A stretch of 64,000 bases of DNA from the NCBI GenBank assembly GCA_004322045.1, contig SCRN01000013.1:1-64000 (forward strand). Reading direction: 5' to 3'. The notes beneath the pieces are model-generated. The model was not told the DNA's origin and did not search any database. It was given only the letters and a program-made list of their open reading frames with translations. This stretch comes from Paraburkholderia sp. (lineage in GTDB: Bacteria > Pseudomonadota > Gammaproteobacteria > Burkholderiales > Burkholderiaceae). The position numbers and the translations under genes are program-made. Shown piece after piece: positions 1 to 64,000 of this stretch. Positions within the stretch are counted from its first letter, which is position 1. Each line of letters opens with the position of its first letter.

Positions 1-3000
1 TGCTGCCCCTGAAACCGAATCGAATTCCCCGGCGCCACGCCCACCGCCTTCGACACCCGCGCGATAACCTCCTGCGTCTCCCCCCACGCCTTATACGTCG
101 CCTCCCACACCACATCGCCCGCTTCGTCCGTCATCATATACGGCGTGCCGATGTGATCGCACTGGTAATAGAACACATGCGCCTGCGCCGCCGGTTGCGC
201 CACACGCTGCAGCGGGTCTTCCTCCGGCAGATAACGATCCGTCGACTTCCATACGGGCGTATCGATCCCCCGCACCGGCGCCTGCGACACGAACTGCGCC
301 AGCGGCACGAACGAGCCCGCCTCGTACACGTAATGCGTGCTGCCTTGCTCGTTGCTCTCGTAGGCAAGCGTATCGCCGTCCCATCCGAACAGCGTTCTCT
401 CCCCGTTCACGCTCTTGGCAATGCGCCTGCCCAGCGCATCGTAGAAGTAGCTCGCCGCCACGCGCCGATCGCCTTCCTTCACCATCGCCGTCATCAAGCG
501 ATTGAACGCATCCCACTCGTACCGCTGCTCGCCCTTGGGCGTGCGCTTGGCAATCAAATTGCCCCGCTCGTCGTACTCGAAGTGCATCCCCGCATACTGC
601 TTGAGCAAATTGCCGAGGATCTTGGGCACCTCCCGCGGCAGCGTGCTCTCCTCTCGCGGCTTGTACACCGCAGGCGTCATATGCGAACTGCCCTTCGTTC
701 CCGCATCGCCCACCACATCCACGATGTTGCTCGCCGGATCGAATGCGAACCGCTCCCGGCTCCAGGGACTGGCCGCTTCGATCAATCTACCCACCGGGTC
801 GTACCGGTAATCGATATACCCGCGGTTGCTGTCCTCGATCTGCGTCAGTTGCCCCGCCGCGTCATAGCGGTAGCGCCGATCGACGATCGGCATCGGCGCC
901 TTCTCGCGCTGCAGCGCCGTTTGAATCACCCGGCCCGCCGGGTCATAAACGGTCTTCAGTCCCAACTGATTGCCCAGCGTGCGCCGGATCTCGCGGTGCA
1001 GCTCGTCGCGTTCGAACTGGATCCGCTCCTCGCCATCGAGCAGCATCCCGTGAACATGCCCCGACCCGTACGTGAGCCAATCGATGGCATGCCCATCGGG
1101 GCGAATCGTCTTGATGCGATTGCCCAACTCGTCGTACTGGTGATGCCAAACGTAGCTGCGCGCCTCGTCGAACACCTTGTACGCATGGTGCTCGCGCACC
1201 AGATGGCCCACCGGATCGAAGAACCGCTGGATCTGGCTGTACCGGTTTTGCGCATCGATGAGCCGTCCGCTCTGGTCGTACGCGAACCGCTCTTCGCTCT
1301 CTGCGCTTGCCCCCGAGCTGCGCTTCGATAGCCGCCCGCCTCGGTCGTATTCGACCTGCGTCGTTTGCCCCGCCTCCTCGATCGAGGCGAGCCGCCCACT
1401 GGCTTGATCGTACGTATAACGTGTGCTCTTGCCGTCGAACGCCACTTCCTCGAGCAGCCGGCCCACCGGGTCGTAGCGGAAGTTGTACGTCGCTTGATTG
1501 GCATCGGTGAGCACAGTGAGCCGCCCCAGCCGGTCGTAGCGGTACGCGATCGCCTGATCGAGCGCATCCACGCGCGCCGCAATCCGCCCCGCGCCGTCGT
1601 ACTGGTAACGCGTGTTGCGGCCCAACGGATCGGTATGGCCCCGCAGCCGCCCCTCGGCGTCGTAGTGGATCTGCTCGATGCCCGCAGGCGATTGAACCTG
1701 CGCCAGTTGCCCGTTCTCGCCGTACGTGTACTTCGTCGTGTTGCCCGCCGCGTCCGTCGTCTCGGTCAGCCGGCCATGGGCATCGTATTTCCACTTGCTC
1801 GTTTTGCCCGAGCAATCGGTGTAGCGCGTCAGTTGCCCCGCGCCGTCGTAGCTGAGCAGCTTCACGCCGCCCTTGGCGTCCTTGACCTGCGTCACGAGCC
1901 CTTGCTCGTTGTAGCCGTATTCGGTCTTGTGCCCCAGCGGATCGAGCTGCGCGACCAGATTCCCTTTGTCGTCGTACGCCTGACGCCAGACGTTCCCGTG
2001 CGGGTCGGTCAGCGCAATCATCTGCTCTTTCTTGTCGTACGCCATCTCCACGACGCTGCCGTCCACCCGATGGTGGCGGATCAAGTTGCCGCGCGCGTCG
2101 TAGGTCATCTGCTCCACGCCGCCGTCGCGGTGCACGTATTGCGTCAAGTTGTCGTGCTTGTCGCGATACATCCACTCTTCGCTGCCGTCCGGGTGAACGA
2201 TGCGGAAGGTGTAGCCCTTGATGTCGTAGTAGTGCTGCGTGACGCTGCCCAGCGCGTCCGTGACCTCCACGCGCCGGAAGTTCGGGTGCCACGCGAGGCG
2301 AATCTCGTCGCTGCCGTCATCGAGCCACTCGCGCACGCATTTGGCTTTCGGATCGGTGCCGTCCCACTGCAGGTTCGTGCCGCGCCCGGTGCGATCGGTA
2401 TAGCGCGTCACCAAGTGACGCTTGTACTGGTACTGCCACTTGTTGCCGTAACGATCGGTGGCGGCGATGAGGTCGTTCTCGGCGTCGTACGTGTAGCGAG
2501 CGAGCTTGGCGGTCAAGTTGCCGTCGGCATCGTATTGCCCCGCCTCGACGATGCGCGAGCGCTCGTCGTATTGGAACGCCACCTGCGTGGCCGGCAGCAT
2601 GAGCCGAAAGAGCCGCCCCTTCTCGTCGTAGTCCAGCCCGATCTGGTTGCCCTTGCGGTCGCGAATGAGCCGCAGGCGAAAGCGCTCTCCCGCTTTCTCG
2701 AACAATTCGAGCCACTCGGGGCCGCGGTTCAATGCGAGCGTGTGCTCGTCCAGCCGCGTCAGCGTCAGATCGGCCGCAAGGTTATCGAAAGCCTTCCCCG
2801 GCTCGAGCAGCGGGTAATCGACGCTGCGCCCCGCCGCATCGTGATAGACGAGCTTGGATTCGTGAATGTCGAAACGCGTCGTATACGGGGTGATCCAGCG
2901 TGCGCCCAGCGGCCCGTCTTCATCGTTGGCGTCGAAGAACGATCGATACGTGCGCTGCCACACGATGGGCATGGGCCCCGCGATCGAGAAGTCCACGTGC

Positions 3001-4151
3001 TCGATCGTTTCATCGCCCAGGGCAAAGCCGACCGACTTGCCCGTGGCCTGCGCGGGCGAGGCCACCGGGCAATGCAGCTTGCACGGCTCCACGCCCGGGT
3101 GCTTGGCCGGCGCCGTACGCTCGATCGATTCGAGCGCGCCTTCGCTGCGCTGCTCCACCACGCGCGTTTTGCCCGAACTGGGAATGCCCACGACATGGTG
3201 CTGCGGCTTGGTCTTGCGCCACCTTGCGACCGCTTGCTCGCCAAGCTGGATCAGCCAGCCGATTTGCCCGATGTCGTTGCCGTTCAAGCTCAGCACGCGC
3301 TGCTTCACTTGCGGAATGCGCGTGCGCAAACCGTCGGACAGTACCTTCAGATCGTGTCCGTAGTTCGGATCGATGAACTTGGCCGTTTGCGTGGCCGCGT
3401 TCAGCGTGCTCTTGCCCTCCATCTTGACCCAATCGACCAAGAGGCCCCCGATGCCGTGCAGCGCTTGCTTGGCGTCGTAGGCGGCAAAGCCCGCGCTCAC
3501 TTCGCTCGCGTGATGCTCGGCGGCGCGCACGTTGCCCGCGATGCTGAATTGCTTCTCGCCCGCGGCCTGCGCGAATAGATCGGCCAGCGCGGTCATTAGA
3601 TCGCCCACGAGCGTGGCGCAGTGCTCGAGCATCTCGGCCAGCTTCTCCTTCACCAACTTCAGGAACGATTCGATTTCGCCGGCGTAGCGCGCATTCAGGC
3701 CCGCCACCAATGTTTCGACGATCGCCGTGCCCAGCACCTGCGCGCCGCCCTCGAGCGCCGCCTTGCCGCTGCCTGCCACGCTCTGGCGGATGAGCTTGAG
3801 CATCGGGCGCGCGCCCATGCGCAACTCGGCCATGCCCAGCGGAATCGGCACGATGCCGATCAGATCCATGCCCAGATTGAGCCAATCGAAAGTGTCGATC
3901 GGCTTAACGCCGTGCTCGATCATCGCGCGGATGTCCGAGATGACGTCGACCGCGGCGAAGATGTTCGCCAAGATGGGGACGTTTTGCGCGACGGTTTTTA
4001 AGCGCTCGACCGTGATGAAGTTATGGCTGATCTTGCGCAGCCATGTGTCCAGCTCGTTGATGGCCGAATCGACATCTTCGCGATGCAGATTACTGAGCGG
4101 GGAGACGAAGATGTCGGTCGGCTTAGGTTGCAAGACGGTCGCGTCGGCCAT
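1..4151 (-). CDS. Rhs-repeat (YD-repeat) protein, probable type VI secretion effector, C-terminus beyond the window edge
   Basis: One open frame runs leftward from the ATG at 4151 to the window edge, about 1383 codons without a stop. The first ~350 residues are not Rhs-like and hold hydrophobic helices (around residues 60-160). A DUF6531-type entry segment follows (CPVASPAQATGKSVGFALGD, then GPMPIVWQRTYRS, about residues 357-402). After that come dozens of YD repeats of the form G-x-x-x-x-Y-x-YD-x-x-G. The last visible residues are NSIRFQGQ, the start of the conserved Rhs core-end motif that normally continues as YxDxETGLHYNRYRYYDP. The variable toxin tip and its immunity gene should therefore lie just left of the window. 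It sits 51 bp after vgrG, so it is probably loaded on that spike. No PAAR domain was seen at the N-terminus. Start choice is moderately sure; an AAAGAAG lies upstream at a long spacing. Confidence 0.9.
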   Translation of the reverse strand, partial: MADATVLQPKPTDIFVSPLSNLHREDVDSAINELDTWLRKISHNFITVERLKTVAQNVPILANIFAAVDVISDIRAMIEHGVKPIDTFDWLNLGMDLIGIVPIPLGMAELRMGARPMLKLIRQSVAGSGKAALEGGAQVLGTAIVETLVAGLNARYAGEIESFLKLVKEKLAEMLEHCATLVGDLMTALADLFAQAAGEKQFSIAGNVRAAEHHASEVSAGFAAYDAKQALHGIGGLLVDWVKMEGKSTLNAATQTAKFIDPNYGHDLKVLSDGLRTRIPQVKQRVLSLNGNDIGQIGWLIQLGEQAVARWRKTKPQHHVVGIPSSGKTRVVEQRSEGALESIERTAPAKHPGVEPCKLHCPVASPAQATGKSVGFALGDETIEHVDFSIAGPMPIVWQRTYRSFFDANDEDGPLGARWITPYTTRFDIHESKLVYHDAAGRSVDYPLLEPGKAFDNLAADLTLTRLDEHTLALNRGPEWLELFEKAGERFRLRLIRDRKGNQIGLDYDEKGRLFRLMLPATQVAFQYDERSRIVEAGQYDADGNLTAKLARYTYDAENDLIAATDRYGNKWQYQYKRHLVTRYTDRTGRGTNLQWDGTDPKAKCVREWLDDGSDEIRLAWHPNFRRVEVTDALGSVTQHYYDIKGYTFRIVHPDGSEEWMYRDKHDNLTQYVHRDGGVEQMTYDARGNLIRHHRVDGSVVEMAYDKKEQMIALTDPHGNVWRQAYDDKGNLVAQLDPLGHKTEYGYNEQGLVTQVKDAKGGVKLLSYDGAGQLTRYTDCSGKTSKWKYDAHGRLTETTDAAGNTTKYTYGENGQLAQVQSPAGIEQIHYDAEGRLRGHTDPLGRNTRYQYDGAGRIAARVDALDQAIAYRYDRLGRLTVLTDANQATYNFRYDPVGRLLEEVAFDGKSTRYTYDQASGRLASIEEAGQTTQVEYDRGGRLSKRSSGASAESEERFAYDQSGRLIDAQNRYSQIQRFFDPVGHLVREHHAYKVFDEARSYVWHHQYDELGNRIKTIRPDGHAIDWLTYGSGHVHGMLLDGEERIQFERDELHREIRRTLGNQLGLKTVYDPAGRVIQTALQREKAPMPIVDRRYRYDAAGQLTQIEDSNRGYIDYRYDPVGRLIEAASPWSRERFAFDPASNIVDVVGDAGTKGSSHMTPAVYKPREESTLPREVPKILGNLLKQYAGMHFEYDERGNLIAKRTPKGEQRYEWDAFNRLMTAMVKEGDRRVAASYFYDALGRRIAKSVNGERTLFGWDGDTLAYESNEQGSTHYVYEAGSFVPLAQFVSQAPVRGIDTPVWKSTDRYLPEEDPLQRVAQPAAQAHVFYYQCDHIGTPYMMTDEAGDVVWEATYKAWGETQEVIARVSKAVGVAPGNSIRFQGQ

Positions 4152-4202
4152 GGCGTCGTTATGCTTCTTTGAAATTATTAAGGATCACTAACGAATCGAC
4201 GA

Positions 4203-7200
4203 TCAGCCGAATTTCGGCATCGAAAGCCCGCCGAGGCCGCCTTGCAACAAGTGACTAATCGTGGGCGCCGCGGTGCCGAGTTGGTTGGCCTGCGAAAGGG
4301 CGCCTTGCGCGCTTGACGGCAGCACCTTGGCGATGGCTTGTTCGGCGAAGCTCATGCCTTGCTTCATCGCTGCGCCCATCCCCGAAGCAGCGCCTTCGGA
4401 GGAAATTGCCGACGAACCAGCGAATCCGTTGCCCAACCCGTTTGCCATCGACGGCATCAATCCCCCGAGCGAGCCTCCCGCGTCAGCGGTTGCGACGCTC
4501 TGTTCGCTATTTGCTCCGTCCGCTGTAGGCCACTGCGGCATCTTGAACTTGCTCGCCGTTTGATCTTGTTTGCGGGGATCGTCGCCGAATTTGACTTGCA
4601 CGACGCCGGACGGCAGCCCGCTCACGATCGTCTTTCCGCTCGCATCGAGCGCACCCTTGTTCAGCAGCGCGCCGCTCGAATCGAACACCGAAAACGCGCC
4701 GCCTTTCACCGCCGCTTCGTTCGCGTACTTATGCACGAGTTCGAGCTGACCGGGCGCATCGGGCCGCGCCGAAGGCAGCGGGTAGCCCATGCTGGCAGGG
4801 CCGTTGAATAGCCGCTGCGCGCCTTTCACATCGACGGTGCCGGGCCCGTGAATCTCGATGTTGCCGCCCGCAATCTTGATGTAGGCGCCGCCGCTCGTGA
4901 GCACGATCCCCTGGTCCGCCGCGATCTCGATCGCGTCGGTGGACGAGACGATCTTCACGCTTTTCTGCGCGGTGAGTTCGACGTTGTCCGATTGCGCTTG
5001 GACTTCGATCTTTCCCTTCGCCGCGAACAGTTTCATTCCGGCATTCTGCACGAACAGGCTCAGCTTTTCGCCGACGCTCGCCAGCAACGACTTTCCGGCC
5101 GCAAGGTGCATGCTCTGGCCGGTTGCGAAGTTCACGTGATCCGTCGCCGACACATGAACCGACTGCTGCGTCGACAGACCGATCCCCGCCGGGCTGCCGA
5201 ACAGCAGCACCGGTTGCTCGAACCCGTTCGCATTGCCCGACCCGCCGCCCGCCGTGCGGCCACTGCCCGAGACGGCGCCCGGCACGCTCTTACGGGTGGC
5301 GTCCGTGTACGCGCGCATGGCCTCGTAGCCGTCCTTGAGACTTTCGGCTTGATGTTGCTCGCTCGCTTGCGATAACGCTTCGACGACGCTCTCGGCGTTG
5401 ATCAACTGGCTTTGCGATTCACCGACGTCGAGCGGCTGGCTGCCCGCGCCTTTGGCATACGTCGATACGTAAAGCCCCTGTCCCGCCCGGATCGCGCCGT
5501 AAGCATTCGACTTCAGATCGAAGCCGCTGCCGAGGTACGCGCCGCGTGTATTGTTCGTGTGATCGACCAGATAGCCCAAGTGCAAATGCGAATCAGCGCT
5601 GGTCGAATAGAGATGGATCCGATTTTGCCCGGTGGCATCGTCCATCACGAGCTGATTGAAGCCGCTGCCCGCGTATTCCTTCGATCGATACCCCGATAGC
5701 AAGCCGTGCGTGTGCCACGTCGGCGGGGTTGCGCCCCCATGCATGCGGCTCAGGATCACGGGGCGGTCGCAATCGCCTTCCATGAATCCGACGATGACTT
5801 CTTCGCCCTTTCGCAGCGGGTAGTGGCCGCCTCGATCACTGCCGGCATCGGGAAACGCGGCGCGTACCCAAACCGATGCGCCTTCATCGCCTTCGTTGCG
5901 ACGATTCCAAGGAAACCAGACCTTCACTCGATTCAATGCGTCGGTATAGATCTCTTCGTCGTTCGGCCCCGCGATGATCCCGGTCTGCAATTGCATGACG
6001 GGTTTGCGATGTTCGAGTGCGCTGCGAAACGGTGAGCGCCGGCGTTGCGCTTCGATCTCGACTTGAAAAAAGCCTTCACTGCCATCGGGATGTCTAACCG
6101 CGACGCCGCCGATGCTCGCGGCGGCGGCATGATTGATCTCGGCGCGCAAGCTCTCGGGGAAATCCGCGACGCCGTCCATGCCGGGCAGATTGTTGCGGAT
6201 GATCCACGTGGTGCCGATGATGGCGAACTCTCGATCTTGCTGTGCATCGCGATCGTGGACAGGATGGCCCGTCAACGTGAACCAATAGCCGGGGCTGGCC
6301 GAGCGCAAGCTGCCGATGCCGTGATAGCGCTTCGCTTGCGATTGCCACGCTTGCGTACGAACGGCTGCCTGGTGCTCGCCGCGATCGCGCGGCCCCCAGG
6401 TGTAGGCGCCCGTGTAGTCGTACACCTCGCCCTGCGCGGGAATGTCTTCACGGGCGTTGATCGCGCTCGTGACTTCCTTCGGCAAGTCGGGACGCTTGTA
6501 ATCGAACGTGCGCGTCTTGAGCGTCGCGCTTTGGATCGCCTGCTGTTCCTTCCATTGCGTGAGGCCTTCCACTTCTTCGCGCAAGCCGGTGCGGCGAAAC
6601 TCGACCGTCTTGGGCACGAGTTCAGGCAGCAAAAACGCGTCGTCCATCAACACGAGCGTGTGCGATTTGCCGTCGCGCGCTTGTTCGAAGCGGCCGAACA
6701 CGCCCGCTTCCTCGAGACTGCGATGGACGAAATTCCAGTCGTATTCCCATTGCACGCGATTCGAATACTGCGGCATCGGCTGCCGCAAATCGAAACGATA
6801 GGCCCCTTGCGCTTGCGGATGCTGGTCGAAAACATCGGCGATGATCTGTTCGCCCGTTTGCTCTTGCCAATCGCGCATGTCGCGCCGCAGCCGCAGAAAA
6901 TGCAACCACGAGGAAAATCGCAATTGATAGTAAGTAAGCGACCCATCCGTTCCCAATCGGCTGAACGCATGAACATAGCCGTGGTGGGGCAGATAGGCGC
7001 CGTCGGTTTGCTGCAGCCAAAGCGTGACCGGCTGCCCGATTAGCGCGTCAAGTTTGATTTCGCTGCCGCGAATCGAGGCGGCATCGACTATGAATTCGTA
7101 ATCGCGCCCAAGCTGCGCACTGCCTTTTGCTTGAAGCGGCACGAGCCAATCCGCGCCAAGCGGCGTATCCAGCTTGAGAAGGCGATTGCGCTGGGCTGCG

Positions 7201-7238
7201 CCGTAATAGAGCGCATCGACAAGCGTATTGGACGTCAT
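4203..7238 (-). CDS. vgrG: Type VI secretion system tip protein VgrG (with DUF2345 and C-terminal extension)
   Basis: This 1011-residue protein forms the trimeric spike of a type VI secretion apparatus. Roughly residues 15-400 match the gp27-like phage-GPD region. The OB-fold/gp5 region follows (RVKVWFPWNRR, WVRAAFPDAG, GEEVIVGFMEGDCDRPVI, about 430-510). A DUF2345-type beta-helix lies around 680-830. The last ~180 residues extend beyond the core: a small transthyretin/carboxypeptidase-regulatory-like segment (FSVFDSSGALLNKG ... GLPSGVVQVKF), then a Gly/Ala/Ser-rich tail. Such tails usually carry or recruit effectors. The start has a good ribosome binding site (AAGGAATGGCGGA before ATG). The rhs gene follows 51 bp downstream, so the Rhs protein is the likely cargo. 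No other T6SS structural genes are present. Confidence 0.95.
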   Translation of the reverse strand: MTSNTLVDALYYGAAQRNRLLKLDTPLGADWLVPLQAKGSAQLGRDYEFIVDAASIRGSEIKLDALIGQPVTLWLQQTDGAYLPHHGYVHAFSRLGTDGSLTYYQLRFSSWLHFLRLRRDMRDWQEQTGEQIIADVFDQHPQAQGAYRFDLRQPMPQYSNRVQWEYDWNFVHRSLEEAGVFGRFEQARDGKSHTLVLMDDAFLLPELVPKTVEFRRTGLREEVEGLTQWKEQQAIQSATLKTRTFDYKRPDLPKEVTSAINAREDIPAQGEVYDYTGAYTWGPRDRGEHQAAVRTQAWQSQAKRYHGIGSLRSASPGYWFTLTGHPVHDRDAQQDREFAIIGTTWIIRNNLPGMDGVADFPESLRAEINHAAAASIGGVAVRHPDGSEGFFQVEIEAQRRRSPFRSALEHRKPVMQLQTGIIAGPNDEEIYTDALNRVKVWFPWNRRNEGDEGASVWVRAAFPDAGSDRGGHYPLRKGEEVIVGFMEGDCDRPVILSRMHGGATPPTWHTHGLLSGYRSKEYAGSGFNQLVMDDATGQNRIHLYSTSADSHLHLGYLVDHTNNTRGAYLGSGFDLKSNAYGAIRAGQGLYVSTYAKGAGSQPLDVGESQSQLINAESVVEALSQASEQHQAESLKDGYEAMRAYTDATRKSVPGAVSGSGRTAGGGSGNANGFEQPVLLFGSPAGIGLSTQQSVHVSATDHVNFATGQSMHLAAGKSLLASVGEKLSLFVQNAGMKLFAAKGKIEVQAQSDNVELTAQKSVKIVSSTDAIEIAADQGIVLTSGGAYIKIAGGNIEIHGPGTVDVKGAQRLFNGPASMGYPLPSARPDAPGQLELVHKYANEAAVKGGAFSVFDSSGALLNKGALDASGKTIVSGLPSGVVQVKFGDDPRKQDQTASKFKMPQWPTADGANSEQSVATADAGGSLGGLMPSMANGLGNGFAGSSAISSEGAASGMGAAMKQGMSFAEQAIAKVLPSSAQGALSQANQLGTAAPTISHLLQGGLGGLSMPKFG

Positions 7239-7522
7239 TCCGCCATTCCTTTAGAGCAAGGGCTGCGCTATCGACAGCGCCAGGGAGGCGGTGATTTTAA
7301 TAGACCTAGATGTCGAAATCGATAGTGATTGCGTTCAAAACGAGCGAATGACTCGGGCAATGAGATTTATCGGGCGATGTCGTGATTGTTTCGCATTGGT
7401 GTCAGAAAAAAATGCAGAACGTCTTGGGGTATATTCTCTAAATCGGGAATATTTTCCATACAGAACGAACTGTATATCTCAAACCTAATTGTCGGCGTTC
7501 GATCTTGACCTTCGAGGAAGGG
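7239..7522. promoter_or_regulatory. AT-rich intergenic region upstream of vgrG
   Basis: This 284-bp stretch is clearly richer in A/T than its neighbours and holds no convincing gene. Two adjacent inverted repeats are visible: ATATTC and GAATAT (7431-7436 and 7447-7452), and the near-palindrome ATACAGAACGAACTGTAT (7458-7475). Since vgrG reads away leftward and the permease gene ends on the right side, this is the likely promoter/operator region of vgrG-rhs. The function of the repeats is inference. Confidence 0.4.
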
Positions 7523-8311
7523 CTATGCGCCCATGGCTTTGCGAATCATTTGGCCGGCGGCGCCGAGCACGAACAGCAAAACGATGATCCGAAAGGCGTG
7601 CGGCGGCAGTTTGTCGCGCAGCGGACGCGCGATCAGCATGCCGGCGATGACGGGGACGCTGGCCGCGGCCGATATGAGCAAGTCCGTGCTCGACGCGTGG
7701 GCGCCGCTCTTGAAGGCGAGCAGCAGCGTCACGATCGAAACGACGAGAATTATGGCCATTTGCTTCGTGAACGCTTTGCCGCGGGCGCCGGAGGAAATGA
7801 GGTAGATGGCGAGCAGGGGCCCAGGGATCGACGCGATGCTTTCCATCAGCGCTGCGCCGAAACCCAGCGCGAAGCCGATCGGCGTGACCCAGCCCGGCGC
7901 AAGCGTGAAGCGCGGCGAGGCCAGCAGCAAGAGTGCCGCCAATGCCAGCAACGCACCGGCTGCAGCCTGTGCGTGATGCGGTTCGAGCGAGATCAGGATC
8001 GACACGCCGACGATGTTGCCGAGCACCGTTCCCACGAGCGGCGCGATGATGCGCCGCGCGGTGGCCAGCGTTTCTCCGCCTTCCAATGCTTGTGGGATGT
8101 TGCCGAGAATGACGGGCATCGACAGCAGCAGCACCGCCTGCTTGACCGGCATCATTTGACTCAAGATCGGCATCGCCACGAGCGGTACGCCAATGCTGAC
8201 GATGCCCTTGACCATTCCACCCACGAGCAGGGCGGCGACGATACCCGCGAGGGCATAAGGGTCCATCGCATGCAAGGTGGAACTCAGCATGCCCTGAGCG
8301 GTAGGAAACAT
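7523..8311 (-). CDS. Sulfite exporter TauE/SafE-type (TSUP) membrane permease
   Basis: A 262-residue, almost entirely hydrophobic protein with about eight membrane segments. It has the two-repeat layout of the TauE/SafE (TSUP) family: an N-terminal VGGMVKGIVSIGVPLVAMPIL segment and a second-half counterpart (GFGAALMESIASIPGPLLAIYL). TSUP proteins move small organic or sulfur-containing anions across the inner membrane; the substrate cannot be read from sequence. It starts 20 bp after the mlaA stop and is probably the last gene of the hpnN-mlaA operon. The start is uncertain: ATG at 8311 has no clear ribosome binding site, and ATGs at 8290 and 8266 are alternatives. Confidence 0.8.
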   Translation of the reverse strand: MFPTAQGMLSSTLHAMDPYALAGIVAALLVGGMVKGIVSIGVPLVAMPILSQMMPVKQAVLLLSMPVILGNIPQALEGGETLATARRIIAPLVGTVLGNIVGVSILISLEPHHAQAAAGALLALAALLLLASPRFTLAPGWVTPIGFALGFGAALMESIASIPGPLLAIYLISSGARGKAFTKQMAIILVVSIVTLLLAFKSGAHASSTDLLISAAASVPVIAGMLIARPLRDKLPPHAFRIIVLLFVLGAAGQMIRKAMGA

Positions 8312-8331
8312 GATTTAGGCGTGCCTACGGT

Positions 8332-9306
8332 TCATTGCGGCAGGTTCGTGCCGTTCGACGGGGGCGCACCCGCGGGCGTATTGAACGGGGGTACACCGGA
8401 TGCCGCCGCCGGCGCCGATGCGGGCGAGGGCGCAGCCGACGCTGGAGAAGCCGGCACCGCCGCGGAGGCATTCGAAGCAGGCGCAGCCGGAGAAGCCGGA
8501 GCAGCCGGAGCAGGTGCGGCAGGCGCCGATGCGCCCTCGGCCGCCGCCGCGCTTGCCGCATCGGGCGCGGCCGCGCCCGTGCTGCTTTCGTCTTCGTCAC
8601 CGTAATTGGGCAGCGCCGGTGGCTTCGACGAATCCGCGCCCACTGCGGCGCGACGTTGCTGCGTGTACGCGTCGCGCACGAACGAATACTTATCGAGCGC
8701 GGCCTGTTCGAGGATATTCGTCGCGCCGAGCATGTCGGACCGGGCGCTGACAAATTGCAAGGCGTACAGCGGCCTGCGCGAATCGGTAGGCGCGTAAATC
8801 AGCGGGCTGAAGCGCGTGTCGACGGCAAGCCCCACGCCATCACGGAACGAACTCGGTCCAAAAATCGGCAGCACGAGGTAAGGGCCGGACGGTATGCCCC
8901 AGTGACCGAGCGTCAGGCCGAAGTCTTGATGATGCTTCGGCAAGCGGGCCGGCGTGGCGAAATCGATCAGCCCGCCGATGCCGAAGGTCGTGTTCATCGC
9001 GAAGCGAATCAAGTCTTGCGTGGCATCGGTGATCTTCAACTGCAGCAATTCATTTGCGACGTTGTTCAGATCGCCCAAGTTCGAGAAGAAGTTGCTGATG
9101 GCCGTGCGCAGCGGGTGCGGGGTGATCTTCTGATAGCCCTTGGCGATCGGTACGGCCACGGTGCGATCGATCGTGTCGTTGACCTTGAAGATCGCACGAT
9201 TCATGGGCTCCAAAGGATCGCCCGCGGTGCGCCGATCCGGGCTCGCGCAGCCGCCCAAAAGGGCCGCGGCGAGCACCGCCGCGGCCAAGGTTCGTAGGTT
9301 ATCCAT
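8332..9306 (-). CDS. mlaA: MlaA (VacJ) family outer-membrane lipoprotein
   Basis: A 324-residue lipoprotein with a signal peptide ending in a lipobox (LLGGCAS). The MlaA/VacJ core is well conserved ([15 protein letters not shown] near the N-terminus, then [47 protein letters not shown]). MlaA works at the outer membrane in retrograde glycerophospholipid transport. The last ~90 residues are a low-complexity Ala/Pro/Ser tail, longer than in E. coli MlaA. The ATG at 9306 has AAGGA five bases upstream; the frame opens one codon earlier at a TTG. The gene overlaps the end of the hpnN-type exporter by 8 bp, implying translational coupling and a joint role in hopanoid or phospholipid movement. Confidence 0.93.
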
Positions 9307-11935
9307 CAATTCCTTCTAATCTATTCTTTTGGGCGCGGGCGGCGCGTGGTTTGCCCATGAGCACGGGCTGGAACACGACCGCGCCAATGAGTGTGCAAGT
9401 AAGCGCAAGCGCCAGCAGGCGGCCCATGCTGGCCGTGCCGGGATGGTGCGATAGCCATAAGCTGCCGAAGGCCGTGGCCGTCGTGGCGGCACTGAACAAT
9501 ACCGCATGCGTGAGGCTCGACGCGAGCAGGCTCGTCTGGCCGGCCCGCCATGCCATGACGAAGTAGACCTTGAAGGCGACACCCACCCCGAGCATCAGCG
9601 GCAACGCAATGATGTTCGCGAAGTTCAGCGGCATGTCGAACGCGACGCAGAGCTCGAGCGTGACCAGCGCGGAGACGAGCAGCGGAATCATCGTGCGCAA
9701 GACATCGCCGAATCGGCCCAGCGTGATCCATAGCAGCAGCGTGATCGAAAGCACTGCCAAGGCCGCCGCTTGTAAGAACGCCGTGATGATCGTATCGGCC
9801 GAATGCAGGATCGAGATCGGTCCGCCCACCGCATTCGGCTCAGCCTGCTTCACGGCATGAGCGAACCGGCGCAGCGTCGCATCGTCGTTCGAGTCGATGC
9901 CAGTCGGCACGCGCGGTGAAATTTGCACGAGCGCACGGCCGTCGGGGGCCACCCAATCGCGCACTAGCGCAGGCGGCAGGCTCTCGCGCGTAATGACCGA
10001 CGGTTGCAGCAACATCGTGAGTTGCCGCAGGGCAAGCCGCAGCGGGGCCGAGAAGGCGGCCTCGGCCCGGTCGCGCACCGCAGCGTCCGCGGCCGCGAGC
10101 TTGGCGAGCGATGCCGAGAGCCGCCGCGCTTCGTTCGCGCCAGGGCCGGGGTGGTCGTCGGCTGCATACGTAAGCTGATTCGATGCGCGTTTTAGCGCGG
10201 CGACACGCTGCGCGTCGGCCGCCGGGGGCGCGGGCGGTTGCGTCAGTGCAGGCAGCAGGGCTTGCGCCGCGGGCTCGATTAGGGAGATCTTTTGCGGCTG
10301 GTCGGGCGGGATGAAGGTCGTGAGCGTGGTGACGCGCCCCACTTCGGGCAGCGCGCCGACGCGGCGAGCCGTCGAATCGGCCGCAGCAAGCGAGGGCGCG
10401 AGCACGGCCACATCGTTGATCGAAGCTTCGGGCGAATTTTTCAGCGACAGCAGCGTCGCCATCGATTCGGTCGTCGGATCTTTCAAATGCAGCGGATTGA
10501 AGTCGAACCGCAGATGCAGCAGCAACGGCGTCGCGCCGAGCACGACGAAGAGCGTGCCCAGCAAGATCGGCTTGCGGTGGTCTTGCAAGAAATCGTCGAT
10601 CGGCGCCAAGCGCGCGAAGCCGGGACGCGACGCTTCGCCGGGAGGCGCCATCAGCTTCAGTAGCGCTGGCAGCAACGTCATCGTGCTGAAGTAGGCGACG
10701 ATCATGCCCACGCCCGCGATCAGGCCCAGTTCCGAGACGCCGCGGTAGGCGGTGGGCAAAAACGAAAAGAAGCTGGTCGCGACGGCTGCCGCCGCCAACG
10801 TGAGCGGCAGCCCCATCGAGTGTGCGGCGCCGACGAGCGCATGGTCGAGCCGCGGGTCGCGATGCCGTTCCTCGCGGTATTTCACGCCGTATTGAATGGC
10901 GAAATCGGCGCCCAGCCCGATGAACAACACCATGAACGCGACCGAGATCATGTTCAGCGAGCCGACCATCATGAGGCCGAGCGCTGCCGTGATCGGCAAA
11001 CCGACGGCCAGCGTGACGAGCACGGCCAGAATCATCCGCTTCGAACGCAAGGCAAACCAGAGAATGGCCAGGACGACGAGGAGCGTGCCGATGCCGTTGA
11101 CGAGCGCACCGTCTTCGACCGAAGCGAATTCTTCGTCGGCCAGCGGCTGTGCGCCGGTCAGGCGCACGACGGCGCCATAGCGCTTTTGCAGATCGAGCTC
11201 GCGTGCCACGGTGCGAATCGTCTCCGTGGCCTGCGCACCGGCTTGCAACGCGCCGTAGTTGACGACCGGTTGCACCGTGACGAACGCTCGGGCGGGTTGA
11301 CGGGCCGCATCGGCGTCGACGAGCGCTCGCCATGAAAAAGCCGCGTTTTTACCGGCCAGGACGGCATCCACCGTATCGGCCGCCCGCGTCAGCAGGTTGG
11401 CCATGGCGGGCAATTGCACTTGGCCCGACTGCAACGGCAGCCCGAGCATCGTCGATAACGTCGTGGCAAGGCCCGTGACGCTCGGATCGTGCGCCAGCGT
11501 GTTGATAAGCGGGCGCGCTTGCGCGAGCTGCGCCGTCGTCTTCGCCACATTGTCGGTCGGCAAAAACAGCATGCCGTTGTGCTCGAACAGCGGCCCGCCG
11601 CCCGGCTGCGAGACTGCGCCGACCCGTGCGCGGTACGCGGGGCTCGAGAGCCCGGTGGCCAGCGCATCGGCTGCGGCGTCCGCCAATTCGGGGGCGCCCG
11701 CTTCGACGACCGCGAGGATGGTCTGATCGCGATCGGGGAACGCGCGATCCATCGCGTCGCTGAGCGCGGACCATTGCGCATCGGTTTCGATGAGCTTGCT
11801 GACGTCGGTGTTGATTTTGAAATGCCGCGCCATGTAGACGCCGCTCGCTGCCGCCAAGACGAGCGCGAGCGCGACGATCCACACCGGGCGGCGCACGGAA
11901 AAAGCAACGAGACGAACGATGAGAGGCGTCAGCAT
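9299..11935 (-). CDS. hpnN: Hopanoid-associated RND transporter (HpnN, MMPL family)
   Basis: An 878-residue RND/MMPL-type protein with two repeats, each of one membrane helix, a large periplasmic loop, and five clustered helices. Examples are [18 protein letters not shown] near the N-terminus and [17 protein letters not shown] in the first helix bundle. HpnN proteins shuttle hopanoids to the outer membrane. I place the start at the ATG giving [10 protein letters not shown]; the open frame continues 37 codons further upstream without coding character. Ribosome binding site is weak. It is followed by mlaA (8-bp overlap) and is divergent from an MlaC/HpnM-like carrier. Together with hpnA, hpnB, hpnH and ispH nearby this supports the hopanoid assignment. 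A generic MMPL exporter remains possible. Confidence 0.88.
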
Positions 11936-12168
11936 GAATCGACCGGCAGGGGATATCGGGGAAGCAAAACGCCTAAGTATACCGGGGGACGGCTCATGGC
12001 CGCCGCACGCCACGCACAGTGGCGTGGAACCGGCCATGCCCGGCATGCGTCCAACCCCAGGACGGCCGCACCAGGCCCGGTATACTGCCGGGATCGCACG
12101 ATGACCGCGTTCGCATGCCTAGGCTCGAGCGGCGCTATCGATCCCCATTCATTTGAGTTCGACATTCC
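11936..12168. promoter_or_regulatory. Divergent promoter region hpnN / mlaC-like gene with mirrored -10 elements
   Basis: The 11-mer AGTATACCGGG at 11976-11986 and its exact reverse complement CCCGGTATACT at 12076-12086 face away from each other. Each contains TATACT, a near-consensus -10 hexamer, on the strand of the gene it precedes (minus for hpnN, plus for the carrier). Clear -35 hexamers were not found, so these may be extended or activator-dependent promoters, or a regulator may bind the shared CCCGG flank. Confidence 0.5.
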
Positions 12169-12765
12169 ATGAAACGTCATCTGTTTGCATTTTTCGCCGC
12201 GGCCTTCGTCAGCGCCGCCGCCTGGGCGCAATCGGCTCCCGTCGATGTGGTCAAGCAGGCTGTCGTGGGCACCGTGGACGCCATGAAGCAAGACCCGGCC
12301 GCGCGCGGCGGCGATATGCCGAAGATCACGCAAATCGTGCAGATCCACTTTCTGCCCGCCACCAACTTCGAGCGGACCGCACGTATCGCCGTGGGCGACG
12401 CATGGAAGCAAGCCACGCCGGCGCAGCAACAAGAGCTGACGAAGCAATTTAAAGTCCTGATGACGCGCACTTACGCGGCTTCGCTCGCGCAGCTCGGCAC
12501 CCAAGATGCGCGATTCGCCTTCAAGCAGGATCAAGCAACTGCCAACGACGCGTTGGTCATGTCCACCGTCACGACGCCCGGCGACAGCCAGCAGGTCGGC
12601 TATCGGCTCGGCAAAGCCGGCAACGAATGGAAGATTTACGATATCGACATGTCCGGCGCGTGGCTCATTCAGGTCTACCAGAGCCAGTTCAAGCCGCAAT
12701 TGGCCAAAGGCGGCGTCGACGGCCTAATCAAGTACATCACTGAGCACAATGCCCGCAGCGAGTGA
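12169..12765 (+). CDS. MlaC/Ttg2D/HpnM family periplasmic lipid-binding protein
   Basis: A 198-residue protein with a clean signal peptide (MKRHLFAFFAAAFVSAAAWA) and the MlaC fold signature (VDVVKQAVVGTVDAM near the mature N-terminus, the segment AWKQATPAQQQELTKQF, and GNEWKIYDIDMSGAWLI near the C-terminus). MlaC/HpnM proteins ferry phospholipids or hopanoids across the periplasm. Being divergent from hpnN-mlaA it is probably the carrier between those two membrane partners; hpnM would be a reasonable name, but MlaC-type and HpnM-type members cannot be separated by eye. It converges on the response regulator gene 14 bp away. Confidence 0.88.
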   Translation: MKRHLFAFFAAAFVSAAAWAQSAPVDVVKQAVVGTVDAMKQDPAARGGDMPKITQIVQIHFLPATNFERTARIAVGDAWKQATPAQQQELTKQFKVLMTRTYAASLAQLGTQDARFAFKQDQATANDALVMSTVTTPGDSQQVGYRLGKAGNEWKIYDIDMSGAWLIQVYQSQFKPQLAKGGVDGLIKYITEHNARSE

Positions 12766-12779
12766 GCGAGCGGCCCCGG

Positions 12780-13424
12780 TCAACGCCGGCGCCGCTCGAC
12801 GGCGAACTTGATCAGTTCGGCCTGTCCTTCGATCTCGAGCTTGCGTTTGACGTTCAGCCGGTGCGTTTCCACCGTGCGCACCGAAAGCCCGTAGCGCTCG
12901 GCGATCTGCTTGCTCGACAGCCCTTCCGCTAGGGCATCGAGAATTTCGCTCTCGCGCGGCGTCAAGCGCTCCACCGGTGTTTGCAACGTGCTGGCTTGAA
13001 TCATGCGCGCCGCGATTCCGGCGCTGAAGAACGTGCGGTTCTGCAGCACGGCCGCGATCGCGTGAACGATCTCGGTGGCCGGCGAATCCTTCAACACATA
13101 GCCGCTGGCTCCGGCCCGCACGGCCTGCATCACGTACTCGATGTTGTCGTGCATCGACAGCATCAGCACGCGCACGGCCGGGAAGCGTTCATGGAAGACC
13201 CCGGCCAGCGCGATGCCGCTCATGCCGTTCATGCCTACGTCCATCAACGCAAGATCGGGTGAAAGCCTTTGCGCCAGGGTTAGCGCTTCCTGCGCGTTGC
13301 CCGCTTCTCCTGCCACGACGAAGCCGGGCACGCCTTCGAGCCGTAGCCGCAAGCCGTCCCGCACGAGCGGATGGTCGTCGACGAGGATGATGCTGGCGGG
13401 TTGTGAAGAGGCAAGTGGGTTCAT
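12780..13424 (-). CDS. NarL/LuxR-type response regulator
   Basis: A 214-residue regulator with a receiver domain (IILVDDHPLVRDGL, phospho-acceptor Asp62 in LALMDVGMNG, Lys in YVLKDS) and a C-terminal LuxR/GerE helix-turn-helix (LTPRESEILDALAEGLSSKQ, then SVRTVETHRLNVKRKL). The ATG at 13424 overlaps the stop of the kinase gene as ATGA, so the two are translated together. The open frame continues upstream inside the kinase gene, but that part has no receiver homology. It is the output partner of the Cache-domain kinase; its target genes are not evident. Confidence 0.95.
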   Translation of the reverse strand: MNPLASSQPASIILVDDHPLVRDGLRLRLEGVPGFVVAGEAGNAQEALTLAQRLSPDLALMDVGMNGMSGIALAGVFHERFPAVRVLMLSMHDNIEYVMQAVRAGASGYVLKDSPATEIVHAIAAVLQNRTFFSAGIAARMIQASTLQTPVERLTPRESEILDALAEGLSSKQIAERYGLSVRTVETHRLNVKRKLEIEGQAELIKFAVERRRR

Positions 13425-14851
13425 AGGCGATGAGTGTCTTGCGAAGAATCGGCCGCCCGCGCCGGTGCGGGGTGCGGCAGCGGCGCCGACGCGGCGAGGA
13501 CCGTTCGACCCGGTTGCGATGCGATCGTCAGTGTCCCGGCGAGTGCATCGAGCCGCTCGCGCATATTGCGCAAGCCGATGCCGCCGCGAGCGTCCGCGTG
13601 CACGCGTTCGATATCGAAGCCGCATCCATCGTCCGCAATCGTCAGGTTCACGGCGTGTTCGGCAACGCAGAAGGCTAGCGTGACATGCGCCGCCTGCGCG
13701 TGCCGCACGATGTTGGTCAGCGCCTCCTGAGCAATCCTGAACAATGCCGTGTTGATCGCCGGGGGCAGCACGGCGGCGCGCGAGGCGGCGTCCGTTTCGA
13801 CGCGCATGTCGATTCCCGTCTCCTCGCCAAGTTCGCGCGTCAACTGCTCGAGCGCGGCGGCCAAACCGAGGTCGTCGAGCATGGAGGGACGCAGCGCGTG
13901 GGAGATGCGTCGCACTTCCCGCAGGACATGCGATAGCCGCGTAAGCGCAGTGCCGAGCGCCGATTCGGCACTGGGCACGCGCAGTTGCGGGTGGCTCGCG
14001 TGTTCGAGGCGCGCGAGCGCCGATTCGAGCAAGAGCTTGACGGACACCATCATTTGACTGATGCCGTCGTGCAGCTCGCGGGAAAGTCGCGCGCGCTCGT
14101 GCTCCTGCGATTCGACGACTTGTTGCGCCAGGCGCTTGAGCTTGGCGTCGGCGCTGCGATATTCGGACACGTTCAAGAACAGCGCGCAGGCCGTAATGAC
14201 GCCGAAGCCGGCGAGCGCGATGACGCCGATCCACGTCATGGTGCGCGTGATGTTGGTCGAAGCGCTTGCGTCGATGCGCGTGAGGGCCTCGGTGACGCCG
14301 TCGAGATAAATGCCCGTGCCGAGCATCCAGCCCCAGCGCGGCAACGGTACGACGTATCCGAGCTTGGGTTCGAGGCGATGAGTGGACGGACGATGCCAAA
14401 CATAGCGCACGTAGCCCCCGCCCGCGCTCGCGGCCGTGATGAGCCGCTGTATCGTCAATGCGCCGCGAGGATCCTTGAGCTGCCACCAGTTGTGGCCGAC
14501 GAGATCGGGCTCGCGCGGGTGCATCAGCGAGTCGCCCTTCATGTCGTAGACGAAGAAGTAGCCATCCGGCCCGAAGTCCATGCGCTGCAGCATGGCGAGC
14601 GCCTCGCGCTGGTGCGCCTCGTCGTCTTTCGCGTCGCCGCCCGCCTCGTAAAGCGGCGTGATGGCCGTCACCGCGAGGTCGACGTAATGCTTGAGTTCAG
14701 CCCTTTTGCTCGAGAGATACGCCGCTTCCACGGTCTCGCGTTGCGCTTTGACGAGCGCGGCGGCCTGCAGGCGCACACCGATGCCGATGCCCGCAATGGC
14801 GATGACGAACGGAACGATCGCCAGCAAAAAGATCTTCGTCTTGATCTTCAT
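13421..14851 (-). CDS. Cache-domain sensor histidine kinase (NarL-partner type)
   Basis: A 476-residue membrane kinase. An N-terminal helix (MKIKTKIFLLAIVPFVIAIA) is followed by a periplasmic single-Cache region (GPDGYFFVYDMKGDSLMHP; VPLPRWGWMLGTGIYLDGV). A second membrane helix lies near residue 220, then a HisKA_3 dimerisation box with phospho-acceptor His in SRELHDGISQMM (about residue 261), and a HATPase domain (ALTNIVRHA, ADDGCGFD, GIGLRNMRERL). The upstream open frame adds 35 codons, but the ATG giving MKIKTK fits the membrane anchor. Cache sensors of this type often detect small carboxylates; the ligand is unknown. It overlaps its response regulator by 4 bp. Confidence 0.93.
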   Translation of the reverse strand: MKIKTKIFLLAIVPFVIAIAGIGIGVRLQAAALVKAQRETVEAAYLSSKRAELKHYVDLAVTAITPLYEAGGDAKDDEAHQREALAMLQRMDFGPDGYFFVYDMKGDSLMHPREPDLVGHNWWQLKDPRGALTIQRLITAASAGGGYVRYVWHRPSTHRLEPKLGYVVPLPRWGWMLGTGIYLDGVTEALTRIDASASTNITRTMTWIGVIALAGFGVITACALFLNVSEYRSADAKLKRLAQQVVESQEHERARLSRELHDGISQMMVSVKLLLESALARLEHASHPQLRVPSAESALGTALTRLSHVLREVRRISHALRPSMLDDLGLAAALEQLTRELGEETGIDMRVETDAASRAAVLPPAINTALFRIAQEALTNIVRHAQAAHVTLAFCVAEHAVNLTIADDGCGFDIERVHADARGGIGLRNMRERLDALAGTLTIASQPGRTVLAASAPLPHPAPARAADSSQDTHRL

Positions 14852-14914
14852 CTCGACACCGCCGCGTTCTTGGAAACGGGCATTCGTGTGAACAAAATCG
14901 CCTGATGCTTCGCC

Positions 14915-14953
14915 GTAAAACAAAGCGGCGCGGCCCATCGGGACCGCGCCGCT
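14915..14953 (-). terminator. Rho-independent terminator of hpnH
   Basis: A perfect 10-bp stem, AGCGGCGCGG at 14924-14933 with CCGCGCCGCT at 14944-14953, encloses a 10-base loop. On the minus strand the hairpin is followed by TTTGTTTTA (14915-14923). It lies just downstream of the hpnH stop at 14981 and separates the hopanoid operon from the kinase gene. Confidence 0.85.
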
Positions 14954-14980
14954 CAAGCGAGGCGTACCAAGAACCGACGC

Positions 14981-16132
14981 TTAGTGTACTTCCGCCGTGC
15001 GTGCGTTTTTCGTATTGGGTGCGCGCCCGATTTCTTCGAGCTTGATCTCGACGTGGCGCGAGAACACGTATTCGGCGGGGCGCTGCTTGTCGAGCGGAAT
15101 GTCCTTGGCGAATGCGCCTTCGATCTTCGGGCCGCGCATGCTCACACCCAGCGCCTTCAGCGGATGCGCCACCGTATCCATGACGGCGGTCGCTTCGAAA
15201 CCGCTGTGGACCATGCAATCGGCGCACTTTTCATAATTGCCGGTGCCGTACGCGTCCCAATCGGTTTCTTCCATCAACTCTTTGAAGGTCTTTGCATAGC
15301 CTTCGCCGACGAGATAGCACGGGCGCTGCCAGCCGAACACCGTGCGCGCCGGGTTGCCCCACGGCGTGCAGTGATAGGTTTGGTTGCCCGCGAGGAAATC
15401 GAGGAACATCGCCGATTGGCTGAACGACCAGTTCTTGCCGCGATTGCCGCGCTTGAAGATCTCGCGGAACAAATGCTTGGTTTTATCGCGATTCAGGAAG
15501 TGCTGCTGATCCGGCGCGCGCTCGTAGGCGTAGCCGGGCGAGACGGTGATGCCGTCCACGCCCATCGGCCCCAGCGTATCGAAGAACGCTGCGACGCGCT
15601 CGGGTTGCGCATCGTTGAACAGCGTGCAGTTGATGTTGACGCGAAAGCCCCGGCGCTTCGCCTCGCGAATTGCAGCGACGGCCTTCTCGTACACGCCTTC
15701 TTGCGACACCGAATGATCGTGCATTGCCTGGTCGCCGTCGAGGTGAACCGACCAAACGAAGTACGGGCTCGGCTCGTAATCGTCCATCTTCTTTTCCATC
15801 AGCAACGCGTTCGTGCAGAGATAGACGAACTTCTTGCGCGCGATCATGCCCTTGACGATGGTGGGCATGTCCTTGTGCAGCAGCGGCTCGCCGCCAGCGA
15901 TCGAGACCACGGGGGCGCCGCACTCGTCGACTGCGCCGAGGCATTCGTCGATGGAAAGCCGTTGATTCAGAATGGGATCGGGATAATCGATCTTGCCGCA
16001 GCCGTTACAGGCGAGATTGCAGCGAAAAAGCGGCTCGAGCATCAGCGCGAGCGGATAGCGTTTGTTGCCGCTGAAATGTTGGCGCGCGATATAAGCGCCC
16101 ACGCGGACTTTCTGCAAAAGCGGGATCGACAA
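14981..16132 (-). CDS. hpnH: Adenosyl-hopene transferase HpnH (radical SAM)
   Basis: A 383-residue radical-SAM enzyme that joins the 5'-deoxyadenosyl group to diploptene/hopene, the first step to C35 hopanoids. The cluster-binding motif is visible as CNLACNGCGKIDYP, and the SAM-binding GGE motif as SIAGGEPLLHKDM. The C-terminal Cys-containing stretch (NYEKCADCMVHSGFEA) fits the HpnH subgroup. I choose a TTG start at 16132: it is preceded by AAGGAGG at proper spacing and gives SIPLLQKVRVGAYI, the usual HpnH N-terminus, while the frame's upstream ATG would lie inside ispH. ispH ends 10 bp upstream, so the two form an operon. Confidence 0.95.
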   Translation of the reverse strand: MSIPLLQKVRVGAYIARQHFSGNKRYPLALMLEPLFRCNLACNGCGKIDYPDPILNQRLSIDECLGAVDECGAPVVSIAGGEPLLHKDMPTIVKGMIARKKFVYLCTNALLMEKKMDDYEPSPYFVWSVHLDGDQAMHDHSVSQEGVYEKAVAAIREAKRRGFRVNINCTLFNDAQPERVAAFFDTLGPMGVDGITVSPGYAYERAPDQQHFLNRDKTKHLFREIFKRGNRGKNWSFSQSAMFLDFLAGNQTYHCTPWGNPARTVFGWQRPCYLVGEGYAKTFKELMEETDWDAYGTGNYEKCADCMVHSGFEATAVMDTVAHPLKALGVSMRGPKIEGAFAKDIPLDKQRPAEYVFSRHVEIKLEEIGRAPNTKNARTAEVH

Positions 16133-16142
16133 GGCAACCTCC

Positions 16143-17087
16143 TTAAACTTGGCGTGCGTCGGCAGGCTCCATGAGCTTTGCCGGCAGCTTGAATTCGACT
16201 TTCTCTTCACGGCCCGTCATCGTCGAGACTTCGACAGGGCCCAACGCGCGTAGCGCATCGATCACGTGCTCGACCATTTCCTCCGGCGCCGAGGCGCCAG
16301 CCGTAATGCCGACCGCCTGCGCCTGGGCGAACCATTCGCTCTTGAGCTCGGAGCCGTCGGCGACGAGATAGCTCGGCACACCGGTTTCGGCGCCAATCTC
16401 GCGCAGACGGTTCGAGTTCGAACTGTTCGTCGCACCTACGACGAGCAAAACGTCGACTTGCGCGCTCAATTCACGCACCGCGGCTTGCCGGTTTTGCGTG
16501 GCATAGCAAATATCGCGCGTATCGGGACCAACGATATTGGTAAAGCGCCGCATCAGCGCTTCGATGATGCCGCGAGTATCGTCGACCGATAGGGTGGTCT
16601 GCGTCACATAGGCGAGCGGCGTGTTCTGGGGCAGGTCGAGTTTGGCGACTTCGGCTTCGCTCTGCACGAGCAGCACCTTGCCCGGAATCTGGCCGATCGT
16701 GCCTTCCACTTCAGGATGCCCCGCATGGCCGATCAGGATCAGCGTGCGCCCGGCTGCGACATATTGGCGGCCTTGGACGTGTACTTTGGTGACGAGCGGA
16801 CACGTGGCGTCGAGCACATCGAGCCCGCGGGCCTGCGCATCGTGCTCGACGCTTTGCGCCACGCCGTGTGCGCTGAAAATAGCGACCGCCCCGTGCGGCA
16901 CTTCGTCCAATTCTTCGACGAAACGCGCGCCCTTACTACGCAAATTCTCGACAACGTGCCGGTTATGCACAATTTCATGCCGCACGTACACGGGCGCGCC
17001 GTGCCGTTGCAATGCGCGATCGACAATTTCGATAGCGCGAACGACGCCCGCACAAAAGCCGCGGGGTTGAGCAAGGATCACTCGCAT
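16143..17087 (-). CDS. ispH: 4-hydroxy-3-methylbut-2-enyl diphosphate reductase IspH (LytB)
   Basis: A 314-residue iron-sulfur enzyme of the last methylerythritol-phosphate step, making IPP and DMAPP. The three cluster cysteines are in [27 protein letters not shown] and [12 protein letters not shown]. The SAHG loop ([10 protein letters not shown]), [11 protein letters not shown] and the TQTTLS and [11 protein letters not shown] motifs are intact. The start at 17087 gives [14 protein letters not shown]; a further 98 codons upstream are open but not family-like. It lies directly before hpnH and probably supplies isoprenoid precursors for hopanoid synthesis. Burkholderia genomes commonly carry two ispH copies, so this may be the hopanoid-linked second copy. 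Confidence 0.96.
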
Positions 17088-17536
17088 GTATGGCGAACTC
17101 CGACCGAATCGGGATATCGGGCCGCCGGCACTTAGCGGCATGATCGCCCTGATTCCAAACCTATTATTAGAAAGCGGGCGTGATAGCCGGCAAACCAACC
17201 CAAACGCGCATTCTAACGCTATCGGACCTCGAACGCTGCCTGCTGGGCAGGCGGGCGTTGCAAGAATGCCAGCAGGCCTCGTGCTGCGGCTTTCGCCAGC
17301 GGCGCCGACAAGCCGGTAAACTAGCGGGCCGCGCCTAGCCGGCCGCACGCATTTCATTGCGTTTTGTTTGCGTTTGCGCAATTTCTTTCATTTTCATTTC
17401 AATGAACCCGTAGGATGCCCTCCGCTCACTATTCATACCGCTTCACGCCGTGCGCCGCCGTGCGCCCGCATCCGGTCGCGGGCCCGGCCGTTCGCGGGTA
17501 TCGGCCCGTCGCCCTCGTTGCCGCGGGGGGGCGCGC
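17088..17536. promoter_or_regulatory. Divergent intergenic region between ispH and hpnB
   Basis: This 449-bp stretch holds no convincing gene. It must contain the divergent promoters of ispH-hpnH (minus) and hpnB (plus). An AT-rich patch at 17158-17172 reads TAATAATAGG on the minus strand, a possible -10 area for ispH. The T-rich run around 17350-17402 precedes hpnB. No clear -35 elements or repeats were found. Confidence 0.35.
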
Positions 17537-18718
17537 ATGACCATCGCGCTCTTCGGCTTGTCGGTGCTGTCGCTAATCATCTGGTGCGTCCTGCTCTTCG
17601 CGCGGGGCGGGTTCTGGCGCACGCGCTGCGCGCCGAAAGTCGCCGCCGAAGCCATCGAAGCTTTCGGCGCGTGGCCTGCCGTGGTCGCGGTCGTGCCGGC
17701 GCGTAATGAAGCGGACGTGATCGGCGCGGCTGTGATGTCGCTGATCGAGCAAGCCTACGAGGGGGCCTTCCACGTTGTCGTCGTCGACGATCACAGTACC
17801 GACGGCACCGCCGATGTCGCGCGCGCCGCGGCGCTCGCGCGGGGCGTGTCCGAGCGGTTGACGGTGATTGCGGCCGAGCCGCTGCCCGCCGGATGGTCCG
17901 GCAAGGTGTGGGCGCAGTCGCAGGGTATCGCCGCCGTCGAGGCGCGCGGCCTGCCTGCCGATTTTCTTTTGTTGACCGATGCCGACATCGCGCATCCGCC
18001 GGACGCCGTCGCGCAGCTCGTTGCGCGCGCAACGATCGAGCGGCGCGATCTCGTTTCGCTGATGGTGCGGCTGCGTTGCGATTCGTTCTGGGAAAAGGCC
18101 CTTATTCCGGCGTTCGTCTTCTTTTTCGCGAAGCTCTACCCGTTCAAGTGGGTCAACGATCCTCGCAACAAGACCGCCGCCGCGGCCGGCGGGTGCATGC
18201 TCGTAAAGCGTGCCGCGCTGGAGGAGGCGGGCGGCATGGCGTCGATCCGCGCCGCCCTGATCGACGATTGCTCCCTCGCGGCGCGCATCAAGCATCGCGG
18301 CCAAGGCCGTCATGCGATTCGTCTCGACGTGGCCGCGAGCAGCCACTCGCTGCGTCCCTACGACGGCCCTGGTGAAATCTGGAACATGATCGCGCGCACG
18401 GCGTTCACGCAGTTGCGTTATTCGCCGTGGTTGCTCGCGGGAACGTTGGCCGGGATGGGCGTGATCTATCTGGCGCCGCCAGTGGTGGCGATGGCGCTCG
18501 GCCCGCTCGGCTGGCCCGCGTGGCTCGCTTGGGCGGCGATGTGCTGCGCATATGCGCCCATGCTGCGTTATTACGGCCGCTCGCCTTGGTGGGCGCCCGC
18601 CTTGCCACTCGTTGCGCTCTTTTACGTCGGTGCGACGGTTGCGTCCGCCGTGCGGTACTGGCGCGGCAAAGGGGGCCAGTGGAAGGCCCGCGTGCAAGCG
18701 CCCGCGCAGGGCAATTGA
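17537..18718 (+). CDS. hpnB: Hopanoid-associated glycosyltransferase HpnB
   Basis: A 393-residue membrane-anchored GT2-type glycosyltransferase. After an N-terminal helix (IALFGLSVLSLIIWCVLLFA) the catalytic domain shows VVAVVPARNEADVIG, the nucleotide-binding VVVVDDHSTDGTADVA, the DXD-type motif LLTDADIAHPPDAV and an acceptor-site IDDCSLAARIK. The C-terminus has several membrane helices. It matches HpnB, a hopene-associated glycosyltransferase. The start at 17537 follows a G-rich tract (GGGGGGGCGCGC) and removes 29 codons of Arg-rich upstream frame. It is divergent from ispH-hpnH and ends 10 bp from a convergent hypothetical gene. Confidence 0.92.
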   Translation: MTIALFGLSVLSLIIWCVLLFARGGFWRTRCAPKVAAEAIEAFGAWPAVVAVVPARNEADVIGAAVMSLIEQAYEGAFHVVVVDDHSTDGTADVARAAALARGVSERLTVIAAEPLPAGWSGKVWAQSQGIAAVEARGLPADFLLLTDADIAHPPDAVAQLVARATIERRDLVSLMVRLRCDSFWEKALIPAFVFFFAKLYPFKWVNDPRNKTAAAAGGCMLVKRAALEEAGGMASIRAALIDDCSLAARIKHRGQGRHAIRLDVAASSHSLRPYDGPGEIWNMIARTAFTQLRYSPWLLAGTLAGMGVIYLAPPVVAMALGPLGWPAWLAWAAMCCAYAPMLRYYGRSPWWAPALPLVALFYVGATVASAVRYWRGKGGQWKARVQAPAQGN

Positions 18719-18728
18719 GCCTGCGCCG

Positions 18729-19253
18729 TCAGGACTGCGTCAGCATGAGGTAGAGCTGGACGGCGGCGTCAGGGGAGAACGTGAACGGCACCCAGCCGTG
18801 ACCCGTATGCCGCGCGACCAGCAGACGGTCGCCGTTCCCTTGCTTCTGCATTGCCATCACGGGATTTTTGGTCGAAACGAAACGCCAGCCCGGTGGGAGC
18901 GCCATCGGCGGCTCGGGTGTCATCGAGGCGCGGGCGTTGGCGAGCTCCTCGATCAATTGACCGATTTGCTCCGGATGCAGCGTGACCGACTGCGCGCCGA
19001 TGCTGAGCGTCAGCGCGTTATGCTCCGGACGCGCGACGCGCAGTGTCGGCCGTGCGTCGTTTGGCGCGGGCGTATCGTCTGCGGATTGCTTTGCTTCGCG
19101 TGTCGCAGCAGGCTCGGCCGCCAGGGCCGAGTCGGGCGCCTGTGCCTGCGTGGCATGCTCCGCCTGCTCTGCGGCTGCCTGGGCGAGCCGAAGGAGTTCG
19201 CTAAGCCGATCGACCTGCGCGTCGATCGCACCGATCTGTTCTTCCAAGTTCAT
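18729..19253 (-). CDS. Conserved hypothetical protein with N-terminal coiled region
   Basis: A 174-residue protein I do not recognise by name. The N-terminus is a short amphipathic/coiled segment (LEEQIGAIDAQVDRLSELLRL), followed by an Ala/Pro-rich linker to about residue 70. A compact C-terminal domain follows (LTLSIGAQSVTLHPEQIGQL; PPGWRFVSTKNPVMAMQKQ; WVPFTFSPDAAVQLYLML). No signal peptide or membrane helix. It sits between hpnB and hpnA but is convergent with hpnB, so a hopanoid link is only positional. Confidence 0.75.
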   Translation of the reverse strand: MNLEEQIGAIDAQVDRLSELLRLAQAAAEQAEHATQAQAPDSALAAEPAATREAKQSADDTPAPNDARPTLRVARPEHNALTLSIGAQSVTLHPEQIGQLIEELANARASMTPEPPMALPPGWRFVSTKNPVMAMQKQGNGDRLLVARHTGHGWVPFTFSPDAAVQLYLMLTQS

Positions 19254-19354
19254 GCGGCGGCTACTTCAACCAAAGAGACGCGATTCTACCGGCTGCGTGG
19301 CCGCTCTATTCGCGCGTGCCGCCGTCCAGTTGTAACAAAATGCACGCGCGGCGC

Positions 19355-20365
19355 TCACGTGCGCAAGTAGCCTGCTTCGCGAAACCATTGCAGCGCGTCG
19401 CGCAACCCGTCGAGATAGGGCCGAGCCCGGTAGCCGATTTCCTGCTCGGCCTTCGCCGACGTGAAATACATTTTGTTCTTCGACATCTTGAGGCCGTCGA
19501 CCGTGACGAACGGCTCGCGTTTGGTCAACTTCGCCACGCATTCGGCGCCGAATGCGAGCGGATAGAGCGGCCAGCGCGGCAAGCTGATCGAGGGCGGTTT
19601 GCGGCCTGTTTCGTTGGCGATGTCGGCGAGCATCTGCTGCAGGGGTAAATTTTCGCCGCCCAGAATATAGCGTTCGCCGATCTTGCCGCGTTCGAGCGCC
19701 AGCAAATGACCTTCGGCGACATCGTCGACGTGCACGAGATTCAGGCCCGTATCGACGAAGGCCGGGATCTTGCCGAGCGCGGCCTCGACGATGATGCGGC
19801 CGGTCGGCGTGGGGCGCACATCGCGCGGGCCGATGGGCGTAGACGGATTGACGATGACGGCGGGCAGCCGGTCGCGTTCGATCATGCGCTCGACCGCGCG
19901 CTCGGCCAGCACTTTGCTGCGCTTGTAGACGCCTATCGCCTGTTGCGCTGTGAGGGGGGCGGTTTCGTCGGCTACGCGCCCTTCGCGCGTGACTTTCAGC
20001 GTTGCGACGCTGCTCGTGTAGACGATGCGCTCGACACCCTCGGCGAGCGCGGCTCGCATGGTGGCCTCGGTGCCTTCGAGGTTCGCGCGTTCGATCTCGG
20101 AAGGATCGGGCGCCCATAGCCGATAGTCGGCAGCCACGTGACAGAGATATCGCACGCCGCGCAGCGCGGCCCGCATCGAGCGTTCGTCGCGCATATCGCC
20201 GACGACGACTTCAGCGTCGAGCGATTCGAGATTTTTGCGTGGGCTCGTCGCGCGCACGAGCACGCGCACGCGCATGCCGCGCGTGAGCGCCGCGCGTGCG
20301 ACGGCTGAGCCGACGAAGCCCGATGCGCCCGTGACGAGCACGAGATCGCGGGAAGATTCGGTCAT
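19355..20365 (-). CDS. hpnA: Hopanoid-associated sugar epimerase HpnA
   Basis: A 336-residue extended short-chain dehydrogenase. The Rossmann motif is LVTGASGFVGSAVAR, the catalytic YxxxK is in GVYKRSKVLAE, and a Ser/Thr pair lies in VYTSSVATL. The line NPSTPIGPRDVRPTPTGRII is characteristic of the HpnA (NAD-dependent, hopanoid-associated) subgroup. HpnA is involved in modifying the ribosyl-hopane side chain. It is a single gene between the hypothetical protein and the GGDEF-EAL gene. Confidence 0.93.
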   Translation of the reverse strand: MTESSRDLVLVTGASGFVGSAVARAALTRGMRVRVLVRATSPRKNLESLDAEVVVGDMRDERSMRAALRGVRYLCHVAADYRLWAPDPSEIERANLEGTEATMRAALAEGVERIVYTSSVATLKVTREGRVADETAPLTAQQAIGVYKRSKVLAERAVERMIERDRLPAVIVNPSTPIGPRDVRPTPTGRIIVEAALGKIPAFVDTGLNLVHVDDVAEGHLLALERGKIGERYILGGENLPLQQMLADIANETGRKPPSISLPRWPLYPLAFGAECVAKLTKREPFVTVDGLKMSKNKMYFTSAKAEQEIGYRARPYLDGLRDALQWFREAGYLRT

Positions 20366-20430
20366 GGTATGGCGCGTATGGATTGATTACGTCGATGCGC
20401 CGAGATTGTACTTCGTGTTGTGTCCGCGCT

Positions 20431-23400
20431 TCAGGCGTAGGTCATCGTGCCTTGGTTGAACTGCTTGATGAAAGCGTGCGCGTCGGCGGCGGGCATCGGG
20501 CGAGCGAAGCGATAGCCCTGCACGACACTGCAGCCGTGCCGGCGCAGAAACGCGAGCTGCGTTTCCGTCTCGACGCCTTCGGCCACGACGTTGAAGCCGA
20601 GCGCACGACCGAGCGAAAGAATCGCGCGCGTGATGACTTCATCCTCGCGATGCCGGCCGATGCCGGAGACGAACGACATATCGAGCTTCAGTCGCTCGGC
20701 GTGGAAGTTGCGGATGTAGGACAGGCTCGAATAACCGGTGCCGAAATCGTCGATGGCGATATCGATGTCCATCGCCCGCAACGCGCGCAGCACGTCGAGC
20801 GCGCCGATCGTCATGAGCGCGCCCTCCGTGATTTCGAGCTCGAGCAGCCGCGGCGGGAGCTGAGCACGCGTGAGCGCACGCTGCACGACGCGCAGAATAT
20901 CGGCGCGCGCAAATTGGCGCGGCGACAAATTGACCGACATGCGCAAGCCCGGCAGAGAAGCTTGCCAGACTTGCGCTTGAAAACACGCTTGCTGCATCAC
21001 CCATTCGCCGATCGGAACGATGAGGCCGTTTTCTTCCGCAATCGGAATGAAGGTCGCGGGACTCACAGGCCCGAGTTCGCTGTCGGTCCATCTCAACAGC
21101 GCCTCGACGCCGGTGACGCGATTCATATGGAGATCGACTTGTGGCTGATACTCGAGGCGCAATTCGCCGTTGGCCAACGCAGCCCGCATGCGGCGCGATA
21201 GGGCTAGACGTTCGTCGGCGCGTCGGCCCAGATCGGGTGTGAAGCGTTGCAGCGAATTGCGGCCGTTCGATTTGGCGCGATACATGGCGAGATCGGCGCG
21301 TCGCAACAGCGTCTCAGGATCGCCGCCGTCGTTGGGAAAGCAGGCGACACCGATGCTCGTTTCGACATAAAACTCCGTATCGTCGATCCACACAGGCCTC
21401 GCGAACGCTTGCGACGCACGTGCGAGCACGTCGGTGAGCCGGTCTTGTTCGCCGCTCTCGGAGATCACCATGACGAACTCGTCGCCGCCGTAGCGCGCGA
21501 CGGTGTCCGTTGCGTTCACGCAGGCGGAAAGACGCGCGCTGATTTCCTGCAGCAGGCGATCGCCGATACCGTGGCCAAGGCTGTCGTTCACATCCTTGAA
21601 GTGATCGATATCCATGAACACGACTGCAACGCGCGTCTCGTCGCGCTGGGCATCGCCGATCGCTTGAGCGAGGCGCTCGTTCAGGCGATAGCGGTTCGGG
21701 AGCGACGTGAGCGAATCGAAATTGGCCTGTTGACTCAGTAAGTCACGCGATTGGACGAGCTCGGTCACGTCGTTGACGACACTGATGTGATGCGTGACGT
21801 TGCCGTTCTCGTCACGTACCGGCGCGATGTAGATTTGATTCCAAAACAGTGTGCCGTCGCGCCGGTAATTGCGCAGCAACGTGGTGATTTCGCGCTCTTC
21901 GGCCAAGGCGCGCCGGATCGAATCGATGCCTTCCTGCTGCCGATCCTCACCCTGCAGGAACCGGAAATCCAGACCTTTCACGTCCTCTACCGAATACCCC
22001 GTAATGCGCTCGAATGCGGGGTTGGTGTATTCGATCAAGTTGCCGTCTTCTGTCACGCGCGTGATGAGAACGGCATTGACGATGGCATCGAGGGCGCGGC
22101 TGCGCAAATGCAGTGCGAGCTCGACGCCTTTGCGGTCGGTAATGTCCTCGTAGGTGGCCAAGAGACCGATGACTTCGCCATGTGCGCTGCGCAGAGGCAC
22201 CTTTGTTTTACGCAGCCACCGCCACTCGCCGCTCGCCCCGAGCGAAAACTCTTCGTAATTCGCCAGCGGCTCGCCGCTGTGAATGACTTGGCGGTCGCGT
22301 ATGCGAGCAAGCTCGGCGCCGGCGCGCCAGGGCAGATCGTCGTCCGTGGCGCCTACGATTTGCGAGGCATCGGTCAGACCCACATCGTGCGCAAACGCGC
22401 GATTGCACCCGAGGTAGCGCGATTGCGTATCTTTCCAAAAGATGCGCTGCGGCACGCTGTCGATGACGGCCTCGAGCATTTGTTTCGATTCACGCAACGC
22501 TTCCTTTGCGTTTTCTTTTTCGGTCACGTCGATGGCCACGACGAAGCACGCGCGCCGATGCGCGTAGGTCATGAAGTGATACGACGCTTCAACGGAGAAG
22601 CGCGAGCCGTCCTTGCGCACGTGCGTGCGCACGTGGGTGGAGCCGCTCGTCGTGTTGCCGGGCGATGCCAACTTAATGAAGCTTTCCATGAAATCGGCGC
22701 TGTCTTCATGCGGGCGCAACGCAGCGATCGACATGCCCGCGAGTTCGTCGCGCTCGTACCCGTACTGCCGCACCGCGGCGCCGTTGATTGCGGCGATGGT
22801 GAGCGTTTCGACATCGTAGATGAGCATCGGTAAGGGATGCTCTTCGAAGTATTCTCGAAAGCGCGCTTCGCCTTCCTCCGCCGAAATACGGGCGCGGGCG
22901 CGCTCGAGGCCGAACCGATGATTGGCGAGAAAGCCGTAGACCAGAAAGACGAAGGCCGCTGCCGCGGCGGACGCGAATGCAATGCGCTCGGAGGCGTAGC
23001 GGCGCGCCATCTTGCTTGCCTGCACGCCGGCGGACTGGTCTTGCTCGGCGTCGAGGCGGCGCAGATCGGCGCTCACTCGATGACGACTCATTTCGACAGG
23101 CACCAGCGCATCGCGTGGCAATTCGGCCGCTTGGGGTTGCACGTCGCCTACGGCTTGGGCGACGCTGCGCTGCCATTCGTGCGTAGCGGCGCGCAACGCT
23201 TCGACGTGTTCCGTCCGTTCTTGCGACGATTCGCGCTTGCGCGCCAATGCGTCGAGCGCTTGCTCCGCGCGCTCGATGCGCGAAACGGGCCATGGCGTCG
23301 CGCGTGAGGCTGGATTGGCGACCAAGCGCAAGAAATCAGCGTCTGCATCTGCGTAAATGCTTTCAAGATGCTCGACATTGTCACGAAGTTGTAACGCGCG

Positions 23401-23577
23401 CGCGAAGTGCGCATCGTCGAGTTCGCGTGCGGCGAAGATCTGGCCCGCGCCGAACGCGACGATTCCGACCGCGATCGCGCACACCGCGACGGTCAGGAGG
23501 GCAGTGCTGTTGTCGTCGAACCAGCTTTTGAGCAAGCGGGTGCGGCCGATTTTCGCCCCATGATCCTGTAGCGCCAC
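20431..23577 (-). CDS. Membrane PAS-GGDEF-EAL protein (cyclic-di-GMP turnover)
   Basis: A 1048-residue signalling protein. Two membrane helices (near residues 20-45 and 205-225) frame a helical periplasmic sensor region. Three PAS segments follow between about 250 and 625 (EEHPLPMLIYDVETLTIAAI, then DSVPQRIFWKDTQSRYLG, then NAVLITRVTEDGNLIEYTNP, each ending in a PAC-like stretch). The GGDEF domain keeps RYGGDEF (about residue 696) and the EAL domain keeps VEALLRW (about 825) and DDFGTGYSS, so both synthase and phosphodiesterase may be active. I choose a GTG start at 23577 because GAGAGGAG lies seven bases upstream; an ATG 14 codons earlier lacks a site. Transcribed alone. Confidence 0.93.
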   Translation of the reverse strand: MALQDHGAKIGRTRLLKSWFDDNSTALLTVAVCAIAVGIVAFGAGQIFAARELDDAHFARALQLRDNVEHLESIYADADADFLRLVANPASRATPWPVSRIERAEQALDALARKRESSQERTEHVEALRAATHEWQRSVAQAVGDVQPQAAELPRDALVPVEMSRHRVSADLRRLDAEQDQSAGVQASKMARRYASERIAFASAAAAAFVFLVYGFLANHRFGLERARARISAEEGEARFREYFEEHPLPMLIYDVETLTIAAINGAAVRQYGYERDELAGMSIAALRPHEDSADFMESFIKLASPGNTTSGSTHVRTHVRKDGSRFSVEASYHFMTYAHRRACFVVAIDVTEKENAKEALRESKQMLEAVIDSVPQRIFWKDTQSRYLGCNRAFAHDVGLTDASQIVGATDDDLPWRAGAELARIRDRQVIHSGEPLANYEEFSLGASGEWRWLRKTKVPLRSAHGEVIGLLATYEDITDRKGVELALHLRSRALDAIVNAVLITRVTEDGNLIEYTNPAFERITGYSVEDVKGLDFRFLQGEDRQQEGIDSIRRALAEEREITTLLRNYRRDGTLFWNQIYIAPVRDENGNVTHHISVVNDVTELVQSRDLLSQQANFDSLTSLPNRYRLNERLAQAIGDAQRDETRVAVVFMDIDHFKDVNDSLGHGIGDRLLQEISARLSACVNATDTVARYGGDEFVMVISESGEQDRLTDVLARASQAFARPVWIDDTEFYVETSIGVACFPNDGGDPETLLRRADLAMYRAKSNGRNSLQRFTPDLGRRADERLALSRRMRAALANGELRLEYQPQVDLHMNRVTGVEALLRWTDSELGPVSPATFIPIAEENGLIVPIGEWVMQQACFQAQVWQASLPGLRMSVNLSPRQFARADILRVVQRALTRAQLPPRLLELEITEGALMTIGALDVLRALRAMDIDIAIDDFGTGYSSLSYIRNFHAERLKLDMSFVSGIGRHREDEVITRAILSLGRALGFNVVAEGVETETQLAFLRRHGCSVVQGYRFARPMPAADAHAFIKQFNQGTMTYA

Positions 23578-23743
23578 CTTGAGTCTCCTCTCACCAATTG
23601 ACCTGTCGCGCATAGGCAATCAATGCATTTAACGACCGGCAAGCGATTTTTCTTTAGCGCTGATTGCAGCGATGGCTTTCAAAGGCTTTCCGGCACGGCG
23701 ATTACAATGCGGCGTTGGTTAAATGGATGCTGGAGAGCGGGTG

Positions 23744-24040
23744 ATGGAAGGACCGGATTTGGACCAGAAGGTCGAGACGTACTATGTGCGCGTGCGCGGC
23801 GTCGTGCAAGGGGTGGGTTTTAGGCATGCGACCCTAAGACAAGCGCATGCGCTCGGCATCACCGGTTGGGTAGCCAATGTGGCCGACGGCTCTGTCGAAG
23901 CGATGTTGCAGGGCACGGCCAATCAAATCGACCGGATGCTCGAATGGATGCGGCGCGGGCCGCCTTCAGCGCGTGTGACGGAGTGTGTCAGCGAGGAACG
24001 CAAGGTCGATAAACGGTTTGCGCGTTTCGAACAGCATTGA
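23744..24040 (+). CDS. acyP: Acylphosphatase
   Basis: A 98-residue protein with the full acylphosphatase pattern: YYVRVRGVVQGVGFRHATL holds the phosphate-binding loop and catalytic Arg, and GITGWVANVADGSVEAMLQG holds the catalytic Asn. The enzyme hydrolyses acyl phosphates. ATG at 23744 has GGAG eight bases upstream (23732-23735); an in-frame ATG at 23723 would add seven residues. It is divergent from the GGDEF-EAL gene. Confidence 0.95.
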   Translation: MEGPDLDQKVETYYVRVRGVVQGVGFRHATLRQAHALGITGWVANVADGSVEAMLQGTANQIDRMLEWMRRGPPSARVTECVSEERKVDKRFARFEQH

Positions 24041-24117
24041 GAAATCCCACAATTTGAGTTCTGTACGAGCTGCGCTAACGAACCCGCTCGTTCGGCGCTG
24101 AACTGCTGCGTAAGAAA

Positions 24118-25029
24118 ATGAAACGACAGGAAACGGGGCGTGGCATCGCACTATCGGTGGTGGCGACGACGTTATTCGCGCTTTTGTCGGTGTATACCCG
24201 GGCGCTGCACCCGCTCGACGGGCTCGATATTTTCGCGTGGCGGATAGTATGGACCGTGCCGGGGGCGTTATTGCTGGTTGCGCTGCGAGGGCGCGGGGCG
24301 CAAATGCTGCAGCTTATGTGCGCTGCTGTGCGCGAACCGTTACGCGGGTTGATGTTGTTGCTCGCGAGCGGCTTGCTCGGCGCTCAGCTTTGGCTGTTCA
24401 TGTGGGCGCCGCTGCACGGGCGCATGCTCGAGGTGTCGCTGGGTTATTTTCTGCTGCCGCTGACGATGGTGCTGGTAGGGCGCTTCTATTACCGCGAGCG
24501 CCTCGTGCCGTTGCAGTGGCTGGCGGTAGCCTGTGCTGCCGTGGGCGTGGCGCACGAATTGTGGGTCACGCATGCGTTTTCATGGCCGACGCTGGTGGTG
24601 GCCATCGGCTATCCGCCTTACTTCGTGCTGCGTCGCAAGTTGGGCGGCGACTCGCTGGTGACGTTCGCCGTGGAAGTGCTGCTGTTGCTGCCTGCGGCCG
24701 TCCCCGTCATCGCGATGAGCGCCGGCGCACAAGCGGCATTGCAACGGCCGCTTTTGTGGGCGCTGCTGTTGCCGGGGCTGGGTGTGTTGAGCACGATTGC
24801 GCTTGCCAGCTATCTGAAGGCGAGCCGTATGTTGCCGATGGCGTTGTTCGGGATTTTGGGCTATGTCGAGCCCGTCTTGCTCGTTTTGTTTTCGGTGGCG
24901 TTCTTGGGTGAATCCTTATCGGCGCAACAGCTCGGCACCTATGTACCTATTTGGATGGCTGTCGTGGTGACGGCCGTGCATAGCGTGCTTCTATTGCGCA
25001 TGCGCGACGGCGTTTCTCAGATCGGTTGA
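24118..25029 (+). CDS. rarD: EamA/RarD-type drug-metabolite permease
   Basis: A 303-residue inner-membrane protein with about ten hydrophobic segments in two EamA halves. The N-terminal GIALSVVATTLFALLSVYTR, the FAWRIVWTVPGAL segment and the C-terminal ILGYVEPVLLVLFSVAFLGE match RarD-like transporters (chloramphenicol-sensitive protein group). Substrate is unknown. It lies 77 bp after acyP, possibly in the same transcript, and its end overlaps the convergent DUF962 gene by 13 bp. Confidence 0.85.
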   Translation: MKRQETGRGIALSVVATTLFALLSVYTRALHPLDGLDIFAWRIVWTVPGALLLVALRGRGAQMLQLMCAAVREPLRGLMLLLASGLLGAQLWLFMWAPLHGRMLEVSLGYFLLPLTMVLVGRFYYRERLVPLQWLAVACAAVGVAHELWVTHAFSWPTLVVAIGYPPYFVLRRKLGGDSLVTFAVEVLLLLPAAVPVIAMSAGAQAALQRPLLWALLLPGLGVLSTIALASYLKASRMLPMALFGILGYVEPVLLVLFSVAFLGESLSAQQLGTYVPIWMAVVVTAVHSVLLLRMRDGVSQIG

Positions 25030-25556
25030 TGTCGATTGTGCTGGCCTTCGAGCAGTGCGTTGGCTTTTCGATCGACGGAATCGCGCAGCGCGCTGCGCCA
25101 GCCGAAACCGAACAGGATTTCGGCTAGGACGAATAACGGACCGATGAGAAGGCCGATCAGATCGTCGGCGAAGGCGGGCTTGCGATGTTCATACGCGACG
25201 TGTCCCACGAATTGGAAAACCCAGCCGACGATGAATAGACTGGCGCCGCTGCCCGCCCAGACAACCGTCGATGCTTGGGCGAGCATGGCGCCGACTATTA
25301 GACAGACGGCCGAGATCAATGCCATGAGAAACCCGAGCGCCGCATCGAGCACGATGTAATAGACCGTCGCGCACAAGAAGAGGACCAGTGCTGGCGAGAG
25401 GCCGAACGGCAACGCCGCTACATGCCATTGGGGCCGGCTGAGCAAAATGGCCAACGCGAGCACGATCATCGGAATGCCGACGAAGTGGGTGACGATGTTG
25501 CGTCGATCGCGATGGTAGGACGCGTACTGCGCGAGTTGGTCGGTTAGCGTCTTCAT
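25017..25556 (-). CDS. DUF962/Mpo1-family membrane protein
   Basis: A 179-residue protein with four to five membrane helices. The conserved N-terminal His motif of DUF962 is visible (QYASYHRDRRNIVTHFVGIP), and the second His motif appears as WVFQFVGHVAYEHRKPA with DLIGLLIGPLFVLAEILF near the end. Yeast Mpo1 of this family is an Fe(II)-dependent dioxygenase that shortens 2-hydroxy fatty acids; bacterial members are largely uncharacterised. Convergent with the rarD-like gene. Confidence 0.88.
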   Translation of the reverse strand: MKTLTDQLAQYASYHRDRRNIVTHFVGIPMIVLALAILLSRPQWHVAALPFGLSPALVLFLCATVYYIVLDAALGFLMALISAVCLIVGAMLAQASTVVWAGSGASLFIVGWVFQFVGHVAYEHRKPAFADDLIGLLIGPLFVLAEILFGFGWRSALRDSVDRKANALLEGQHNRHQPI

Positions 25557-25965
25557 ATATGAGCTGTGCCTTCGTCGATGCGAACTGCTGCGAATCTGCG
25601 AAACATCGCATGGGCGAGGCGGATCTTCAAGCGATTGAATGTTTCATTCGCATAAAAGGTGGGGGGCGGCGGCCGTCCGGTGCTTTCGTTAGTCGGTTGC
25701 CGTGGCGCGACCGCCTGGGTTTTGCAGCCACGTCTGTGCGACATACTCGCCAATTGACGTTGGCTCCCGTGTAAAACGCGAGCGACGAGTCCTTTCGTCA
25801 CGGCTAATTGAATGCATCGCCGGTAAATCGGTAAAAAGGCTGCCTCCTCCGCCTTGAATTGGGCGACAACACCGGACACTCACGGAGCACGTTCCACGTG
25901 CTCGTGTTCAGCTTCGCGACTTTGGTGCAGGGTAGGATGCCGGAGAGACGATGTTGGCTCCCGGC
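25557..25965. other. Non-coding stretch, no confident gene
   Basis: 409 bp with only short weak open frames of no recognisable character. It contains a perfect 7-bp stem with 5-base loop (GAGCACG 25885-25891, CGTGCTC 25897-25903) downstream of the minus-strand gene ending at 25966; without a T-tract it is only a weak terminator candidate. Confidence 0.4.
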
Positions 25966-26457
25966 TCAACCCTCGGTGTGGGTGTCCCGGATTGCTTCAG
26001 CTTTCTGGGCCAGCAGACTGGCGCTGTTGGTCTGGCGGGTCATCTCAAGCAGCGCTTGCAGTCCAGCAACACCCTCGGTCTTCGCGACCCCGGTCACAAG
26101 GTCGCGGATGTCGCCAATAGGGCTGCTAAGCTTAATGATTGGCCACACCTGCGCGACCTTGCTCAACACTTCATGGGTACCCATGGCGTCCATCTGAGCC
26201 TGCGAGAAGCCGAAACCCGAGAGGCGCTGGCTCACCGAATCGAGCTGATCGTACGGAATGGGTGCATCGTCGGGGGCTCGAAATGACGCTTTCAGAGACG
26301 CACCGGGCGCCGGCTCTCCGCCAAGCCGCGCTATTACCGAACCAGGGCCGGTTCGCCGTGTTGGCTGGGGCTGCTGCGTAGCTTCCTCTGAAGCGGGGTT
26401 GGTCCGCGTCCAATCCGTGCGCTGCCCTTGGTTGGGGAGTGGCACACCGTCCATCAT
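25966..26457 (-). CDS. Hypothetical protein
   Basis: A 163-residue soluble protein that I do not recognise. The N-terminal ~70 residues are polar, Pro/Gln/Thr-rich and probably disordered, as in secreted effectors; the rest is helical (YDQLDSVSQRLSGFGFSQAQ, then VLSKVAQVWPIIKLSS). The ATG is supported by GGAAGGGAC upstream. It lies about 180 bp downstream of the nuclease/small-protein operon on the same strand and could be co-transcribed. No signal peptide. Confidence 0.6.
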   Translation of the reverse strand: MMDGVPLPNQGQRTDWTRTNPASEEATQQPQPTRRTGPGSVIARLGGEPAPGASLKASFRAPDDAPIPYDQLDSVSQRLSGFGFSQAQMDAMGTHEVLSKVAQVWPIIKLSSPIGDIRDLVTGVAKTEGVAGLQALLEMTRQTNSASLLAQKAEAIRDTHTEG

Positions 26458-26638
26458 TTAAGTCCCTTCCGTGGTGGTTGGCGAAAACAATGCGGAATCT
26501 ACACCACCCGCGGCGGAGCCTTCAGGCCCGGATGCGAAGCAAGCGTGCGAAATACGCACACGATCTTGCGGTCTGTACCGAGGAGAATCGACCTTCGAGC
26601 GAGGCCGAACAATGCCGGCCTCCCCGCACCATCACCCC

Positions 26639-26905
26639 TCAAACAAACGGATTCCCCACGCTCCCTGTAGCCTCCGGCGGTTCCTCCTTCGCTACATCCG
26701 GCAACGCCTTCTCCCGCTCGAGGGCGGCAACGATCGCGTCCACGGCCTGCTTCAGCGCGCGCGCCGCTTTCAACCCCCGCTTATCCTTTCCGATCCTGAG
26801 CGACCCCGCAAGAGAAACGCTCGTCGTCCCGTTGGAAACCGTCAGCGCATCGCCTTCGATACTGAGCATTTCGTCGTCGTTTGCAAATGCATGAAAGTCA
26901 GACAC
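26639..26905 (-). CDS. Small hypothetical protein translationally coupled to the nuclease
   Basis: An 88-residue acidic protein starting at GTG 26905, with GGAGG eight bases upstream inside the end of the nuclease gene (overlap 8 bp). An N-terminal beta-rich segment (MLSIEGDALTVSNGTTSVSL) leads to a Lys/Ala helix (GLKAARALKQAVDAIVAALE) and a disordered tail. Not recognised. Tight coupling to a secreted nuclease makes a nuclease-related role, for example inhibitor or partner, a fair guess but no more. Confidence 0.65.
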   Translation of the reverse strand: MSDFHAFANDDEMLSIEGDALTVSNGTTSVSLAGSLRIGKDKRGLKAARALKQAVDAIVAALEREKALPDVAKEEPPEATGSVGNPFV

Positions 26906-27647
26906 CTTTGAGTCCTCCGATTCGTTGATCCTTCAGCGCTTCCGGAATCCCAGGAAGGCGCATGCCGCTCATCCCTTCGAGTTCGTGCACGGTCTTCATC
27001 TCGTAGCGATTAGTCGCCACATTATCGACAACGATCGCAAACGCTTCCTTCGCCGCAGGCACATATACCACCTTGAACAATTGCGTAGGCACCAAAACAC
27101 GCGTCGCGCCGATCGTGCGCAGCGTTTGTCCAGCGAAGAGCGGACCCGTCAAAACATAAGCCTCACCGTAACGAACGGCAATCTTGCGAACAGCCGTTTC
27201 GATATGCGCCCACAAGTGCTGATTGTTGTCCCGATCCTGCGGGACGATGTTCGCAAGCGTAAACGACTGAGCCATGGCCTCGCCGTTCCAGCGGTCGCCG
27301 GCTGGGCTCATGTGGCCGCGATCGAAACCGCTGCGCTTGTAGTCGGCCAATGTCGCACCTTCTCCCGGCGGCAGCGCCGGATCTTCGAAGAACTTGTTAG
27401 TGCGCACCTGCTCGCGGGCCTCCCCTAAGTGCTCGCGTGTCAAATGCTCGGCCGACCAAAGCGGCCCATGCGTCAAACCGGAATGCAACACGGCGAAATC
27501 GGAGTAGCAGAGCAGGCGCGTTTTCGGCGCCAGCTTGGCGTTGGCAAGAACCGGGAATTGCCCATTCGGGGCGAATTGCGGGCATGCGGGCGCGGCAACG
27601 GCGTGCGCGCTTAGCGCGATTAACAGCGTGGCAAGCAACTGCTTCAT
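26898..27647 (-). CDS. Secreted DNA/RNA non-specific endonuclease (ββα-metal, NUC family)
   Basis: A 249-residue nuclease with a signal peptide (MKQLLATLLIALSAHAVAA). The catalytic DRGH motif is intact (GFDRGHMSPAGDRWN), followed by the metal-binding Asn region (NIVPQDRDNNQHLWAHIE) and YVLTGPLF, as in Serratia/EndA-type enzymes. It should be exported and act on nucleic acids in the periplasm or outside. Start at 27647 gives the cleanest signal peptide; ATG 27668 is an alternative. A TATACT hexamer (minus strand, just upstream at about 27695) is a plausible -10. The next gene overlaps its 3' end. Confidence 0.92.
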   Translation of the reverse strand: MKQLLATLLIALSAHAVAAPACPQFAPNGQFPVLANAKLAPKTRLLCYSDFAVLHSGLTHGPLWSAEHLTREHLGEAREQVRTNKFFEDPALPPGEGATLADYKRSGFDRGHMSPAGDRWNGEAMAQSFTLANIVPQDRDNNQHLWAHIETAVRKIAVRYGEAYVLTGPLFAGQTLRTIGATRVLVPTQLFKVVYVPAAKEAFAIVVDNVATNRYEMKTVHELEGMSGMRLPGIPEALKDQRIGGLKGV

Positions 27648-28417
27648 GGGAGCAAAGTGTTCTTTCATGTTCAAGGGTTCAGCGGGACGCAAGTATAGCG
27701 GCGCGCGCTCCGAGGCAGAACAGCGCGGGCCGTCATGCCCGCCGGAAAACGCTGGTTCTACCTGCGGGCCGATCAATCCGAGCGAGCCCAAATCCTCGCC
27801 GGTACGGCGCTCGTGAGCATCCTCCTCCGTCAGAGGAAGGGCCATTCCCACGGGCTATCGCGCGACGCGCGCCTGATCACGCCTGTGCCTGCATGCGCCG
27901 AGGTGACGATGAACAATTCGAACCCGCCGCTCGAGTTATCGCTTAGCTAACGGCGCGCCTCACATCAATTAAGAGGAGAAAGAAACAAGAAAGGAAAATG
28001 AAATAATGGTGGTTAACAAAGTTAGATGACCCACTCTAAAACGCAATGCGTAGGTTGCTAGTTTCACCTAACTATCTGCGGCCAACTACGGATCATGCAT
28101 ACCGATGGTGCGGGTTGCAATGCCTCGGTTTGGGTTGCGATGTGGTTGCTATACAGAACGGTATTGTCGGCTTGTGCATGCCACACGAACCGGCTGTCGA
28201 CCCGTTGCAAAAGGCGTCAGATAACTTCGACAGGAGCCGAATCGTGGTTGCACCTTTGACAGGATCGCATCGCCTTTCTTCAAAACGGCCTGCTGGCCGA
28301 TGAAAAAGCGCCGTCGTCTCGTTGGCACCCAATCGGTGCATTGTGGAAACAATTGGGATCAGGTAAACCTAATTTAGCTGTATCAAACAATTTTTGACGA
28401 CCGGTTTCTGGCCTGCT
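27648..28417. other. Long non-coding stretch between the nuclease and the XRE-cupin gene
   Basis: 770 bp without a recognisable gene. The left part holds the nuclease promoter. Around 27968-28030 there is a purine-rich, AT-rich tract (AAGAGGAGAAAGAAAC...) unlike the neighbourhood, and 28050-28390 is of lower GC with several weak short frames on both strands. It may be decayed sequence, but no identifiable remnant was found. Confidence 0.4.
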
Positions 28418-28993
28418 ATGGTTCCGCACACTGAAGATAAGACAAGCGCTGCTCTTGCGCTAGGCAGCAAAATAAGAGCGCTGCGCAAAAGGCTCCAACG
28501 CACACTCGACGAAACGGCAACGGTGGCCGGCATCTCAAAGCCGTTTCTGTCGCAAGTAGAGCGAGGGCTAGCAACGCCGTCCATTACGTCATTGGTCGGC
28601 ATTGCGCGAGCGCTAGGGGTAACGGTGCAGTTTTTCGTCGATACGCCGACGGAAGGGAAATCGGTTCGGCGCGCAGACGAATTGCGGTTCTTTAGCTTTG
28701 CCGATTCGGCCAACCTTTTCGCCCGGCTCACAAATGTGCAGGGCGATCGGCAGCTCGACGCGATCCTCGTCAAGCTGCCGGCGGGACAGCCGCCGTCGGA
28801 AGTGACAACGCATGCGGGCGAAGAATTCCTGTATGTGTTGCGCGGTGAGATAACACTAAGCCTCGAGGGCACGACCTTCGTATTGCACGCTGGCGACAGC
28901 GCGCACTATGAATCCACGGTTCCGCACGGATGGGCCAACACCGCCAGCGATGAAACGGTGCTCGTGTGGGTCGGTACGCCACGGTTGTTTTGA
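28418..28993 (+). CDS. XRE-family regulator with C-terminal cupin domain (copy 1)
   Basis: A 191-residue regulator. The HTH_3 domain (LGSKIRALRKRLQRTLDETA, GISKPFLSQVERG, PSITSLVGIARALGV) is joined to a cupin (HAGEEFLYVLRGEITLSLEG; DSAHYESTVPHGWAN), which usually senses a small effector. It is clearly paralogous to the gene at 45244: both share the KPFLSQ/TPFLSQ recognition helix and a WVGTPxL C-terminus. ATG 28418 has no strong ribosome binding site; the frame extends 24 bases upstream to a TTG. It stands just before the TonB-dependent receptor gene and is a candidate regulator of the uptake locus. Confidence 0.9.
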   Translation: MVPHTEDKTSAALALGSKIRALRKRLQRTLDETATVAGISKPFLSQVERGLATPSITSLVGIARALGVTVQFFVDTPTEGKSVRRADELRFFSFADSANLFARLTNVQGDRQLDAILVKLPAGQPPSEVTTHAGEEFLYVLRGEITLSLEGTTFVLHAGDSAHYESTVPHGWANTASDETVLVWVGTPRLF

Positions 28994-29037
28994 TCAGCCG
29001 CTGTTCGTTTTCCTGCGGCCGCCGGCCTTCGCATGTC

Positions 29038-29054
29038 AGTTAGGAATCCTAACT
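29038..29054. promoter_or_regulatory. Palindrome A, putative operator
   Basis: AGTTAGGAATCCTAACT is a perfect palindrome with 8-bp arms around a central A. A nearly identical copy lies 125 bp downstream. Position upstream of the TonB-dependent receptor suggests an operator for a dimeric regulator (MarR- or TetR-like spacing). Confidence 0.6.
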
Positions 29055-29162
29055 AACCAGAATGTGGGAACGGTAGCCGAGCGCATCTCGCCGTCCGATT
29101 GCGGCCGAGATCGCACGCCTGCACACCGAGATCCGGCAAGCAGGCGCAATACGTATTCGCTC

Positions 29163-29179
29163 AGTTAGGACTACTAACT
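29163..29179. promoter_or_regulatory. Palindrome B, putative operator
   Basis: AGTTAGGACTACTAACT repeats palindrome A with changes only in the three central bases; the flanks also agree (TC before, AA after). The pair lies in the 361-bp region 28994-29354 between the XRE-cupin gene and the TonB-dependent receptor gene. The rest of that region shows no gene. Confidence 0.6.
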
Positions 29180-29354
29180 AAGCGGATCGGCTCGTTCATC
29201 TTCGGGCGATCGTGTGCGATGGCCGTTAAACGATTTATGACGCAGTGCGAGAACGGGGCAGTCAACAGGGGCGGTGCTGCGGCGCCGCAAGCGAGAGGGT
29301 GAGCCAGGCCTTCGCGCAGAACAACTTGGCGTTACTGACGAGAGAAGGGGAAAA

Positions 29355-32117
29355 ATGAAACTGACGGCTTTAGGATCGGCCATACGAACCATCGTTTGGG
29401 CTGAAGTGGCATTGACGGCGGCGCTGGGCACGTCGGTGGCCTTCGCTCAAAGCCAGAGCGCGGCACAGGGCACGCTTTCAACGGCCGCGGCGCCGGTCGG
29501 AGCATCGAACGCGGCGGCAGCCAGCACCGGTGCGTCGGGCACGGCTGCGGCGACCCCGACGGCAGGCGCGGCGACAAAAGCAGCCACCAATGCGTCCGGC
29601 AACGTGCAGAAGTTGCAGCGTTTCGAAGTGACGGGCTCTCTGATTCGAAGCTCCGACAAGGTCGGTTTCAACCAAGTCCAAACGGTGACGGCCAAGCAAA
29701 TCGAGCAGAGCGGCGCATCGTCGGTTGCGGACTTTCTGCGCAATACGACGGCCAACTCGGCTAACAGCTGGAGCGAAGGCCAAACCGGCAACTTCGCAGC
29801 CGGCGCCGCCGGTATGGCGCTGCGCGGTCTCAGCGAAAAGTACACGCTGGTGTTGGTCGATGGGCAGCGCGTCGCGCCGTTCGCGGCCTTCTCCAACACG
29901 GTCGATTCCTTCTTCGACTTGAACACCCTGCCGCTGAACGATATCGAGCGCATCGAAATCGTCAAGACGGGCGCCGTGTCGCAATACGGCTCCGACGCGA
30001 TCGGTGGTGTCGTCAACATCATTACGAAGCATAACTTCCACGGCGTGCAGCTGGACGGCAGCTACGGCAGTGCGATCAACGGCGGTAACGGCGATGGCAC
30101 CACGAAGTTCGGCATTCTCGCCGGCTTCGGCAATTTGAATAGCGATCGTTTCAACGTCACCGCCGCAGCAAGCGTTTATCAATCGAGCGGCTTCACGCTC
30201 GCCGATCGCGATTCGACCCGCAATGAGGATTGGACGGGCAAGCCCGGCGGCTTCTCGGTCCTCGCGCCGTCCTTCTGGAATATGCCCGACGGCAGCGCCC
30301 AAGCGTTGAGTTCATGCGCGTACGGTGGCTCGGTTCATCCGGCCGCAACCAACTCGTTGACGCCCGGAATGGCGGGGACGCTCTGTGGGATCAATTCGGC
30401 GGGCGGCATGTCGATTTTGCCGCAGACACAGCGCCTGAACGCCAAGCTCCACGCGGACTTCAAGATCGACGATAAGACCACGGCGTTTGCGGACTTCCTC
30501 GTGAGCCGCAATCAAACGACGACCAATGACGGTATCTGGGGCAATACGGTCGGCAATCCGCAGAACCCCGCCCTCTATTGGAATCGGCAGACGCAACAGC
30601 TTGCCCCGTTCAATACGGTGGTGCCGGCCAGCAATCCGTACAATCCGTTCGGGGTACCTACGGCGCTCACGTACTCGTTCCCGAATACGAACGCCGAAAA
30701 GACGGATGCCACTTACTGGCGCGCCTCAACCGGTGTAAAGGGTTCGTTCACGCTGCCGTACGGCGATTGGGATTGGGCCACCTCGGTCAGCCACTCGCAA
30801 AGCGTCGTCTCGAACACGTATACGAACCAACTGAACGTCGCCGCACTGAACAACATTTATCAGAACGGCACATTCAACTTCGCCAACCCGTCGGCCACGC
30901 CCAACGGGCTCAACGGCTTGTATCAGAACGCGGGCAACCTCGGCATTTCGAAGCTCGACACGATCGATGCGACGATCTCCACGCCGAATCTGTTCCACCT
31001 GCCAACAGGTGACGTGGGTATCGGCTTCGGCGCACAGTTCACGCACCAGAGCGTGCAACTGATGCCGGGCTCCGAGTTCGCGAGCGGAGAGGTGCTCAAT
31101 CCGAATCTGCAGACGGTGCAAGGCCAGCGTAACGTTGGTGCGGCCTACTATCAGATCGACGTGCCGATCATTCGCAACTTGACGTTCAGCCAGTCCGGCC
31201 GCTACGACCATTACAGCGATGTCGGCGGGGCGTTCTCGCCGCGCTTCGCGTTGCGTTATCAACCGGTTCAAGCGTTGACGATCTACACGTCGTACAACCG
31301 CGGCTTCCGCGCGCCGACGTTTGTCGAGGACAGCCGCTCGCAAACCATGGGGATTCAAGTTGATCCGAATACCGGGCTCAACTACACGTCGATTACGATG
31401 GGCAACCCGAATCTGTCGCCCGAACGTACTCGCAATCTGAATATCGGCTTCCAAGCATCGCCCACGCGTACGACCGACATCGGCTTCGAGTGGTACAAGA
31501 TTCGCGTCGACAACGTGATCGGACAAGGCCGCCCGTCGCAAATCGTCACGGATCCGAACACGGGTGCGATTCTGTATAAGTTCATTCCCTATCAGAACCT
31601 GGGTTATCTCGACACCAACGGTTTCGAGGGCACGTTCCGTCAAGCAGTGCCGACGCATCTTGGTACGTTCACGCTGTCGGGCGATTGGGCGTACGTGAAT
31701 CAGTTCAAGCTCGGTTCGCCGGGACGTGCTCCGGTGGACGGCGCGGGCAACAACTACACGCTCACGCAACCGTTCGGCGGCAGCTTCCCGCGCTGGCGCG
31801 GCAACACGACGTTGGATTGGACGTATCACAAGTTCGATGCCGCGCTGACCTGGCAGTTCACGGGCCCGTACGCGCAAAACTTGTTGGCGGCGCCCGCGCC
31901 GGCCAAGGTCGGTTCGTACAGCCAGTTCAACCTGATGGTCTCGTACACGGGCTTCAAGCATTGGACGATCTACGGCGGCATCGACAACATCTTCAATCGC
32001 ACGCCTCCGTACGATCCGATCTTCGCGGAAGGCACGCTCGACCTGAACGGCTACGACCAATCGATCTATACCTACATCGGTCGCTTCGCGCAGATCGGCG
32101 CGACCTATAAGTTCTAA
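29355..32117 (+). CDS. TonB-dependent outer-membrane receptor
   Basis: A 920-residue receptor. Signal peptide ends near AFAQ (about residue 35), then an Ala/Thr-rich low-complexity stretch, then the plug domain (RFEVTGSLIRSSDKVGFNQV; QSGASSVADFLRNTT; VLVDGQRVAPFA; IERIEIVKTGAVSQYGSDAI; GGVVNIIT). A 22-strand barrel follows, with the receptor signatures YNRGFRAPTFVEDS and LSPERTRNLNIGF, ending in aromatic IGATYKF. The start at 29355 is preceded by AGAGAAGGGG; 27 upstream codons are excluded. The ligand cannot be told, but the downstream TonB/ExbBD module and YejABEF importer suggest a peptide-like substrate. Two palindromes upstream are likely operators. Confidence 0.94.
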   Translation: MKLTALGSAIRTIVWAEVALTAALGTSVAFAQSQSAAQGTLSTAAAPVGASNAAAASTGASGTAAATPTAGAATKAATNASGNVQKLQRFEVTGSLIRSSDKVGFNQVQTVTAKQIEQSGASSVADFLRNTTANSANSWSEGQTGNFAAGAAGMALRGLSEKYTLVLVDGQRVAPFAAFSNTVDSFFDLNTLPLNDIERIEIVKTGAVSQYGSDAIGGVVNIITKHNFHGVQLDGSYGSAINGGNGDGTTKFGILAGFGNLNSDRFNVTAAASVYQSSGFTLADRDSTRNEDWTGKPGGFSVLAPSFWNMPDGSAQALSSCAYGGSVHPAATNSLTPGMAGTLCGINSAGGMSILPQTQRLNAKLHADFKIDDKTTAFADFLVSRNQTTTNDGIWGNTVGNPQNPALYWNRQTQQLAPFNTVVPASNPYNPFGVPTALTYSFPNTNAEKTDATYWRASTGVKGSFTLPYGDWDWATSVSHSQSVVSNTYTNQLNVAALNNIYQNGTFNFANPSATPNGLNGLYQNAGNLGISKLDTIDATISTPNLFHLPTGDVGIGFGAQFTHQSVQLMPGSEFASGEVLNPNLQTVQGQRNVGAAYYQIDVPIIRNLTFSQSGRYDHYSDVGGAFSPRFALRYQPVQALTIYTSYNRGFRAPTFVEDSRSQTMGIQVDPNTGLNYTSITMGNPNLSPERTRNLNIGFQASPTRTTDIGFEWYKIRVDNVIGQGRPSQIVTDPNTGAILYKFIPYQNLGYLDTNGFEGTFRQAVPTHLGTFTLSGDWAYVNQFKLGSPGRAPVDGAGNNYTLTQPFGGSFPRWRGNTTLDWTYHKFDAALTWQFTGPYAQNLLAAPAPAKVGSYSQFNLMVSYTGFKHWTIYGGIDNIFNRTPPYDPIFAEGTLDLNGYDQSIYTYIGRFAQIGATYKF

Positions 32118-32145
32118 AAAACAAGACGTCTCGAGATAGCTAGTC

Positions 32146-32223
32146 GGTCCGCCGCTTTCGCACCCGAGCAACGCTTGGCCTCGAAGGCGGGGCCAAGCCC
32201 GCAAAGGCGGCGGACCTGTTTTT
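32146..32223 (+). terminator. Nested-hairpin terminator after the receptor gene
   Basis: Outer stem GGTCCGCCGC (32146-32155) pairs with GCGGCGGACC (32207-32216). Inside it CTTGGCC (32174-32180) pairs with GGCCAAG (32191-32197). The structure is followed by TGTTTTT (32217-32223). It lies 28 bp after the receptor stop and should uncouple the receptor from the tonB operon. Confidence 0.75.
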
Positions 32224-32334
32224 CAAGCAGTCGCAAGAAGTCCCTTGTGATCGGCCTCATCCCGCGGTTCGTTGCATGACGAGCGCCGCAATCACGGAAC
32301 AAGGCGATTCACGCCGGGAGGATCGAAGGTGGTT

Positions 32335-33030
32335 ATGAAACTCGAAGGACAATCGCCCGGGGCAGCATCCGGGATGGCATGGTCAGGTCGCCCGCGCGAG
32401 TACGGGCGAAAGCAGCAAAATCCCGCGCGCCGCTTCGGCGGTATCGCGATCGTCATCGGTTTGCACGTCGTGCTGGTCTACGCGCTGTTGAACGGCCTCG
32501 CAACGAAGGTCGTGCACGTCATTGCCCATCCGATCGAAACCAAGATCATCGAGCCGGTGAAGCCGCCCCCGCCGCCGCCGTTGCCGCCTGTGCAACTGCC
32601 GCCGCCGAAGTTTGCTCCGCCGCCGCCGCCGTTCGTGCCGCCGCCCGAAGTGCCGGTGCAGGCGCCGCCGCAAGCGACGATCACACATCAAGCCACACCG
32701 GTGCAGTCGGCGCCTGTCGTTGCGCCGCCCGCGCCAGCGCCGGTCAAGCCCGTCGTGCACACGGAAGTGGGCGTGGTGTGCCCGAATTCGGATCAGATCC
32801 GCGGATCGATCGCGTATCCGAAGGAAGCGCAGGAAAACGGCGATACGGGCGATGTGACGATCGAGTTCACGGTCGATCCCCAAGGCCATGTGACCAATGA
32901 ACGCGTGGCCAAATCGTCGGATCACGACAGCCTCGACGATGCGGCGTTCAAGGCGGTCAAGCGCTTCAATTGCATCGCACAAGGTCAAGCCGTTCGCGTG
33001 CAGGTGCCGTTCTCGTTCAACCTCAACTGA
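32335..33030 (+). CDS. tonB: Energy transducer TonB
   Basis: A 231-residue TonB: one N-terminal membrane helix (IAIVIGLHVVLVYALLNGLA), a long Pro-rich periplasmic spacer (about residues 75-150, many PPP and PPKF/PPPP units), and a C-terminal TonB domain (SIAYPKEAQENGDTGDVTIE, DPQGHVTNERVAKSS, DDAAFKAVKRF). It carries proton-motive energy from ExbB-ExbD to outer-membrane receptors. ATG 32335 is used; a GTG two codons earlier at 32329 is better spaced from GGGAGG and is equally possible. First gene of the exb operon. Confidence 0.95.
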   Translation: MKLEGQSPGAASGMAWSGRPREYGRKQQNPARRFGGIAIVIGLHVVLVYALLNGLATKVVHVIAHPIETKIIEPVKPPPPPPLPPVQLPPPKFAPPPPPFVPPPEVPVQAPPQATITHQATPVQSAPVVAPPAPAPVKPVVHTEVGVVCPNSDQIRGSIAYPKEAQENGDTGDVTIEFTVDPQGHVTNERVAKSSDHDSLDDAAFKAVKRFNCIAQGQAVRVQVPFSFNLN

Positions 33031-33129
33031 GCACGGTTGAGCATCGAGCAACGAAGCACGTCCGCATTCGAGCGACGTAGGTACAACAGGTTTCACGAGT
33101 TCAACGATTGAACCGAACTGGAGCAGATT

Positions 33130-34041
33130 ATGAAGAAGCGTTCCCTCGCCGCATTGGCTAGCACCACGTTGATCGCCGTTGCGGCGACCACTCTCACCCT
33201 GCCAGGCATCGCCTACGCGCAAGCGAGCGATACGGCCGCAGCGGCAGCAGCGACGGCATCCAACACCGCAGCGGCCCCTCAGAGCGCAGCCCCCGCAGCC
33301 GATCAACCGGCGCCCCCGCCCGCACCCGCCGCCACAGAAACGGTCAACAATCCCTACGGCCTTGGCGCCCTCTGGAAAAACGGCGACTTCGTCGCGCGTT
33401 TCGTGCTGATTCTGCTCGTCATCATGTCGATGGGTAGCTGGTACATCATGATCACCAAGTTCTTCGAGCAGTTCCGCGCAAACCGCCGCGCGAAAGCCGC
33501 CGACGAACAACTGTGGACGGCGCCTTCGCTGGCGGAAGGGGCGAAGCAATTGGACGAGTCGTCGCCGTTCCGTTTCATCGCGGAGACGGCGATCGAGGCA
33601 GGCGCGCATCATGACGAAGCGTTGCTCGAGGCCGTCGATCGCAATACCTGGATCGATGTCTCGGTCGAGCGCGCCATCACGAGCGTGGCCAATCGTCTTC
33701 AAGACGGTCTCGCCTTCCTCGCTACGGTGGGATCGACGGCGCCGTTCGTCGGCCTATTTGGCACGGTGTGGGGCATCTATCACGCGCTCACCGCGATCGG
33801 CATCGCAGGCCAAGCGTCGATCGACAAAGTTGCGGGCCCCGTCGGCGAGGCGCTGATCATGACGGCCATCGGTCTTGCGGTGGCCGTGCCGGCGGTGCTG
33901 GGCTACAACTTCCTCGTGCGTCGCAACAAGTCGGTGATGGAACGCGTGCGTGCATTCGGCGCGCAACTGCACACGGTCTTGCTGGCAGGCGGCAAGCGCG
34001 CGGTACGCGCGGCCAATCGCCCGGCATCGCTCGTTCAGTAA
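33130..34041 (+). CDS. exbB: ExbB/MotA/TolQ-type proton channel with signal-peptide leader
   Basis: A 303-residue ExbB. Unlike short E. coli ExbB it begins with a cleavable signal peptide (KKRSLAALASTTLIAV ... GIAYAQ) and an Ala/Pro-rich stretch to about residue 75, the extended form known in several proteobacteria. The core has three membrane helices (VARFVLILLVIMSMGSWYIM; FLATVGSTAPFVGLFGTVWG; EALIMTAIGLAVAVPAVLGY). The TVGSTAPFVGLFGTVWGI motif is diagnostic. It follows tonB and precedes two exbD genes. Confidence 0.95.
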   Translation: MKKRSLAALASTTLIAVAATTLTLPGIAYAQASDTAAAAAATASNTAAAPQSAAPAADQPAPPPAPAATETVNNPYGLGALWKNGDFVARFVLILLVIMSMGSWYIMITKFFEQFRANRRAKAADEQLWTAPSLAEGAKQLDESSPFRFIAETAIEAGAHHDEALLEAVDRNTWIDVSVERAITSVANRLQDGLAFLATVGSTAPFVGLFGTVWGIYHALTAIGIAGQASIDKVAGPVGEALIMTAIGLAVAVPAVLGYNFLVRRNKSVMERVRAFGAQLHTVLLAGGKRAVRAANRPASLVQ

Positions 34042-34068
34042 CCCCTGTTCCGATAAGCGAGGTCTTTC

Positions 34069-34491
34069 ATGGCTATGAGCGTTGGCGGCGAGGACGATGA
34101 CGAAGTCATCGCCGCGATCAACACTACGCCGCTCGTCGACGTGATGCTCGTGTTGTTGATCATCTTTTTGATCACCATCCCGGTCGTCACGCACACGGTG
34201 CCGTTGCAGTTGCCCCATGAAACGGTGCATCCGCTGCAGACGACGCCCAAGAGCATCGAGATCGCAGTCAATAAAGACGGCGACTTCTTCTGGAACGAGA
34301 CGCATGTCGATGGTCCGACGCTGCTCGAGAAGCTCAAGACGGTATCGGCGATGGCGCCGCAGCCCGAGGTCCACGTACGCGGCGATCAGAATACGCGCTA
34401 CGAGTTCATCGGCCGGGTCATCACCGATTGCGAGCGCGCCGGCATCGCCAAGGTGTCATTCATCACTGAGCCGCCCGCGCGCGGCGGCTAG
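34069..34491 (+). CDS. exbD: ExbD-type biopolymer transport protein (first copy)
   Basis: A 140-residue ExbD/TolR protein: cytoplasmic N-terminus, the DVMLVLLIIFLITIPVVTHT helix with its conserved Asp near its start, and a periplasmic domain (VAVNKDGDFFW-like segment, VHVRGDQNTRYEFIGRVI). Start preceded by GAGG. It forms the proton-driven stator with ExbB. A second exbD follows 27 bp on. Confidence 0.93.
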   Translation: MAMSVGGEDDDEVIAAINTTPLVDVMLVLLIIFLITIPVVTHTVPLQLPHETVHPLQTTPKSIEIAVNKDGDFFWNETHVDGPTLLEKLKTVSAMAPQPEVHVRGDQNTRYEFIGRVITDCERAGIAKVSFITEPPARGG

Positions 34492-34518
34492 TTTGCCCCG
34501 AGAGGCAAGGAGTCGAAG

Positions 34519-34950
34519 ATGGGAATGAACGTACCCTCGGGCGGCGGTAGCGGCGAACCGGAAGTGATGGTCGATATCAACACGACGCCGTTGATCGACG
34601 TGATGCTCGTGCTGCTCATCATGTTGATCATCACGATTCCGATTCAGATGCATGCCGTGAAGATGAATCTGCCGGTCGGCAATCCGCCGCCGCCGGCGGT
34701 GCAGCCGCAAGTCGTGCAGATCGATATCGACTTCGACGGCACGATGACGTGGAACGGCACGCCGATTCCGGATAAGGCCACGCTCGAATCGAAGCTCGCG
34801 CAGGTGGCGGCCGAACCCGTGCAAGACGAGATACACCTGCGGCCGAACAAGCTCGTGCCCTACAAGGACGTGGCGGCGGTAATGGCTGCGGCGCAGCGGG
34901 TGGGCGCGACCAAGATCGGCTTGATCGGCAATGAGCAATACATGCAATAA
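34519..34950 (+). CDS. exbD: ExbD-type biopolymer transport protein (second copy)
   Basis: A 143-residue ExbD paralogue with the same layout: NTTPLIDVMLVLLIMLIITI helix including the key Asp, then a periplasmic domain (VDIDFDGTMTWNGTPI, EIHLRPNKLVPYKDVAAVM). Start preceded by AAGGAG. It differs from the first copy beyond the membrane helix, so the two may have distinct roles; ExbB-ExbD1-ExbD2 sets occur in Xanthomonas, where ExbD2 has a specialised role. Confidence 0.93.
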   Translation: MGMNVPSGGGSGEPEVMVDINTTPLIDVMLVLLIMLIITIPIQMHAVKMNLPVGNPPPPAVQPQVVQIDIDFDGTMTWNGTPIPDKATLESKLAQVAAEPVQDEIHLRPNKLVPYKDVAAVMAAAQRVGATKIGLIGNEQYMQ

Positions 34951-34960
34951 GGACGTGGCA

Positions 34961-36169
34961 ATGCGAACGATTCAACGACGGTTCAAGCACGCCGCGCTCG
35001 TCGCTGCGTGCGGCGCGTTCTTCGCGCTGGCAGCCGCGCCCGCCGCGACATACGCGGCGGACACGCTGCGCCCCGAGGTGGGCAAGCCTTTGAATGACGC
35101 GCAAACGCTCTACCGGGCGCACAAGTATAAAGAGGCGCTCGCCAAGATCGCGCAGGCTGCCACCGTGCCCGGCAAGACGCCGTATGAAAACTTCATGGTC
35201 GAGGAAATGCGCGGCGCGGCGGCCGTTGCGGCGGGCGATACGGGCTTGGCTGCGCAAGCGTATGAATCGCTGCTCAACGGCGGCAAGCTGCAAGGCGAAG
35301 ACGAGCAGCGCGTGACGGCGACACTGGCGGGCATCTATTTTCAGGAGCGCAACTATCCGCGAGCGATCGTGACCGCACAGCGCTACCTGAAGGCCGGTGG
35401 CAGCGATCCGCAGATGCGCACGATGCTCGTGCAGTCCTACTACCTGTCCAACGATTGCGCGAGCGTCGTGAATTTGCTCAAGCCGAGCATCGATGCGCAG
35501 ACAAAGGCCGGTCGCGCGCCTGACGAATCGCAATTGCAATTGCTCGGCACTTGTGCGCAGCGTACGAAGAACGATGCGGCCTATCGCGGCGCGCTCGAAG
35601 CACTCGTCGCGTACCATCCGAAGCAGTCGTATTGGGATGATTTGCTGGCGGCGATTCGAAACAAGCCCGGTTATTCTTCGCGCCTCGATATCGACACCTA
35701 TCGCTTGCGCCGAGCGACGAACGCACTGACGAGCGTTGACGATTACATGGAGATGACACAACTAGCGCTCGTCGCCGGCAGTAACGCGGAAGCCAAGCAA
35801 GTCATCGATCAAGGGTTTGCTTCGGGCGTGCTCGGCCGCGATCCCAAGACGGCCGATCGCGAAAAGCGGCTGCAGGCGCTGGCGGCGAGGCGCGCATCGG
35901 GCGGCGCCGACAAGGCCAATCCGCCCGCCCCAGTCGACGAGGGTTTGAACCTCGTTTTTGCGGGGCAGGCGAAAGACGGCATCGCGATGATGGACTCTGC
36001 GATCGCAAGCGGAAAGCTGCAACATCCCGATCAAGCGCAGTTGCATCTAGGTGTGGCGTATTACGTCGCCGGACAAAAGGCCCGCGCCGTTCAGGCGTTC
36101 CGCGCCGTGAAGGGCACGGACGGTTCGAGCGATTTGGCGCGGCTTTGGTTGCTGGTAGCGTCGAAGTGA
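34961..36169 (+). CDS. Periplasmic TPR-containing protein of the exb operon
   Basis: A 402-residue protein with a signal peptide (ending near AATYAAD) and tetratricopeptide-like helix pairs (LNDAQTLYRAHKYKEALAKI; GDTGLAAQAYESLLNGGKL; LHLGVAYYVAGQKARAVQAF). It starts 10 bp after exbD2, with AAGGA before the ATG at 34961. TPR proteins in this position probably help couple the TonB system to the cell wall or to partner proteins. Exact function is unknown. Confidence 0.85.
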   Translation: MRTIQRRFKHAALVAACGAFFALAAAPAATYAADTLRPEVGKPLNDAQTLYRAHKYKEALAKIAQAATVPGKTPYENFMVEEMRGAAAVAAGDTGLAAQAYESLLNGGKLQGEDEQRVTATLAGIYFQERNYPRAIVTAQRYLKAGGSDPQMRTMLVQSYYLSNDCASVVNLLKPSIDAQTKAGRAPDESQLQLLGTCAQRTKNDAAYRGALEALVAYHPKQSYWDDLLAAIRNKPGYSSRLDIDTYRLRRATNALTSVDDYMEMTQLALVAGSNAEAKQVIDQGFASGVLGRDPKTADREKRLQALAARRASGGADKANPPAPVDEGLNLVFAGQAKDGIAMMDSAIASGKLQHPDQAQLHLGVAYYVAGQKARAVQAFRAVKGTDGSSDLARLWLLVASK

Positions 36170-36186
36170 GGCGGCGCTAGGGGGCA

Positions 36187-36227
36187 GCCGTCGCGCGTGG
36201 GGACATGACGCGCGACGGCATTTCAAT
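36187..36227 (+). terminator. Hairpin terminator after the exb/TPR operon
   Basis: A perfect 12-bp inverted repeat (GCCGTCGCGCGT 36187-36198, ACGCGCGACGGC 36208-36219) with a 9-base loop lies 18 bp after the TPR gene stop and is followed by ATTTCAAT, a weak T-tract. Confidence 0.65.
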
Positions 36228-36306
36228 CGCCTTCGATCGCTCCGATGAACGGTGCGCCGGGCTGCTCCGGCGTGCGTCCACACGCACTGAAAGAATGAGA
36301 CCTTCC

Positions 36307-38169
36307 ATGTTTCGCCTAGCATTCGCGATGGCGTTGGGGCTGGCGTGCGCAATCGGCGCTCAAGCCAAGCCGGCCATTGCGCAATTCGGCGATCCGAAAT
36401 ATCCGCCGAATTTCACGCATTTCGATTATGCGGATATCGATGCGCCCAATACGGGCACGCTGCATTTTCAGAACTACGACCAATCGCAGAGCTACGATTC
36501 GCTCAATCCGTTCATCGTGCGCGGCCTGTTCGCCCCGGACGTGCGCAATCTGATGTTCGACACGCTGATGCAACGCAGCTGGGACGAGCTTGCTTCCGAA
36601 TATCCGCTCATCGCGGACGATGTGGAAGTCGCGCCGGACGGGCTATCGGCCACGTTCCATATCGATCCGAGGGCGCGCTTCTCCAACGGCGATCCGATCA
36701 CCGCAAGCGACGTGAAGTATTCGTTCGATACGCTCAAGAGCGCTCAGGCGTCGCCGATGATCTCGTCGCAGTTCTCCGAGATCAAGCGTGCGACGGTGGT
36801 GGACCGCTCGACGGTACGGTTCGATTTCATCGACAACTCGCGCGCCGCGCCGCTGATTGCCGGAGACATCCCCGTGTTTTCGCCGAAGTGGGGTGCATTG
36901 CCGGACGGAACGCATTTGCCGTTCGACCAGATATCCGTGGAGCCGCCGATCGCGAGCGGTCCCTATCTCGTCGAGGCGCGCAAGGATGACAAGGAGATCG
37001 TCTATCGGCGCGACCCGAACTACTGGGCGGCGAATTTGCCGTCGCGTCGCGGCATGTTTCATTTCGATCGGATCGTGTTCAAGCTCTACCTCGATCAATA
37101 CACGAAGCTCGAGGCGTTCAAAGCCGGCAACGACGATGTCGACCGGGAATACAGCGCCACACAATGGGCGCGCAAGTACATCGGCAAGAATTTCGATTCG
37201 GGATTGCTCAAGAAAGAGACGTTCCCCGATGGTCCCGCTCAGATGCAGGGCTTCGTGATCAACACGCGCAAGCCCGAATTCCAAGATCGACGCGTGCGTC
37301 ATGCGCTGGCGCTTGCGTTCGACTACGACTGGATGAACCGCATGATGTTCTACGGTCAATACACGCGGCTCAATAGCTTCTGGGACGCCAGCCCGTTCGG
37401 CGCGACGGGTATGCCGAGCGAAAAGGAATTGAAGCTGCTCGACCCGTTTCGCGCCGAGTTGCCGCCCGAGGTTTTCGGCCCGATGGTGCAGCAGCCGAGC
37501 ACGAAGCCGCCGGGCTCGTTGCGGGCCAATCTTCGGCAAGCGCGCGAGCTGTTGGCGCAGGCCGGGTGGCACTATCGAGACGGCGCGCTGCGCAATGCCG
37601 CGGGAACGCCGATGAGGGTCGAAATCATGGATGACGAGCCCGGCTTCGATCGTCTGTTGATTCCCTACATGCAGGCGTTGCAAACGCTCGGCATCGATGC
37701 GCATATGCGGGAGATCGACAGCGCGCTTTATCAGAAGCGAATCGACAGCTTTCAGTTCGACGTGACCACGTACATCTATCCGCCGGTGACGATCCCGGGC
37801 ATCGAGCTCGAGCGTCGCTTCAGCAGCCGAGCGGCATCGCAAATCGGTTCGGAGAACTACTCGGGCATTCGCTCGAAGGCGGTCGATGCGCTCGTTCATG
37901 CGGCCATCGCAGCCACCAACCTCGACGACCTCGAAGCGGCGACGCGCGCGCTCGATCGGGTGCTGGTCAACGAGTATTACGTGGTGCCGCAGTATTACGA
38001 GCGCGATGTCCGCATCGGCTACAAGACGACGATTGGTCACCCGCGGGTGGTGCCCGACTCGTATCAATCCGAAGATTGGATCATCGATTACTGGTTCCCG
38101 GCGAAGAAGGGGGCAGCGGCCTTGCAGGCGTCGGCAACCCCCGGCAACGCGCGGGGCACTGCGCACTGA
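36307..38169 (+). CDS. yejA: Peptide ABC transporter, periplasmic substrate-binding protein (YejA-like)
   Basis: A 620-residue SBP_bac_5 protein with a signal peptide (MFRLAFAMALGLACAIGAQA). Typical features are PPNFTHFDYADIDAPNTGTL, SYDSLNPFIVRG, FHIDPRARFSNGDPITASDV, and GPYLVEARKDDKEIVYRRDP. In E. coli the YejABEF system imports microcin C and related oligopeptides. ATG 36307 is chosen as giving the cleanest signal peptide; ATG 36295 is possible. It leads a four-gene ABC importer operon, directly downstream of the TonB module. Confidence 0.92.
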   Translation: MFRLAFAMALGLACAIGAQAKPAIAQFGDPKYPPNFTHFDYADIDAPNTGTLHFQNYDQSQSYDSLNPFIVRGLFAPDVRNLMFDTLMQRSWDELASEYPLIADDVEVAPDGLSATFHIDPRARFSNGDPITASDVKYSFDTLKSAQASPMISSQFSEIKRATVVDRSTVRFDFIDNSRAAPLIAGDIPVFSPKWGALPDGTHLPFDQISVEPPIASGPYLVEARKDDKEIVYRRDPNYWAANLPSRRGMFHFDRIVFKLYLDQYTKLEAFKAGNDDVDREYSATQWARKYIGKNFDSGLLKKETFPDGPAQMQGFVINTRKPEFQDRRVRHALALAFDYDWMNRMMFYGQYTRLNSFWDASPFGATGMPSEKELKLLDPFRAELPPEVFGPMVQQPSTKPPGSLRANLRQARELLAQAGWHYRDGALRNAAGTPMRVEIMDDEPGFDRLLIPYMQALQTLGIDAHMREIDSALYQKRIDSFQFDVTTYIYPPVTIPGIELERRFSSRAASQIGSENYSGIRSKAVDALVHAAIAATNLDDLEAATRALDRVLVNEYYVVPQYYERDVRIGYKTTIGHPRVVPDSYQSEDWIIDYWFPAKKGAAALQASATPGNARGTAH

Positions 38170-38200
38170 GACAGCGAGATACTGAGGATCCCTAACGGCT

Positions 38201-39259
38201 ATGTTCGCCTATATTCTTCGACGTTTGCTGCTGATGATTCCGACCCTGATCGGCGTCGTCACGCTGACTTTCGTCGTCACGCAGTTCGTGCCCGGCGGCC
38301 CCGTCGAGCAGATGGTGACCCAACTGCGCCACGGCCAAGCCAACCACGGCGGTGACGGCGGGGGCGGTGGCGGCGGCGGATACCACGCAAGCCAAGGCGT
38401 CGACCCGCAGCAGATCGAACAGATCAAGAAGCAGTTCGGTTTCGACAAGCCACCGCTCACGCGCTATTTCTTGATGCTCGAGCACTACGCGACGTTCGAT
38501 CTCGGTCAGTCGTACTTTCAGCATGCGAGCGTGTGGCGCGTGATTCGCAATAAGCTGCCCGTGTCGATTTCGCTGGGCTTGTGGACGATCGTGCTCACGT
38601 ATGCGATTTCGGTGCCGCTCGGCATTGCGAAGGCCGTGCGCAACGGGTCTCGATTCGACGCGGTAACGAGCGTGCTCGTGCTGGTCGGTTATGCGATCCC
38701 CGGCTTCGTGCTGGGCGTGTTGCTCTTGATGTTGTTCGGCGGCGGCACGTTTTGGCAGGTGTTTCCGATGCGCGGCTTGACTTCCGACAACTTCGCCGAT
38801 CTCACGACCTTCGGCAAGGTACTCGACTACCTGTGGCACATGGTGCTGCCCGTCACGGCTTCGGTCGTCGGCAATTTCGCCATCGTGACGATTCTCACGA
38901 AGAACACTTTCCTCGAAGAAATCGGCCGGCAATACGTGCTCACGGCCCGCGCCAAGGGGGCGCCCGAACGCGACGTGCTGGGCAAGCATGTATTGCGCAA
39001 CGCCGCCATTCCGCTGCTGACGGGCCTGCCAGCCGCCTTCGTCGGCGCCTTTTTGAACGGCAACCTGCTGATCGAGACGCTGTTCTCACTCGACGGCATG
39101 GGACAGCTTTCTTACGACTCGGTGATCCGCCGCGACTACCCCGTCGTGCTCGGCTCGTTGTTCTTGTTCACCTTGATCGGCCTCGTCACCAAACTCATCG
39201 CTGATGTCTGTTATGTCCTCGTCGACCCCCGCATCCAATTCGACCGCATGGACCGCTAA
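38201..39259 (+). CDS. yejB: Peptide ABC transporter permease (YejB)
   Basis: A 352-residue binding-protein-dependent permease with six membrane helices. MFAYILRRLLLMIPTLIGVV, FVPGGPVEQMV, RYFLMLEHYATFDLGQSYF and the EAA-like loop (YVLTARAKGAPERDVLGKHV) match YejB. Between helices 1 and 2 is a Gly-rich insertion (about residues 48-62) at the place where E. coli YejB also has a Gly-rich insert. Its end overlaps yejE by 56 bp. Confidence 0.94.
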   Translation: MFAYILRRLLLMIPTLIGVVTLTFVVTQFVPGGPVEQMVTQLRHGQANHGGDGGGGGGGGYHASQGVDPQQIEQIKKQFGFDKPPLTRYFLMLEHYATFDLGQSYFQHASVWRVIRNKLPVSISLGLWTIVLTYAISVPLGIAKAVRNGSRFDAVTSVLVLVGYAIPGFVLGVLLLMLFGGGTFWQVFPMRGLTSDNFADLTTFGKVLDYLWHMVLPVTASVVGNFAIVTILTKNTFLEEIGRQYVLTARAKGAPERDVLGKHVLRNAAIPLLTGLPAAFVGAFLNGNLLIETLFSLDGMGQLSYDSVIRRDYPVVLGSLFLFTLIGLVTKLIADVCYVLVDPRIQFDRMDR

Positions 39260-40322
39260 GGCGGCCGGCGTCCCGGTAGCGTCGCCGTCGCCGTGGCGGC
39301 GCACGTGGCTTCGTTTCAAGCAGCAGCGGCTTGGCTATTGGAGCCTGCTGATTTTCGTCACGCTGTTCGTCATTAGCCTCATGGGCGAGGTGCTCTGCAA
39401 CGACAAGCCGCTTGTCGTGCGCTATGACGGCCACTACTACTTTCCGATCGTGAAGACTTATCCGGAAACGCAGTTCGGCGGCGATTTCCCCGCAAAAACG
39501 AACTTCCTCGATCCGTATATTCGGTCGCGGATCGAATCGAATGGCAATTTCGCCATCTATCCGCCGAACCATAACTACTACGACACGATCGATTACTTCG
39601 CCGTGCGGCCGTTCCCCGCGCCGCCGTCGTCGGCCAATTGGCTCGGGACCGATCAGTTCGGACGCGACGTGCTCTCGCGCTTGTTGTACGGCTTCCGCGT
39701 GTCGGTGCTGATGGCGCTGGCGCTGACCGCATCGGGCGTCTTCTTCGGCGTCCTGACGGGGGCATTGCAAGGGTTCTACGGCGGCCGCACCGACTTGATC
39801 GGGCAACGATTGATCGAGATTTGGGCGTCGATGCCCGATCTCTATCTGCTCATCATCTTCGCCTCGATCTTCGAGCCCACGCTGTGGCTGCTGTTTATTC
39901 TGCTGTCGATGTTCGGATGGCTCGTGCTCTCCGATTATGTGCGCGCCGAATTTCTGCGCAATCGTTCGCTCGATTATGTGAAGGCCGCGCGCACGATGGG
40001 GCTCTCGAATTGGCAGATCATCTGGCGTCACGTGCTGCCCAACAGTTTGACGCCCGTCATCACGTTCCTGCCGTTTCGCATGAGCGCCGCGATTCTCTCG
40101 CTAACCAGCCTCGATTTTCTGGGCCTCGGCGTGCCGCCGCCCACGCCGAGCCTTGGCGAGCTGCTGCAGGAGGGCAAGAACAATCTCGATGCCTGGTGGA
40201 TTTCCATTTCCGCATTCGCCGCGCTGGTCGTGACCCTGCTGTTGTTGACGTTTATGGGGGATGCGTTGCGTAATGCGCTCGATACGCGCAACCGAGGGTC
40301 CGCTTTCGGGGGAGCGAAGTGA
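39204..40322 (+). CDS. yejE: Peptide ABC transporter permease (YejE)
   Basis: A 372-residue permease. N-terminal segment (WRRTWLRFKQQRLGYWSLLI), a long periplasmic loop with PPNHNYYDTIDYFAVRPFPA, the DPP/Opp motif NWLGTDQFGRDVLSRLLYG, and the EAA loop DYVKAARTMGLSNWQIIWRH. The start lies within yejB (56-bp overlap) and its stop overlaps the yejF ATG (TGATG), so the three are translationally coupled. Confidence 0.94.
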   Translation: MSVMSSSTPASNSTAWTAKAAGVPVASPSPWRRTWLRFKQQRLGYWSLLIFVTLFVISLMGEVLCNDKPLVVRYDGHYYFPIVKTYPETQFGGDFPAKTNFLDPYIRSRIESNGNFAIYPPNHNYYDTIDYFAVRPFPAPPSSANWLGTDQFGRDVLSRLLYGFRVSVLMALALTASGVFFGVLTGALQGFYGGRTDLIGQRLIEIWASMPDLYLLIIFASIFEPTLWLLFILLSMFGWLVLSDYVRAEFLRNRSLDYVKAARTMGLSNWQIIWRHVLPNSLTPVITFLPFRMSAAILSLTSLDFLGLGVPPPTPSLGELLQEGKNNLDAWWISISAFAALVVTLLLLTFMGDALRNALDTRNRGSAFGGAK

Positions 40323-41959
40323 TGCGCACCGATCCTCTGCTCAGTATCGAAGGGTTGTCGATCAGCTTCGGCGAGAAACAATGCGTTCGTGCATTGACGC
40401 TCGCGATCGCGCGCGGGGAGCGGGTGGCGCTCGTCGGCGAGTCGGGGTCCGGCAAGAGCCTGACGGCCCTGTCGATCTTGCGTCTCGTGAATGATGCGAC
40501 GGTGTCGGGGCGCATCCTGTTCGAAGGAGAGGATCTGCTGACGAAGACGGAGCAGCAGATGCGCGGCATGCGTGGCGCCGATATCGCCATGGTGTTTCAA
40601 GAGCCGATGACGGCGCTCAATCCGCTTTATACGGTAGGCAAGCAGATCGCCGAAAGCTTGCGTCTGCACGAGGGGTTGCGGCCGAACGCGGCGCGTGCGA
40701 GAGGTATAGAACTGTTGCGCCGCACGGGCATTCCCGAGCCCGAGCGCCGCATCGACAGTTTCCCGCATCAGCTTTCCGGCGGCCAGCGCCAGCGCGCCAT
40801 GATCGCGATGGCGCTAGCGTGCCGTCCGCGTCTGCTGCTGGCCGATGAACCGACGACGGCGCTCGACGTCACCGTCCGTCAGCAGATCGTCGATCTGCTG
40901 ATCGACCTGCAGGAACAGGAGGCAGCCGAGCGCGGCATGGCCGTGCTGTTAATCACGCACGATTTGAACCTCGTGCGGCGCTTCGCGCAGCGCGTGGCCG
41001 TGATGGAAAAGGGCGTGCTCGTGGAAACGAATACGACCGACGCGCTGTTCGCCGATCCCCAACATCCGTATACGAAACGCCTGCTCGATAGCGAGCCGCA
41101 TCGATGCGTCGATCCGGTGCCGCCCGAATCGAAGCATGTGCTCGAGATCTCCGGTCTCTCGGTCGATTACCGAACGAGTGCAAAGGGGCTGCGTGGACTA
41201 TTCGGCAGTGCGACGTTTCGCGCGGTGCAGGACGTCGATTTTACATTGCGGCGGGGCGAAACCGTCGGCATCGTCGGCGAATCCGGCTCGGGCAAATCGA
41301 CGCTGGCCGCAACGGTGCTGGGGCTGCAGCGTGCGGCTCAGGGGGAAATCAAGATCGGCGGGCGCCCGCTTGCGAGCTATCGGGCGTCGAGCGCGGAGTG
41401 GTGCGCGCTGTGCGCGCGGATGCAAGTGGTCTTTCAAGATCCGTTCGGGTCGCTTTCGCCTCGCATGACGGTCGAGCAGATCGTCGGAGAAGGGCTTCGA
41501 GTTCACAAGCCGCATCTGGCCGCAAAGGAGCGCGCGGCGCGCGTGGCCCAACTGCTCGAAGAAGTGGGGTTGCCGGCCGATGCCCTGCTGCGATATCCAC
41601 ACGAATTCTCAGGCGGCCAGCGCCAGCGTATTGCGATTGCGCGGGCGCTGGCCGTCGAGCCGCAGTTGCTGGTGCTCGACGAGCCTACGAGCGCACTCGA
41701 CGTGTCGGTGCAGCAGCAAGTGCTGGCATTGCTTACCGGGCTGCAAAAGAAGTATGGGCTCAGTTACCTGTTCATCACGCACGATCTCGCGGTCATGCGC
41801 GCCATGGCCCATCGCGTGGTCGTGATGAAGTCGGGCCGCATCGTCGAAGCCGGCGATACCCTCGATGTGCTGCACGCGCCATCCCATCCCTATACGCAAT
41901 CGTTGCTGGCCGCGTCGATGCAAATGCGCAAACCCAATGCGAACGAGGCCGTTGCGTAA
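40322..41959 (+). CDS. yejF: Peptide ABC transporter dual ATPase (YejF)
   Basis: A 545-residue protein made of two fused ABC ATPases. First half: Walker A GESGSGKS, signature [10 protein letters not shown], Walker [13 protein letters not shown]. Second half: [36 protein letters not shown]. Both halves keep H-loops (LLITHDL, LFITHDL). It energises the YejB-YejE permease. ATG 40322 follows GGGGGAGCGAAG. Confidence 0.95.
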
Positions 41960-42082
41960 AGGGGCGAGGTTGAAAGCGGTAGAGGATATTGGGAGGCGCA
42001 AGCGGGTGCCCTTGAGCTAGCGTTCGCATCGCAGGGACGAGACACATCACATCAAAACAACAACAACGGAGGATGCAAGCAC

Positions 42083-45000
42083 GTGCCGTCTTTTTTCATC
42101 GACCGTCCGGTGTTCGCATGGATCGTCGCACTTGCGATCATCGTCGCGGGCGCGCTGGCCTTGCCGATGTTGCCCGTCGCACAGTATCCGCGGCTCGCGC
42201 CCCCGCGCGTGATCATCGACGCGCAATATCCAGGCGCATCGGCGGAGGAAGTCGATAGCAACGTCGCGAGCTTGATGGAGCAGAGCCTGGACGGCGCTGA
42301 GGGTCTGCAGTACTACGAGACGACCAGCGATGCACTGGGCGAAGTCGAAATCGTCGCAACGTTCGCATCTGGGATCAACCCCGATCTTGCGATGGTCGAC
42401 GTGCAAAACCGCCTGAAGCAAATCGAGCCGCGGCTGCCGCAGGCGGTGGTGCAGCAGGGAATTTCGGTGTTCAAGGCTGCCAATACGTTCCTCATGCTCG
42501 TGACGCTCGTGTCGACGGATGGAACGCGCGATTCCACGGCACTCAGCGACTACTTGAACCGGTTCTTGTTGCGGGAGCTCAAGCGCACGCCCGGTGTGGG
42601 TGCGGCGCAGCTGTGGGACGCCGATCGCGCAATGCGGGTGTGGCTCGATCCCATGAAGCTGCGCGAGTACGGTCTCTCCCCGGCCGACGTCTCGGCGGCA
42701 ATTCGCGCGCAGAATGAGACGGTCACCGCAGGGGCGATCGGCGATGCGCCGGCGGTCGATGGGCAGGTATTGACGGCCTCGGTCACCGTGCGCGGCCAAT
42801 TGCGCACGGCGCAGGAGTTCGCCGCCGTCGTGCTCAAGGCGCAGCCCGACGGCTCGGTCGTGCGGCTCGGCGATGTCGCGCGCGTCGAGCTCGGGGCCGA
42901 CACGTACTCTTTCTGGTCGCGCTTGAACGGCAAAGCTGCTGCGACGGTCGGCATCCAGCTCGGGCCGCTCGGCAACGCGCTCGAAACATCGAACGCGATC
43001 CACCGGCGCGTCGCCGAACTGTCGAAGACCCTGCCGCCCGGGATTGCCGTAGAGATCCCGTATGACGGCGCGCATTTCGTCAAGATTGCTATCAGCGAGG
43101 TCCTGCTTACGCTGATCGAGGCGATCGTGCTCGTGTTTTGCGTGATGTGGCTGTTTCTGCGCGATCTGCGCTATACGCTCGTGCCCACGGTCGTGATTCC
43201 GGTCGCGCTGATGGGCGCATTCGCGGCCATGTACGCGTTCGGGCTGTCGATCAATGTTTTCACGTTGTTCGGGCTGGTGCTGGCAATCGGGATTCTGGTC
43301 GACGACGCGATCGTCGTCGTAGAGAACATCGAACGCATCATGCGCGACGAAGGGCTTGCGCCGCGCGAGGCGACGCGCAAGGCGATGGGGCAGATCGGCG
43401 GGGCGATCGTCGGCGTCACGGCCGTGCTGACGGCGGTATTCGTGCCGATGGCGTTCTTCGACGGCGGCGTCGGCGGCATTTATCGTCAGTTCTCCATCGC
43501 CATGATTGCGGCGATCCTCGTTTCCGCGTTCATGGCGCTCTCGCTCGCCCCCGCATTGTGCGCGAACTTGCTCAAGCCGCCGCGGGATGAGAATGTGATG
43601 GGCCGCGGCGTGGCTGCTCGGTTTCTCGCGGGGTTTGAACGCGCATCGGACCGCTATCGTCGAATCGTTGCGAAGTTGCTTCGTTATCCTAAGCGTTTCT
43701 TCGCCGTGCATCTCGTCATGATCGGTATCGGCGCGTTGTTGTATGCGTCGTTGCCCGGCGGGTTTCTGCCGACCGAGGACCAGGGCCAGCTTCAGGTGAT
43801 GGTGCAATTGCCACCGGGGGCATCGCAGCAACGCACCTACGCGGTGGTTCACCAGGTCGAGGACATTCTTCATCGCCAAAGCGCGGTCGAGAATGTGACG
43901 AGCGTGATCGGTTGGAGCTTTGCGGGCAACGGTCAGAACGTTGGCATGGCATTCGTTGCGCTGAAGGACTGGTCGCGTCGCAACATCGATGCACTTGCGT
44001 TGCGCGACCGCTTGAATCAATCGTTCGAGAAGATCGGCGATGGCCAGGTGATCGCGCAATTGCCGCCTTCGGTTCCGGGAATGGGGCACGCGGAGGGGTT
44101 CACGTTCCATCTCGAGGACCGCGGCGGCATGGGCAATGTCGGCTTGGAAGCGGCCCGCGAGCGATTGCTCGAATTGGCGCGCAAGAGCGCCGTGCTGGCC
44201 GATGTCCACTCCGAGACGCTGCCCGATGCGCCGCGCGTCGTGCTCGAGGTCGATCGGGCCAAAGCGTATGCGATGAACGTGTCGTTCGATGCGATCCAAG
44301 ACGTGCTCGGCAACACGTTCGGCATGTCGTACATCGACGATTACCCCGCCGCAGGCCGCATGTTGCGCGTGCTGGTAGCGGCCGATTCCCAAGCGCGCAT
44401 GACCGATGCCGATTTGTTGAGCTTATCGGTGCGCAATTCGGTCGGGAAGATGGTGCCGTTCTCTTCTTTCGCGTCGTTGAAGTGGTCGCGGGGGCCGACG
44501 ATGCTCTCGCGCTACAACGGCTATCCGTCGCTCGACGTGACGGGCCGTGCCGCCGACGGCTACAGCTCCGGTGCAGCGATGGCGGAAATGGAGCGGCTGG
44601 CTGCGCAACTGCCGCAGGGCACGGCCTACGATTGGGCCGACGCGGCGCTGGCGGAAACGCAGGCTGCACGGCAAACGCCGCTTCTCATTGGCCTATCGCT
44701 GCTGGCTGTCTTCATGGCGCTCGCAGCACTCTATGAAAGCTGGTCGATTCCGCTTTGGGTGCTGATCGTCGTGCCGCTCGGCATGATCGGCGCTGTCGCG
44801 GCGATGCTCGTGCGTGGTCTGCCGAACGACATCTACTTCAAGATCGGGTTGGTTACCGTCATCGGGCTTGCCGGGAAAAATGCGATCCTGATCGTGCAAT
44901 TCGCACGCGATGCGCGCGCTCATGGCGTCGCGCTCGTCGATGCGATCGTGCAGGCGTGTGCGATGCGCTTCAGGCCCATCGTGATGACGTCGGCGGCATT

Positions 45001-45247
45001 CTTGCTAGGCGTCGTGCCGCTCGTGTTCTCGAGCGGAGGCGGCGCAGAAAGCCGCCATTCGATCGGCACCGGCGTGTTCGGCGGCGTCATCGCAGCGACT
45101 GTCCTCGGCCTCGCGTTCACGCCCGTTGCATTCCACGTCGTCATGCGCGCGACGCAGCGGCGCGCGTCATCGGGCAGCGAGCACATAGCAGAGGGCGAAC
45201 AAGCGAGTTCCGAAGGCGTGCCCGATCCCGAACGGGAGTCGTCATGA
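42083..45247 (+). CDS. RND multidrug efflux pump, HAE1/AcrB type
   Basis: A 1054-residue AcrB-like pump starting at GTG 42083 (GGAGG upstream). It opens with PSFFIDRPVFAWIVALAIIV and carries the twin Asp of helix 4 (GILVDDAIVVVENIER) and the Lys of helix 10 (IGLAGKNAILIVQFARD), so the proton relay is intact. Two large periplasmic loops are present. No membrane-fusion adaptor or outer-membrane factor gene adjoins it, so it must borrow partners. Its stop overlaps an XRE-cupin regulator as ATGA, a likely local regulator. Substrate unknown. Confidence 0.93.
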   Translation: MPSFFIDRPVFAWIVALAIIVAGALALPMLPVAQYPRLAPPRVIIDAQYPGASAEEVDSNVASLMEQSLDGAEGLQYYETTSDALGEVEIVATFASGINPDLAMVDVQNRLKQIEPRLPQAVVQQGISVFKAANTFLMLVTLVSTDGTRDSTALSDYLNRFLLRELKRTPGVGAAQLWDADRAMRVWLDPMKLREYGLSPADVSAAIRAQNETVTAGAIGDAPAVDGQVLTASVTVRGQLRTAQEFAAVVLKAQPDGSVVRLGDVARVELGADTYSFWSRLNGKAAATVGIQLGPLGNALETSNAIHRRVAELSKTLPPGIAVEIPYDGAHFVKIAISEVLLTLIEAIVLVFCVMWLFLRDLRYTLVPTVVIPVALMGAFAAMYAFGLSINVFTLFGLVLAIGILVDDAIVVVENIERIMRDEGLAPREATRKAMGQIGGAIVGVTAVLTAVFVPMAFFDGGVGGIYRQFSIAMIAAILVSAFMALSLAPALCANLLKPPRDENVMGRGVAARFLAGFERASDRYRRIVAKLLRYPKRFFAVHLVMIGIGALLYASLPGGFLPTEDQGQLQVMVQLPPGASQQRTYAVVHQVEDILHRQSAVENVTSVIGWSFAGNGQNVGMAFVALKDWSRRNIDALALRDRLNQSFEKIGDGQVIAQLPPSVPGMGHAEGFTFHLEDRGGMGNVGLEAARERLLELARKSAVLADVHSETLPDAPRVVLEVDRAKAYAMNVSFDAIQDVLGNTFGMSYIDDYPAAGRMLRVLVAADSQARMTDADLLSLSVRNSVGKMVPFSSFASLKWSRGPTMLSRYNGYPSLDVTGRAADGYSSGAAMAEMERLAAQLPQGTAYDWADAALAETQAARQTPLLIGLSLLAVFMALAALYESWSIPLWVLIVVPLGMIGAVAAMLVRGLPNDIYFKIGLVTVIGLAGKNAILIVQFARDARAHGVALVDAIVQACAMRFRPIVMTSAAFLLGVVPLVFSSGGGAESRHSIGTGVFGGVIAATVLGLAFTPVAFHVVMRATQRRASSGSEHIAEGEQASSEGVPDPERESS

Positions 45248-45858
45248 AAGACGGCATGAGGCGCCATCGAAAGACTTACGAGCAGGGCGCATGGATCGAG
45301 GATGACCGGGCGCATTCGACCGTGCTTGGGCCTAAGATTCGCTCGTTGCGCCAGCGCTTGGCGCTGACGCTCGACGAGACTGCCACGCGCGGGGGCATCT
45401 CCACGCCGTTCTTGTCGCAGATCGAGCGTGGCCGAGCACGGCCCTCGCTTGCAACGCTGGTGGCGATCGCTCGCGTGCTCGGCGTCGATGTGCAGTATTT
45501 GCTCGATGCACCGCGCGAGGAGCGATTCGTCGCGCGTGGCGATCACCTGACCTTCTTCGGTTTCGCCGATGCCGACAAGCGTTTCGCGCGGCTCACGCAG
45601 GTCACGGCCGGCGGCCGCATGGAAGCGCTGCTCGTGCGCATCCCTGCCGGGCGCAAGCTCGACGACATCACCGCGCGCGCGGGCGAGCAGTTCTGGTATG
45701 TGCTCTCGGGCACCGTGACATTGACGCTCGAAGGCAAGACGTACGTTTTCCGCGAAGGAGATTCGGCGCATTACGATTCGACCGATGCGCATCATTGGGA
45801 AAACACGGGCGAGCGGGAGGCCTTGCTCATGTGGGTCGGCACGCCCAACCTTTTGTAG
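45244..45858 (+). CDS. XRE-family regulator with C-terminal cupin domain (copy 2)
   Basis: A 204-residue regulator, HTH_3 (LGPKIRSLRQRLALTLDETA, GISTPFLSQIERG) plus cupin (RAGEQFWYVLSGTVTLTLEG; DSAHYDSTDAHHWEN), ending WVGTPNLL. Start ATG 45244 overlaps the RND pump stop, so expression is tied to the pump. It is paralogous along its length to the regulator at 28418. Likely senses a small ligand and controls the pump operon. Confidence 0.92.
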   Translation: MKDGMRRHRKTYEQGAWIEDDRAHSTVLGPKIRSLRQRLALTLDETATRGGISTPFLSQIERGRARPSLATLVAIARVLGVDVQYLLDAPREERFVARGDHLTFFGFADADKRFARLTQVTAGGRMEALLVRIPAGRKLDDITARAGEQFWYVLSGTVTLTLEGKTYVFREGDSAHYDSTDAHHWENTGEREALLMWVGTPNLL

Positions 45859-46049
45859 GCGGCGACGGCCCTTACGGAACCGCCGAACGCGGCTTCGTCC
45901 GCACCTGCGCTGCGCTTCGTCATGCATCGTATGACAGATGCGTTGCACGACTTCTTCGAGATCGACGGGTTGCCGTGCCGAAAGGGTGCTCTTGCCAAGC
46001 AAGTCTTATTCCATTCGTATCTTTCGGCCGCAGGCGTTTCGAGGCTGGG

Positions 46050-46568
46050 TTATTCGAAGCTCGGCGTGCCTGCATCGGCGGCCCTAGCCTCTATCGATCG
46101 GAGCACCACGTTGATCGCTCGCCCAAGCGGCAAGCCGGCCAAAATACCCCACACAGCAAATGAAAGCAATTTGAAAGATAACGATGTGCTCCATGGGGCA
46201 TGAACGGCCGTTGCGTAGCCCTCGATGAATTTGCAGACAAACGAGAGCAAGAGCGTCACGAGCAAGCTCGGATCTCCCGGTACGCGAACTTTGACGCGGT
46301 TTCCCGTGATTTTGAATTGCAGAGACCAACGGCTTGCATGCAACCAGCCTAGGCCCGCACCGAGGGCCAGCATGGCGAGCGAGACCGCATCCATCGAAAT
46401 GTCCGCACCCGGGAATGCGCGGTCGAGGCTCGCTGCACCGAGGGTCAAGAAGCCGAGCGGAAACACGAGCAGCCGCTCGGGGCGCATGGTGCGCGGAAAA
46501 CACCGGCGCACGCCTAGATAGACGAGTGCGCAGAGCAGAACATATACGTAAGTCGGAATGAAATGCAT
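46050..46568 (-). CDS. Uncharacterised inner-membrane protein
   Basis: A 172-residue protein with about five membrane helices (FIPTYVYVLLCALVYLGVRR; LLVFPLGFLTLGAASLD; VSLAMLALGAGLGWLHASR; LLVTLLLSFVCKFIEGYATA; FKLLSFAVWGILAGLPLGRA). A basic segment (QFKITGNRVKVRVPGD) lies between helices 3 and 4. ATG 46568 is preceded by GGAAGAGG. It resembles small DUF-type membrane proteins common in Burkholderia; function unknown. Confidence 0.8.
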   Translation of the reverse strand: MHFIPTYVYVLLCALVYLGVRRCFPRTMRPERLLVFPLGFLTLGAASLDRAFPGADISMDAVSLAMLALGAGLGWLHASRWSLQFKITGNRVKVRVPGDPSLLVTLLLSFVCKFIEGYATAVHAPWSTSLSFKLLSFAVWGILAGLPLGRAINVVLRSIEARAADAGTPSFE

Positions 46569-46987
46569 GCTAATCGCCTCTTCCTTTTTATGACGAATCT
46601 TTGGTGCGACGCTTTTGCGCGCGAGGAAAGCCGCAGTGTATTTCCGCACCGATACGCTTTGGCCGGCATGCGACGAATGGCAAGAGGCGGCGACGAAATG
46701 CGGCTAGCGCTGACAAATCGGAGACACGGCTCAAGCATGCCTCCTGTCAATCCCTGAATCTCGTAGTCGGCCGGTTTGTGGGCGCCAGTGTGTACGACGC
46801 CGCACGCTTCGAATGAGCGCCCTTGCGACGCATTGATGCGTGCGTGACGTCAGATTGAATGATACGACTATCGATAAAAGAAAGCGGGCGCTATACTCTG
46901 TGCCGCATTTCATCGCTCGATAGCCCGCTTCAATTTGCCTCCGCCGACAAATCGGGGGAATAGTGTCGAATAGCCCCAATTCGGAAT
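46569..46987. promoter_or_regulatory. Intergenic region upstream of the efflux operon
   Basis: 419 bp without a gene. TATACT at 46892-46897 on the plus strand is a plausible -10 for the efflux operon. It is embedded in an inverted repeat (AAGCGGG..CTAT near 46882-46894 and ATAGCCCGCTT near 46921-46931) that could form a leader hairpin or operator. No -35 was identified with confidence. Confidence 0.45.
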
Positions 46988-48523
46988 ATGGAAAACAAAG
47001 AGCGTGGCCAATTGCGCCGAGTAAGCCCCCGATGCGATCCGCGCGCGCGGCGCGGTAGCGTTGCGGCGGTGTGGGTTTCGTTTGCCGCTTTGCTCGCCTG
47101 CGGTGGTTGCTCCGTCGGCCCCAATTTCGAACCGCCGGCGGCGCCCGTCACGGCCAGCGTGACGCGCGAGCCGTTGCCCGCGCAAACGCAGGCGACGCCG
47201 GTCGAGGGGGGGGCGGCACAACGCTTCGACCCCGCAGTCCAGCTTTCGTCGCAGTGGTGGACTTCGTATGGTTCGGCCCAACTCGATGGGCTAGTCTCTG
47301 CGGCGTTGGCCAATAGTCCGACGATCGCTTCGGCGCAAGCCGCATTGCGGGTGGCGCAAGAACAGGTGAACGCGCAGCGCGGCGGGCTGTTCCCGTCCAT
47401 CAGCGGCAGCGCGGGCGCCACGCGAGAAAAGCTGAACGGCTCGGCTCAAGGGTTTCCCGGGTTCGGCGATTTTCTATTCACGCTCTACAACGCGTCGGTG
47501 AGTTTGTCGTACAACTTCGACGTGTTCGGCGGGGTGCGGCGCGGTATCGAGGCGCAAGAAGCCGGCCGCGATGCGCAGCGCGAAGAACTGCAAGCGACTT
47601 ACCAGACGCTCGCGGCCAATGTGGTGACGGCCGCGGTGCTCGAAGCGTCGCTGCGCGCGCAGATCGCCGCGACGGGAGAGCTCGTTGCCTCGGCGCAGCA
47701 CGAAGTCGATTTGAGCCGTCAGGAGTTCGAGCTGGGCGGCGCGGCCCGTTCCGACGTTTTATCGGCCGAATCGAATTTGGCCACGGTGCAAGCGACGCTG
47801 CCGCCGCTGCGGCAGCAGCTCGCGGCTGCGCGCAGCCAACTCGCCGTTTATCTGGGCAAGCCGCCGAGCGAATACGGCGATGCGGCGTTCGATCTCGCCT
47901 CGCTGCGATTGCCGCTCGATATTCCGCTGATGGTGCCCTCCGAAATCGTGCGCCAAAGGCCTGATATCCGGCGCGCCGAAGCACAATTGCACGAGGCGAG
48001 TGCGCAGATCGGGGTCGCGACGGCGAACATGCTGCCCCAGATCGGCATTACGGGCAGCTATGGCGAATCGACGTCTTCGTTCCGCTCACTGTTCGACAGC
48101 ACGGTGTTTTCGCTGGGCGCGAACGTGACGGCGCCGTTGTTTCAAGGCGGAACGCTGAACGCCAAGCGGCGCGCGGCGATCGCCACTTACGATCAGTCGC
48201 TCGCGCAGTACCGGCAAACCGTTCTGCTCGCATTCAAGAACGTGGCCGATGCGCTGCATGCATTGGACACCGATGCGCAAACGCTGGCGGCGCAATATCG
48301 CGCGCAAACGGCCGCGGCCGACAGCTTGCATTTGATCGAACAGCGTTTCGGTCTAGGTGGCGCGAATCACCTCGAACTGCTCGTCGCGCAGCAACAGTAC
48401 CAGCGCTCGCGCGTCGCCTATGTGCAGGCGTTGGCGGCGCGCTACCAAGATACGGCGGCGCTATTTCTTGCACTGGGCGGCGATTGGAAGCGGGCGGGCG
48501 AAACCGCGCGGGCTGATCGATAA
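46988..48523 (+). CDS. Outer-membrane efflux factor, NodT/OprM-type lipoprotein
   Basis: A 511-residue TolC-family channel. Signal peptide with a lipobox-like LLACGGCS; two OEP repeats (WWTSYGSAQLDGLVSAALAN; ASAQAALRVAQEQVNAQRGG in the first; IRRAEAQLHEASAQIGVATA, FPQI-like LPQIGITGSYG, then FGLGGANHLELLVAQQQYQR in the second). It forms the outer-membrane exit of the tripartite pump whose adaptor, ATPase and permeases follow. Ribosome binding site is weak, so the exact start is uncertain. Confidence 0.93.
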   Translation: MENKERGQLRRVSPRCDPRARRGSVAAVWVSFAALLACGGCSVGPNFEPPAAPVTASVTREPLPAQTQATPVEGGAAQRFDPAVQLSSQWWTSYGSAQLDGLVSAALANSPTIASAQAALRVAQEQVNAQRGGLFPSISGSAGATREKLNGSAQGFPGFGDFLFTLYNASVSLSYNFDVFGGVRRGIEAQEAGRDAQREELQATYQTLAANVVTAAVLEASLRAQIAATGELVASAQHEVDLSRQEFELGGAARSDVLSAESNLATVQATLPPLRQQLAAARSQLAVYLGKPPSEYGDAAFDLASLRLPLDIPLMVPSEIVRQRPDIRRAEAQLHEASAQIGVATANMLPQIGITGSYGESTSSFRSLFDSTVFSLGANVTAPLFQGGTLNAKRRAAIATYDQSLAQYRQTVLLAFKNVADALHALDTDAQTLAAQYRAQTAAADSLHLIEQRFGLGGANHLELLVAQQQYQRSRVAYVQALAARYQDTAALFLALGGDWKRAGETARADR

Positions 48524-48590
48524 CGAATGGCGGCAGCGGGCGGGATAGCAGTGGCAGGATTATCCAATTCATATCGCGGAAGTCGATTAC

Positions 48591-49847
48591 ATGACCGATA
48601 AATCGGAGTTGTTGCGGCAGTTGCGGATCGATCGCGACGCACGGCCTACGGAAAGCACGTCGTCGCGGCGCCTGTGGTGGTGGCTGGCGGCGCTGATCGC
48701 TTTGCTGATCGCGCTCGGGGCGGCCGCTTTCTTTTGGTTGCATGCGGCCGTGCCGGCGGTGAAGGTGGCCGTTGCTCGGCCCGTAGCCACGGGTTCCGGC
48801 GCGCAAGGCGGCGCGTCGATTCTCGATGCGTCGGGGTATGTCGTGGCGCGCCGTCAAGCGACGGTGTCCGCGAAGATCACGGGCAAGCTTTCGCAGTTGT
48901 TCATCGAGGAAGGCGTGCATGTGAAAGAGGGCGATGTCGTTGCCAAGCTCGACGATCGCAACGCAACAGCCACGCTGCTGCAAGCGAAGGCAGGCGTGAC
49001 GCAGGCGCAAAGCACGCTGTTGCAGGCGAAGGCCGCGGCGGCCGATATCGCGCCCATCTATGCGCGCGACCGCAAGCTGGCCGCCGCGGGCGTGATCAGT
49101 ACCACCGCGCTCGATCAAAGCAAGGCGAATTACGATGCGAAGCAGACGGATGTCGCCGTCGCGGAAGGTAATTTGGCCGTGCGCCGGGCGGCGCTCGAAG
49201 TGGCGCAACGCGATCTTGACGATACGACCGTTCGTGCGCCGTTCACGGGCGTCGTGACGAGCAAGAACGCGCAACCGGGGGAAATCGTTTCGCCGCTATC
49301 GGCGGGGGGCGGTTTCACACGTAGCGGTATTTGCACGCTCGTCGATATGGATTCGCTCGAGGTCGAAGTCGACGTCAGCGAAAACTTCATTAGCCGCGTG
49401 CGTCCGAACGAACCCGCCACGCTCAAGCTGAACGCCTATCCGGACTGGAATATCCCCGCCTACGTGATTGCGGTGGTGCCCACGGCCGATCGCAGCAAGG
49501 CGACCGTCAAGGTGCGCGTGGGCTTCAAGTCGCGCGATCCGCGCATCTTGCCGGAGATGGGGGCGCGCGTCTCGTTCCTGAGCCGTGCGCAAAATGGCGC
49601 GAACGGTGCGGCGAGCGCCGGCGCGGTGACGTTGCCGGCCGATGCGGTTCAGGCGAGCACCGGTTCGGCGACAGGCACCGTCTATGTGTTGCACGACGAC
49701 ACGGTGGAGCGCCGCGAAGTGAAGCTGGGCGCGCGCGATGCGGAGGCGCAAACGGTGCTCGCCGGCCTGTCCGCTGGCGACCGCGTCGCGGTGGGCGATT
49801 TCACGAAATTGACCGACGGTGCGCACGTGAAGGTCGTCGATCGGTAA
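48591..49847 (+). CDS. Periplasmic adaptor (HlyD/MacA-type membrane-fusion protein)
   Basis: A 418-residue adaptor with one N-terminal membrane helix (WWWLAALIALLIALGAAAFF). A biotinyl-lipoyl/hairpin domain follows (SGYVVARRQATVSAKITGKL; VHVKEGDVVAKLDDRN; LDDTTVRAPFTGVVTSKNAQ). The C-terminal beta-barrel and membrane-proximal domains are also present (DMDSLEVEVDVSENFISRVR). Start supported by GGAAG. It links the inner-membrane ABC pump to the outer-membrane factor upstream. Confidence 0.93.
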   Translation: MTDKSELLRQLRIDRDARPTESTSSRRLWWWLAALIALLIALGAAAFFWLHAAVPAVKVAVARPVATGSGAQGGASILDASGYVVARRQATVSAKITGKLSQLFIEEGVHVKEGDVVAKLDDRNATATLLQAKAGVTQAQSTLLQAKAAAADIAPIYARDRKLAAAGVISTTALDQSKANYDAKQTDVAVAEGNLAVRRAALEVAQRDLDDTTVRAPFTGVVTSKNAQPGEIVSPLSAGGGFTRSGICTLVDMDSLEVEVDVSENFISRVRPNEPATLKLNAYPDWNIPAYVIAVVPTADRSKATVKVRVGFKSRDPRILPEMGARVSFLSRAQNGANGAASAGAVTLPADAVQASTGSATGTVYVLHDDTVERREVKLGARDAEAQTVLAGLSAGDRVAVGDFTKLTDGAHVKVVDR

Positions 49848-49899
49848 ACCCGCAACGCAACACGCGAACCCAGAATCGAGATCGAAGGAGCAAAGCGAA

Positions 49900-50595
49900 A
49901 TGACTGCCATGGTGTCTCTGAAGGATGTCGTCAAGACGTACACGCGCGGCAAGCAAATAGTCGAAGTGCTGCACCATCTCGACATGCAAGTGGCCGACGG
50001 CGACTTTGTCGCCCTGATGGGGCCGTCGGGATCGGGCAAGACGACGGTCCTCAATCTGATCGGCGGCATCGATCATCCGACGAGTGGGGAAATCGTCGTT
50101 GCGGGCGAGCGCATCGATCAATTGCGCGGCGGTGGCCTCGCGCGTTGGCGTTCGAACAATGTCGGCTTCGTGTTTCAGTTTTACAACTTGATGCCGATGC
50201 TCACGGCCGAGCGCAACGTCGAACTGCCGTTGCTGCTTACTTCGCTGCCCAAAGGCGACCGTTTGAAGCGTGTGCGTGCGGCGCTCGCCATCGTGGGCTT
50301 GGAGGATCGCGCCAAGCATAAGCCGTCGGAGTTATCCGGCGGGCAGGCGCAGCGCGTGGCGATTGCGCGCGCACTCGTCTCCGACCCCAAACTGCTGGTT
50401 TGCGACGAGCCGACGGGCGATCTCGACCGCACCACGGCCGATGAAATCCTGCACTTGCTGCAGGTGCTCAACCGCGAGTACGGCAAGACGATCGTCATGG
50501 TCACGCACGATCAAAAAGCGGCCGACTATGCAACGCATACGCTGCATCTCGACAAGGGCCGATTCGTCGAAGAGCGGCAAAAGACCGAAGCCTAA
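49900..50595 (+). CDS. MacB/LolD-type ABC transporter ATPase
   Basis: A 231-residue ATPase: Walker [11 protein letters not shown]-loop VFQFYNL, signature [15 protein letters not shown], Walker [14 protein letters not shown]-loop VTHD. The MacB/LolD subgroup motif [22 protein letters not shown] is present. Start supported by GAAGGAG. It serves the two FtsX-like permeases downstream; in MacB these parts are fused. Confidence 0.95.
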
Positions 50596-50611
50596 CGCAA
50601 GGGCATAGACG

Positions 50612-51757
50612 ATGAAATTCATCCCGCTGATATGGGCGATGCTTTGGCGCAAGAAGGTGCGAACTTCGCTGACGCTGCTCTCGATCGTGATCGCATTTCT
50701 GCTGTTCGGCATGCTGCAAGGCGTGAACTCGGCGTTCAAGCAAACCATCGAACGTTCGAACGTCAATCGCCTCGTGGTGACGAACAAGATTTCGATCACC
50801 GAGAGCCTGCCGTACGCCTACATGAGCCAGCTCGAAACGATTCCTGGCGTGCAGCGCGTCTCGCACGAATCGTGGTTCGGGCCTTATTACCAGGACCCGA
50901 AGAACTTTATCGCCGCATTTCCAGTTGAGCCCGAGCGCGAGTTCCCGGCACACCCGGAGATGGTCGTCGCCAAAGATCAGCTTTCCGCACTCGAGCACAC
51001 GCGCGACGGCGCGATCATCGGCGCAGGCTTGGCGAAAAAGTACGGATGGAAGATCGGCGATCGCATTCCGCTGCACTCCACGATCTGGGTGAAAGCCTCG
51101 GACGGCAATTCCGATTGGGATTTCACGATCGTCGGCATCTATGAAGTGCCGAGCGAGCGTTCGCGCGAAGACGCCATGTTCTTCAACTACAAGTACTTCG
51201 ACGAAGCGCGCAGTTTTGCGAAAGGGAAGGTGGGGTGGTACATCGTGCAGGTGAAAGACCCCAGCCAATCGGCGCAGATCGCGCAGGAGATCGACCGTCG
51301 CTTCGCCAATTCGCCCGATGAAACCAAGACCCAAACGGAGAAGGAGTTTCAACAGTCGTTCATGAAGCAGATCGGCGACATCAATCTCATCGTCACCTAC
51401 ATCCTCTTCGCCGTCTTCTTCGCGCTGTTGTTCGCGGTCGGCAGCACCGTGATGCAGGCCGTGCGCGAGCAAGTGCCCGAATTGGCCGTGCTCAAGACGC
51501 TCGGCTTTTCCGATACGCGCATGCTCGTGCTCGTTCTCGTGCAATCGCTGACGCTGTGCATTTTTGCGGCGCTGCTCGGGCTCGCTATTGCCGATCTGCT
51601 CTTTCCGATGTTGCGCGGCACGCTCGGCGTCGTCGACATGCCCGTGACCGTCATCGCCGAAGGAGTCCTCATGGCGGCGCTGCTCGCCGTGGCGACCGGC
51701 ATCGTTCCGGCTTGGCGCGCCAAGCGGCTCGTCATCGTGGAGGCACTGCGCTCATGA
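50612..51757 (+). CDS. FtsX/MacB-type ABC permease (first)
   Basis: A 381-residue permease with one N-terminal helix, a periplasmic MacB-like domain (VQRVSHESWFGPYYQD ... IIGAGLAKKYGWKIGDRIPL) and three C-terminal helices (LIVTYILFAVFFALLFAVGS; LAVLKTLGFSDTRML; VIAEGVLMAALLAVATGIVP). The last 4 bp overlap the second permease (ATGA). It probably pairs with that protein as a heterodimer. Confidence 0.92.
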   Translation: MKFIPLIWAMLWRKKVRTSLTLLSIVIAFLLFGMLQGVNSAFKQTIERSNVNRLVVTNKISITESLPYAYMSQLETIPGVQRVSHESWFGPYYQDPKNFIAAFPVEPEREFPAHPEMVVAKDQLSALEHTRDGAIIGAGLAKKYGWKIGDRIPLHSTIWVKASDGNSDWDFTIVGIYEVPSERSREDAMFFNYKYFDEARSFAKGKVGWYIVQVKDPSQSAQIAQEIDRRFANSPDETKTQTEKEFQQSFMKQIGDINLIVTYILFAVFFALLFAVGSTVMQAVREQVPELAVLKTLGFSDTRMLVLVLVQSLTLCIFAALLGLAIADLLFPMLRGTLGVVDMPVTVIAEGVLMAALLAVATGIVPAWRAKRLVIVEALRS

Positions 51758-52932
51758 TCAAGCAAATCGTTGCTGTCACGTCGATGAACCTGCGTAGTTT
51801 GCCGCAGCGCATCGGCACGGCGTGGGTCATCGTGATTGGTATCGCCGTGACCGTCGCGGTCATGGTGTCGGTGCTGGCCATGGCCGCGGGTTTTCAACGC
51901 ACGTTGAAGGGCACGGCGCGCGCCGATCGGGCCATCGTGTTGCGCGCGGGTTCGCAGGCCGAGCTCGAAAGCACGATCGATCGAGAAAACGCGCAGACGA
52001 TCATGGATGCGCCCGGTGTCCGTAAAGACGAAGCCGGGCGGCCGATCGCTTCGGCGGAAGCAGTCGTGATCGTCGCTTTGCCGCAAAAGAAGGATGGGGC
52101 CGACGCGAACGTCACCTTGCGCGGGGTCGGGCCGAACGCGGCGAAGCTGCGGCCTGAGATGCATTTGATCGCCGGACGAATGTTTCGCCCCGCCGTGCGC
52201 GAGTTGATCGTCGGCAAATCGGCCGTGGCGCAGTTCAAGGGGCTCGAGCTCGGCAGTCACATTGCCTTTCGCGACTCCGAATGGACCGTCGTCGGCATTT
52301 TCGAGAGCGGCGGCGATGCGCATGAATCCGAATTGCACGGCGACGCCGAGACCGTGCTGTCTGCCTATCGGCGCAATGGTTTCCAATCCGTGACGGTCAT
52401 GCTCGATTCGGCGGCAGCGTTCGATCGATTCAAGAGCGCCTTGACGACCGACCCGACGCTCAAGGTGGGCGTCCAGCGCGAAGCCGATTATTACGCGGCG
52501 CAATCGCGCAACTTGTCGAAGCTTTTGAATTTGCTTGCGTATTTCGTGGGCGGCATCATGGCACTCGGCGCGTGCTTCGGTGCGCTCAATACGATGTACA
52601 CGGCGGTGTCCACGCGCACGCGGGAAATCGCCACGCTGCGTGCGATCGGCTTTTCCGGCATGCCGATCGTGATTTCGGTGTTGGTTGAGGCGCTGCTGCT
52701 TTCCATCATCGGCAGTGCCATCGGCTCCGGCGCTGCGTGGCTGTTCTTCAACGGCAACACGGTCAATACGCTCGGCGCGGGTTTCACCCAGGTCGTGTTT
52801 CATTTGACGGTCACTGCGTCGTTGCTCGTGTCGGGCGTGTTCGTCGCCTGCACGATCGGTATGCTCGGGGGCTTGTTACCGGCGGTACGTGCGGCGCGTT
52901 TGCCGATTGCGACCGCGTTACGGTCGAGTTGA
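51754..52932 (+). CDS. FtsX/MacB-type ABC permease (second)
   Basis: A 392-residue permease of the same layout: N-terminal helix (GTAWVIVIGIAVTVAVMVSV), periplasmic domain (ELIVGKSAVAQFKGLELGSH, EWTVVGIFESGGDAHESEL), and C-terminal helices (LLNLLAYFVGGIMALGACFG; STRTREIATLRAIGFSG; LLVSGVFVACTIGMLGGLLP). Start overlaps the first permease by ATGA. Last structural gene of the efflux operon before the two-component genes. Confidence 0.92.
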   Translation: MIKQIVAVTSMNLRSLPQRIGTAWVIVIGIAVTVAVMVSVLAMAAGFQRTLKGTARADRAIVLRAGSQAELESTIDRENAQTIMDAPGVRKDEAGRPIASAEAVVIVALPQKKDGADANVTLRGVGPNAAKLRPEMHLIAGRMFRPAVRELIVGKSAVAQFKGLELGSHIAFRDSEWTVVGIFESGGDAHESELHGDAETVLSAYRRNGFQSVTVMLDSAAAFDRFKSALTTDPTLKVGVQREADYYAAQSRNLSKLLNLLAYFVGGIMALGACFGALNTMYTAVSTRTREIATLRAIGFSGMPIVISVLVEALLLSIIGSAIGSGAAWLFFNGNTVNTLGAGFTQVVFHLTVTASLLVSGVFVACTIGMLGGLLPAVRAARLPIATALRSS

Positions 52933-52984
52933 CGGCGAGGTGAAGGCCTCTCTTCCTGGCCGCTTGTGGGTGCGTCGCGACGGC

Positions 52985-54031
52985 ATGCGCCAGCCGGCGC
53001 CGCTCGCGCGCAGCGTCGTCTCGATCCTATGGCTCGTCGCGTTCTGCAGCATCATCAGCGTGGGCTTTTGGACGGCGCATCGCGACGAACCCTTGCTGCG
53101 GTATCTTGTGGTCGGAAACGGAATCGGCTTGAGTGCCTCGGTCCTCAGCAGGCTCACCGGGACCCTCGCCGCGACGCGCGTTGGCCTCTTGCCTAGGGTT
53201 CTGCTGATCGCGCCGTTGAGCGTGGTGGCGGGCGTAGAAATCGCTGCCTACACGGTGGGTGGCGTGCCGCATTTGCTGGGGCGTTCGAGCCTCGACGCTT
53301 GGCTTCACTACGGTACGTCGTTCGTCATTGCGGGCGTCGCGTGTGCGTTCGGCGCGGTATCTGCTCAAGCGATGCGGATGCGCGCATCGTTGGAAACGCA
53401 GCGGCGCGAGGCGGCCGAGTTGCGGCAAGCCGAGACGGCGGCGCGGCTCGCCCTGTTGCAAGCGCAGATCGAACCGCATTTCCTGTTCAATACGCTGGCG
53501 AATGTGCAGAGTTTGATCGAGCGCGACCCGAAGCGCGCGGCGTCGATGCTCGATAGCCTCAATCGATACCTGCGCGCGAGCTTGAAACGCACGCGCGATG
53601 CTGCCTCGACGCTCAAGGACGAACTCGAACTCGTGCAAGCGCTGCTCGACATTGCCTCGATTCGTCTCGGCGATCGGTTGCGCTATACGATCGACGTCGT
53701 CGAGCCGATGCGTCAAGTGCCGCTCGCGCCGCTGCTGGTGCAGCCACTCGTGGAAAACGCGTTGCTGCACGGCATCGAGCCGGCGATCGACGGGGGCGAG
53801 ATTCGCATCGTGGGGCGAATCGAAGACGATAGGTTGACGCTCGATGTGATCGACACAGGCGTCGGCCTGGGACACAGCACGAAGTTGCATGGCGGCGTGG
53901 GACTGTCAAACGTACGCGCTCGCTTGAATAGCGTGTATGGTGCGCGCGCGAGCGTGTCCGTCGTCGCGAACGCCGAAGGCGCGCGCGGTGTGACATCCAG
54001 CCTGTGCATTCCGATTTCTCCGCATCGCTAG
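52985..54031 (+). CDS. LytS-type sensor histidine kinase (His_kinase family)
   Basis: A 348-residue kinase with four N-terminal membrane helices (SVVSILWLVAFCSIISVGFW; LLIAPLSVVAGVEIAAYTVG). Then comes the His_kinase box with phospho-acceptor His in LLQAQIEPHFLFNTLANVQS, and a HATPase domain (LLVQPLVENALLHGIEPAID, VIDTGVGLG). It starts about 50 bp after the second permease; GTG 52940 is an alternative start in the same frame. Pairs with the LytTR regulator 13 bp downstream and probably controls the adjacent efflux operon. Confidence 0.9.
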   Translation: MRQPAPLARSVVSILWLVAFCSIISVGFWTAHRDEPLLRYLVVGNGIGLSASVLSRLTGTLAATRVGLLPRVLLIAPLSVVAGVEIAAYTVGGVPHLLGRSSLDAWLHYGTSFVIAGVACAFGAVSAQAMRMRASLETQRREAAELRQAETAARLALLQAQIEPHFLFNTLANVQSLIERDPKRAASMLDSLNRYLRASLKRTRDAASTLKDELELVQALLDIASIRLGDRLRYTIDVVEPMRQVPLAPLLVQPLVENALLHGIEPAIDGGEIRIVGRIEDDRLTLDVIDTGVGLGHSTKLHGGVGLSNVRARLNSVYGARASVSVVANAEGARGVTSSLCIPISPHR

Positions 54032-54044
54032 GGAGCGCTCGCTT

Positions 54045-54773
54045 ATGCCGTCAGCTCTAATCGCCGACGACGAGCCGAATCTTTCGGCCGAACTCGCTGC
54101 GCGCCTAACGCGGTTTTGGCCCGAACTGCAGATCGTATCGATGCCACGGGATGGGGGGGAGGCGCTGGCGCAGTTGAACGAGAAGCGCCCCGATTTCGCC
54201 TTCCTCGACATTCGCATGCCGGGTATCGATGGGCTCAAGGTTGCGCAACTGGCTGCGCCCGTGCGCGTGGTGTTTGTGACGGCATACGATGCCCATGCGG
54301 TGGATGCGTTCGAGGCCGCCGCGACCGACTATTTGCTCAAGCCGGTGACGGACGAGCGCCTCTTGCGCTGCATCGCACGTTTGCAGCAGAGCGGCGCGCC
54401 GGAGCGTGGGGCAGCGGCCGACGAATTGACGCTGCCTGGGGACGTGGCGCCGATTCGATGGTTGACGGTGGGGATCAAAGAAACCACGAAACTAGTATCG
54501 ATCGACGATGTGCTCTTCTTTCAGGCTACCGATAAGTACACCGAGGTGGTCACGCGCGATCAGCGGCATTTGATTCGCACACCGCTGAAAGAGTTGCTGC
54601 CGCGGCTGGACGGCGAGCAATTCGCGCGGATTCATCGCGGCGTGATCGTGGCTTATGCGGCAGTGGATTACATCGAGCACGATCTGCTGGGCAGGTTGCG
54701 GATTCATGTGGTCGGCGGCGGCGTGGTGCTGCCCGTCAGCCGGGCCTACGCGGCGTTGTTCAAGCGGATGTGA
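54045..54773 (+). CDS. LytTR-family response regulator
   Basis: A 242-residue regulator: receiver domain (ALIADDEPNLSAELAARL, phospho-acceptor Asp55 in FAFLDIRMPGIDG, Lys in DYLLKPVTDE) and a C-terminal LytTR DNA-binding domain from about residue 137 (GIKETTKLVSIDDVLFFQAT; QFARIHRGVIVAYAAVDYIE; VLPVSRAYAALFK). Partner of the preceding kinase. Confidence 0.93.
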   Translation: MPSALIADDEPNLSAELAARLTRFWPELQIVSMPRDGGEALAQLNEKRPDFAFLDIRMPGIDGLKVAQLAAPVRVVFVTAYDAHAVDAFEAAATDYLLKPVTDERLLRCIARLQQSGAPERGAAADELTLPGDVAPIRWLTVGIKETTKLVSIDDVLFFQATDKYTEVVTRDQRHLIRTPLKELLPRLDGEQFARIHRGVIVAYAAVDYIEHDLLGRLRIHVVGGGVVLPVSRAYAALFKRM

Positions 54774-54777
54774 TGGC

Positions 54778-55190
54778 TTATGTCTCGTCACACTGCATTT
54801 GGCGCCACTTAAACACGCTAACGATGACATAACCGATCAATCCGAAGTTATCGGTCAGCGTGCTTATGACATGCCGCAACGGGCTGATGTGCCGAGCAGC
54901 CCGACCTCGGTTGCCGTGTCGAAAGCCAGACCGAAAAGGAAGCACAGACAATACATGTGCCAGCTTCGCGTGATGAGCACAAACAGCCGACGGAAGATCC
55001 GGGAGAGGAAACCCAGGCAGCCGAGCAACATGTCGAAGTCCTCGTTGACGAACGGCGATGCCCATCGAGGCGGACACGATGATCGTCGAACGTCCCAGAG
55101 AAAACATGAGGCCCATGGAAATCGGTCGCCGGCCGGCCCACATCAGCTTGCGCGTCACGTTATTGATGGTGATTTCCAATCCCCTGCTCA
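54778..55190 (-). pseudogene. Remnant of a HoxN/NiCoT nickel-cobalt transporter
   Basis: Three pieces of a HoxN-type permease can be read on the minus strand in two frames. Piece 1 (about 55060-55175): NNVTRKLMWAGRRPISMGLM then FSLGRSTIIVSAS, the NiCoT signature with His of GHS changed to Arg. Piece 2 in another frame (about 54872-55060): NEDFDMLLGCLGFLSRIFRR, ITRSWHMYCLCFLFGLAFDT, ATEVGLLG. Piece 3 back in the first frame (54778-54870): LTDNFGLIGYVIVSVF to the stop. The N-terminal third and two internal segments are missing, with a frameshift. It is broken next to the end of the oxidase gene at 55254, marking a rearrangement or insertion junction. Confidence 0.85.
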
Positions 55191-55253
55191 GCTTGGAACG
55201 CAGTGCATACGGCGGAGTGAACTCGCTCGCAGATAGGGCTGATTTGGGGCCGA

Positions 55254-56321
55254 CTATCGAGTCTCCTGCAGAGTTGCTAACGCTTGTAGCGCCAGTCCAG
55301 GTGCCAGACGTACCCCTGAGCCGGACCCGCCCTGTACGGCGACGATACGAGGAAGCACGGGCGATGTACGAATGACAGGAAGCCGATTTGGCGTGTAAAG
55401 GTCGCAGAATGCGTAACCGCCGGAACAATCTCTGGCCGCCTGTGGGGCGCGTGCGGCCAACGCCTGGATGCCTTCGCGAAGATCCTCCTCGTCGGGACGG
55501 CCGTCGAGGGCATCCGGCTTCACGTCCCATGCATTGCGGCGAAAGCTGACCAGGGCCTCCCCTTTGGTATGCGGAAGGACAAACAAATCATCCTCTATGA
55601 AGTAGATGAGTGGGTCGCCCAGGTTGACAGGCAACCGCGTCTGTAGTGCTGCGACGCGTTTGCAACGCAGTCCTTCTACCGGCCTGAGGCTGGACGAAAG
55701 CGAACCGGGCAGATCCCACGGCCCGACGGCCAGCGCCACGTTCGCTGCGCGCCACTCTCGTCCGTTTGCGCTCAGCAAGTACTTGTCGCCGACCTGCTGA
55801 ATGTCATCAACGTGGCGCTCCGTTTCCAACGTGGTTGCGCCCTGGTTCTTCTGGCCGATCAGCAGTGATTGCGCTAACAGGCGTGCTTGGACGATTGTTC
55901 CGTGCTCGGAGTGAGTGACGAACTCTTCCCCCGGCTTCAACAGGAGACCTGGCAAAATGGCGCTCACACGAGTTCGCTCGTTGCTGGTCGCGCGTCGTAA
56001 CGGGACAGCCATCTGGGCGCGGAAAGCATCTAGTCGATGGCGCTGAATGACATACATCACAGGGACGTTGCGCATGAAAACGCCGGCCGGTGTGCGCGCG
56101 AGCGCCGCATACCGTGCGCGGCTCGCGGCTATCAGGGGCAGGTGTGCCCGAGTTGCCGCGATCGGGAAGTCCGCTCCCAATGACCACGCTGTGGCGCCGG
56201 ACGCGGGACTAGTGTGTCGTTCCAGCACTTGAATACGCCAATCTGGATGAAGGCGACGTGCCTCGTGCGCGATGAAAGCTCCGACGATTCCGGCCCCAAC
56301 CACGATTAGGTCGACTGTCAT
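55254..56321 (-). CDS. FAD-dependent amine/amino-acid oxidase (DAO family)
   Basis: A 355-residue flavoprotein with the N-terminal dinucleotide motif (VDLIVVGAGIVGAFIAHEA) and the DAO-family C-terminus (VQGGSGSGVRLAPGLALQAL). Middle part resembles glycine/sarcosine/D-amino-acid oxidases. In the hydrazinoacetate pathway an enzyme of this type (Spb39) oxidatively splits the N-N linked lysine-amino-acid conjugate, freeing the hydrazino acid; I infer the same role here. ATG 56321 is preceded by GGAGG and overlaps the cupin stop as ATGA. Last gene of the operon. Confidence 0.85.
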   Translation of the reverse strand: MTVDLIVVGAGIVGAFIAHEARRLHPDWRIQVLERHTSPASGATAWSLGADFPIAATRAHLPLIAASRARYAALARTPAGVFMRNVPVMYVIQRHRLDAFRAQMAVPLRRATSNERTRVSAILPGLLLKPGEEFVTHSEHGTIVQARLLAQSLLIGQKNQGATTLETERHVDDIQQVGDKYLLSANGREWRAANVALAVGPWDLPGSLSSSLRPVEGLRCKRVAALQTRLPVNLGDPLIYFIEDDLFVLPHTKGEALVSFRRNAWDVKPDALDGRPDEEDLREGIQALAARAPQAARDCSGGYAFCDLYTPNRLPVIRTSPVLPRIVAVQGGSGSGVRLAPGLALQALATLQETR

Positions 56322-56656
56322 TCCCGCACCTCCGGCCACCAGATGCTGAGCACCGTGAGTGGTTCAGCGCCCGTTGCCATGACCTGATGAGGAATCCAAG
56401 GCGCGAAGAACACCGCGTTTCTTGCATATAGCGGGATTTGAGCGTCGCCGGAGTAGAGAATGCCGCTTCCCTTGTGCAAGATCCACAGTTCTGAAACCTT
56501 ATGGGCGTCCAGGGCACTCATCTTCCCTGGCGGTAGTGTGAACCATGATGTTTTAAATGGTAGCGCTGTGCTGGGACACTCGTCTTCGCAGAGCATTCCA
56601 GAAGGGTTCATTTCAGGCGGACCAAAGGAGATTCGGATGGGTGTCAAAAAGGTCAT
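56318..56656 (-). CDS. Stand-alone cupin, candidate N-N bond-forming subunit
   Basis: A single small cupin of 112 residues (116 if a TTG at 56668 is used). Cupin motif 1 appears as DAHKVSELWILHKGSG, supplying His and Glu ligands, and motif 2 as FFAPWIPHQV, supplying another His. In the hydrazine synthetases I know of (Spb40, PyrN) a zinc-binding cupin is fused to a MetRS-like domain and rearranges an ester of N-hydroxylysine into the N-N product. Here it is a separate gene between the hydroxylase and oxidase genes, and most likely acts with the MetRS-like protein. Ribosome binding site is weak; it overlaps the oxidase gene (ATGA). Confidence 0.8.
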   Translation of the reverse strand: MTFLTPIRISFGPPEMNPSGMLCEDECPSTALPFKTSWFTLPPGKMSALDAHKVSELWILHKGSGILYSGDAQIPLYARNAVFFAPWIPHQVMATGAEPLTVLSIWWPEVRE

Positions 56657-56695
56657 CGTAAATTTCAACGTTGATTCAAGCCACGCTGGCCCGCG

Positions 56696-58006
56696 CTATC
56701 GCCTGTCAGCAACGCTCAGTAGGTTGTGGAATGCATCGTCATTCTTCCAGGCCGTTGTTGTCGTAGCCCGGTAAGAGGGGTAGACCTCGCGGCCCGCCAG
56801 GGCGTTAAGCACGCGAGCGCTTCTCCAAGACATGAGGCTGAGGTTGGGATCTGCTATCCCATGTGTTCGCTCGGCGCCATTCAACACATAGATCCGCAGG
56901 TTTTCCGGTCCGTCCCAAGCTATTGAGTAATCTGGTCGTATCTGCAATGCTCCATTTTTATCCACCATTCGGTCGCGCAGACTTTCCATGAAAGCAGGGA
57001 ACACGGTGCGATAGCCGGAACAGAAGATGACGACATCGACCTCACAATGCTCAATGCGGTTAACGTCAGCGTTGTATAACGTCGCAACCAGTTGATTGTG
57101 GTTTCGGCATAGGCCAGTCATGCGTCGACACGGTAAAAGTTGATGATGCAGAATGCCGCTACCGGCTATATCCAATTGGTACAGGCGGGCATAGATGTTT
57201 TGAATCAGAGATTCGGATATGCCGTCGCTCGCGAGCCGCTGTTGCTCAAGCAGACTTGACCTACGCTCAGGTGACAGGCTATAAAAGTAGTCGACGTAGG
57301 GCGCAGCGAACCATTCGTTCGAAAACGCTGAATTGTCCATAGGCAGAAAGCCCGCACGACTCGATAGCCAAGTGATTGAAGACGGGAGCGTCTGGTCGTG
57401 TGACAGCAAGAAATCGACAATCTCGGCCCCGCTTTGGCCTGCGCCGACAACGAGAACTCGCTTTCCTTTGAAATCTGGTCTGATGTTGAGTATCTCGCTG
57501 CTATGCAGAACCTGGGAGCTGTCTTTATGCTCGGCGGCGAAATCCGGTAGGGCAGGTACGCGTCCCGTGCCGAGAACCAAGGACGCAGCAGCCGCCTGAA
57601 ATCGAGATTCGCAGGTTACCTCGAAGCGATCGTTCGATATACGGACTGTCTGCGCGCGCTCGCCCCAGCGGATCGTGGGTAGCTGATTCGCCGCCCATCG
57701 GAAGTACTGCTCGAATTCGTATCGTGAACAACCGACTTTGTTGGCGGTCATCGCGCGATATATACGTCCTTCCTGTACTAGGAAATTAAGGAAGGAATAG
57801 CGGCTAGTGGGGTCGACGAGCGTCACCAAGTCCTTCAAATATGAAACCTGGAGCACGCTCCCAGGAAGCATGGCTCCCGCATGCCACTGAAATTGCGGCT
57901 TGGCGTCCAGAAACTTTCCACGTAGGCTGGTGATCGGCTCAGCCAACGCGGCAAGGCTCAGATTCGAGGGGCCTGCGCCGATACCGATGAAATCAAATTG
58001 CTCCAT
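56696..58006 (-). CDS. L-lysine/L-ornithine N-monooxygenase (SidA/IucD/PvdA family)
   Basis: A 436-residue flavin N-hydroxylase: FAD motif FIGIGAGPSNLSLAAL (residues 6-21), NADPH motif VLVVGAGQSGAEIVDFLL (from about 184), and the family's D/ATGY-type motif as CSGY (329-332). VLQVSYLKDLVTLVDPTSRY is the typical substrate/FAD region. It makes N-hydroxy-lysine or -ornithine. In siderophore loci it would stand with NRPS or acyl/acetyl transferase genes; here it stands with MetRS-like, cupin and oxidase genes, so it is the likely first step of hydrazine formation. ATG 58006 follows GAGAGAAAG; it overlaps the MetRS-like gene by 14 bp. Confidence 0.93.
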   Translation of the reverse strand: MEQFDFIGIGAGPSNLSLAALAEPITSLRGKFLDAKPQFQWHAGAMLPGSVLQVSYLKDLVTLVDPTSRYSFLNFLVQEGRIYRAMTANKVGCSRYEFEQYFRWAANQLPTIRWGERAQTVRISNDRFEVTCESRFQAAAASLVLGTGRVPALPDFAAEHKDSSQVLHSSEILNIRPDFKGKRVLVVGAGQSGAEIVDFLLSHDQTLPSSITWLSSRAGFLPMDNSAFSNEWFAAPYVDYFYSLSPERRSSLLEQQRLASDGISESLIQNIYARLYQLDIAGSGILHHQLLPCRRMTGLCRNHNQLVATLYNADVNRIEHCEVDVVIFCSGYRTVFPAFMESLRDRMVDKNGALQIRPDYSIAWDGPENLRIYVLNGAERTHGIADPNLSLMSWRSARVLNALAGREVYPSYRATTTTAWKNDDAFHNLLSVADRR

Positions 58007-59714
58007 GGGCTTTCTCTCTGATGGCCGTATCGGTCGACCGGTAATAAGTCGGTTCATTCATCACCACCCGCCGTGATGCAGTCGGCGCTATCGGTGCGAA
58101 GAGAGAGCCGATGCCATCCACATCCAGTTTCGTCACGTTACGTGGCATATGTGCGCCCGGGCAACCCCAGTAAGCGTCTTCTACTCGACCAAAGCAGCCG
58201 AGGATGCCCCAAAGTTGCTCGGCCATCACGGGTGCGATTGGATATAGACCCATTGCTAGCGCTACAGCGGCGGCAAGTTCGTCGCGGACTTCGCGCACGA
58301 ATGTGCCTTGAAGTGAAGAGTGCGCCGCAAGATGCTCCGAATCTCGGCCGGCCTCCGCCGCTGCCTGCACAATCAGATCCAACTGCTGAAGAGCCGTTCG
58401 CGGCGAGAATCGCTCAACGCTATACGCCTCATGCACACGTTTAAGGGTATTTCCAATCCACTCGCGGTATGAGGTCGAGATTGCCGGTGAGCAGGCAAGG
58501 CTTTCTTTCGCGCATTGCATTACCGACGCCGCAGTTTCACTGCGCCGAGCGAGCGCCGTTAGCCAGCCGTACCACCGCGGCAGCAATTCTCCATGCACGC
58601 AAGCGTAAAAATCATCCCAACGAAAATTGGTTTGGGACACTGTGGGGCGATCCCAAGAAAGGTATAGACGGAGATGATCCGCTGGAGTGTTTTCAAGCGC
58701 CTCGGACAACCAAATCGCGTGACGGCGACTGGTCGAGAACTTCAGACCGTCAAGCCGATAAAATTCATTGGTAACGAAAGCGGTTGGTAGAGGGATATGC
58801 GCATCAAAGGCTCGCATGACGGCTGGAAATAGCAGCGAATGGAAATATCCGTTATCGATTCCCAAGAATTGGACGACTCGTTGTCGAGTACGCCAAGCTC
58901 CCTCCATGTGCTCGTTTCCGCCCGCGGCGAGATAACCGGCGGCCATTTCAAACCACACATAGATCCTGTGATCCTTGAATTTATCGATCGGCACGTCGAT
59001 GCCCCAGTCTCCCGGGTGGGAAACTGCAATTTCAGGGAGGCCAGCCGCAATTATGCTCTCGGACAATGCACGCAAATGACCACTCATGCGCGTGCTCCTC
59101 AAAAACTGCCGTAAAGTCTCTGCATGACGCGCGAGCGGCATATAAAGCCGCTCACATGGTCGCGTTTCGCATTCGGATAAGCAGATCGTGCAACGCTGGT
59201 TTTTCAGGTCGGCGCAGTCGTTCGGACGACCACACGCCTCACACGCGTTGCCACATGATCGAGCCCCACAATGGGGGCATTCACCCGAGACGTACGCTTC
59301 GTATGCCCATCGGTCACATGATGCGCAATAGGGCAGAGGCTTTAGGCGTGCGACGATATCCCCTTGTTCGAACAGCTTGTGAAATACTTTCTGCGTCAGC
59401 CATCGATGATGCGGTGCGTGATTCGGGCGAGTGACTACGTCGAAATTGACATGGGCCTTTGTCCAGGCGTCGACGATTCTGTTACCGAACCATTGAGCTG
59501 TCTCTTCTGCAGTCTTCCCATCGCGGATTCCACGTGCATCGGTGTAGCTCTGGTGGTCGTCAATTCCTGTGATGGCAATAACATCTTCTCCTGTCTGCCT
59601 TAAATGCCGTGAAAAAATGTCTGCGGCGAGGTAAGGGCCGCACAGGTGGCCGAGATGGAGATCTCCATTGGGGGTCGGCGGGGTTGCAGTGACCAGCCAC
59701 GCATTAGTTTCCAT
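57993..59714 (-). CDS. Methionyl-tRNA-synthetase-like enzyme, candidate hydrazine synthetase subunit
   Basis: A 573-residue class I synthetase-like protein. HIGH motif as HLGH (residues 20-23), KMSKS replaced by KFSTS (325-329). A MetRS-type zinc insertion carries many Cys (130, 133, 146, 149, 154, 158, 161, 175, 178, 182). FLGIDNGYFHSLLFPAV matches the MetRS core, and the C-terminus resembles the helical anticodon-binding domain. Start ATG 59714 has GGAGAGG; a long upstream open frame lies in the MFS gene and is excluded. It is unlikely to be the housekeeping MetRS, given its place between an exporter and an N-hydroxylase gene. Known relatives activate an amino acid for coupling to N-hydroxylysine. 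Confidence 0.85.
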   Translation of the reverse strand: METNAWLVTATPPTPNGDLHLGHLCGPYLAADIFSRHLRQTGEDVIAITGIDDHQSYTDARGIRDGKTAEETAQWFGNRIVDAWTKAHVNFDVVTRPNHAPHHRWLTQKVFHKLFEQGDIVARLKPLPYCASCDRWAYEAYVSGECPHCGARSCGNACEACGRPNDCADLKNQRCTICLSECETRPCERLYMPLARHAETLRQFLRSTRMSGHLRALSESIIAAGLPEIAVSHPGDWGIDVPIDKFKDHRIYVWFEMAAGYLAAGGNEHMEGAWRTRQRVVQFLGIDNGYFHSLLFPAVMRAFDAHIPLPTAFVTNEFYRLDGLKFSTSRRHAIWLSEALENTPADHLRLYLSWDRPTVSQTNFRWDDFYACVHGELLPRWYGWLTALARRSETAASVMQCAKESLACSPAISTSYREWIGNTLKRVHEAYSVERFSPRTALQQLDLIVQAAAEAGRDSEHLAAHSSLQGTFVREVRDELAAAVALAMGLYPIAPVMAEQLWGILGCFGRVEDAYWGCPGAHMPRNVTKLDVDGIGSLFAPIAPTASRRVVMNEPTYYRSTDTAIREKAHGAI

Positions 59715-59860
59715 GGTTACCTCTCCTCTTGAATTGATCATCAGATCGGAGCCGAACAGACAACTGCTCGCGACCACGTTTTGAGACGTTGTACGTTGGT
59801 GAGACCGCGTCGGGCGAAATCTGCGCGAGCGGCAATTGCCGGTTGCAATAGGTTGTTCGC

Positions 59861-61069
59861 CTAGGCCTCGGTCGCTCGCTCGCTGCAGAGATCTCGGGGA
59901 AGCCATTTGCACATTGCCAATGCCATTACAGCGAAGCCAAAAGAGATTCCAATCTGAACCTCCGCGCCGTGTCCGCTCAACAAGCCCCCCAGCATGGCTC
60001 CCGCTGGGTATCCAGCGAGGTTTAAACTTGACGAGACGGCCAGCGTGCCCGTGGCGCCCGAGCTCGGCAATGCTGCTTGACGGAGCGTGAGCAAGCCCAC
60101 GTCCAGCAAGCCGACCGCAATGCCAAGTGGCACGAAGGCTGCGAACAACCCGAAGACGTTGTTGAACGCAAACAGCCCTGTAAGGCCTGTGACGGTCAAT
60201 GCTGCGCCTGCGGACATCATGCGACGTTCGAGGCCCTGGTCTGCGTAGCGGCCAGCGAGCAATGAGGCGGCGATTCCGGCAACGCCTGCGATTGACCAGC
60301 TGATGCCGACCCATGAAATATCGAGCTTGAATCGGGAAGTAATGAGCAGAGGCGATGCAACTACAAGAATGCCGATTGCGACCTGATACAGGAAGTACAC
60401 GCCGGTGAGTTGCCGCAAAACGGGATGCGAGACAACCTCGCGAATCGCCTTTGCAACATGAAGAACTCGCGTGGCGGCGCCGGGCTCGTGAACTAAGCGC
60501 CCCGAACTCAGTGCTATTGCAGCCGCAAGTAGGAAAACGACGCCGACTGCGGCCACGCTCATACGGCCACCAACCGCAATAACGGCCACGCCGGCGAGAG
60601 CGGGGCCGGCCATATCGGCCACTGCGGATAGCGTGGAATCCAGACCATTGGCCGGCCCGCGCAATTTTGCTGTCAGGACGAATGAGATGTAGCTGCGCAT
60701 GGCGACGTTGCCGAACGCGCTGGTCACGGACGAAAGAAACGCGAGGCCCCAGAGTGTCCACATGCCCGACGGGTCAGCCGAAACGCAAAGGGCGATCCCG
60801 ATCGCAGCGATACCTTTGACCGCGTAGTCGACCGTCATCCAACCGGTAACATTGCGGCCTTGAAGAAATGTGCCGCTAACGGGACTCAGAATGAGTCCGG
60901 GTAGGGTCGCGAGCAACACTGCTAGCCCCGCTGCGGCGGGATGGTGCAGGTCCGCAACGACGAAGATCACCAACGCTACATCAAACATCGTCTGGGCGAC
61001 GCGGCCCGCGAGCGTAGACACTGCAAGACTAGCGAAACGCCGATCTTTGAGCACATCGCGGTAGCTCAT
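59861..61069 (-). CDS. MFS exporter
   Basis: A 402-residue major-facilitator protein with about twelve membrane helices; examples are AGLAVLLATLPGLILSPVSG, WVGISWSIAGVAGIAASLLA and GIAVGLLDVGLLTLRQAALP. Its MFS_3/enterobactin-exporter-like layout fits product export and self-protection. The start ATG (61069) overlaps the hydrolase stop as ATGA. A 146-bp gap separates it from the MetRS-like gene, where a secondary promoter could lie. Confidence 0.9.
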   Translation of the reverse strand: MSYRDVLKDRRFASLAVSTLAGRVAQTMFDVALVIFVVADLHHPAAAGLAVLLATLPGLILSPVSGTFLQGRNVTGWMTVDYAVKGIAAIGIALCVSADPSGMWTLWGLAFLSSVTSAFGNVAMRSYISFVLTAKLRGPANGLDSTLSAVADMAGPALAGVAVIAVGGRMSVAAVGVVFLLAAAIALSSGRLVHEPGAATRVLHVAKAIREVVSHPVLRQLTGVYFLYQVAIGILVVASPLLITSRFKLDISWVGISWSIAGVAGIAASLLAGRYADQGLERRMMSAGAALTVTGLTGLFAFNNVFGLFAAFVPLGIAVGLLDVGLLTLRQAALPSSGATGTLAVSSSLNLAGYPAGAMLGGLLSGHGAEVQIGISFGFAVMALAMCKWLPRDLCSERATEA

Positions 61070-61857
61070 TTTGAACTTGCTTTTTCAAGTGTAGTGACCA
61101 GCAGCTCGCCAACCCTTTTGGGCTCATCGAGCCAGGGGGCATGCCCCGCCCCGGGTATGATTTCTACGACGCAGTTTTTGGCTGCTGCGCCAATCTCGGT
61201 TGCTGATGCAGCCCCTGCCCACGGATCGTGTTCCCCGTTGATGACCATCATTGGCGTTTGCATCTGCTGTACAAGCGTCGGGAGTTCGTCATCCACTGGT
61301 CTCGTGAGAAGCGAGCGCATTGCCTGCACATTCCAAGAGCGGCGGCACGCGTCAAGAAAGGCGAACTGTGCCGCGCCTGTTACGGGGAGCGTGAGTGACA
61401 AGTCAGCCACCAAAAGATCAAGTAGTTCGGATTCCTCGGGCGGCAGTCTCGCTGGTGAAAGTGATTGCGCGCGCTGGGCGTATTGACGCGTTGGCTGACC
61501 AAGCATACGCAGGCGCTTTCTGAGTAGCTCTGGCTGATCGATGCGATTGCGCAACTGGGCCGCTATCAATACGACGGCCGTCAAATCAGCTGATGTCTGA
61601 CTGGCGGCACGGATTGCAGCCCAAGCGCCCGCAGAATGGCCGATCAGGACGACGTTCTCGCTCGGAGCCGCCGCGCTTATCAGTTCTATTAGTCTGGTCG
61701 TCTGTAGCGCGATCGGGTCATCTCCCGGGTGACAGGCAGACATCGCAGACAGGCGCTTGCAACCGTGAGGAAGCGGTAGGCTCTCTAGCGTTTCTGGGCC
61801 GAGTCCCGGACCGCCCGGCGCGAGGATGACTGTTGTGGGGCGCGTTGCGGATGGCAT
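61066..61857 (-). CDS. Alpha/beta hydrolase
   Basis: A 263-residue alpha/beta-hydrolase: oxyanion region ILAPGGPGLG, nucleophile elbow VVLIGHSAGAWAAI, acid GEHDPWAG, and His in IPGAGHAPWLDEP, so the Ser-Asp-His triad is complete. Esterase, amidase or thioesterase activity on a pathway intermediate is likely. ATG 61857 is preceded by GGAG; a TTG five codons earlier is possible. Coupled to the exporter gene (ATGA). A 149-bp gap to the SET gene upstream shows nothing recognisable. Confidence 0.88.
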   Translation of the reverse strand: MPSATRPTTVILAPGGPGLGPETLESLPLPHGCKRLSAMSACHPGDDPIALQTTRLIELISAAAPSENVVLIGHSAGAWAAIRAASQTSADLTAVVLIAAQLRNRIDQPELLRKRLRMLGQPTRQYAQRAQSLSPARLPPEESELLDLLVADLSLTLPVTGAAQFAFLDACRRSWNVQAMRSLLTRPVDDELPTLVQQMQTPMMVINGEHDPWAGAASATEIGAAAKNCVVEIIPGAGHAPWLDEPKRVGELLVTTLEKASSK

Positions 61858-62006
61858 TGTTGGAGTCTCCAATCATGAAAGGGTCTCGGCGAGGAGCGGC
61901 TTTCGCTCTGGTTCGCCGGTGCGACTTCGATTTGCCGATCTGCATAGCATCGAGATATCGCGATGTCCTTGGGGAGTACGTCTTGAAGAACGGTGAATGA
62001 AGCCTC

Positions 62007-62567
62007 CTACCGACGCACGCGATTCGACCATGTCGGCGGTACAACGACGCTGCCTTCTCTTAGAGGGATTTCTTGCGGAAGATTGCGCGCCCGCTCAAGC
62101 GCGGGTGCAATACGTTCCTGCCACGCGGCAACGAGCGTGGCCGGTATGGAGCCCGCGACGGATCGTACTTTCCCGACGCACGCTGGCGTTCCGCATGAAC
62201 ATGCAAATTCCCACGATAACTCGTGTCTGAACGTTCGATAGTCGATGGTGATCTCTTCCCCTGCCTTGGCGTCACGCACCGCGATGCCCACTCCGAGCCC
62301 ATAGTCCAGAACCGTCGCTTCGCAGGAGTGATTCAGGAGGTGTGCTCCCCCGCACGGGAGAATTAGCTTGCCATCGGCGAGCCGATATCCATACTCGTCG
62401 AGCCACTGCACCACGGCGGGGATGGCGGTCGTCAGTTGAGCCACGTCCCAAACGCGGCAGTTGGCACATGGGCCCCATACGACGGTACCGAGATGAATGT
62501 CGCGCGAGGCAACGATCCCGGCACCGGACACGGCGCTAAAAGCTGGATACAAAGCAGAATGCAGCAT
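62007..62567 (-). CDS. SET-domain protein
   Basis: A 186-residue protein with a complete SET core: an N-terminal GxG strand (SGAGIVASRDIHLGTVV), the pseudoknot motif LLNHSCEA (NHSC at 79-82), GEEITIDY (103-110), and a post-SET zinc knot CSCGTPAC (123-130). SET proteins methylate lysine side chains using S-adenosylmethionine. In a small-molecule operon it might act on a free or peptide-bound lysine-type amine or on another pathway protein; this is speculation. The start overlaps the ATP-grasp stop (TAATG). Confidence 0.85.
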   Translation of the reverse strand: MLHSALYPAFSAVSGAGIVASRDIHLGTVVWGPCANCRVWDVAQLTTAIPAVVQWLDEYGYRLADGKLILPCGGAHLLNHSCEATVLDYGLGVGIAVRDAKAGEEITIDYRTFRHELSWEFACSCGTPACVGKVRSVAGSIPATLVAAWQERIAPALERARNLPQEIPLREGSVVVPPTWSNRVRR

Positions 62568-63817
62568 TACTGGATCCCGAGAATTTTTTGGGTGGCCCTT
62601 TCAAACTCGGCGACTACATCCGCAGAGCGGCCCACCACGACATATCGCCATTTGCCTTCAATGTCGAACGTGTCCGCGGTCAATACCGCCCGCGCTTCTG
62701 CTCCCCGGGCACTAAGGCCGGCAGCCTTCAGTGCATCTACAGCTTCTGCGAAATTCATCCGACGGCCTCCGGGTCGTACATCTGCGCGCCAGTGCGTCGG
62801 CGATTGACCAGGATGCAGTCGTCTCGCCAGTTCTTCGAGGTACGTGCCCCCAGTGCGCCGTACGTTGGCTTCAGTCACAACGAAACCACCGTCGTATGCG
62901 CCGCTATCGACGTCGAAAATCCCGCGGTAGCCGCGAGCGTGCAGCCAGTTGCCCAAAGCAGTGCCGGCTTCTACCAATTTTGGGTAAAGGGGGCCTGGTT
63001 CGGCTGGCGTCACCATTCCAGTCCATGCGTTGTTTACCGTTCGCTGATCACAGATGTAAAAAATGCTGGCGCCAGTATCGTCAATGGACATTTCAATGCT
63101 TGGGGTGCCGACAAACGGCAGATATTCTTCGTAGACCCAGCCGCAGTCGCGGTTGGGCTGGCTGGCGATAGCTTTTTTTACCTGCTCATCAATCTCGTTG
63201 TTGCTGCTTGAGCGTATAACGATGTTTCCGTATCCGTTGGAGGCCCGGTTGGTCTTGATGATCGCAGCCGAATGATCACGTAGAAATCGCTTGAGGCTGA
63301 ACGTCAACTCGTCCGAAGTTCGCGCATATCCTCCGTTTGCGACGTGCAGTCCCAAGGCGACGGCTATCTCGCGAAAGCCACGCTTTGTGTTGATCAGGCG
63401 CAACGCTTCCAGGGTAGACGCAGTTGGCAGCGAGGTGTACGGAAGAATACGTACGCCAGTCAGGCAAGAGAAATCCAACACCTGGCTATCCAGAACGAAG
63501 GGCGACAGTTCAGGTCGCGATGCGATGCGTTGCATTGCGCCGAGTTCGCGGACAACATCGATCGCGTGAACGCCACGTACCTCGGCCGGAGCGATGATTT
63601 CGATCTGCCCGACATCCAAGTCAAGCGTTGCGGCAACGTAGTCACGGAACGCCGAGCTGCAGGGAGCCAGCATCACGACGCAATCTCCGGGATATGCTTG
63701 CCAGAGCTTGCGCGGCGTTACCACCGCCATCGCGCGGCGATACGCATCGCTGGGGACGTCGGCCATGATTTCGTTGACGAGATTAGCCAGGATGGTACGG
63801 GTTGGTCGCTGCGTCAT
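62567..63817 (-). CDS. ATP-grasp ligase with pre-ATP-grasp domain
   Basis: A 416-residue ligase. The N-terminal ~150 residues form a pre-ATP-grasp region (VVMLAPCSSAFRDYVAATLD). The ATP-grasp fold follows with a phosphate-binding segment (IIKTNRASNGYGNIVIRS), the adenine-contact region WVYEEYLPFVGTPSIEMSID, and the metal-binding end VVTEANVRRTGGTYLEELAR. It resembles PGM1-like peptide ligases, which form amide bonds through acyl phosphates. It probably joins an amino acid or hydrazino acid to a partner. Both ends overlap neighbours (ATGA with the methyltransferase, TAATG with the SET gene). Confidence 0.85.
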   Translation of the reverse strand: MTQRPTRTILANLVNEIMADVPSDAYRRAMAVVTPRKLWQAYPGDCVVMLAPCSSAFRDYVAATLDLDVGQIEIIAPAEVRGVHAIDVVRELGAMQRIASRPELSPFVLDSQVLDFSCLTGVRILPYTSLPTASTLEALRLINTKRGFREIAVALGLHVANGGYARTSDELTFSLKRFLRDHSAAIIKTNRASNGYGNIVIRSSSNNEIDEQVKKAIASQPNRDCGWVYEEYLPFVGTPSIEMSIDDTGASIFYICDQRTVNNAWTGMVTPAEPGPLYPKLVEAGTALGNWLHARGYRGIFDVDSGAYDGGFVVTEANVRRTGGTYLEELARRLHPGQSPTHWRADVRPGGRRMNFAEAVDALKAAGLSARGAEARAVLTADTFDIEGKWRYVVVGRSADVVAEFERATQKILGIQ

Positions 63818-64000
63818 ACGGTTGCCTCCCGGGTAGCGGTGAATATGGCGTGACCTGCGTATATCCAGACCACGTCAACTCCTACGAAGCCAGCGTCGCG
63901 GAGCCAGTCCAGGTGCTCGGCCACTGTTGAAGGCTGATCAATTGGATCGGGCGACAGTAGGCGGTAGTGGTTCCATCCTGTTTGCTCGAAAATCGTTGCG
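63814..64000 (-). CDS. SAM-dependent methyltransferase, C-terminal part only
   Basis: Only the last 61 codons are in the window. The ending SPDPIDQPSTVAEHLDWLRD followed by AGFVGVDVVWIYAGHAIF is the usual C-terminus of class I small-molecule methyltransferases (the HLxWLxxAGFxxVDxxW pattern). The stop overlaps the ATP-grasp ATG (ATGA), so it belongs to the same operon. The N-terminal SAM-binding part lies beyond the right edge. Confidence 0.75.
   Translation of the reverse strand, partial: ATIFEQTGWNHYRLLSPDPIDQPSTVAEHLDWLRDAGFVGVDVVWIYAGHAIFTATREATV

Follow-up and report, generated by a model that had tools for sequence, protein, structure and literature searches.

A putative horizontally acquired negamycin-type operon with a MetRS/cupin hydrazine module in Paraburkholderia

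Gene content and DNA context of the operon

The window, i.e. the whole 64,000-nucleotide stretch analysed (positions 1 to 64,000 of Paraburkholderia sp. contig SCRN01000013.1), ends within a minus-strand operon. Ten of its proteins were scanned with Pfam, and eight of its genes lie complete in the window at 55254–63817:

55254..56339, minus strand: FAD-dependent oxidase of the DAO family (PF01266, 2.6e-27), probably Spb39-like in role
56318..56668, minus strand: stand-alone zinc cupin (Cupin_2, 1.4e-10)
56696..58057, minus strand: flavin N-hydroxylase of the lysine N6 type (PF13434, 4.9e-98), start probably at about 58009
57993..59714, minus strand: MetRS-like ligase, putatively joining an amino acid to N-hydroxylysine (PF09334, 1.9e-80), ATG start at 59714
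59861..61069, minus strand: predicted MFS exporter (PF07690)
61066..61872, minus strand: alpha/beta hydrolase (PF12697, 1.3e-15), TTG start uncertain
62007..62567, minus strand: SET-domain methyltransferase (PF00856, 3.5e-7)
62567..63817, minus strand: PGM1-type ATP-grasp ligase (PF18604, Pre-ATP-grasp, 5.5e-12), proposed to ligate beta-lysine and methylhydrazinoacetate
63814–64551 of the contig (L002:1814–2551), minus strand: class I methyltransferase, MT (PF13649, 7.7e-16)
64729–65757 of the contig (L002:2729–3757), upstream of MT and wholly outside the window: lysine 2,3-aminomutase, LAM (TIGR03822)

All gene types that a preliminary description of this DNA had placed side by side are present as Pfam-supported open frames on the minus strand, although only the last 187 bases of the methyltransferase gene (63814..64000) lie inside the window, its start being located at contig position 64551. 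The statement that nearly all genes are translationally coupled applies to five of the nine junctions, which overlap (MT/ATP-grasp, ATP-grasp/SET, hydrolase/MFS, MetRS/hydroxylase and cupin/oxidase), whereas the genes at the other four are separated by 27–177 bp, given the start codons chosen. Inspection beyond position 64000, as proposed in that description, yielded the rest of MT and the LAM gene, which had been missed because the window ended before it. The gene set is more than a chance grouping, since the same genes co-occur again in Streptomyces. An Rfam search of L001 and L002 gave zero matches at gathering score, and a promoter scan returned 5 sites against 5.3 expected.

The operon seems to have been acquired horizontally. 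Its part within the window has a GC content of 0.577 compared to 0.623 for the rest of the window, with values of 0.46–0.50 at the upstream end of the operon, and the ATP-grasp gene found no match in any of ten genomes of the same genus. The best DNA matches of three parts of the window to plasmid and chromid records are mainly from Burkholderia, Caballeronia and Paraburkholderia (75–80% over at most 28% of the part); for the part 25001–44000, many matches also occur in Rhizobium and Sinorhizobium records.

The candidate N–N bond module

The MetRS-like protein retains the class I ATP motifs HLGH and KFSTSR. A housekeeping MetRS is ruled out, as the cluster copy scores 240 bits against a metG cut-off of 336, while a separate copy in the genome reaches 521 bits. 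For the cupin, the top PDB match is the N–N bond-forming RHS1 of Rhodococcus jostii RHA1 (5UQP, 2.8e-10), and in a gap-free alignment D54/H56/E60/H94 coincide with RHS1 D63/H65/E69/H103 (counted by hand), the residues reported as zinc ligands Asp63/His65/Glu69/His103 (PMC8664883). Both outcomes named in the preliminary description as refuting the hydrazine assignment, housekeeping or unrelated best hits for the MetRS-like protein and the cupin, and a siderophore-type hydroxylase beside an overlooked NRPS, are contradicted. The hydroxylase is 58.6% identical to its Streptomyces ossamyceticus counterpart and 44.6% identical over 422 aa to the R. jostii lysine hydroxylase adjoining RHS1, the closest among those compared, LAM clusters aside; its best NCBIfam model, histamine N-monooxygenase, gives 267.9 of 700 bits, far under the cut-off. 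The oxidase shares 50.6% with the S. ossamyceticus oxidase in the equivalent position.

The MetRS-like/cupin pair consequently carries sequence features of a MetRS/cupin hydrazine synthetase, and a putative lysine N-hydroxylase and DAO-type oxidase adjoin it as in the Spb38/39/40-type pathway, the latter two being assigned by Pfam family and by the matching S. ossamyceticus genes rather than by direct alignment to Spb38/39/40. The four enzyme types are those of the hydrazinoacetic acid pathway to s56-p1, azaserine and N-nitroglycine. In contrast to that pathway, cupin and MetRS are separate proteins here, the MetRS-like protein being only 32–34% identical to its fused counterparts in two neighbourhoods of NRPS type (L080, L081), and the acid would enter a beta-lysine amide. 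The RHS1 cluster shares the stand-alone zinc cupin with equal ligands and the related hydroxylase, together with more distant MetRS-like (32.8%) and cupin (32%) proteins, but it uses glutamate (PMC8664883) and shows no match to a DAO-type oxidase in the 13 kb examined there.

After S. ossamyceticus, the next MetRS relative is found in NBC_01483 (44–45%), where it belongs to a different type of cluster. The MetRS-like protein is matched in 307–308 plasmid records, 186 of 307 from Escherichia, and the 19 Escherichia matches among the 30 rows listed are annotated as metG with 23–24% identity; neighbourhoods were inspected in 10 of the 308 records. A linked set of MetRS paralogue, cupin and lysine hydroxylase was already reported in 2010, with Burkholderia phytofirmans among the hosts (excerpt of PMC2922099), and such a trio in Burkholderia is in itself not new.

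Related loci and exchange of N–N modules

The LAM assignment is backed by a TIGR03822 score of 447.6 bits (cut-off 396.25) and by L-lysine 2,3-aminomutase 2A5H as the sole PDB match at 0.001 (3.4e-78); it is also the only KamA-family match of the genome. Its D267/D304 align with D293/D330 of the 2A5H-type enzyme (counted by hand), which we take to be the lysine-binding residues, and are invariant in all eight LAMs aligned. The ATP-grasp protein matches 8ynd (2e-9) and PGM1 (3wvq, 6.5e-6) in the PDB and is 65% identical to its S. ossamyceticus counterpart.

Among 17 loci that combine LAM with a related ATP-grasp gene, six carry the MetRS/cupin module (Streptomyces loci and the window's operon), seven a KinJ/NegJ-type heme enzyme, four neither and none both, the last count covering loci of about 20–29 kb. 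MT is present in every one of the 13 module-bearing loci and in none of the four that lack an N–N module, so that MT appears to track the hydrazine part of the product, LAM and ATP-grasp probably tracking the other half. The SET gene behaves similarly (12 of 13 against 0 of 4), the S. ossamyceticus cluster being without it, while hydrolase and MFS genes occur in nine of the 13 module-bearing loci. The SET protein, whose best PDB match is BurB (6.6e-5), keeps the motifs NHSC and DY found in all 12 sequences aligned.

KinJ was identified by seven published residues recurring at exactly the reported intervals (excerpted text of PMC12154649). Of 584 called genes, 7 show this pattern, all of them at LAM + ATP-grasp clusters. 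The published Cys468 and Lys356 do not fall precisely at their expected places in both of the proteins examined: in L019 the cysteines lie 26–28 rather than 29 residues before the Arg, and the place of Lys356 is taken by Glu and Lys, respectively. KinJ matches were obtained in 7 of 13 whole genomes searched; the five MetRS-type genomes searched and G088 gave none, the window's genome being among those without a match, and these negatives are soft as the best three or four candidates per genome were scored.

Negamycin biosynthesis is outlined as involving a KinJ homolog, N-methylation, lysine hydroxylation, beta-lysine formation and an ATP-grasp enzyme (part of PMC12154649). Three KinJ-type clusters (L064–L066), recognised by gene content and not by name or neg sequence, fit this outline, and the window has their gene order, with identities of 63–66% for the SET protein, 50–52% for the hydrolase and 60–62% for the MFS protein. 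LAM, MT and ATP-grasp next to one N–N module correspond to negamycin-type cluster content, shared with the neg cluster of Kitasatospora purpeofusca. Contrary to the latter, where heme-dependent NegJ forms the N–N bond, the Burkholderia-type host carries the hydroxylase, MetRS-like, cupin and oxidase genes; judged by gene content, the usual heme enzyme seems to be replaced by an unrelated four-enzyme route. Furthermore, the hydroxylase candidate of the KinJ-type clusters, matched in 5 of the 13 genomes searched, has no match in the window's genome, which may however hold an unrelated hydroxylase elsewhere, and a FemX-like gene is absent from its cluster.

Trees of ATP-grasp, SET and LAM each contain two clades with both module types in each. 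A single origin of the MetRS-type clusters is rejected by tree tests (G088 left out), which indicates that the N–N modules changed at least twice. A wider genome search for related clusters matched 33 of 394 genomes in 34 places, eight of them scoring at least 490 bits and the other 26 less than 340 bits; LAM, MT and SET are absent from all ten low-scoring places inspected. Three loci with 23–28% matches (L022–L024) were left out of the cluster counts. ATP-grasp matches were also obtained in 11 plasmid records, of which SAT1 (counted above) and a S. microflavus plasmid were inspected, the latter having no LAM or MetRS-like gene annotated near the ATP-grasp gene.

Predicted pathway and product

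The operon is best read, with a probability of roughly three in four, as a horizontally acquired negamycin-type operon for a 5-deoxynegamycin-type hydrazide. LAM would convert L-lysine to beta-lysine, while the hydroxylase would yield N6-hydroxylysine, to which the MetRS-like enzyme would attach an amino acid as an ester, most likely glycine. Rearrangement of this ester by the zinc cupin would form the N–N bond, and the FAD oxidase would oxidatively release hydrazinoacetic acid; MT would N-methylate the hydrazine, the ATP-grasp ligase would couple beta-lysine to N-methylhydrazinoacetic acid, and the MFS protein would export the product. Gene set, zinc ligands, ATP motif, synteny with KinJ-type clusters and module exchange are read from the sequences themselves; we infer the individual substrates, whether methylation precedes ligation, any roles of the SET protein and the hydrolase in the pathway, and the stereochemistry, which may be 3R as in negamycin or 3S as in 3-epi-deoxynegamycin. 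Because the hydroxylase candidate and the FemX-like gene of the KinJ-type clusters are missing, a 5-deoxy, non-leucylated pseudodipeptide of beta-lysine and N-methylhydrazinoacetic acid is predicted. This corresponds to the deoxynegamycin-type scaffold, presumably beta-lysine plus methylhydrazinoacetic acid without the 5-hydroxyl; for the leucyl form, clusters of the SAT1/S. mashuensis type with FemX-like genes fit better.

The gene make-up supports the core of the preliminary description, a hydrazinoacetic acid cassette beside ATP-grasp and methyltransferase genes. Its ATP-grasp coupling of the hydrazino acid to another unit is retained, that unit now being most likely beta-lysine on LAM and comparative evidence, whereas the suggested new product gives way to a known family, with the LAM/hydrazine pairing as the new element.

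A considerably less likely alternative is another beta-lysyl hydrazide, a new analogue rather than deoxynegamycin, made if the MetRS-like enzyme takes Ala, Ser or Glu. Members of the MetRS/cupin family have been tested for Gly, Glu, Ser, Ala and Tyr, and the only tested relative compared here, the distant R. jostii enzyme, uses Glu (PMC8664883). Against this, the module occupies the position that KinJ has in syntenic clusters, and glycine is the amino acid from which NegJ forms hydrazinoacetic acid (as given in the excerpt of PMC12154649); besides, the DAO-type oxidase is present and a saccharopine dehydrogenase is absent from the operon. The absence is a weak sign because the S. cirratus cluster has such a dehydrogenase and a DAO-type oxidase. 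The exchange with KinJ/NegJ and the oxidase are what points to glycine as the partner.

It is improbable that the hydrazine cassette lies next to LAM and ATP-grasp without sharing a product with them, or that the ATP-grasp ligase adds another unit. LAM and ATP-grasp can evidently work without a hydrazine, as four related loci (L014–L016, L068) have no N–N module within the fetched stretch, but the full combination recurs in six loci, and with the other N–N enzyme in seven, MT being kept with the module throughout. A siderophore of the lysine hydroxamate type, or another N-hydroxylysine pathway, beside an unrelated MetRS-like gene, compatible with the PF13434 match since that family presumably includes siderophore hydroxylases, is rejected as highly improbable, as the Pfam scan of the ten operon proteins found no acyltransferase and no NRPS or NIS synthetase, and the hydroxylase has MetRS-like and zinc cupin partners and its closest compared relative outside LAM clusters in the RHS1 hydrazine cluster.

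Preferring the deoxynegamycin-type assignment, we also favour, with somewhat less confidence, the broader view that the beta-lysyl methylhydrazinoacetate scaffold is built with interchangeable, unrelated N–N engines, be it a heme enzyme of the KinJ/NegJ type or either of two divergent, independently captured MetRS/cupin cassettes, with one MetRS-type cluster in a Burkholderia-type Gram-negative genome making 5-deoxynegamycin. The hydrazine chemistry is already known; new are its pairing with LAM and the module swap. In the accessible parts of the open-licence PMC literature, neither this pairing (negamycin, deoxynegamycin, cupin/MetRS hydrazine synthesis) nor a gene cluster for deoxynegamycin-type compounds (deoxynegamycin, 3-epi-deoxynegamycin, leucyl form) was found.

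Negamycin inhibits the bacterial ribosome by a novel mode (excerpt of PMC12797225). The 3-epi-deoxy forms promote stop-codon readthrough, 3-epi-deoxynegamycin being reported to lack antimicrobial activity (passages of PMC10296333), and a 3-epi product of the operon may not be antibacterial. The clusters described here are candidate genes for deoxynegamycin-type compounds, and they point to an exchange of N–N modules within one conserved pathway that occurred more than once and is directly testable.

Layout and enzymes of the operon

The operon lies on the minus strand of a 216-kb contig, of which the window represents bases 1-64000, in a 5.99-Mb genome of 54 contigs. Stretches of the window align with replicons of Burkholderia, Caballeronia and Paraburkholderia at 75-80%, making Burkholderiaceae the probable family. 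The first two genes of the operon and the upstream divergent pair are the following.

Contig 64729-65757, minus strand: lysine 2,3-aminomutase (LAM), first in transcription order
Contig 63814-64551, minus strand: class I methyltransferase (MT), second in transcription order, after LAM
Contig 66210-67755 (L002, which is contig 62001-82000, at 4210-5755), plus strand: LuxR-type regulator and overlapping 229-aa transaldolase/FSA-like gene, upstream of and divergent from LAM

The MT gene is followed in 5'->3' direction by those for an ATP-grasp ligase, a SET protein, an alpha/beta hydrolase, an MFS transporter, a methionyl-tRNA-synthetase-like (MetRS-like) ligase, an N-hydroxylase, a cupin and a FAD oxidase, the latter ending at 55254, the 3' end of the operon. 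With gene starts as given by a simple gene caller, five of the nine junctions overlap. The LuxR-type regulator contains a GerE domain, no autoinducer domain was detected in it, and it may regulate the operon. Directly downstream and convergent with the operon, window 49900-54773 harbors ABC transporter genes (assigned by eye), then a histidine kinase and a LytTR response regulator.

LAM scores above the cut-off of TIGR03822, a 'lysine-2,3-aminomutase-like' model, and below that of the stricter lysine 2,3-aminomutase model (320.6 of 525.4 bits). It matches the solved L-lysine 2,3-aminomutase structure at 3.4e-78 and is the sole KamA-family match within the source genome. Judged by sequence, the ATP-grasp enzyme belongs with the PGM1-type peptide ligases. 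The top PDB match of the SET protein, a weak one, is BurB, and since BurB methylates methionine (PMC12542666), a small-molecule role of the SET protein is possible by analogy.

The cupin finds its top PDB match in RHS1 of Rhodococcus jostii, a zinc cupin proven to form an N-N bond and for which four zinc ligands have been named (PMC8664883), all of which are conserved in the window protein (D54, H56, E60 and H94). The R. jostii RHS1 locus (L105) shares 44.6% identity with the window in the hydroxylase, 32.8% in the MetRS-like protein and 32% in the cupin. The MetRS-like protein carries HLGH and KFSTSR motifs, and a true MetRS is encoded separately in the source genome.

Clusters with MetRS or KinJ modules

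Seventeen loci with LAM and this ATP-grasp ligase, window included, were compared; they were drawn from plasmids, one genome scan and 394 genomes of the Streptomyces mashuensis family.

Table. N-N-forming modules of the 17 loci.
MetRS module (MetRS-like ligase and cupin), 6/17: window, S. ossamyceticus (L013), Streptomyces sp. SAT1 (L009), OfavH-34-F (L017), S. mashuensis (L018), S. cirratus (L021)
KinJ module (KinJ-type heme enzyme), 7/17: Allorhizocola (L019), Lentzea pudingi (L020), G626, G646, G668, G565, G855 (L064-L067, L069)
No module, 4/17: S. morookaense, Streptosporangium, S. klenkii, G644 (L014-L016, L068)

MT is present in all 13 module-bearing loci and SET in 12 of them, both being found in none of the four module-free ones; the hydrolase and MFS genes each occur in 9/13, a weak 54-bit MFS match in L017 being left out. 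S. ossamyceticus resembles the window in LAM (67%), ATP-grasp (65%) and MetRS (57.5%), and the window LAM shares 67-69% identity with its counterparts in L013, L014 and L064 and 28% with those in L009, L018, L019 and L020. In S. cirratus a saccharopine-dehydrogenase-like gene (L021:13543-14727) is located between LAM and the hydroxylase. In the module-free loci LAM is paired with ATP-grasp, and the stretches fetched show neither an N-N module nor MT nor SET. Next to each of the four pairs lies a DMT-like exporter, assigned by eye, and L014 and L068 include a DAO-family gene. Do these pairs serve a separate beta-lysyl product?

The KinJ-type proteins of the seven loci comprise 515-614 residues; the three of them scanned against Pfam and the two scanned against NCBIfam gave no match. 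All carry RM..N..H-x36-H-x9-R-x18-R, which is the spacing of KinJ R497, M498, N501, H504, H541, R551 and R570 (residues from PMC12154649, whose text prints R496 and R550 too) and which occurs in 7/584 called genes, exactly the seven KinJ-type proteins. KinJ Cys468 and Lys356 are not at the exact spacing in both of the two KinJ-type proteins checked. A KinJ protein search matched 7/13 whole genomes, again the seven KinJ-type ones, and gave no match in five MetRS-type genomes searched (SAT1 left out) nor in G088, a genome of the same family as the source. A Burkholderia stagnalis plasmid also encodes a KinJ-like protein close to ferredoxin FdxA, together with an AMP-binding ligase (L025:13575-19328); KinJ relatives near FdxA have been described for Burkholderia (PMC12154649).

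An eighteenth locus (L007, in G088) is the remnant of a related cluster: at 5.9-12.9 kb MFS, MT, ATP-grasp and SET still match, the MetRS-like gene is interrupted by an insertion element, and no LAM is found in the 19 kb fetched. Among the called genes of nine other MetRS-like loci (L008, L010, L012, L080-L085) there is no LAM match either. Hydroxylase-cupin-MetRS cassettes are located on Pantoea (L083), Deinococcus (L084) and Klebsiella (L085) plasmids; the first two run on into a FAD oxidoreductase, an ATP-grasp and an ABC substrate-binding protein and would represent another type of hydrazine cluster.

Gene order and predicted product

In G626, G646 and G668 the order is LAM, a 392-404-aa protein, MT, ATP-grasp, SET, FemX-like, hydrolase, MFS and KinJ. 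The window shares this gene order, except that the extra protein and the FemX-like gene are missing and the four-gene cassette (MetRS-like ligase, N-hydroxylase, cupin, FAD oxidase) occupies the position of KinJ. For the extra protein, Pfam scans of the L064, L067 and L069 copies returned nothing; by eye it shows HRE...H as in JmjC/2OG oxygenases and is therefore taken as a candidate lysine or beta-lysine hydroxylase. The negamycin cluster is described as combining a homolog of KinJ and an ATP-grasp with functions for N-methylation, for hydroxylation of lysine and for formation of beta-lysine (PMC12154649).

The hydroxylase candidate has matches in 5/13 genomes, the source genome not among them, and the FemX-like search of the latter returned nothing more than a weak 25.5-bit match elsewhere in the genome. 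Hence, with both genes absent from the cluster, the window product is predicted to be 5-deoxy and non-leucylated. Leucyl-negamycin and leucyl-3-epi-deoxynegamycin are known (PMC12797225, PMC10296333), which fits with the FemX-like genes of the other clusters. Next to the clusters of SAT1, S. mashuensis and Lentzea, two divergently oriented genes (L009:8110-10510, L018:4537-6941, L020:2989-5183) encode a second ATP-grasp ligase and a FemAB/GNAT-like protein; this pair is a candidate for leucyl addition.

Probable acquisition of the operon and exchange of modules

The GC content of 55254-64000 is 0.577 compared with 0.623 for the remaining window, where the values for 2-kb pieces, taken as far as 54000, lie between 0.584 and 0.665. 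It drops to 0.46-0.50 at contig 65-68 kb, the lowest-GC stretch, within which the LuxR-type/transaldolase-like pair sits, then returns to 0.60-0.66 over 8 kb and dips again to 0.545-0.565 at contig 76-78 kb. The ATP-grasp has no match in 10/10 same-genus genomes and is present in 2/149 relatives (source genome and G088). Scoring 3-4 candidates per genome, its profile at 1e-60 recovered the source genome alone out of 369 in a class-wide sample, and the MetRS-like protein at 1e-70 was found in 2/398 family genomes (source and G265). The GC contrast together with this rarity points to acquisition of the operon from outside. Window 25001-44000 is matched by 286 plasmid/chromid records (138 Rhizobium, 55 Burkholderia), six of them at >=99% identity, and may contain a mobile element.

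The trees of ATP-grasp, SET and LAM each split into two clades (100/100), with MetRS-type and KinJ-type clusters in both; inner forks of the LAM tree are weak, and in the MT tree the SAT1-side clade is recovered (100/99) but the other side is left unresolved. Forcing the MetRS-type rows into one clade is rejected with p-AU of 2e-49 (ATP-grasp), 7e-5 (SET) and 4e-48 (LAM), values that are descriptive as the test was picked after the first trees had been viewed. With module labels taken from gene content, three (ATP-grasp), two (SET) and three (LAM) module changes are required. An ancestor containing both modules, followed by losses, would be an alternative, but none of the 17 loci combines the two.

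We read the operon as probably negamycin-type, predicted to join beta-lysine and N-methylhydrazinoacetic acid, with its N-N-forming enzymes exchanged. The MetRS-like proteins are divided as well: those of the window and S. ossamyceticus group with NBC_01483, and the SAT1 group with NBC_00158, whose gene has an NRPS-type neighbourhood. Since they fall into separate groups and a single clade of the cluster proteins is rejected at 3e-5, this one pathway seems to have taken up cassettes from two different sources.
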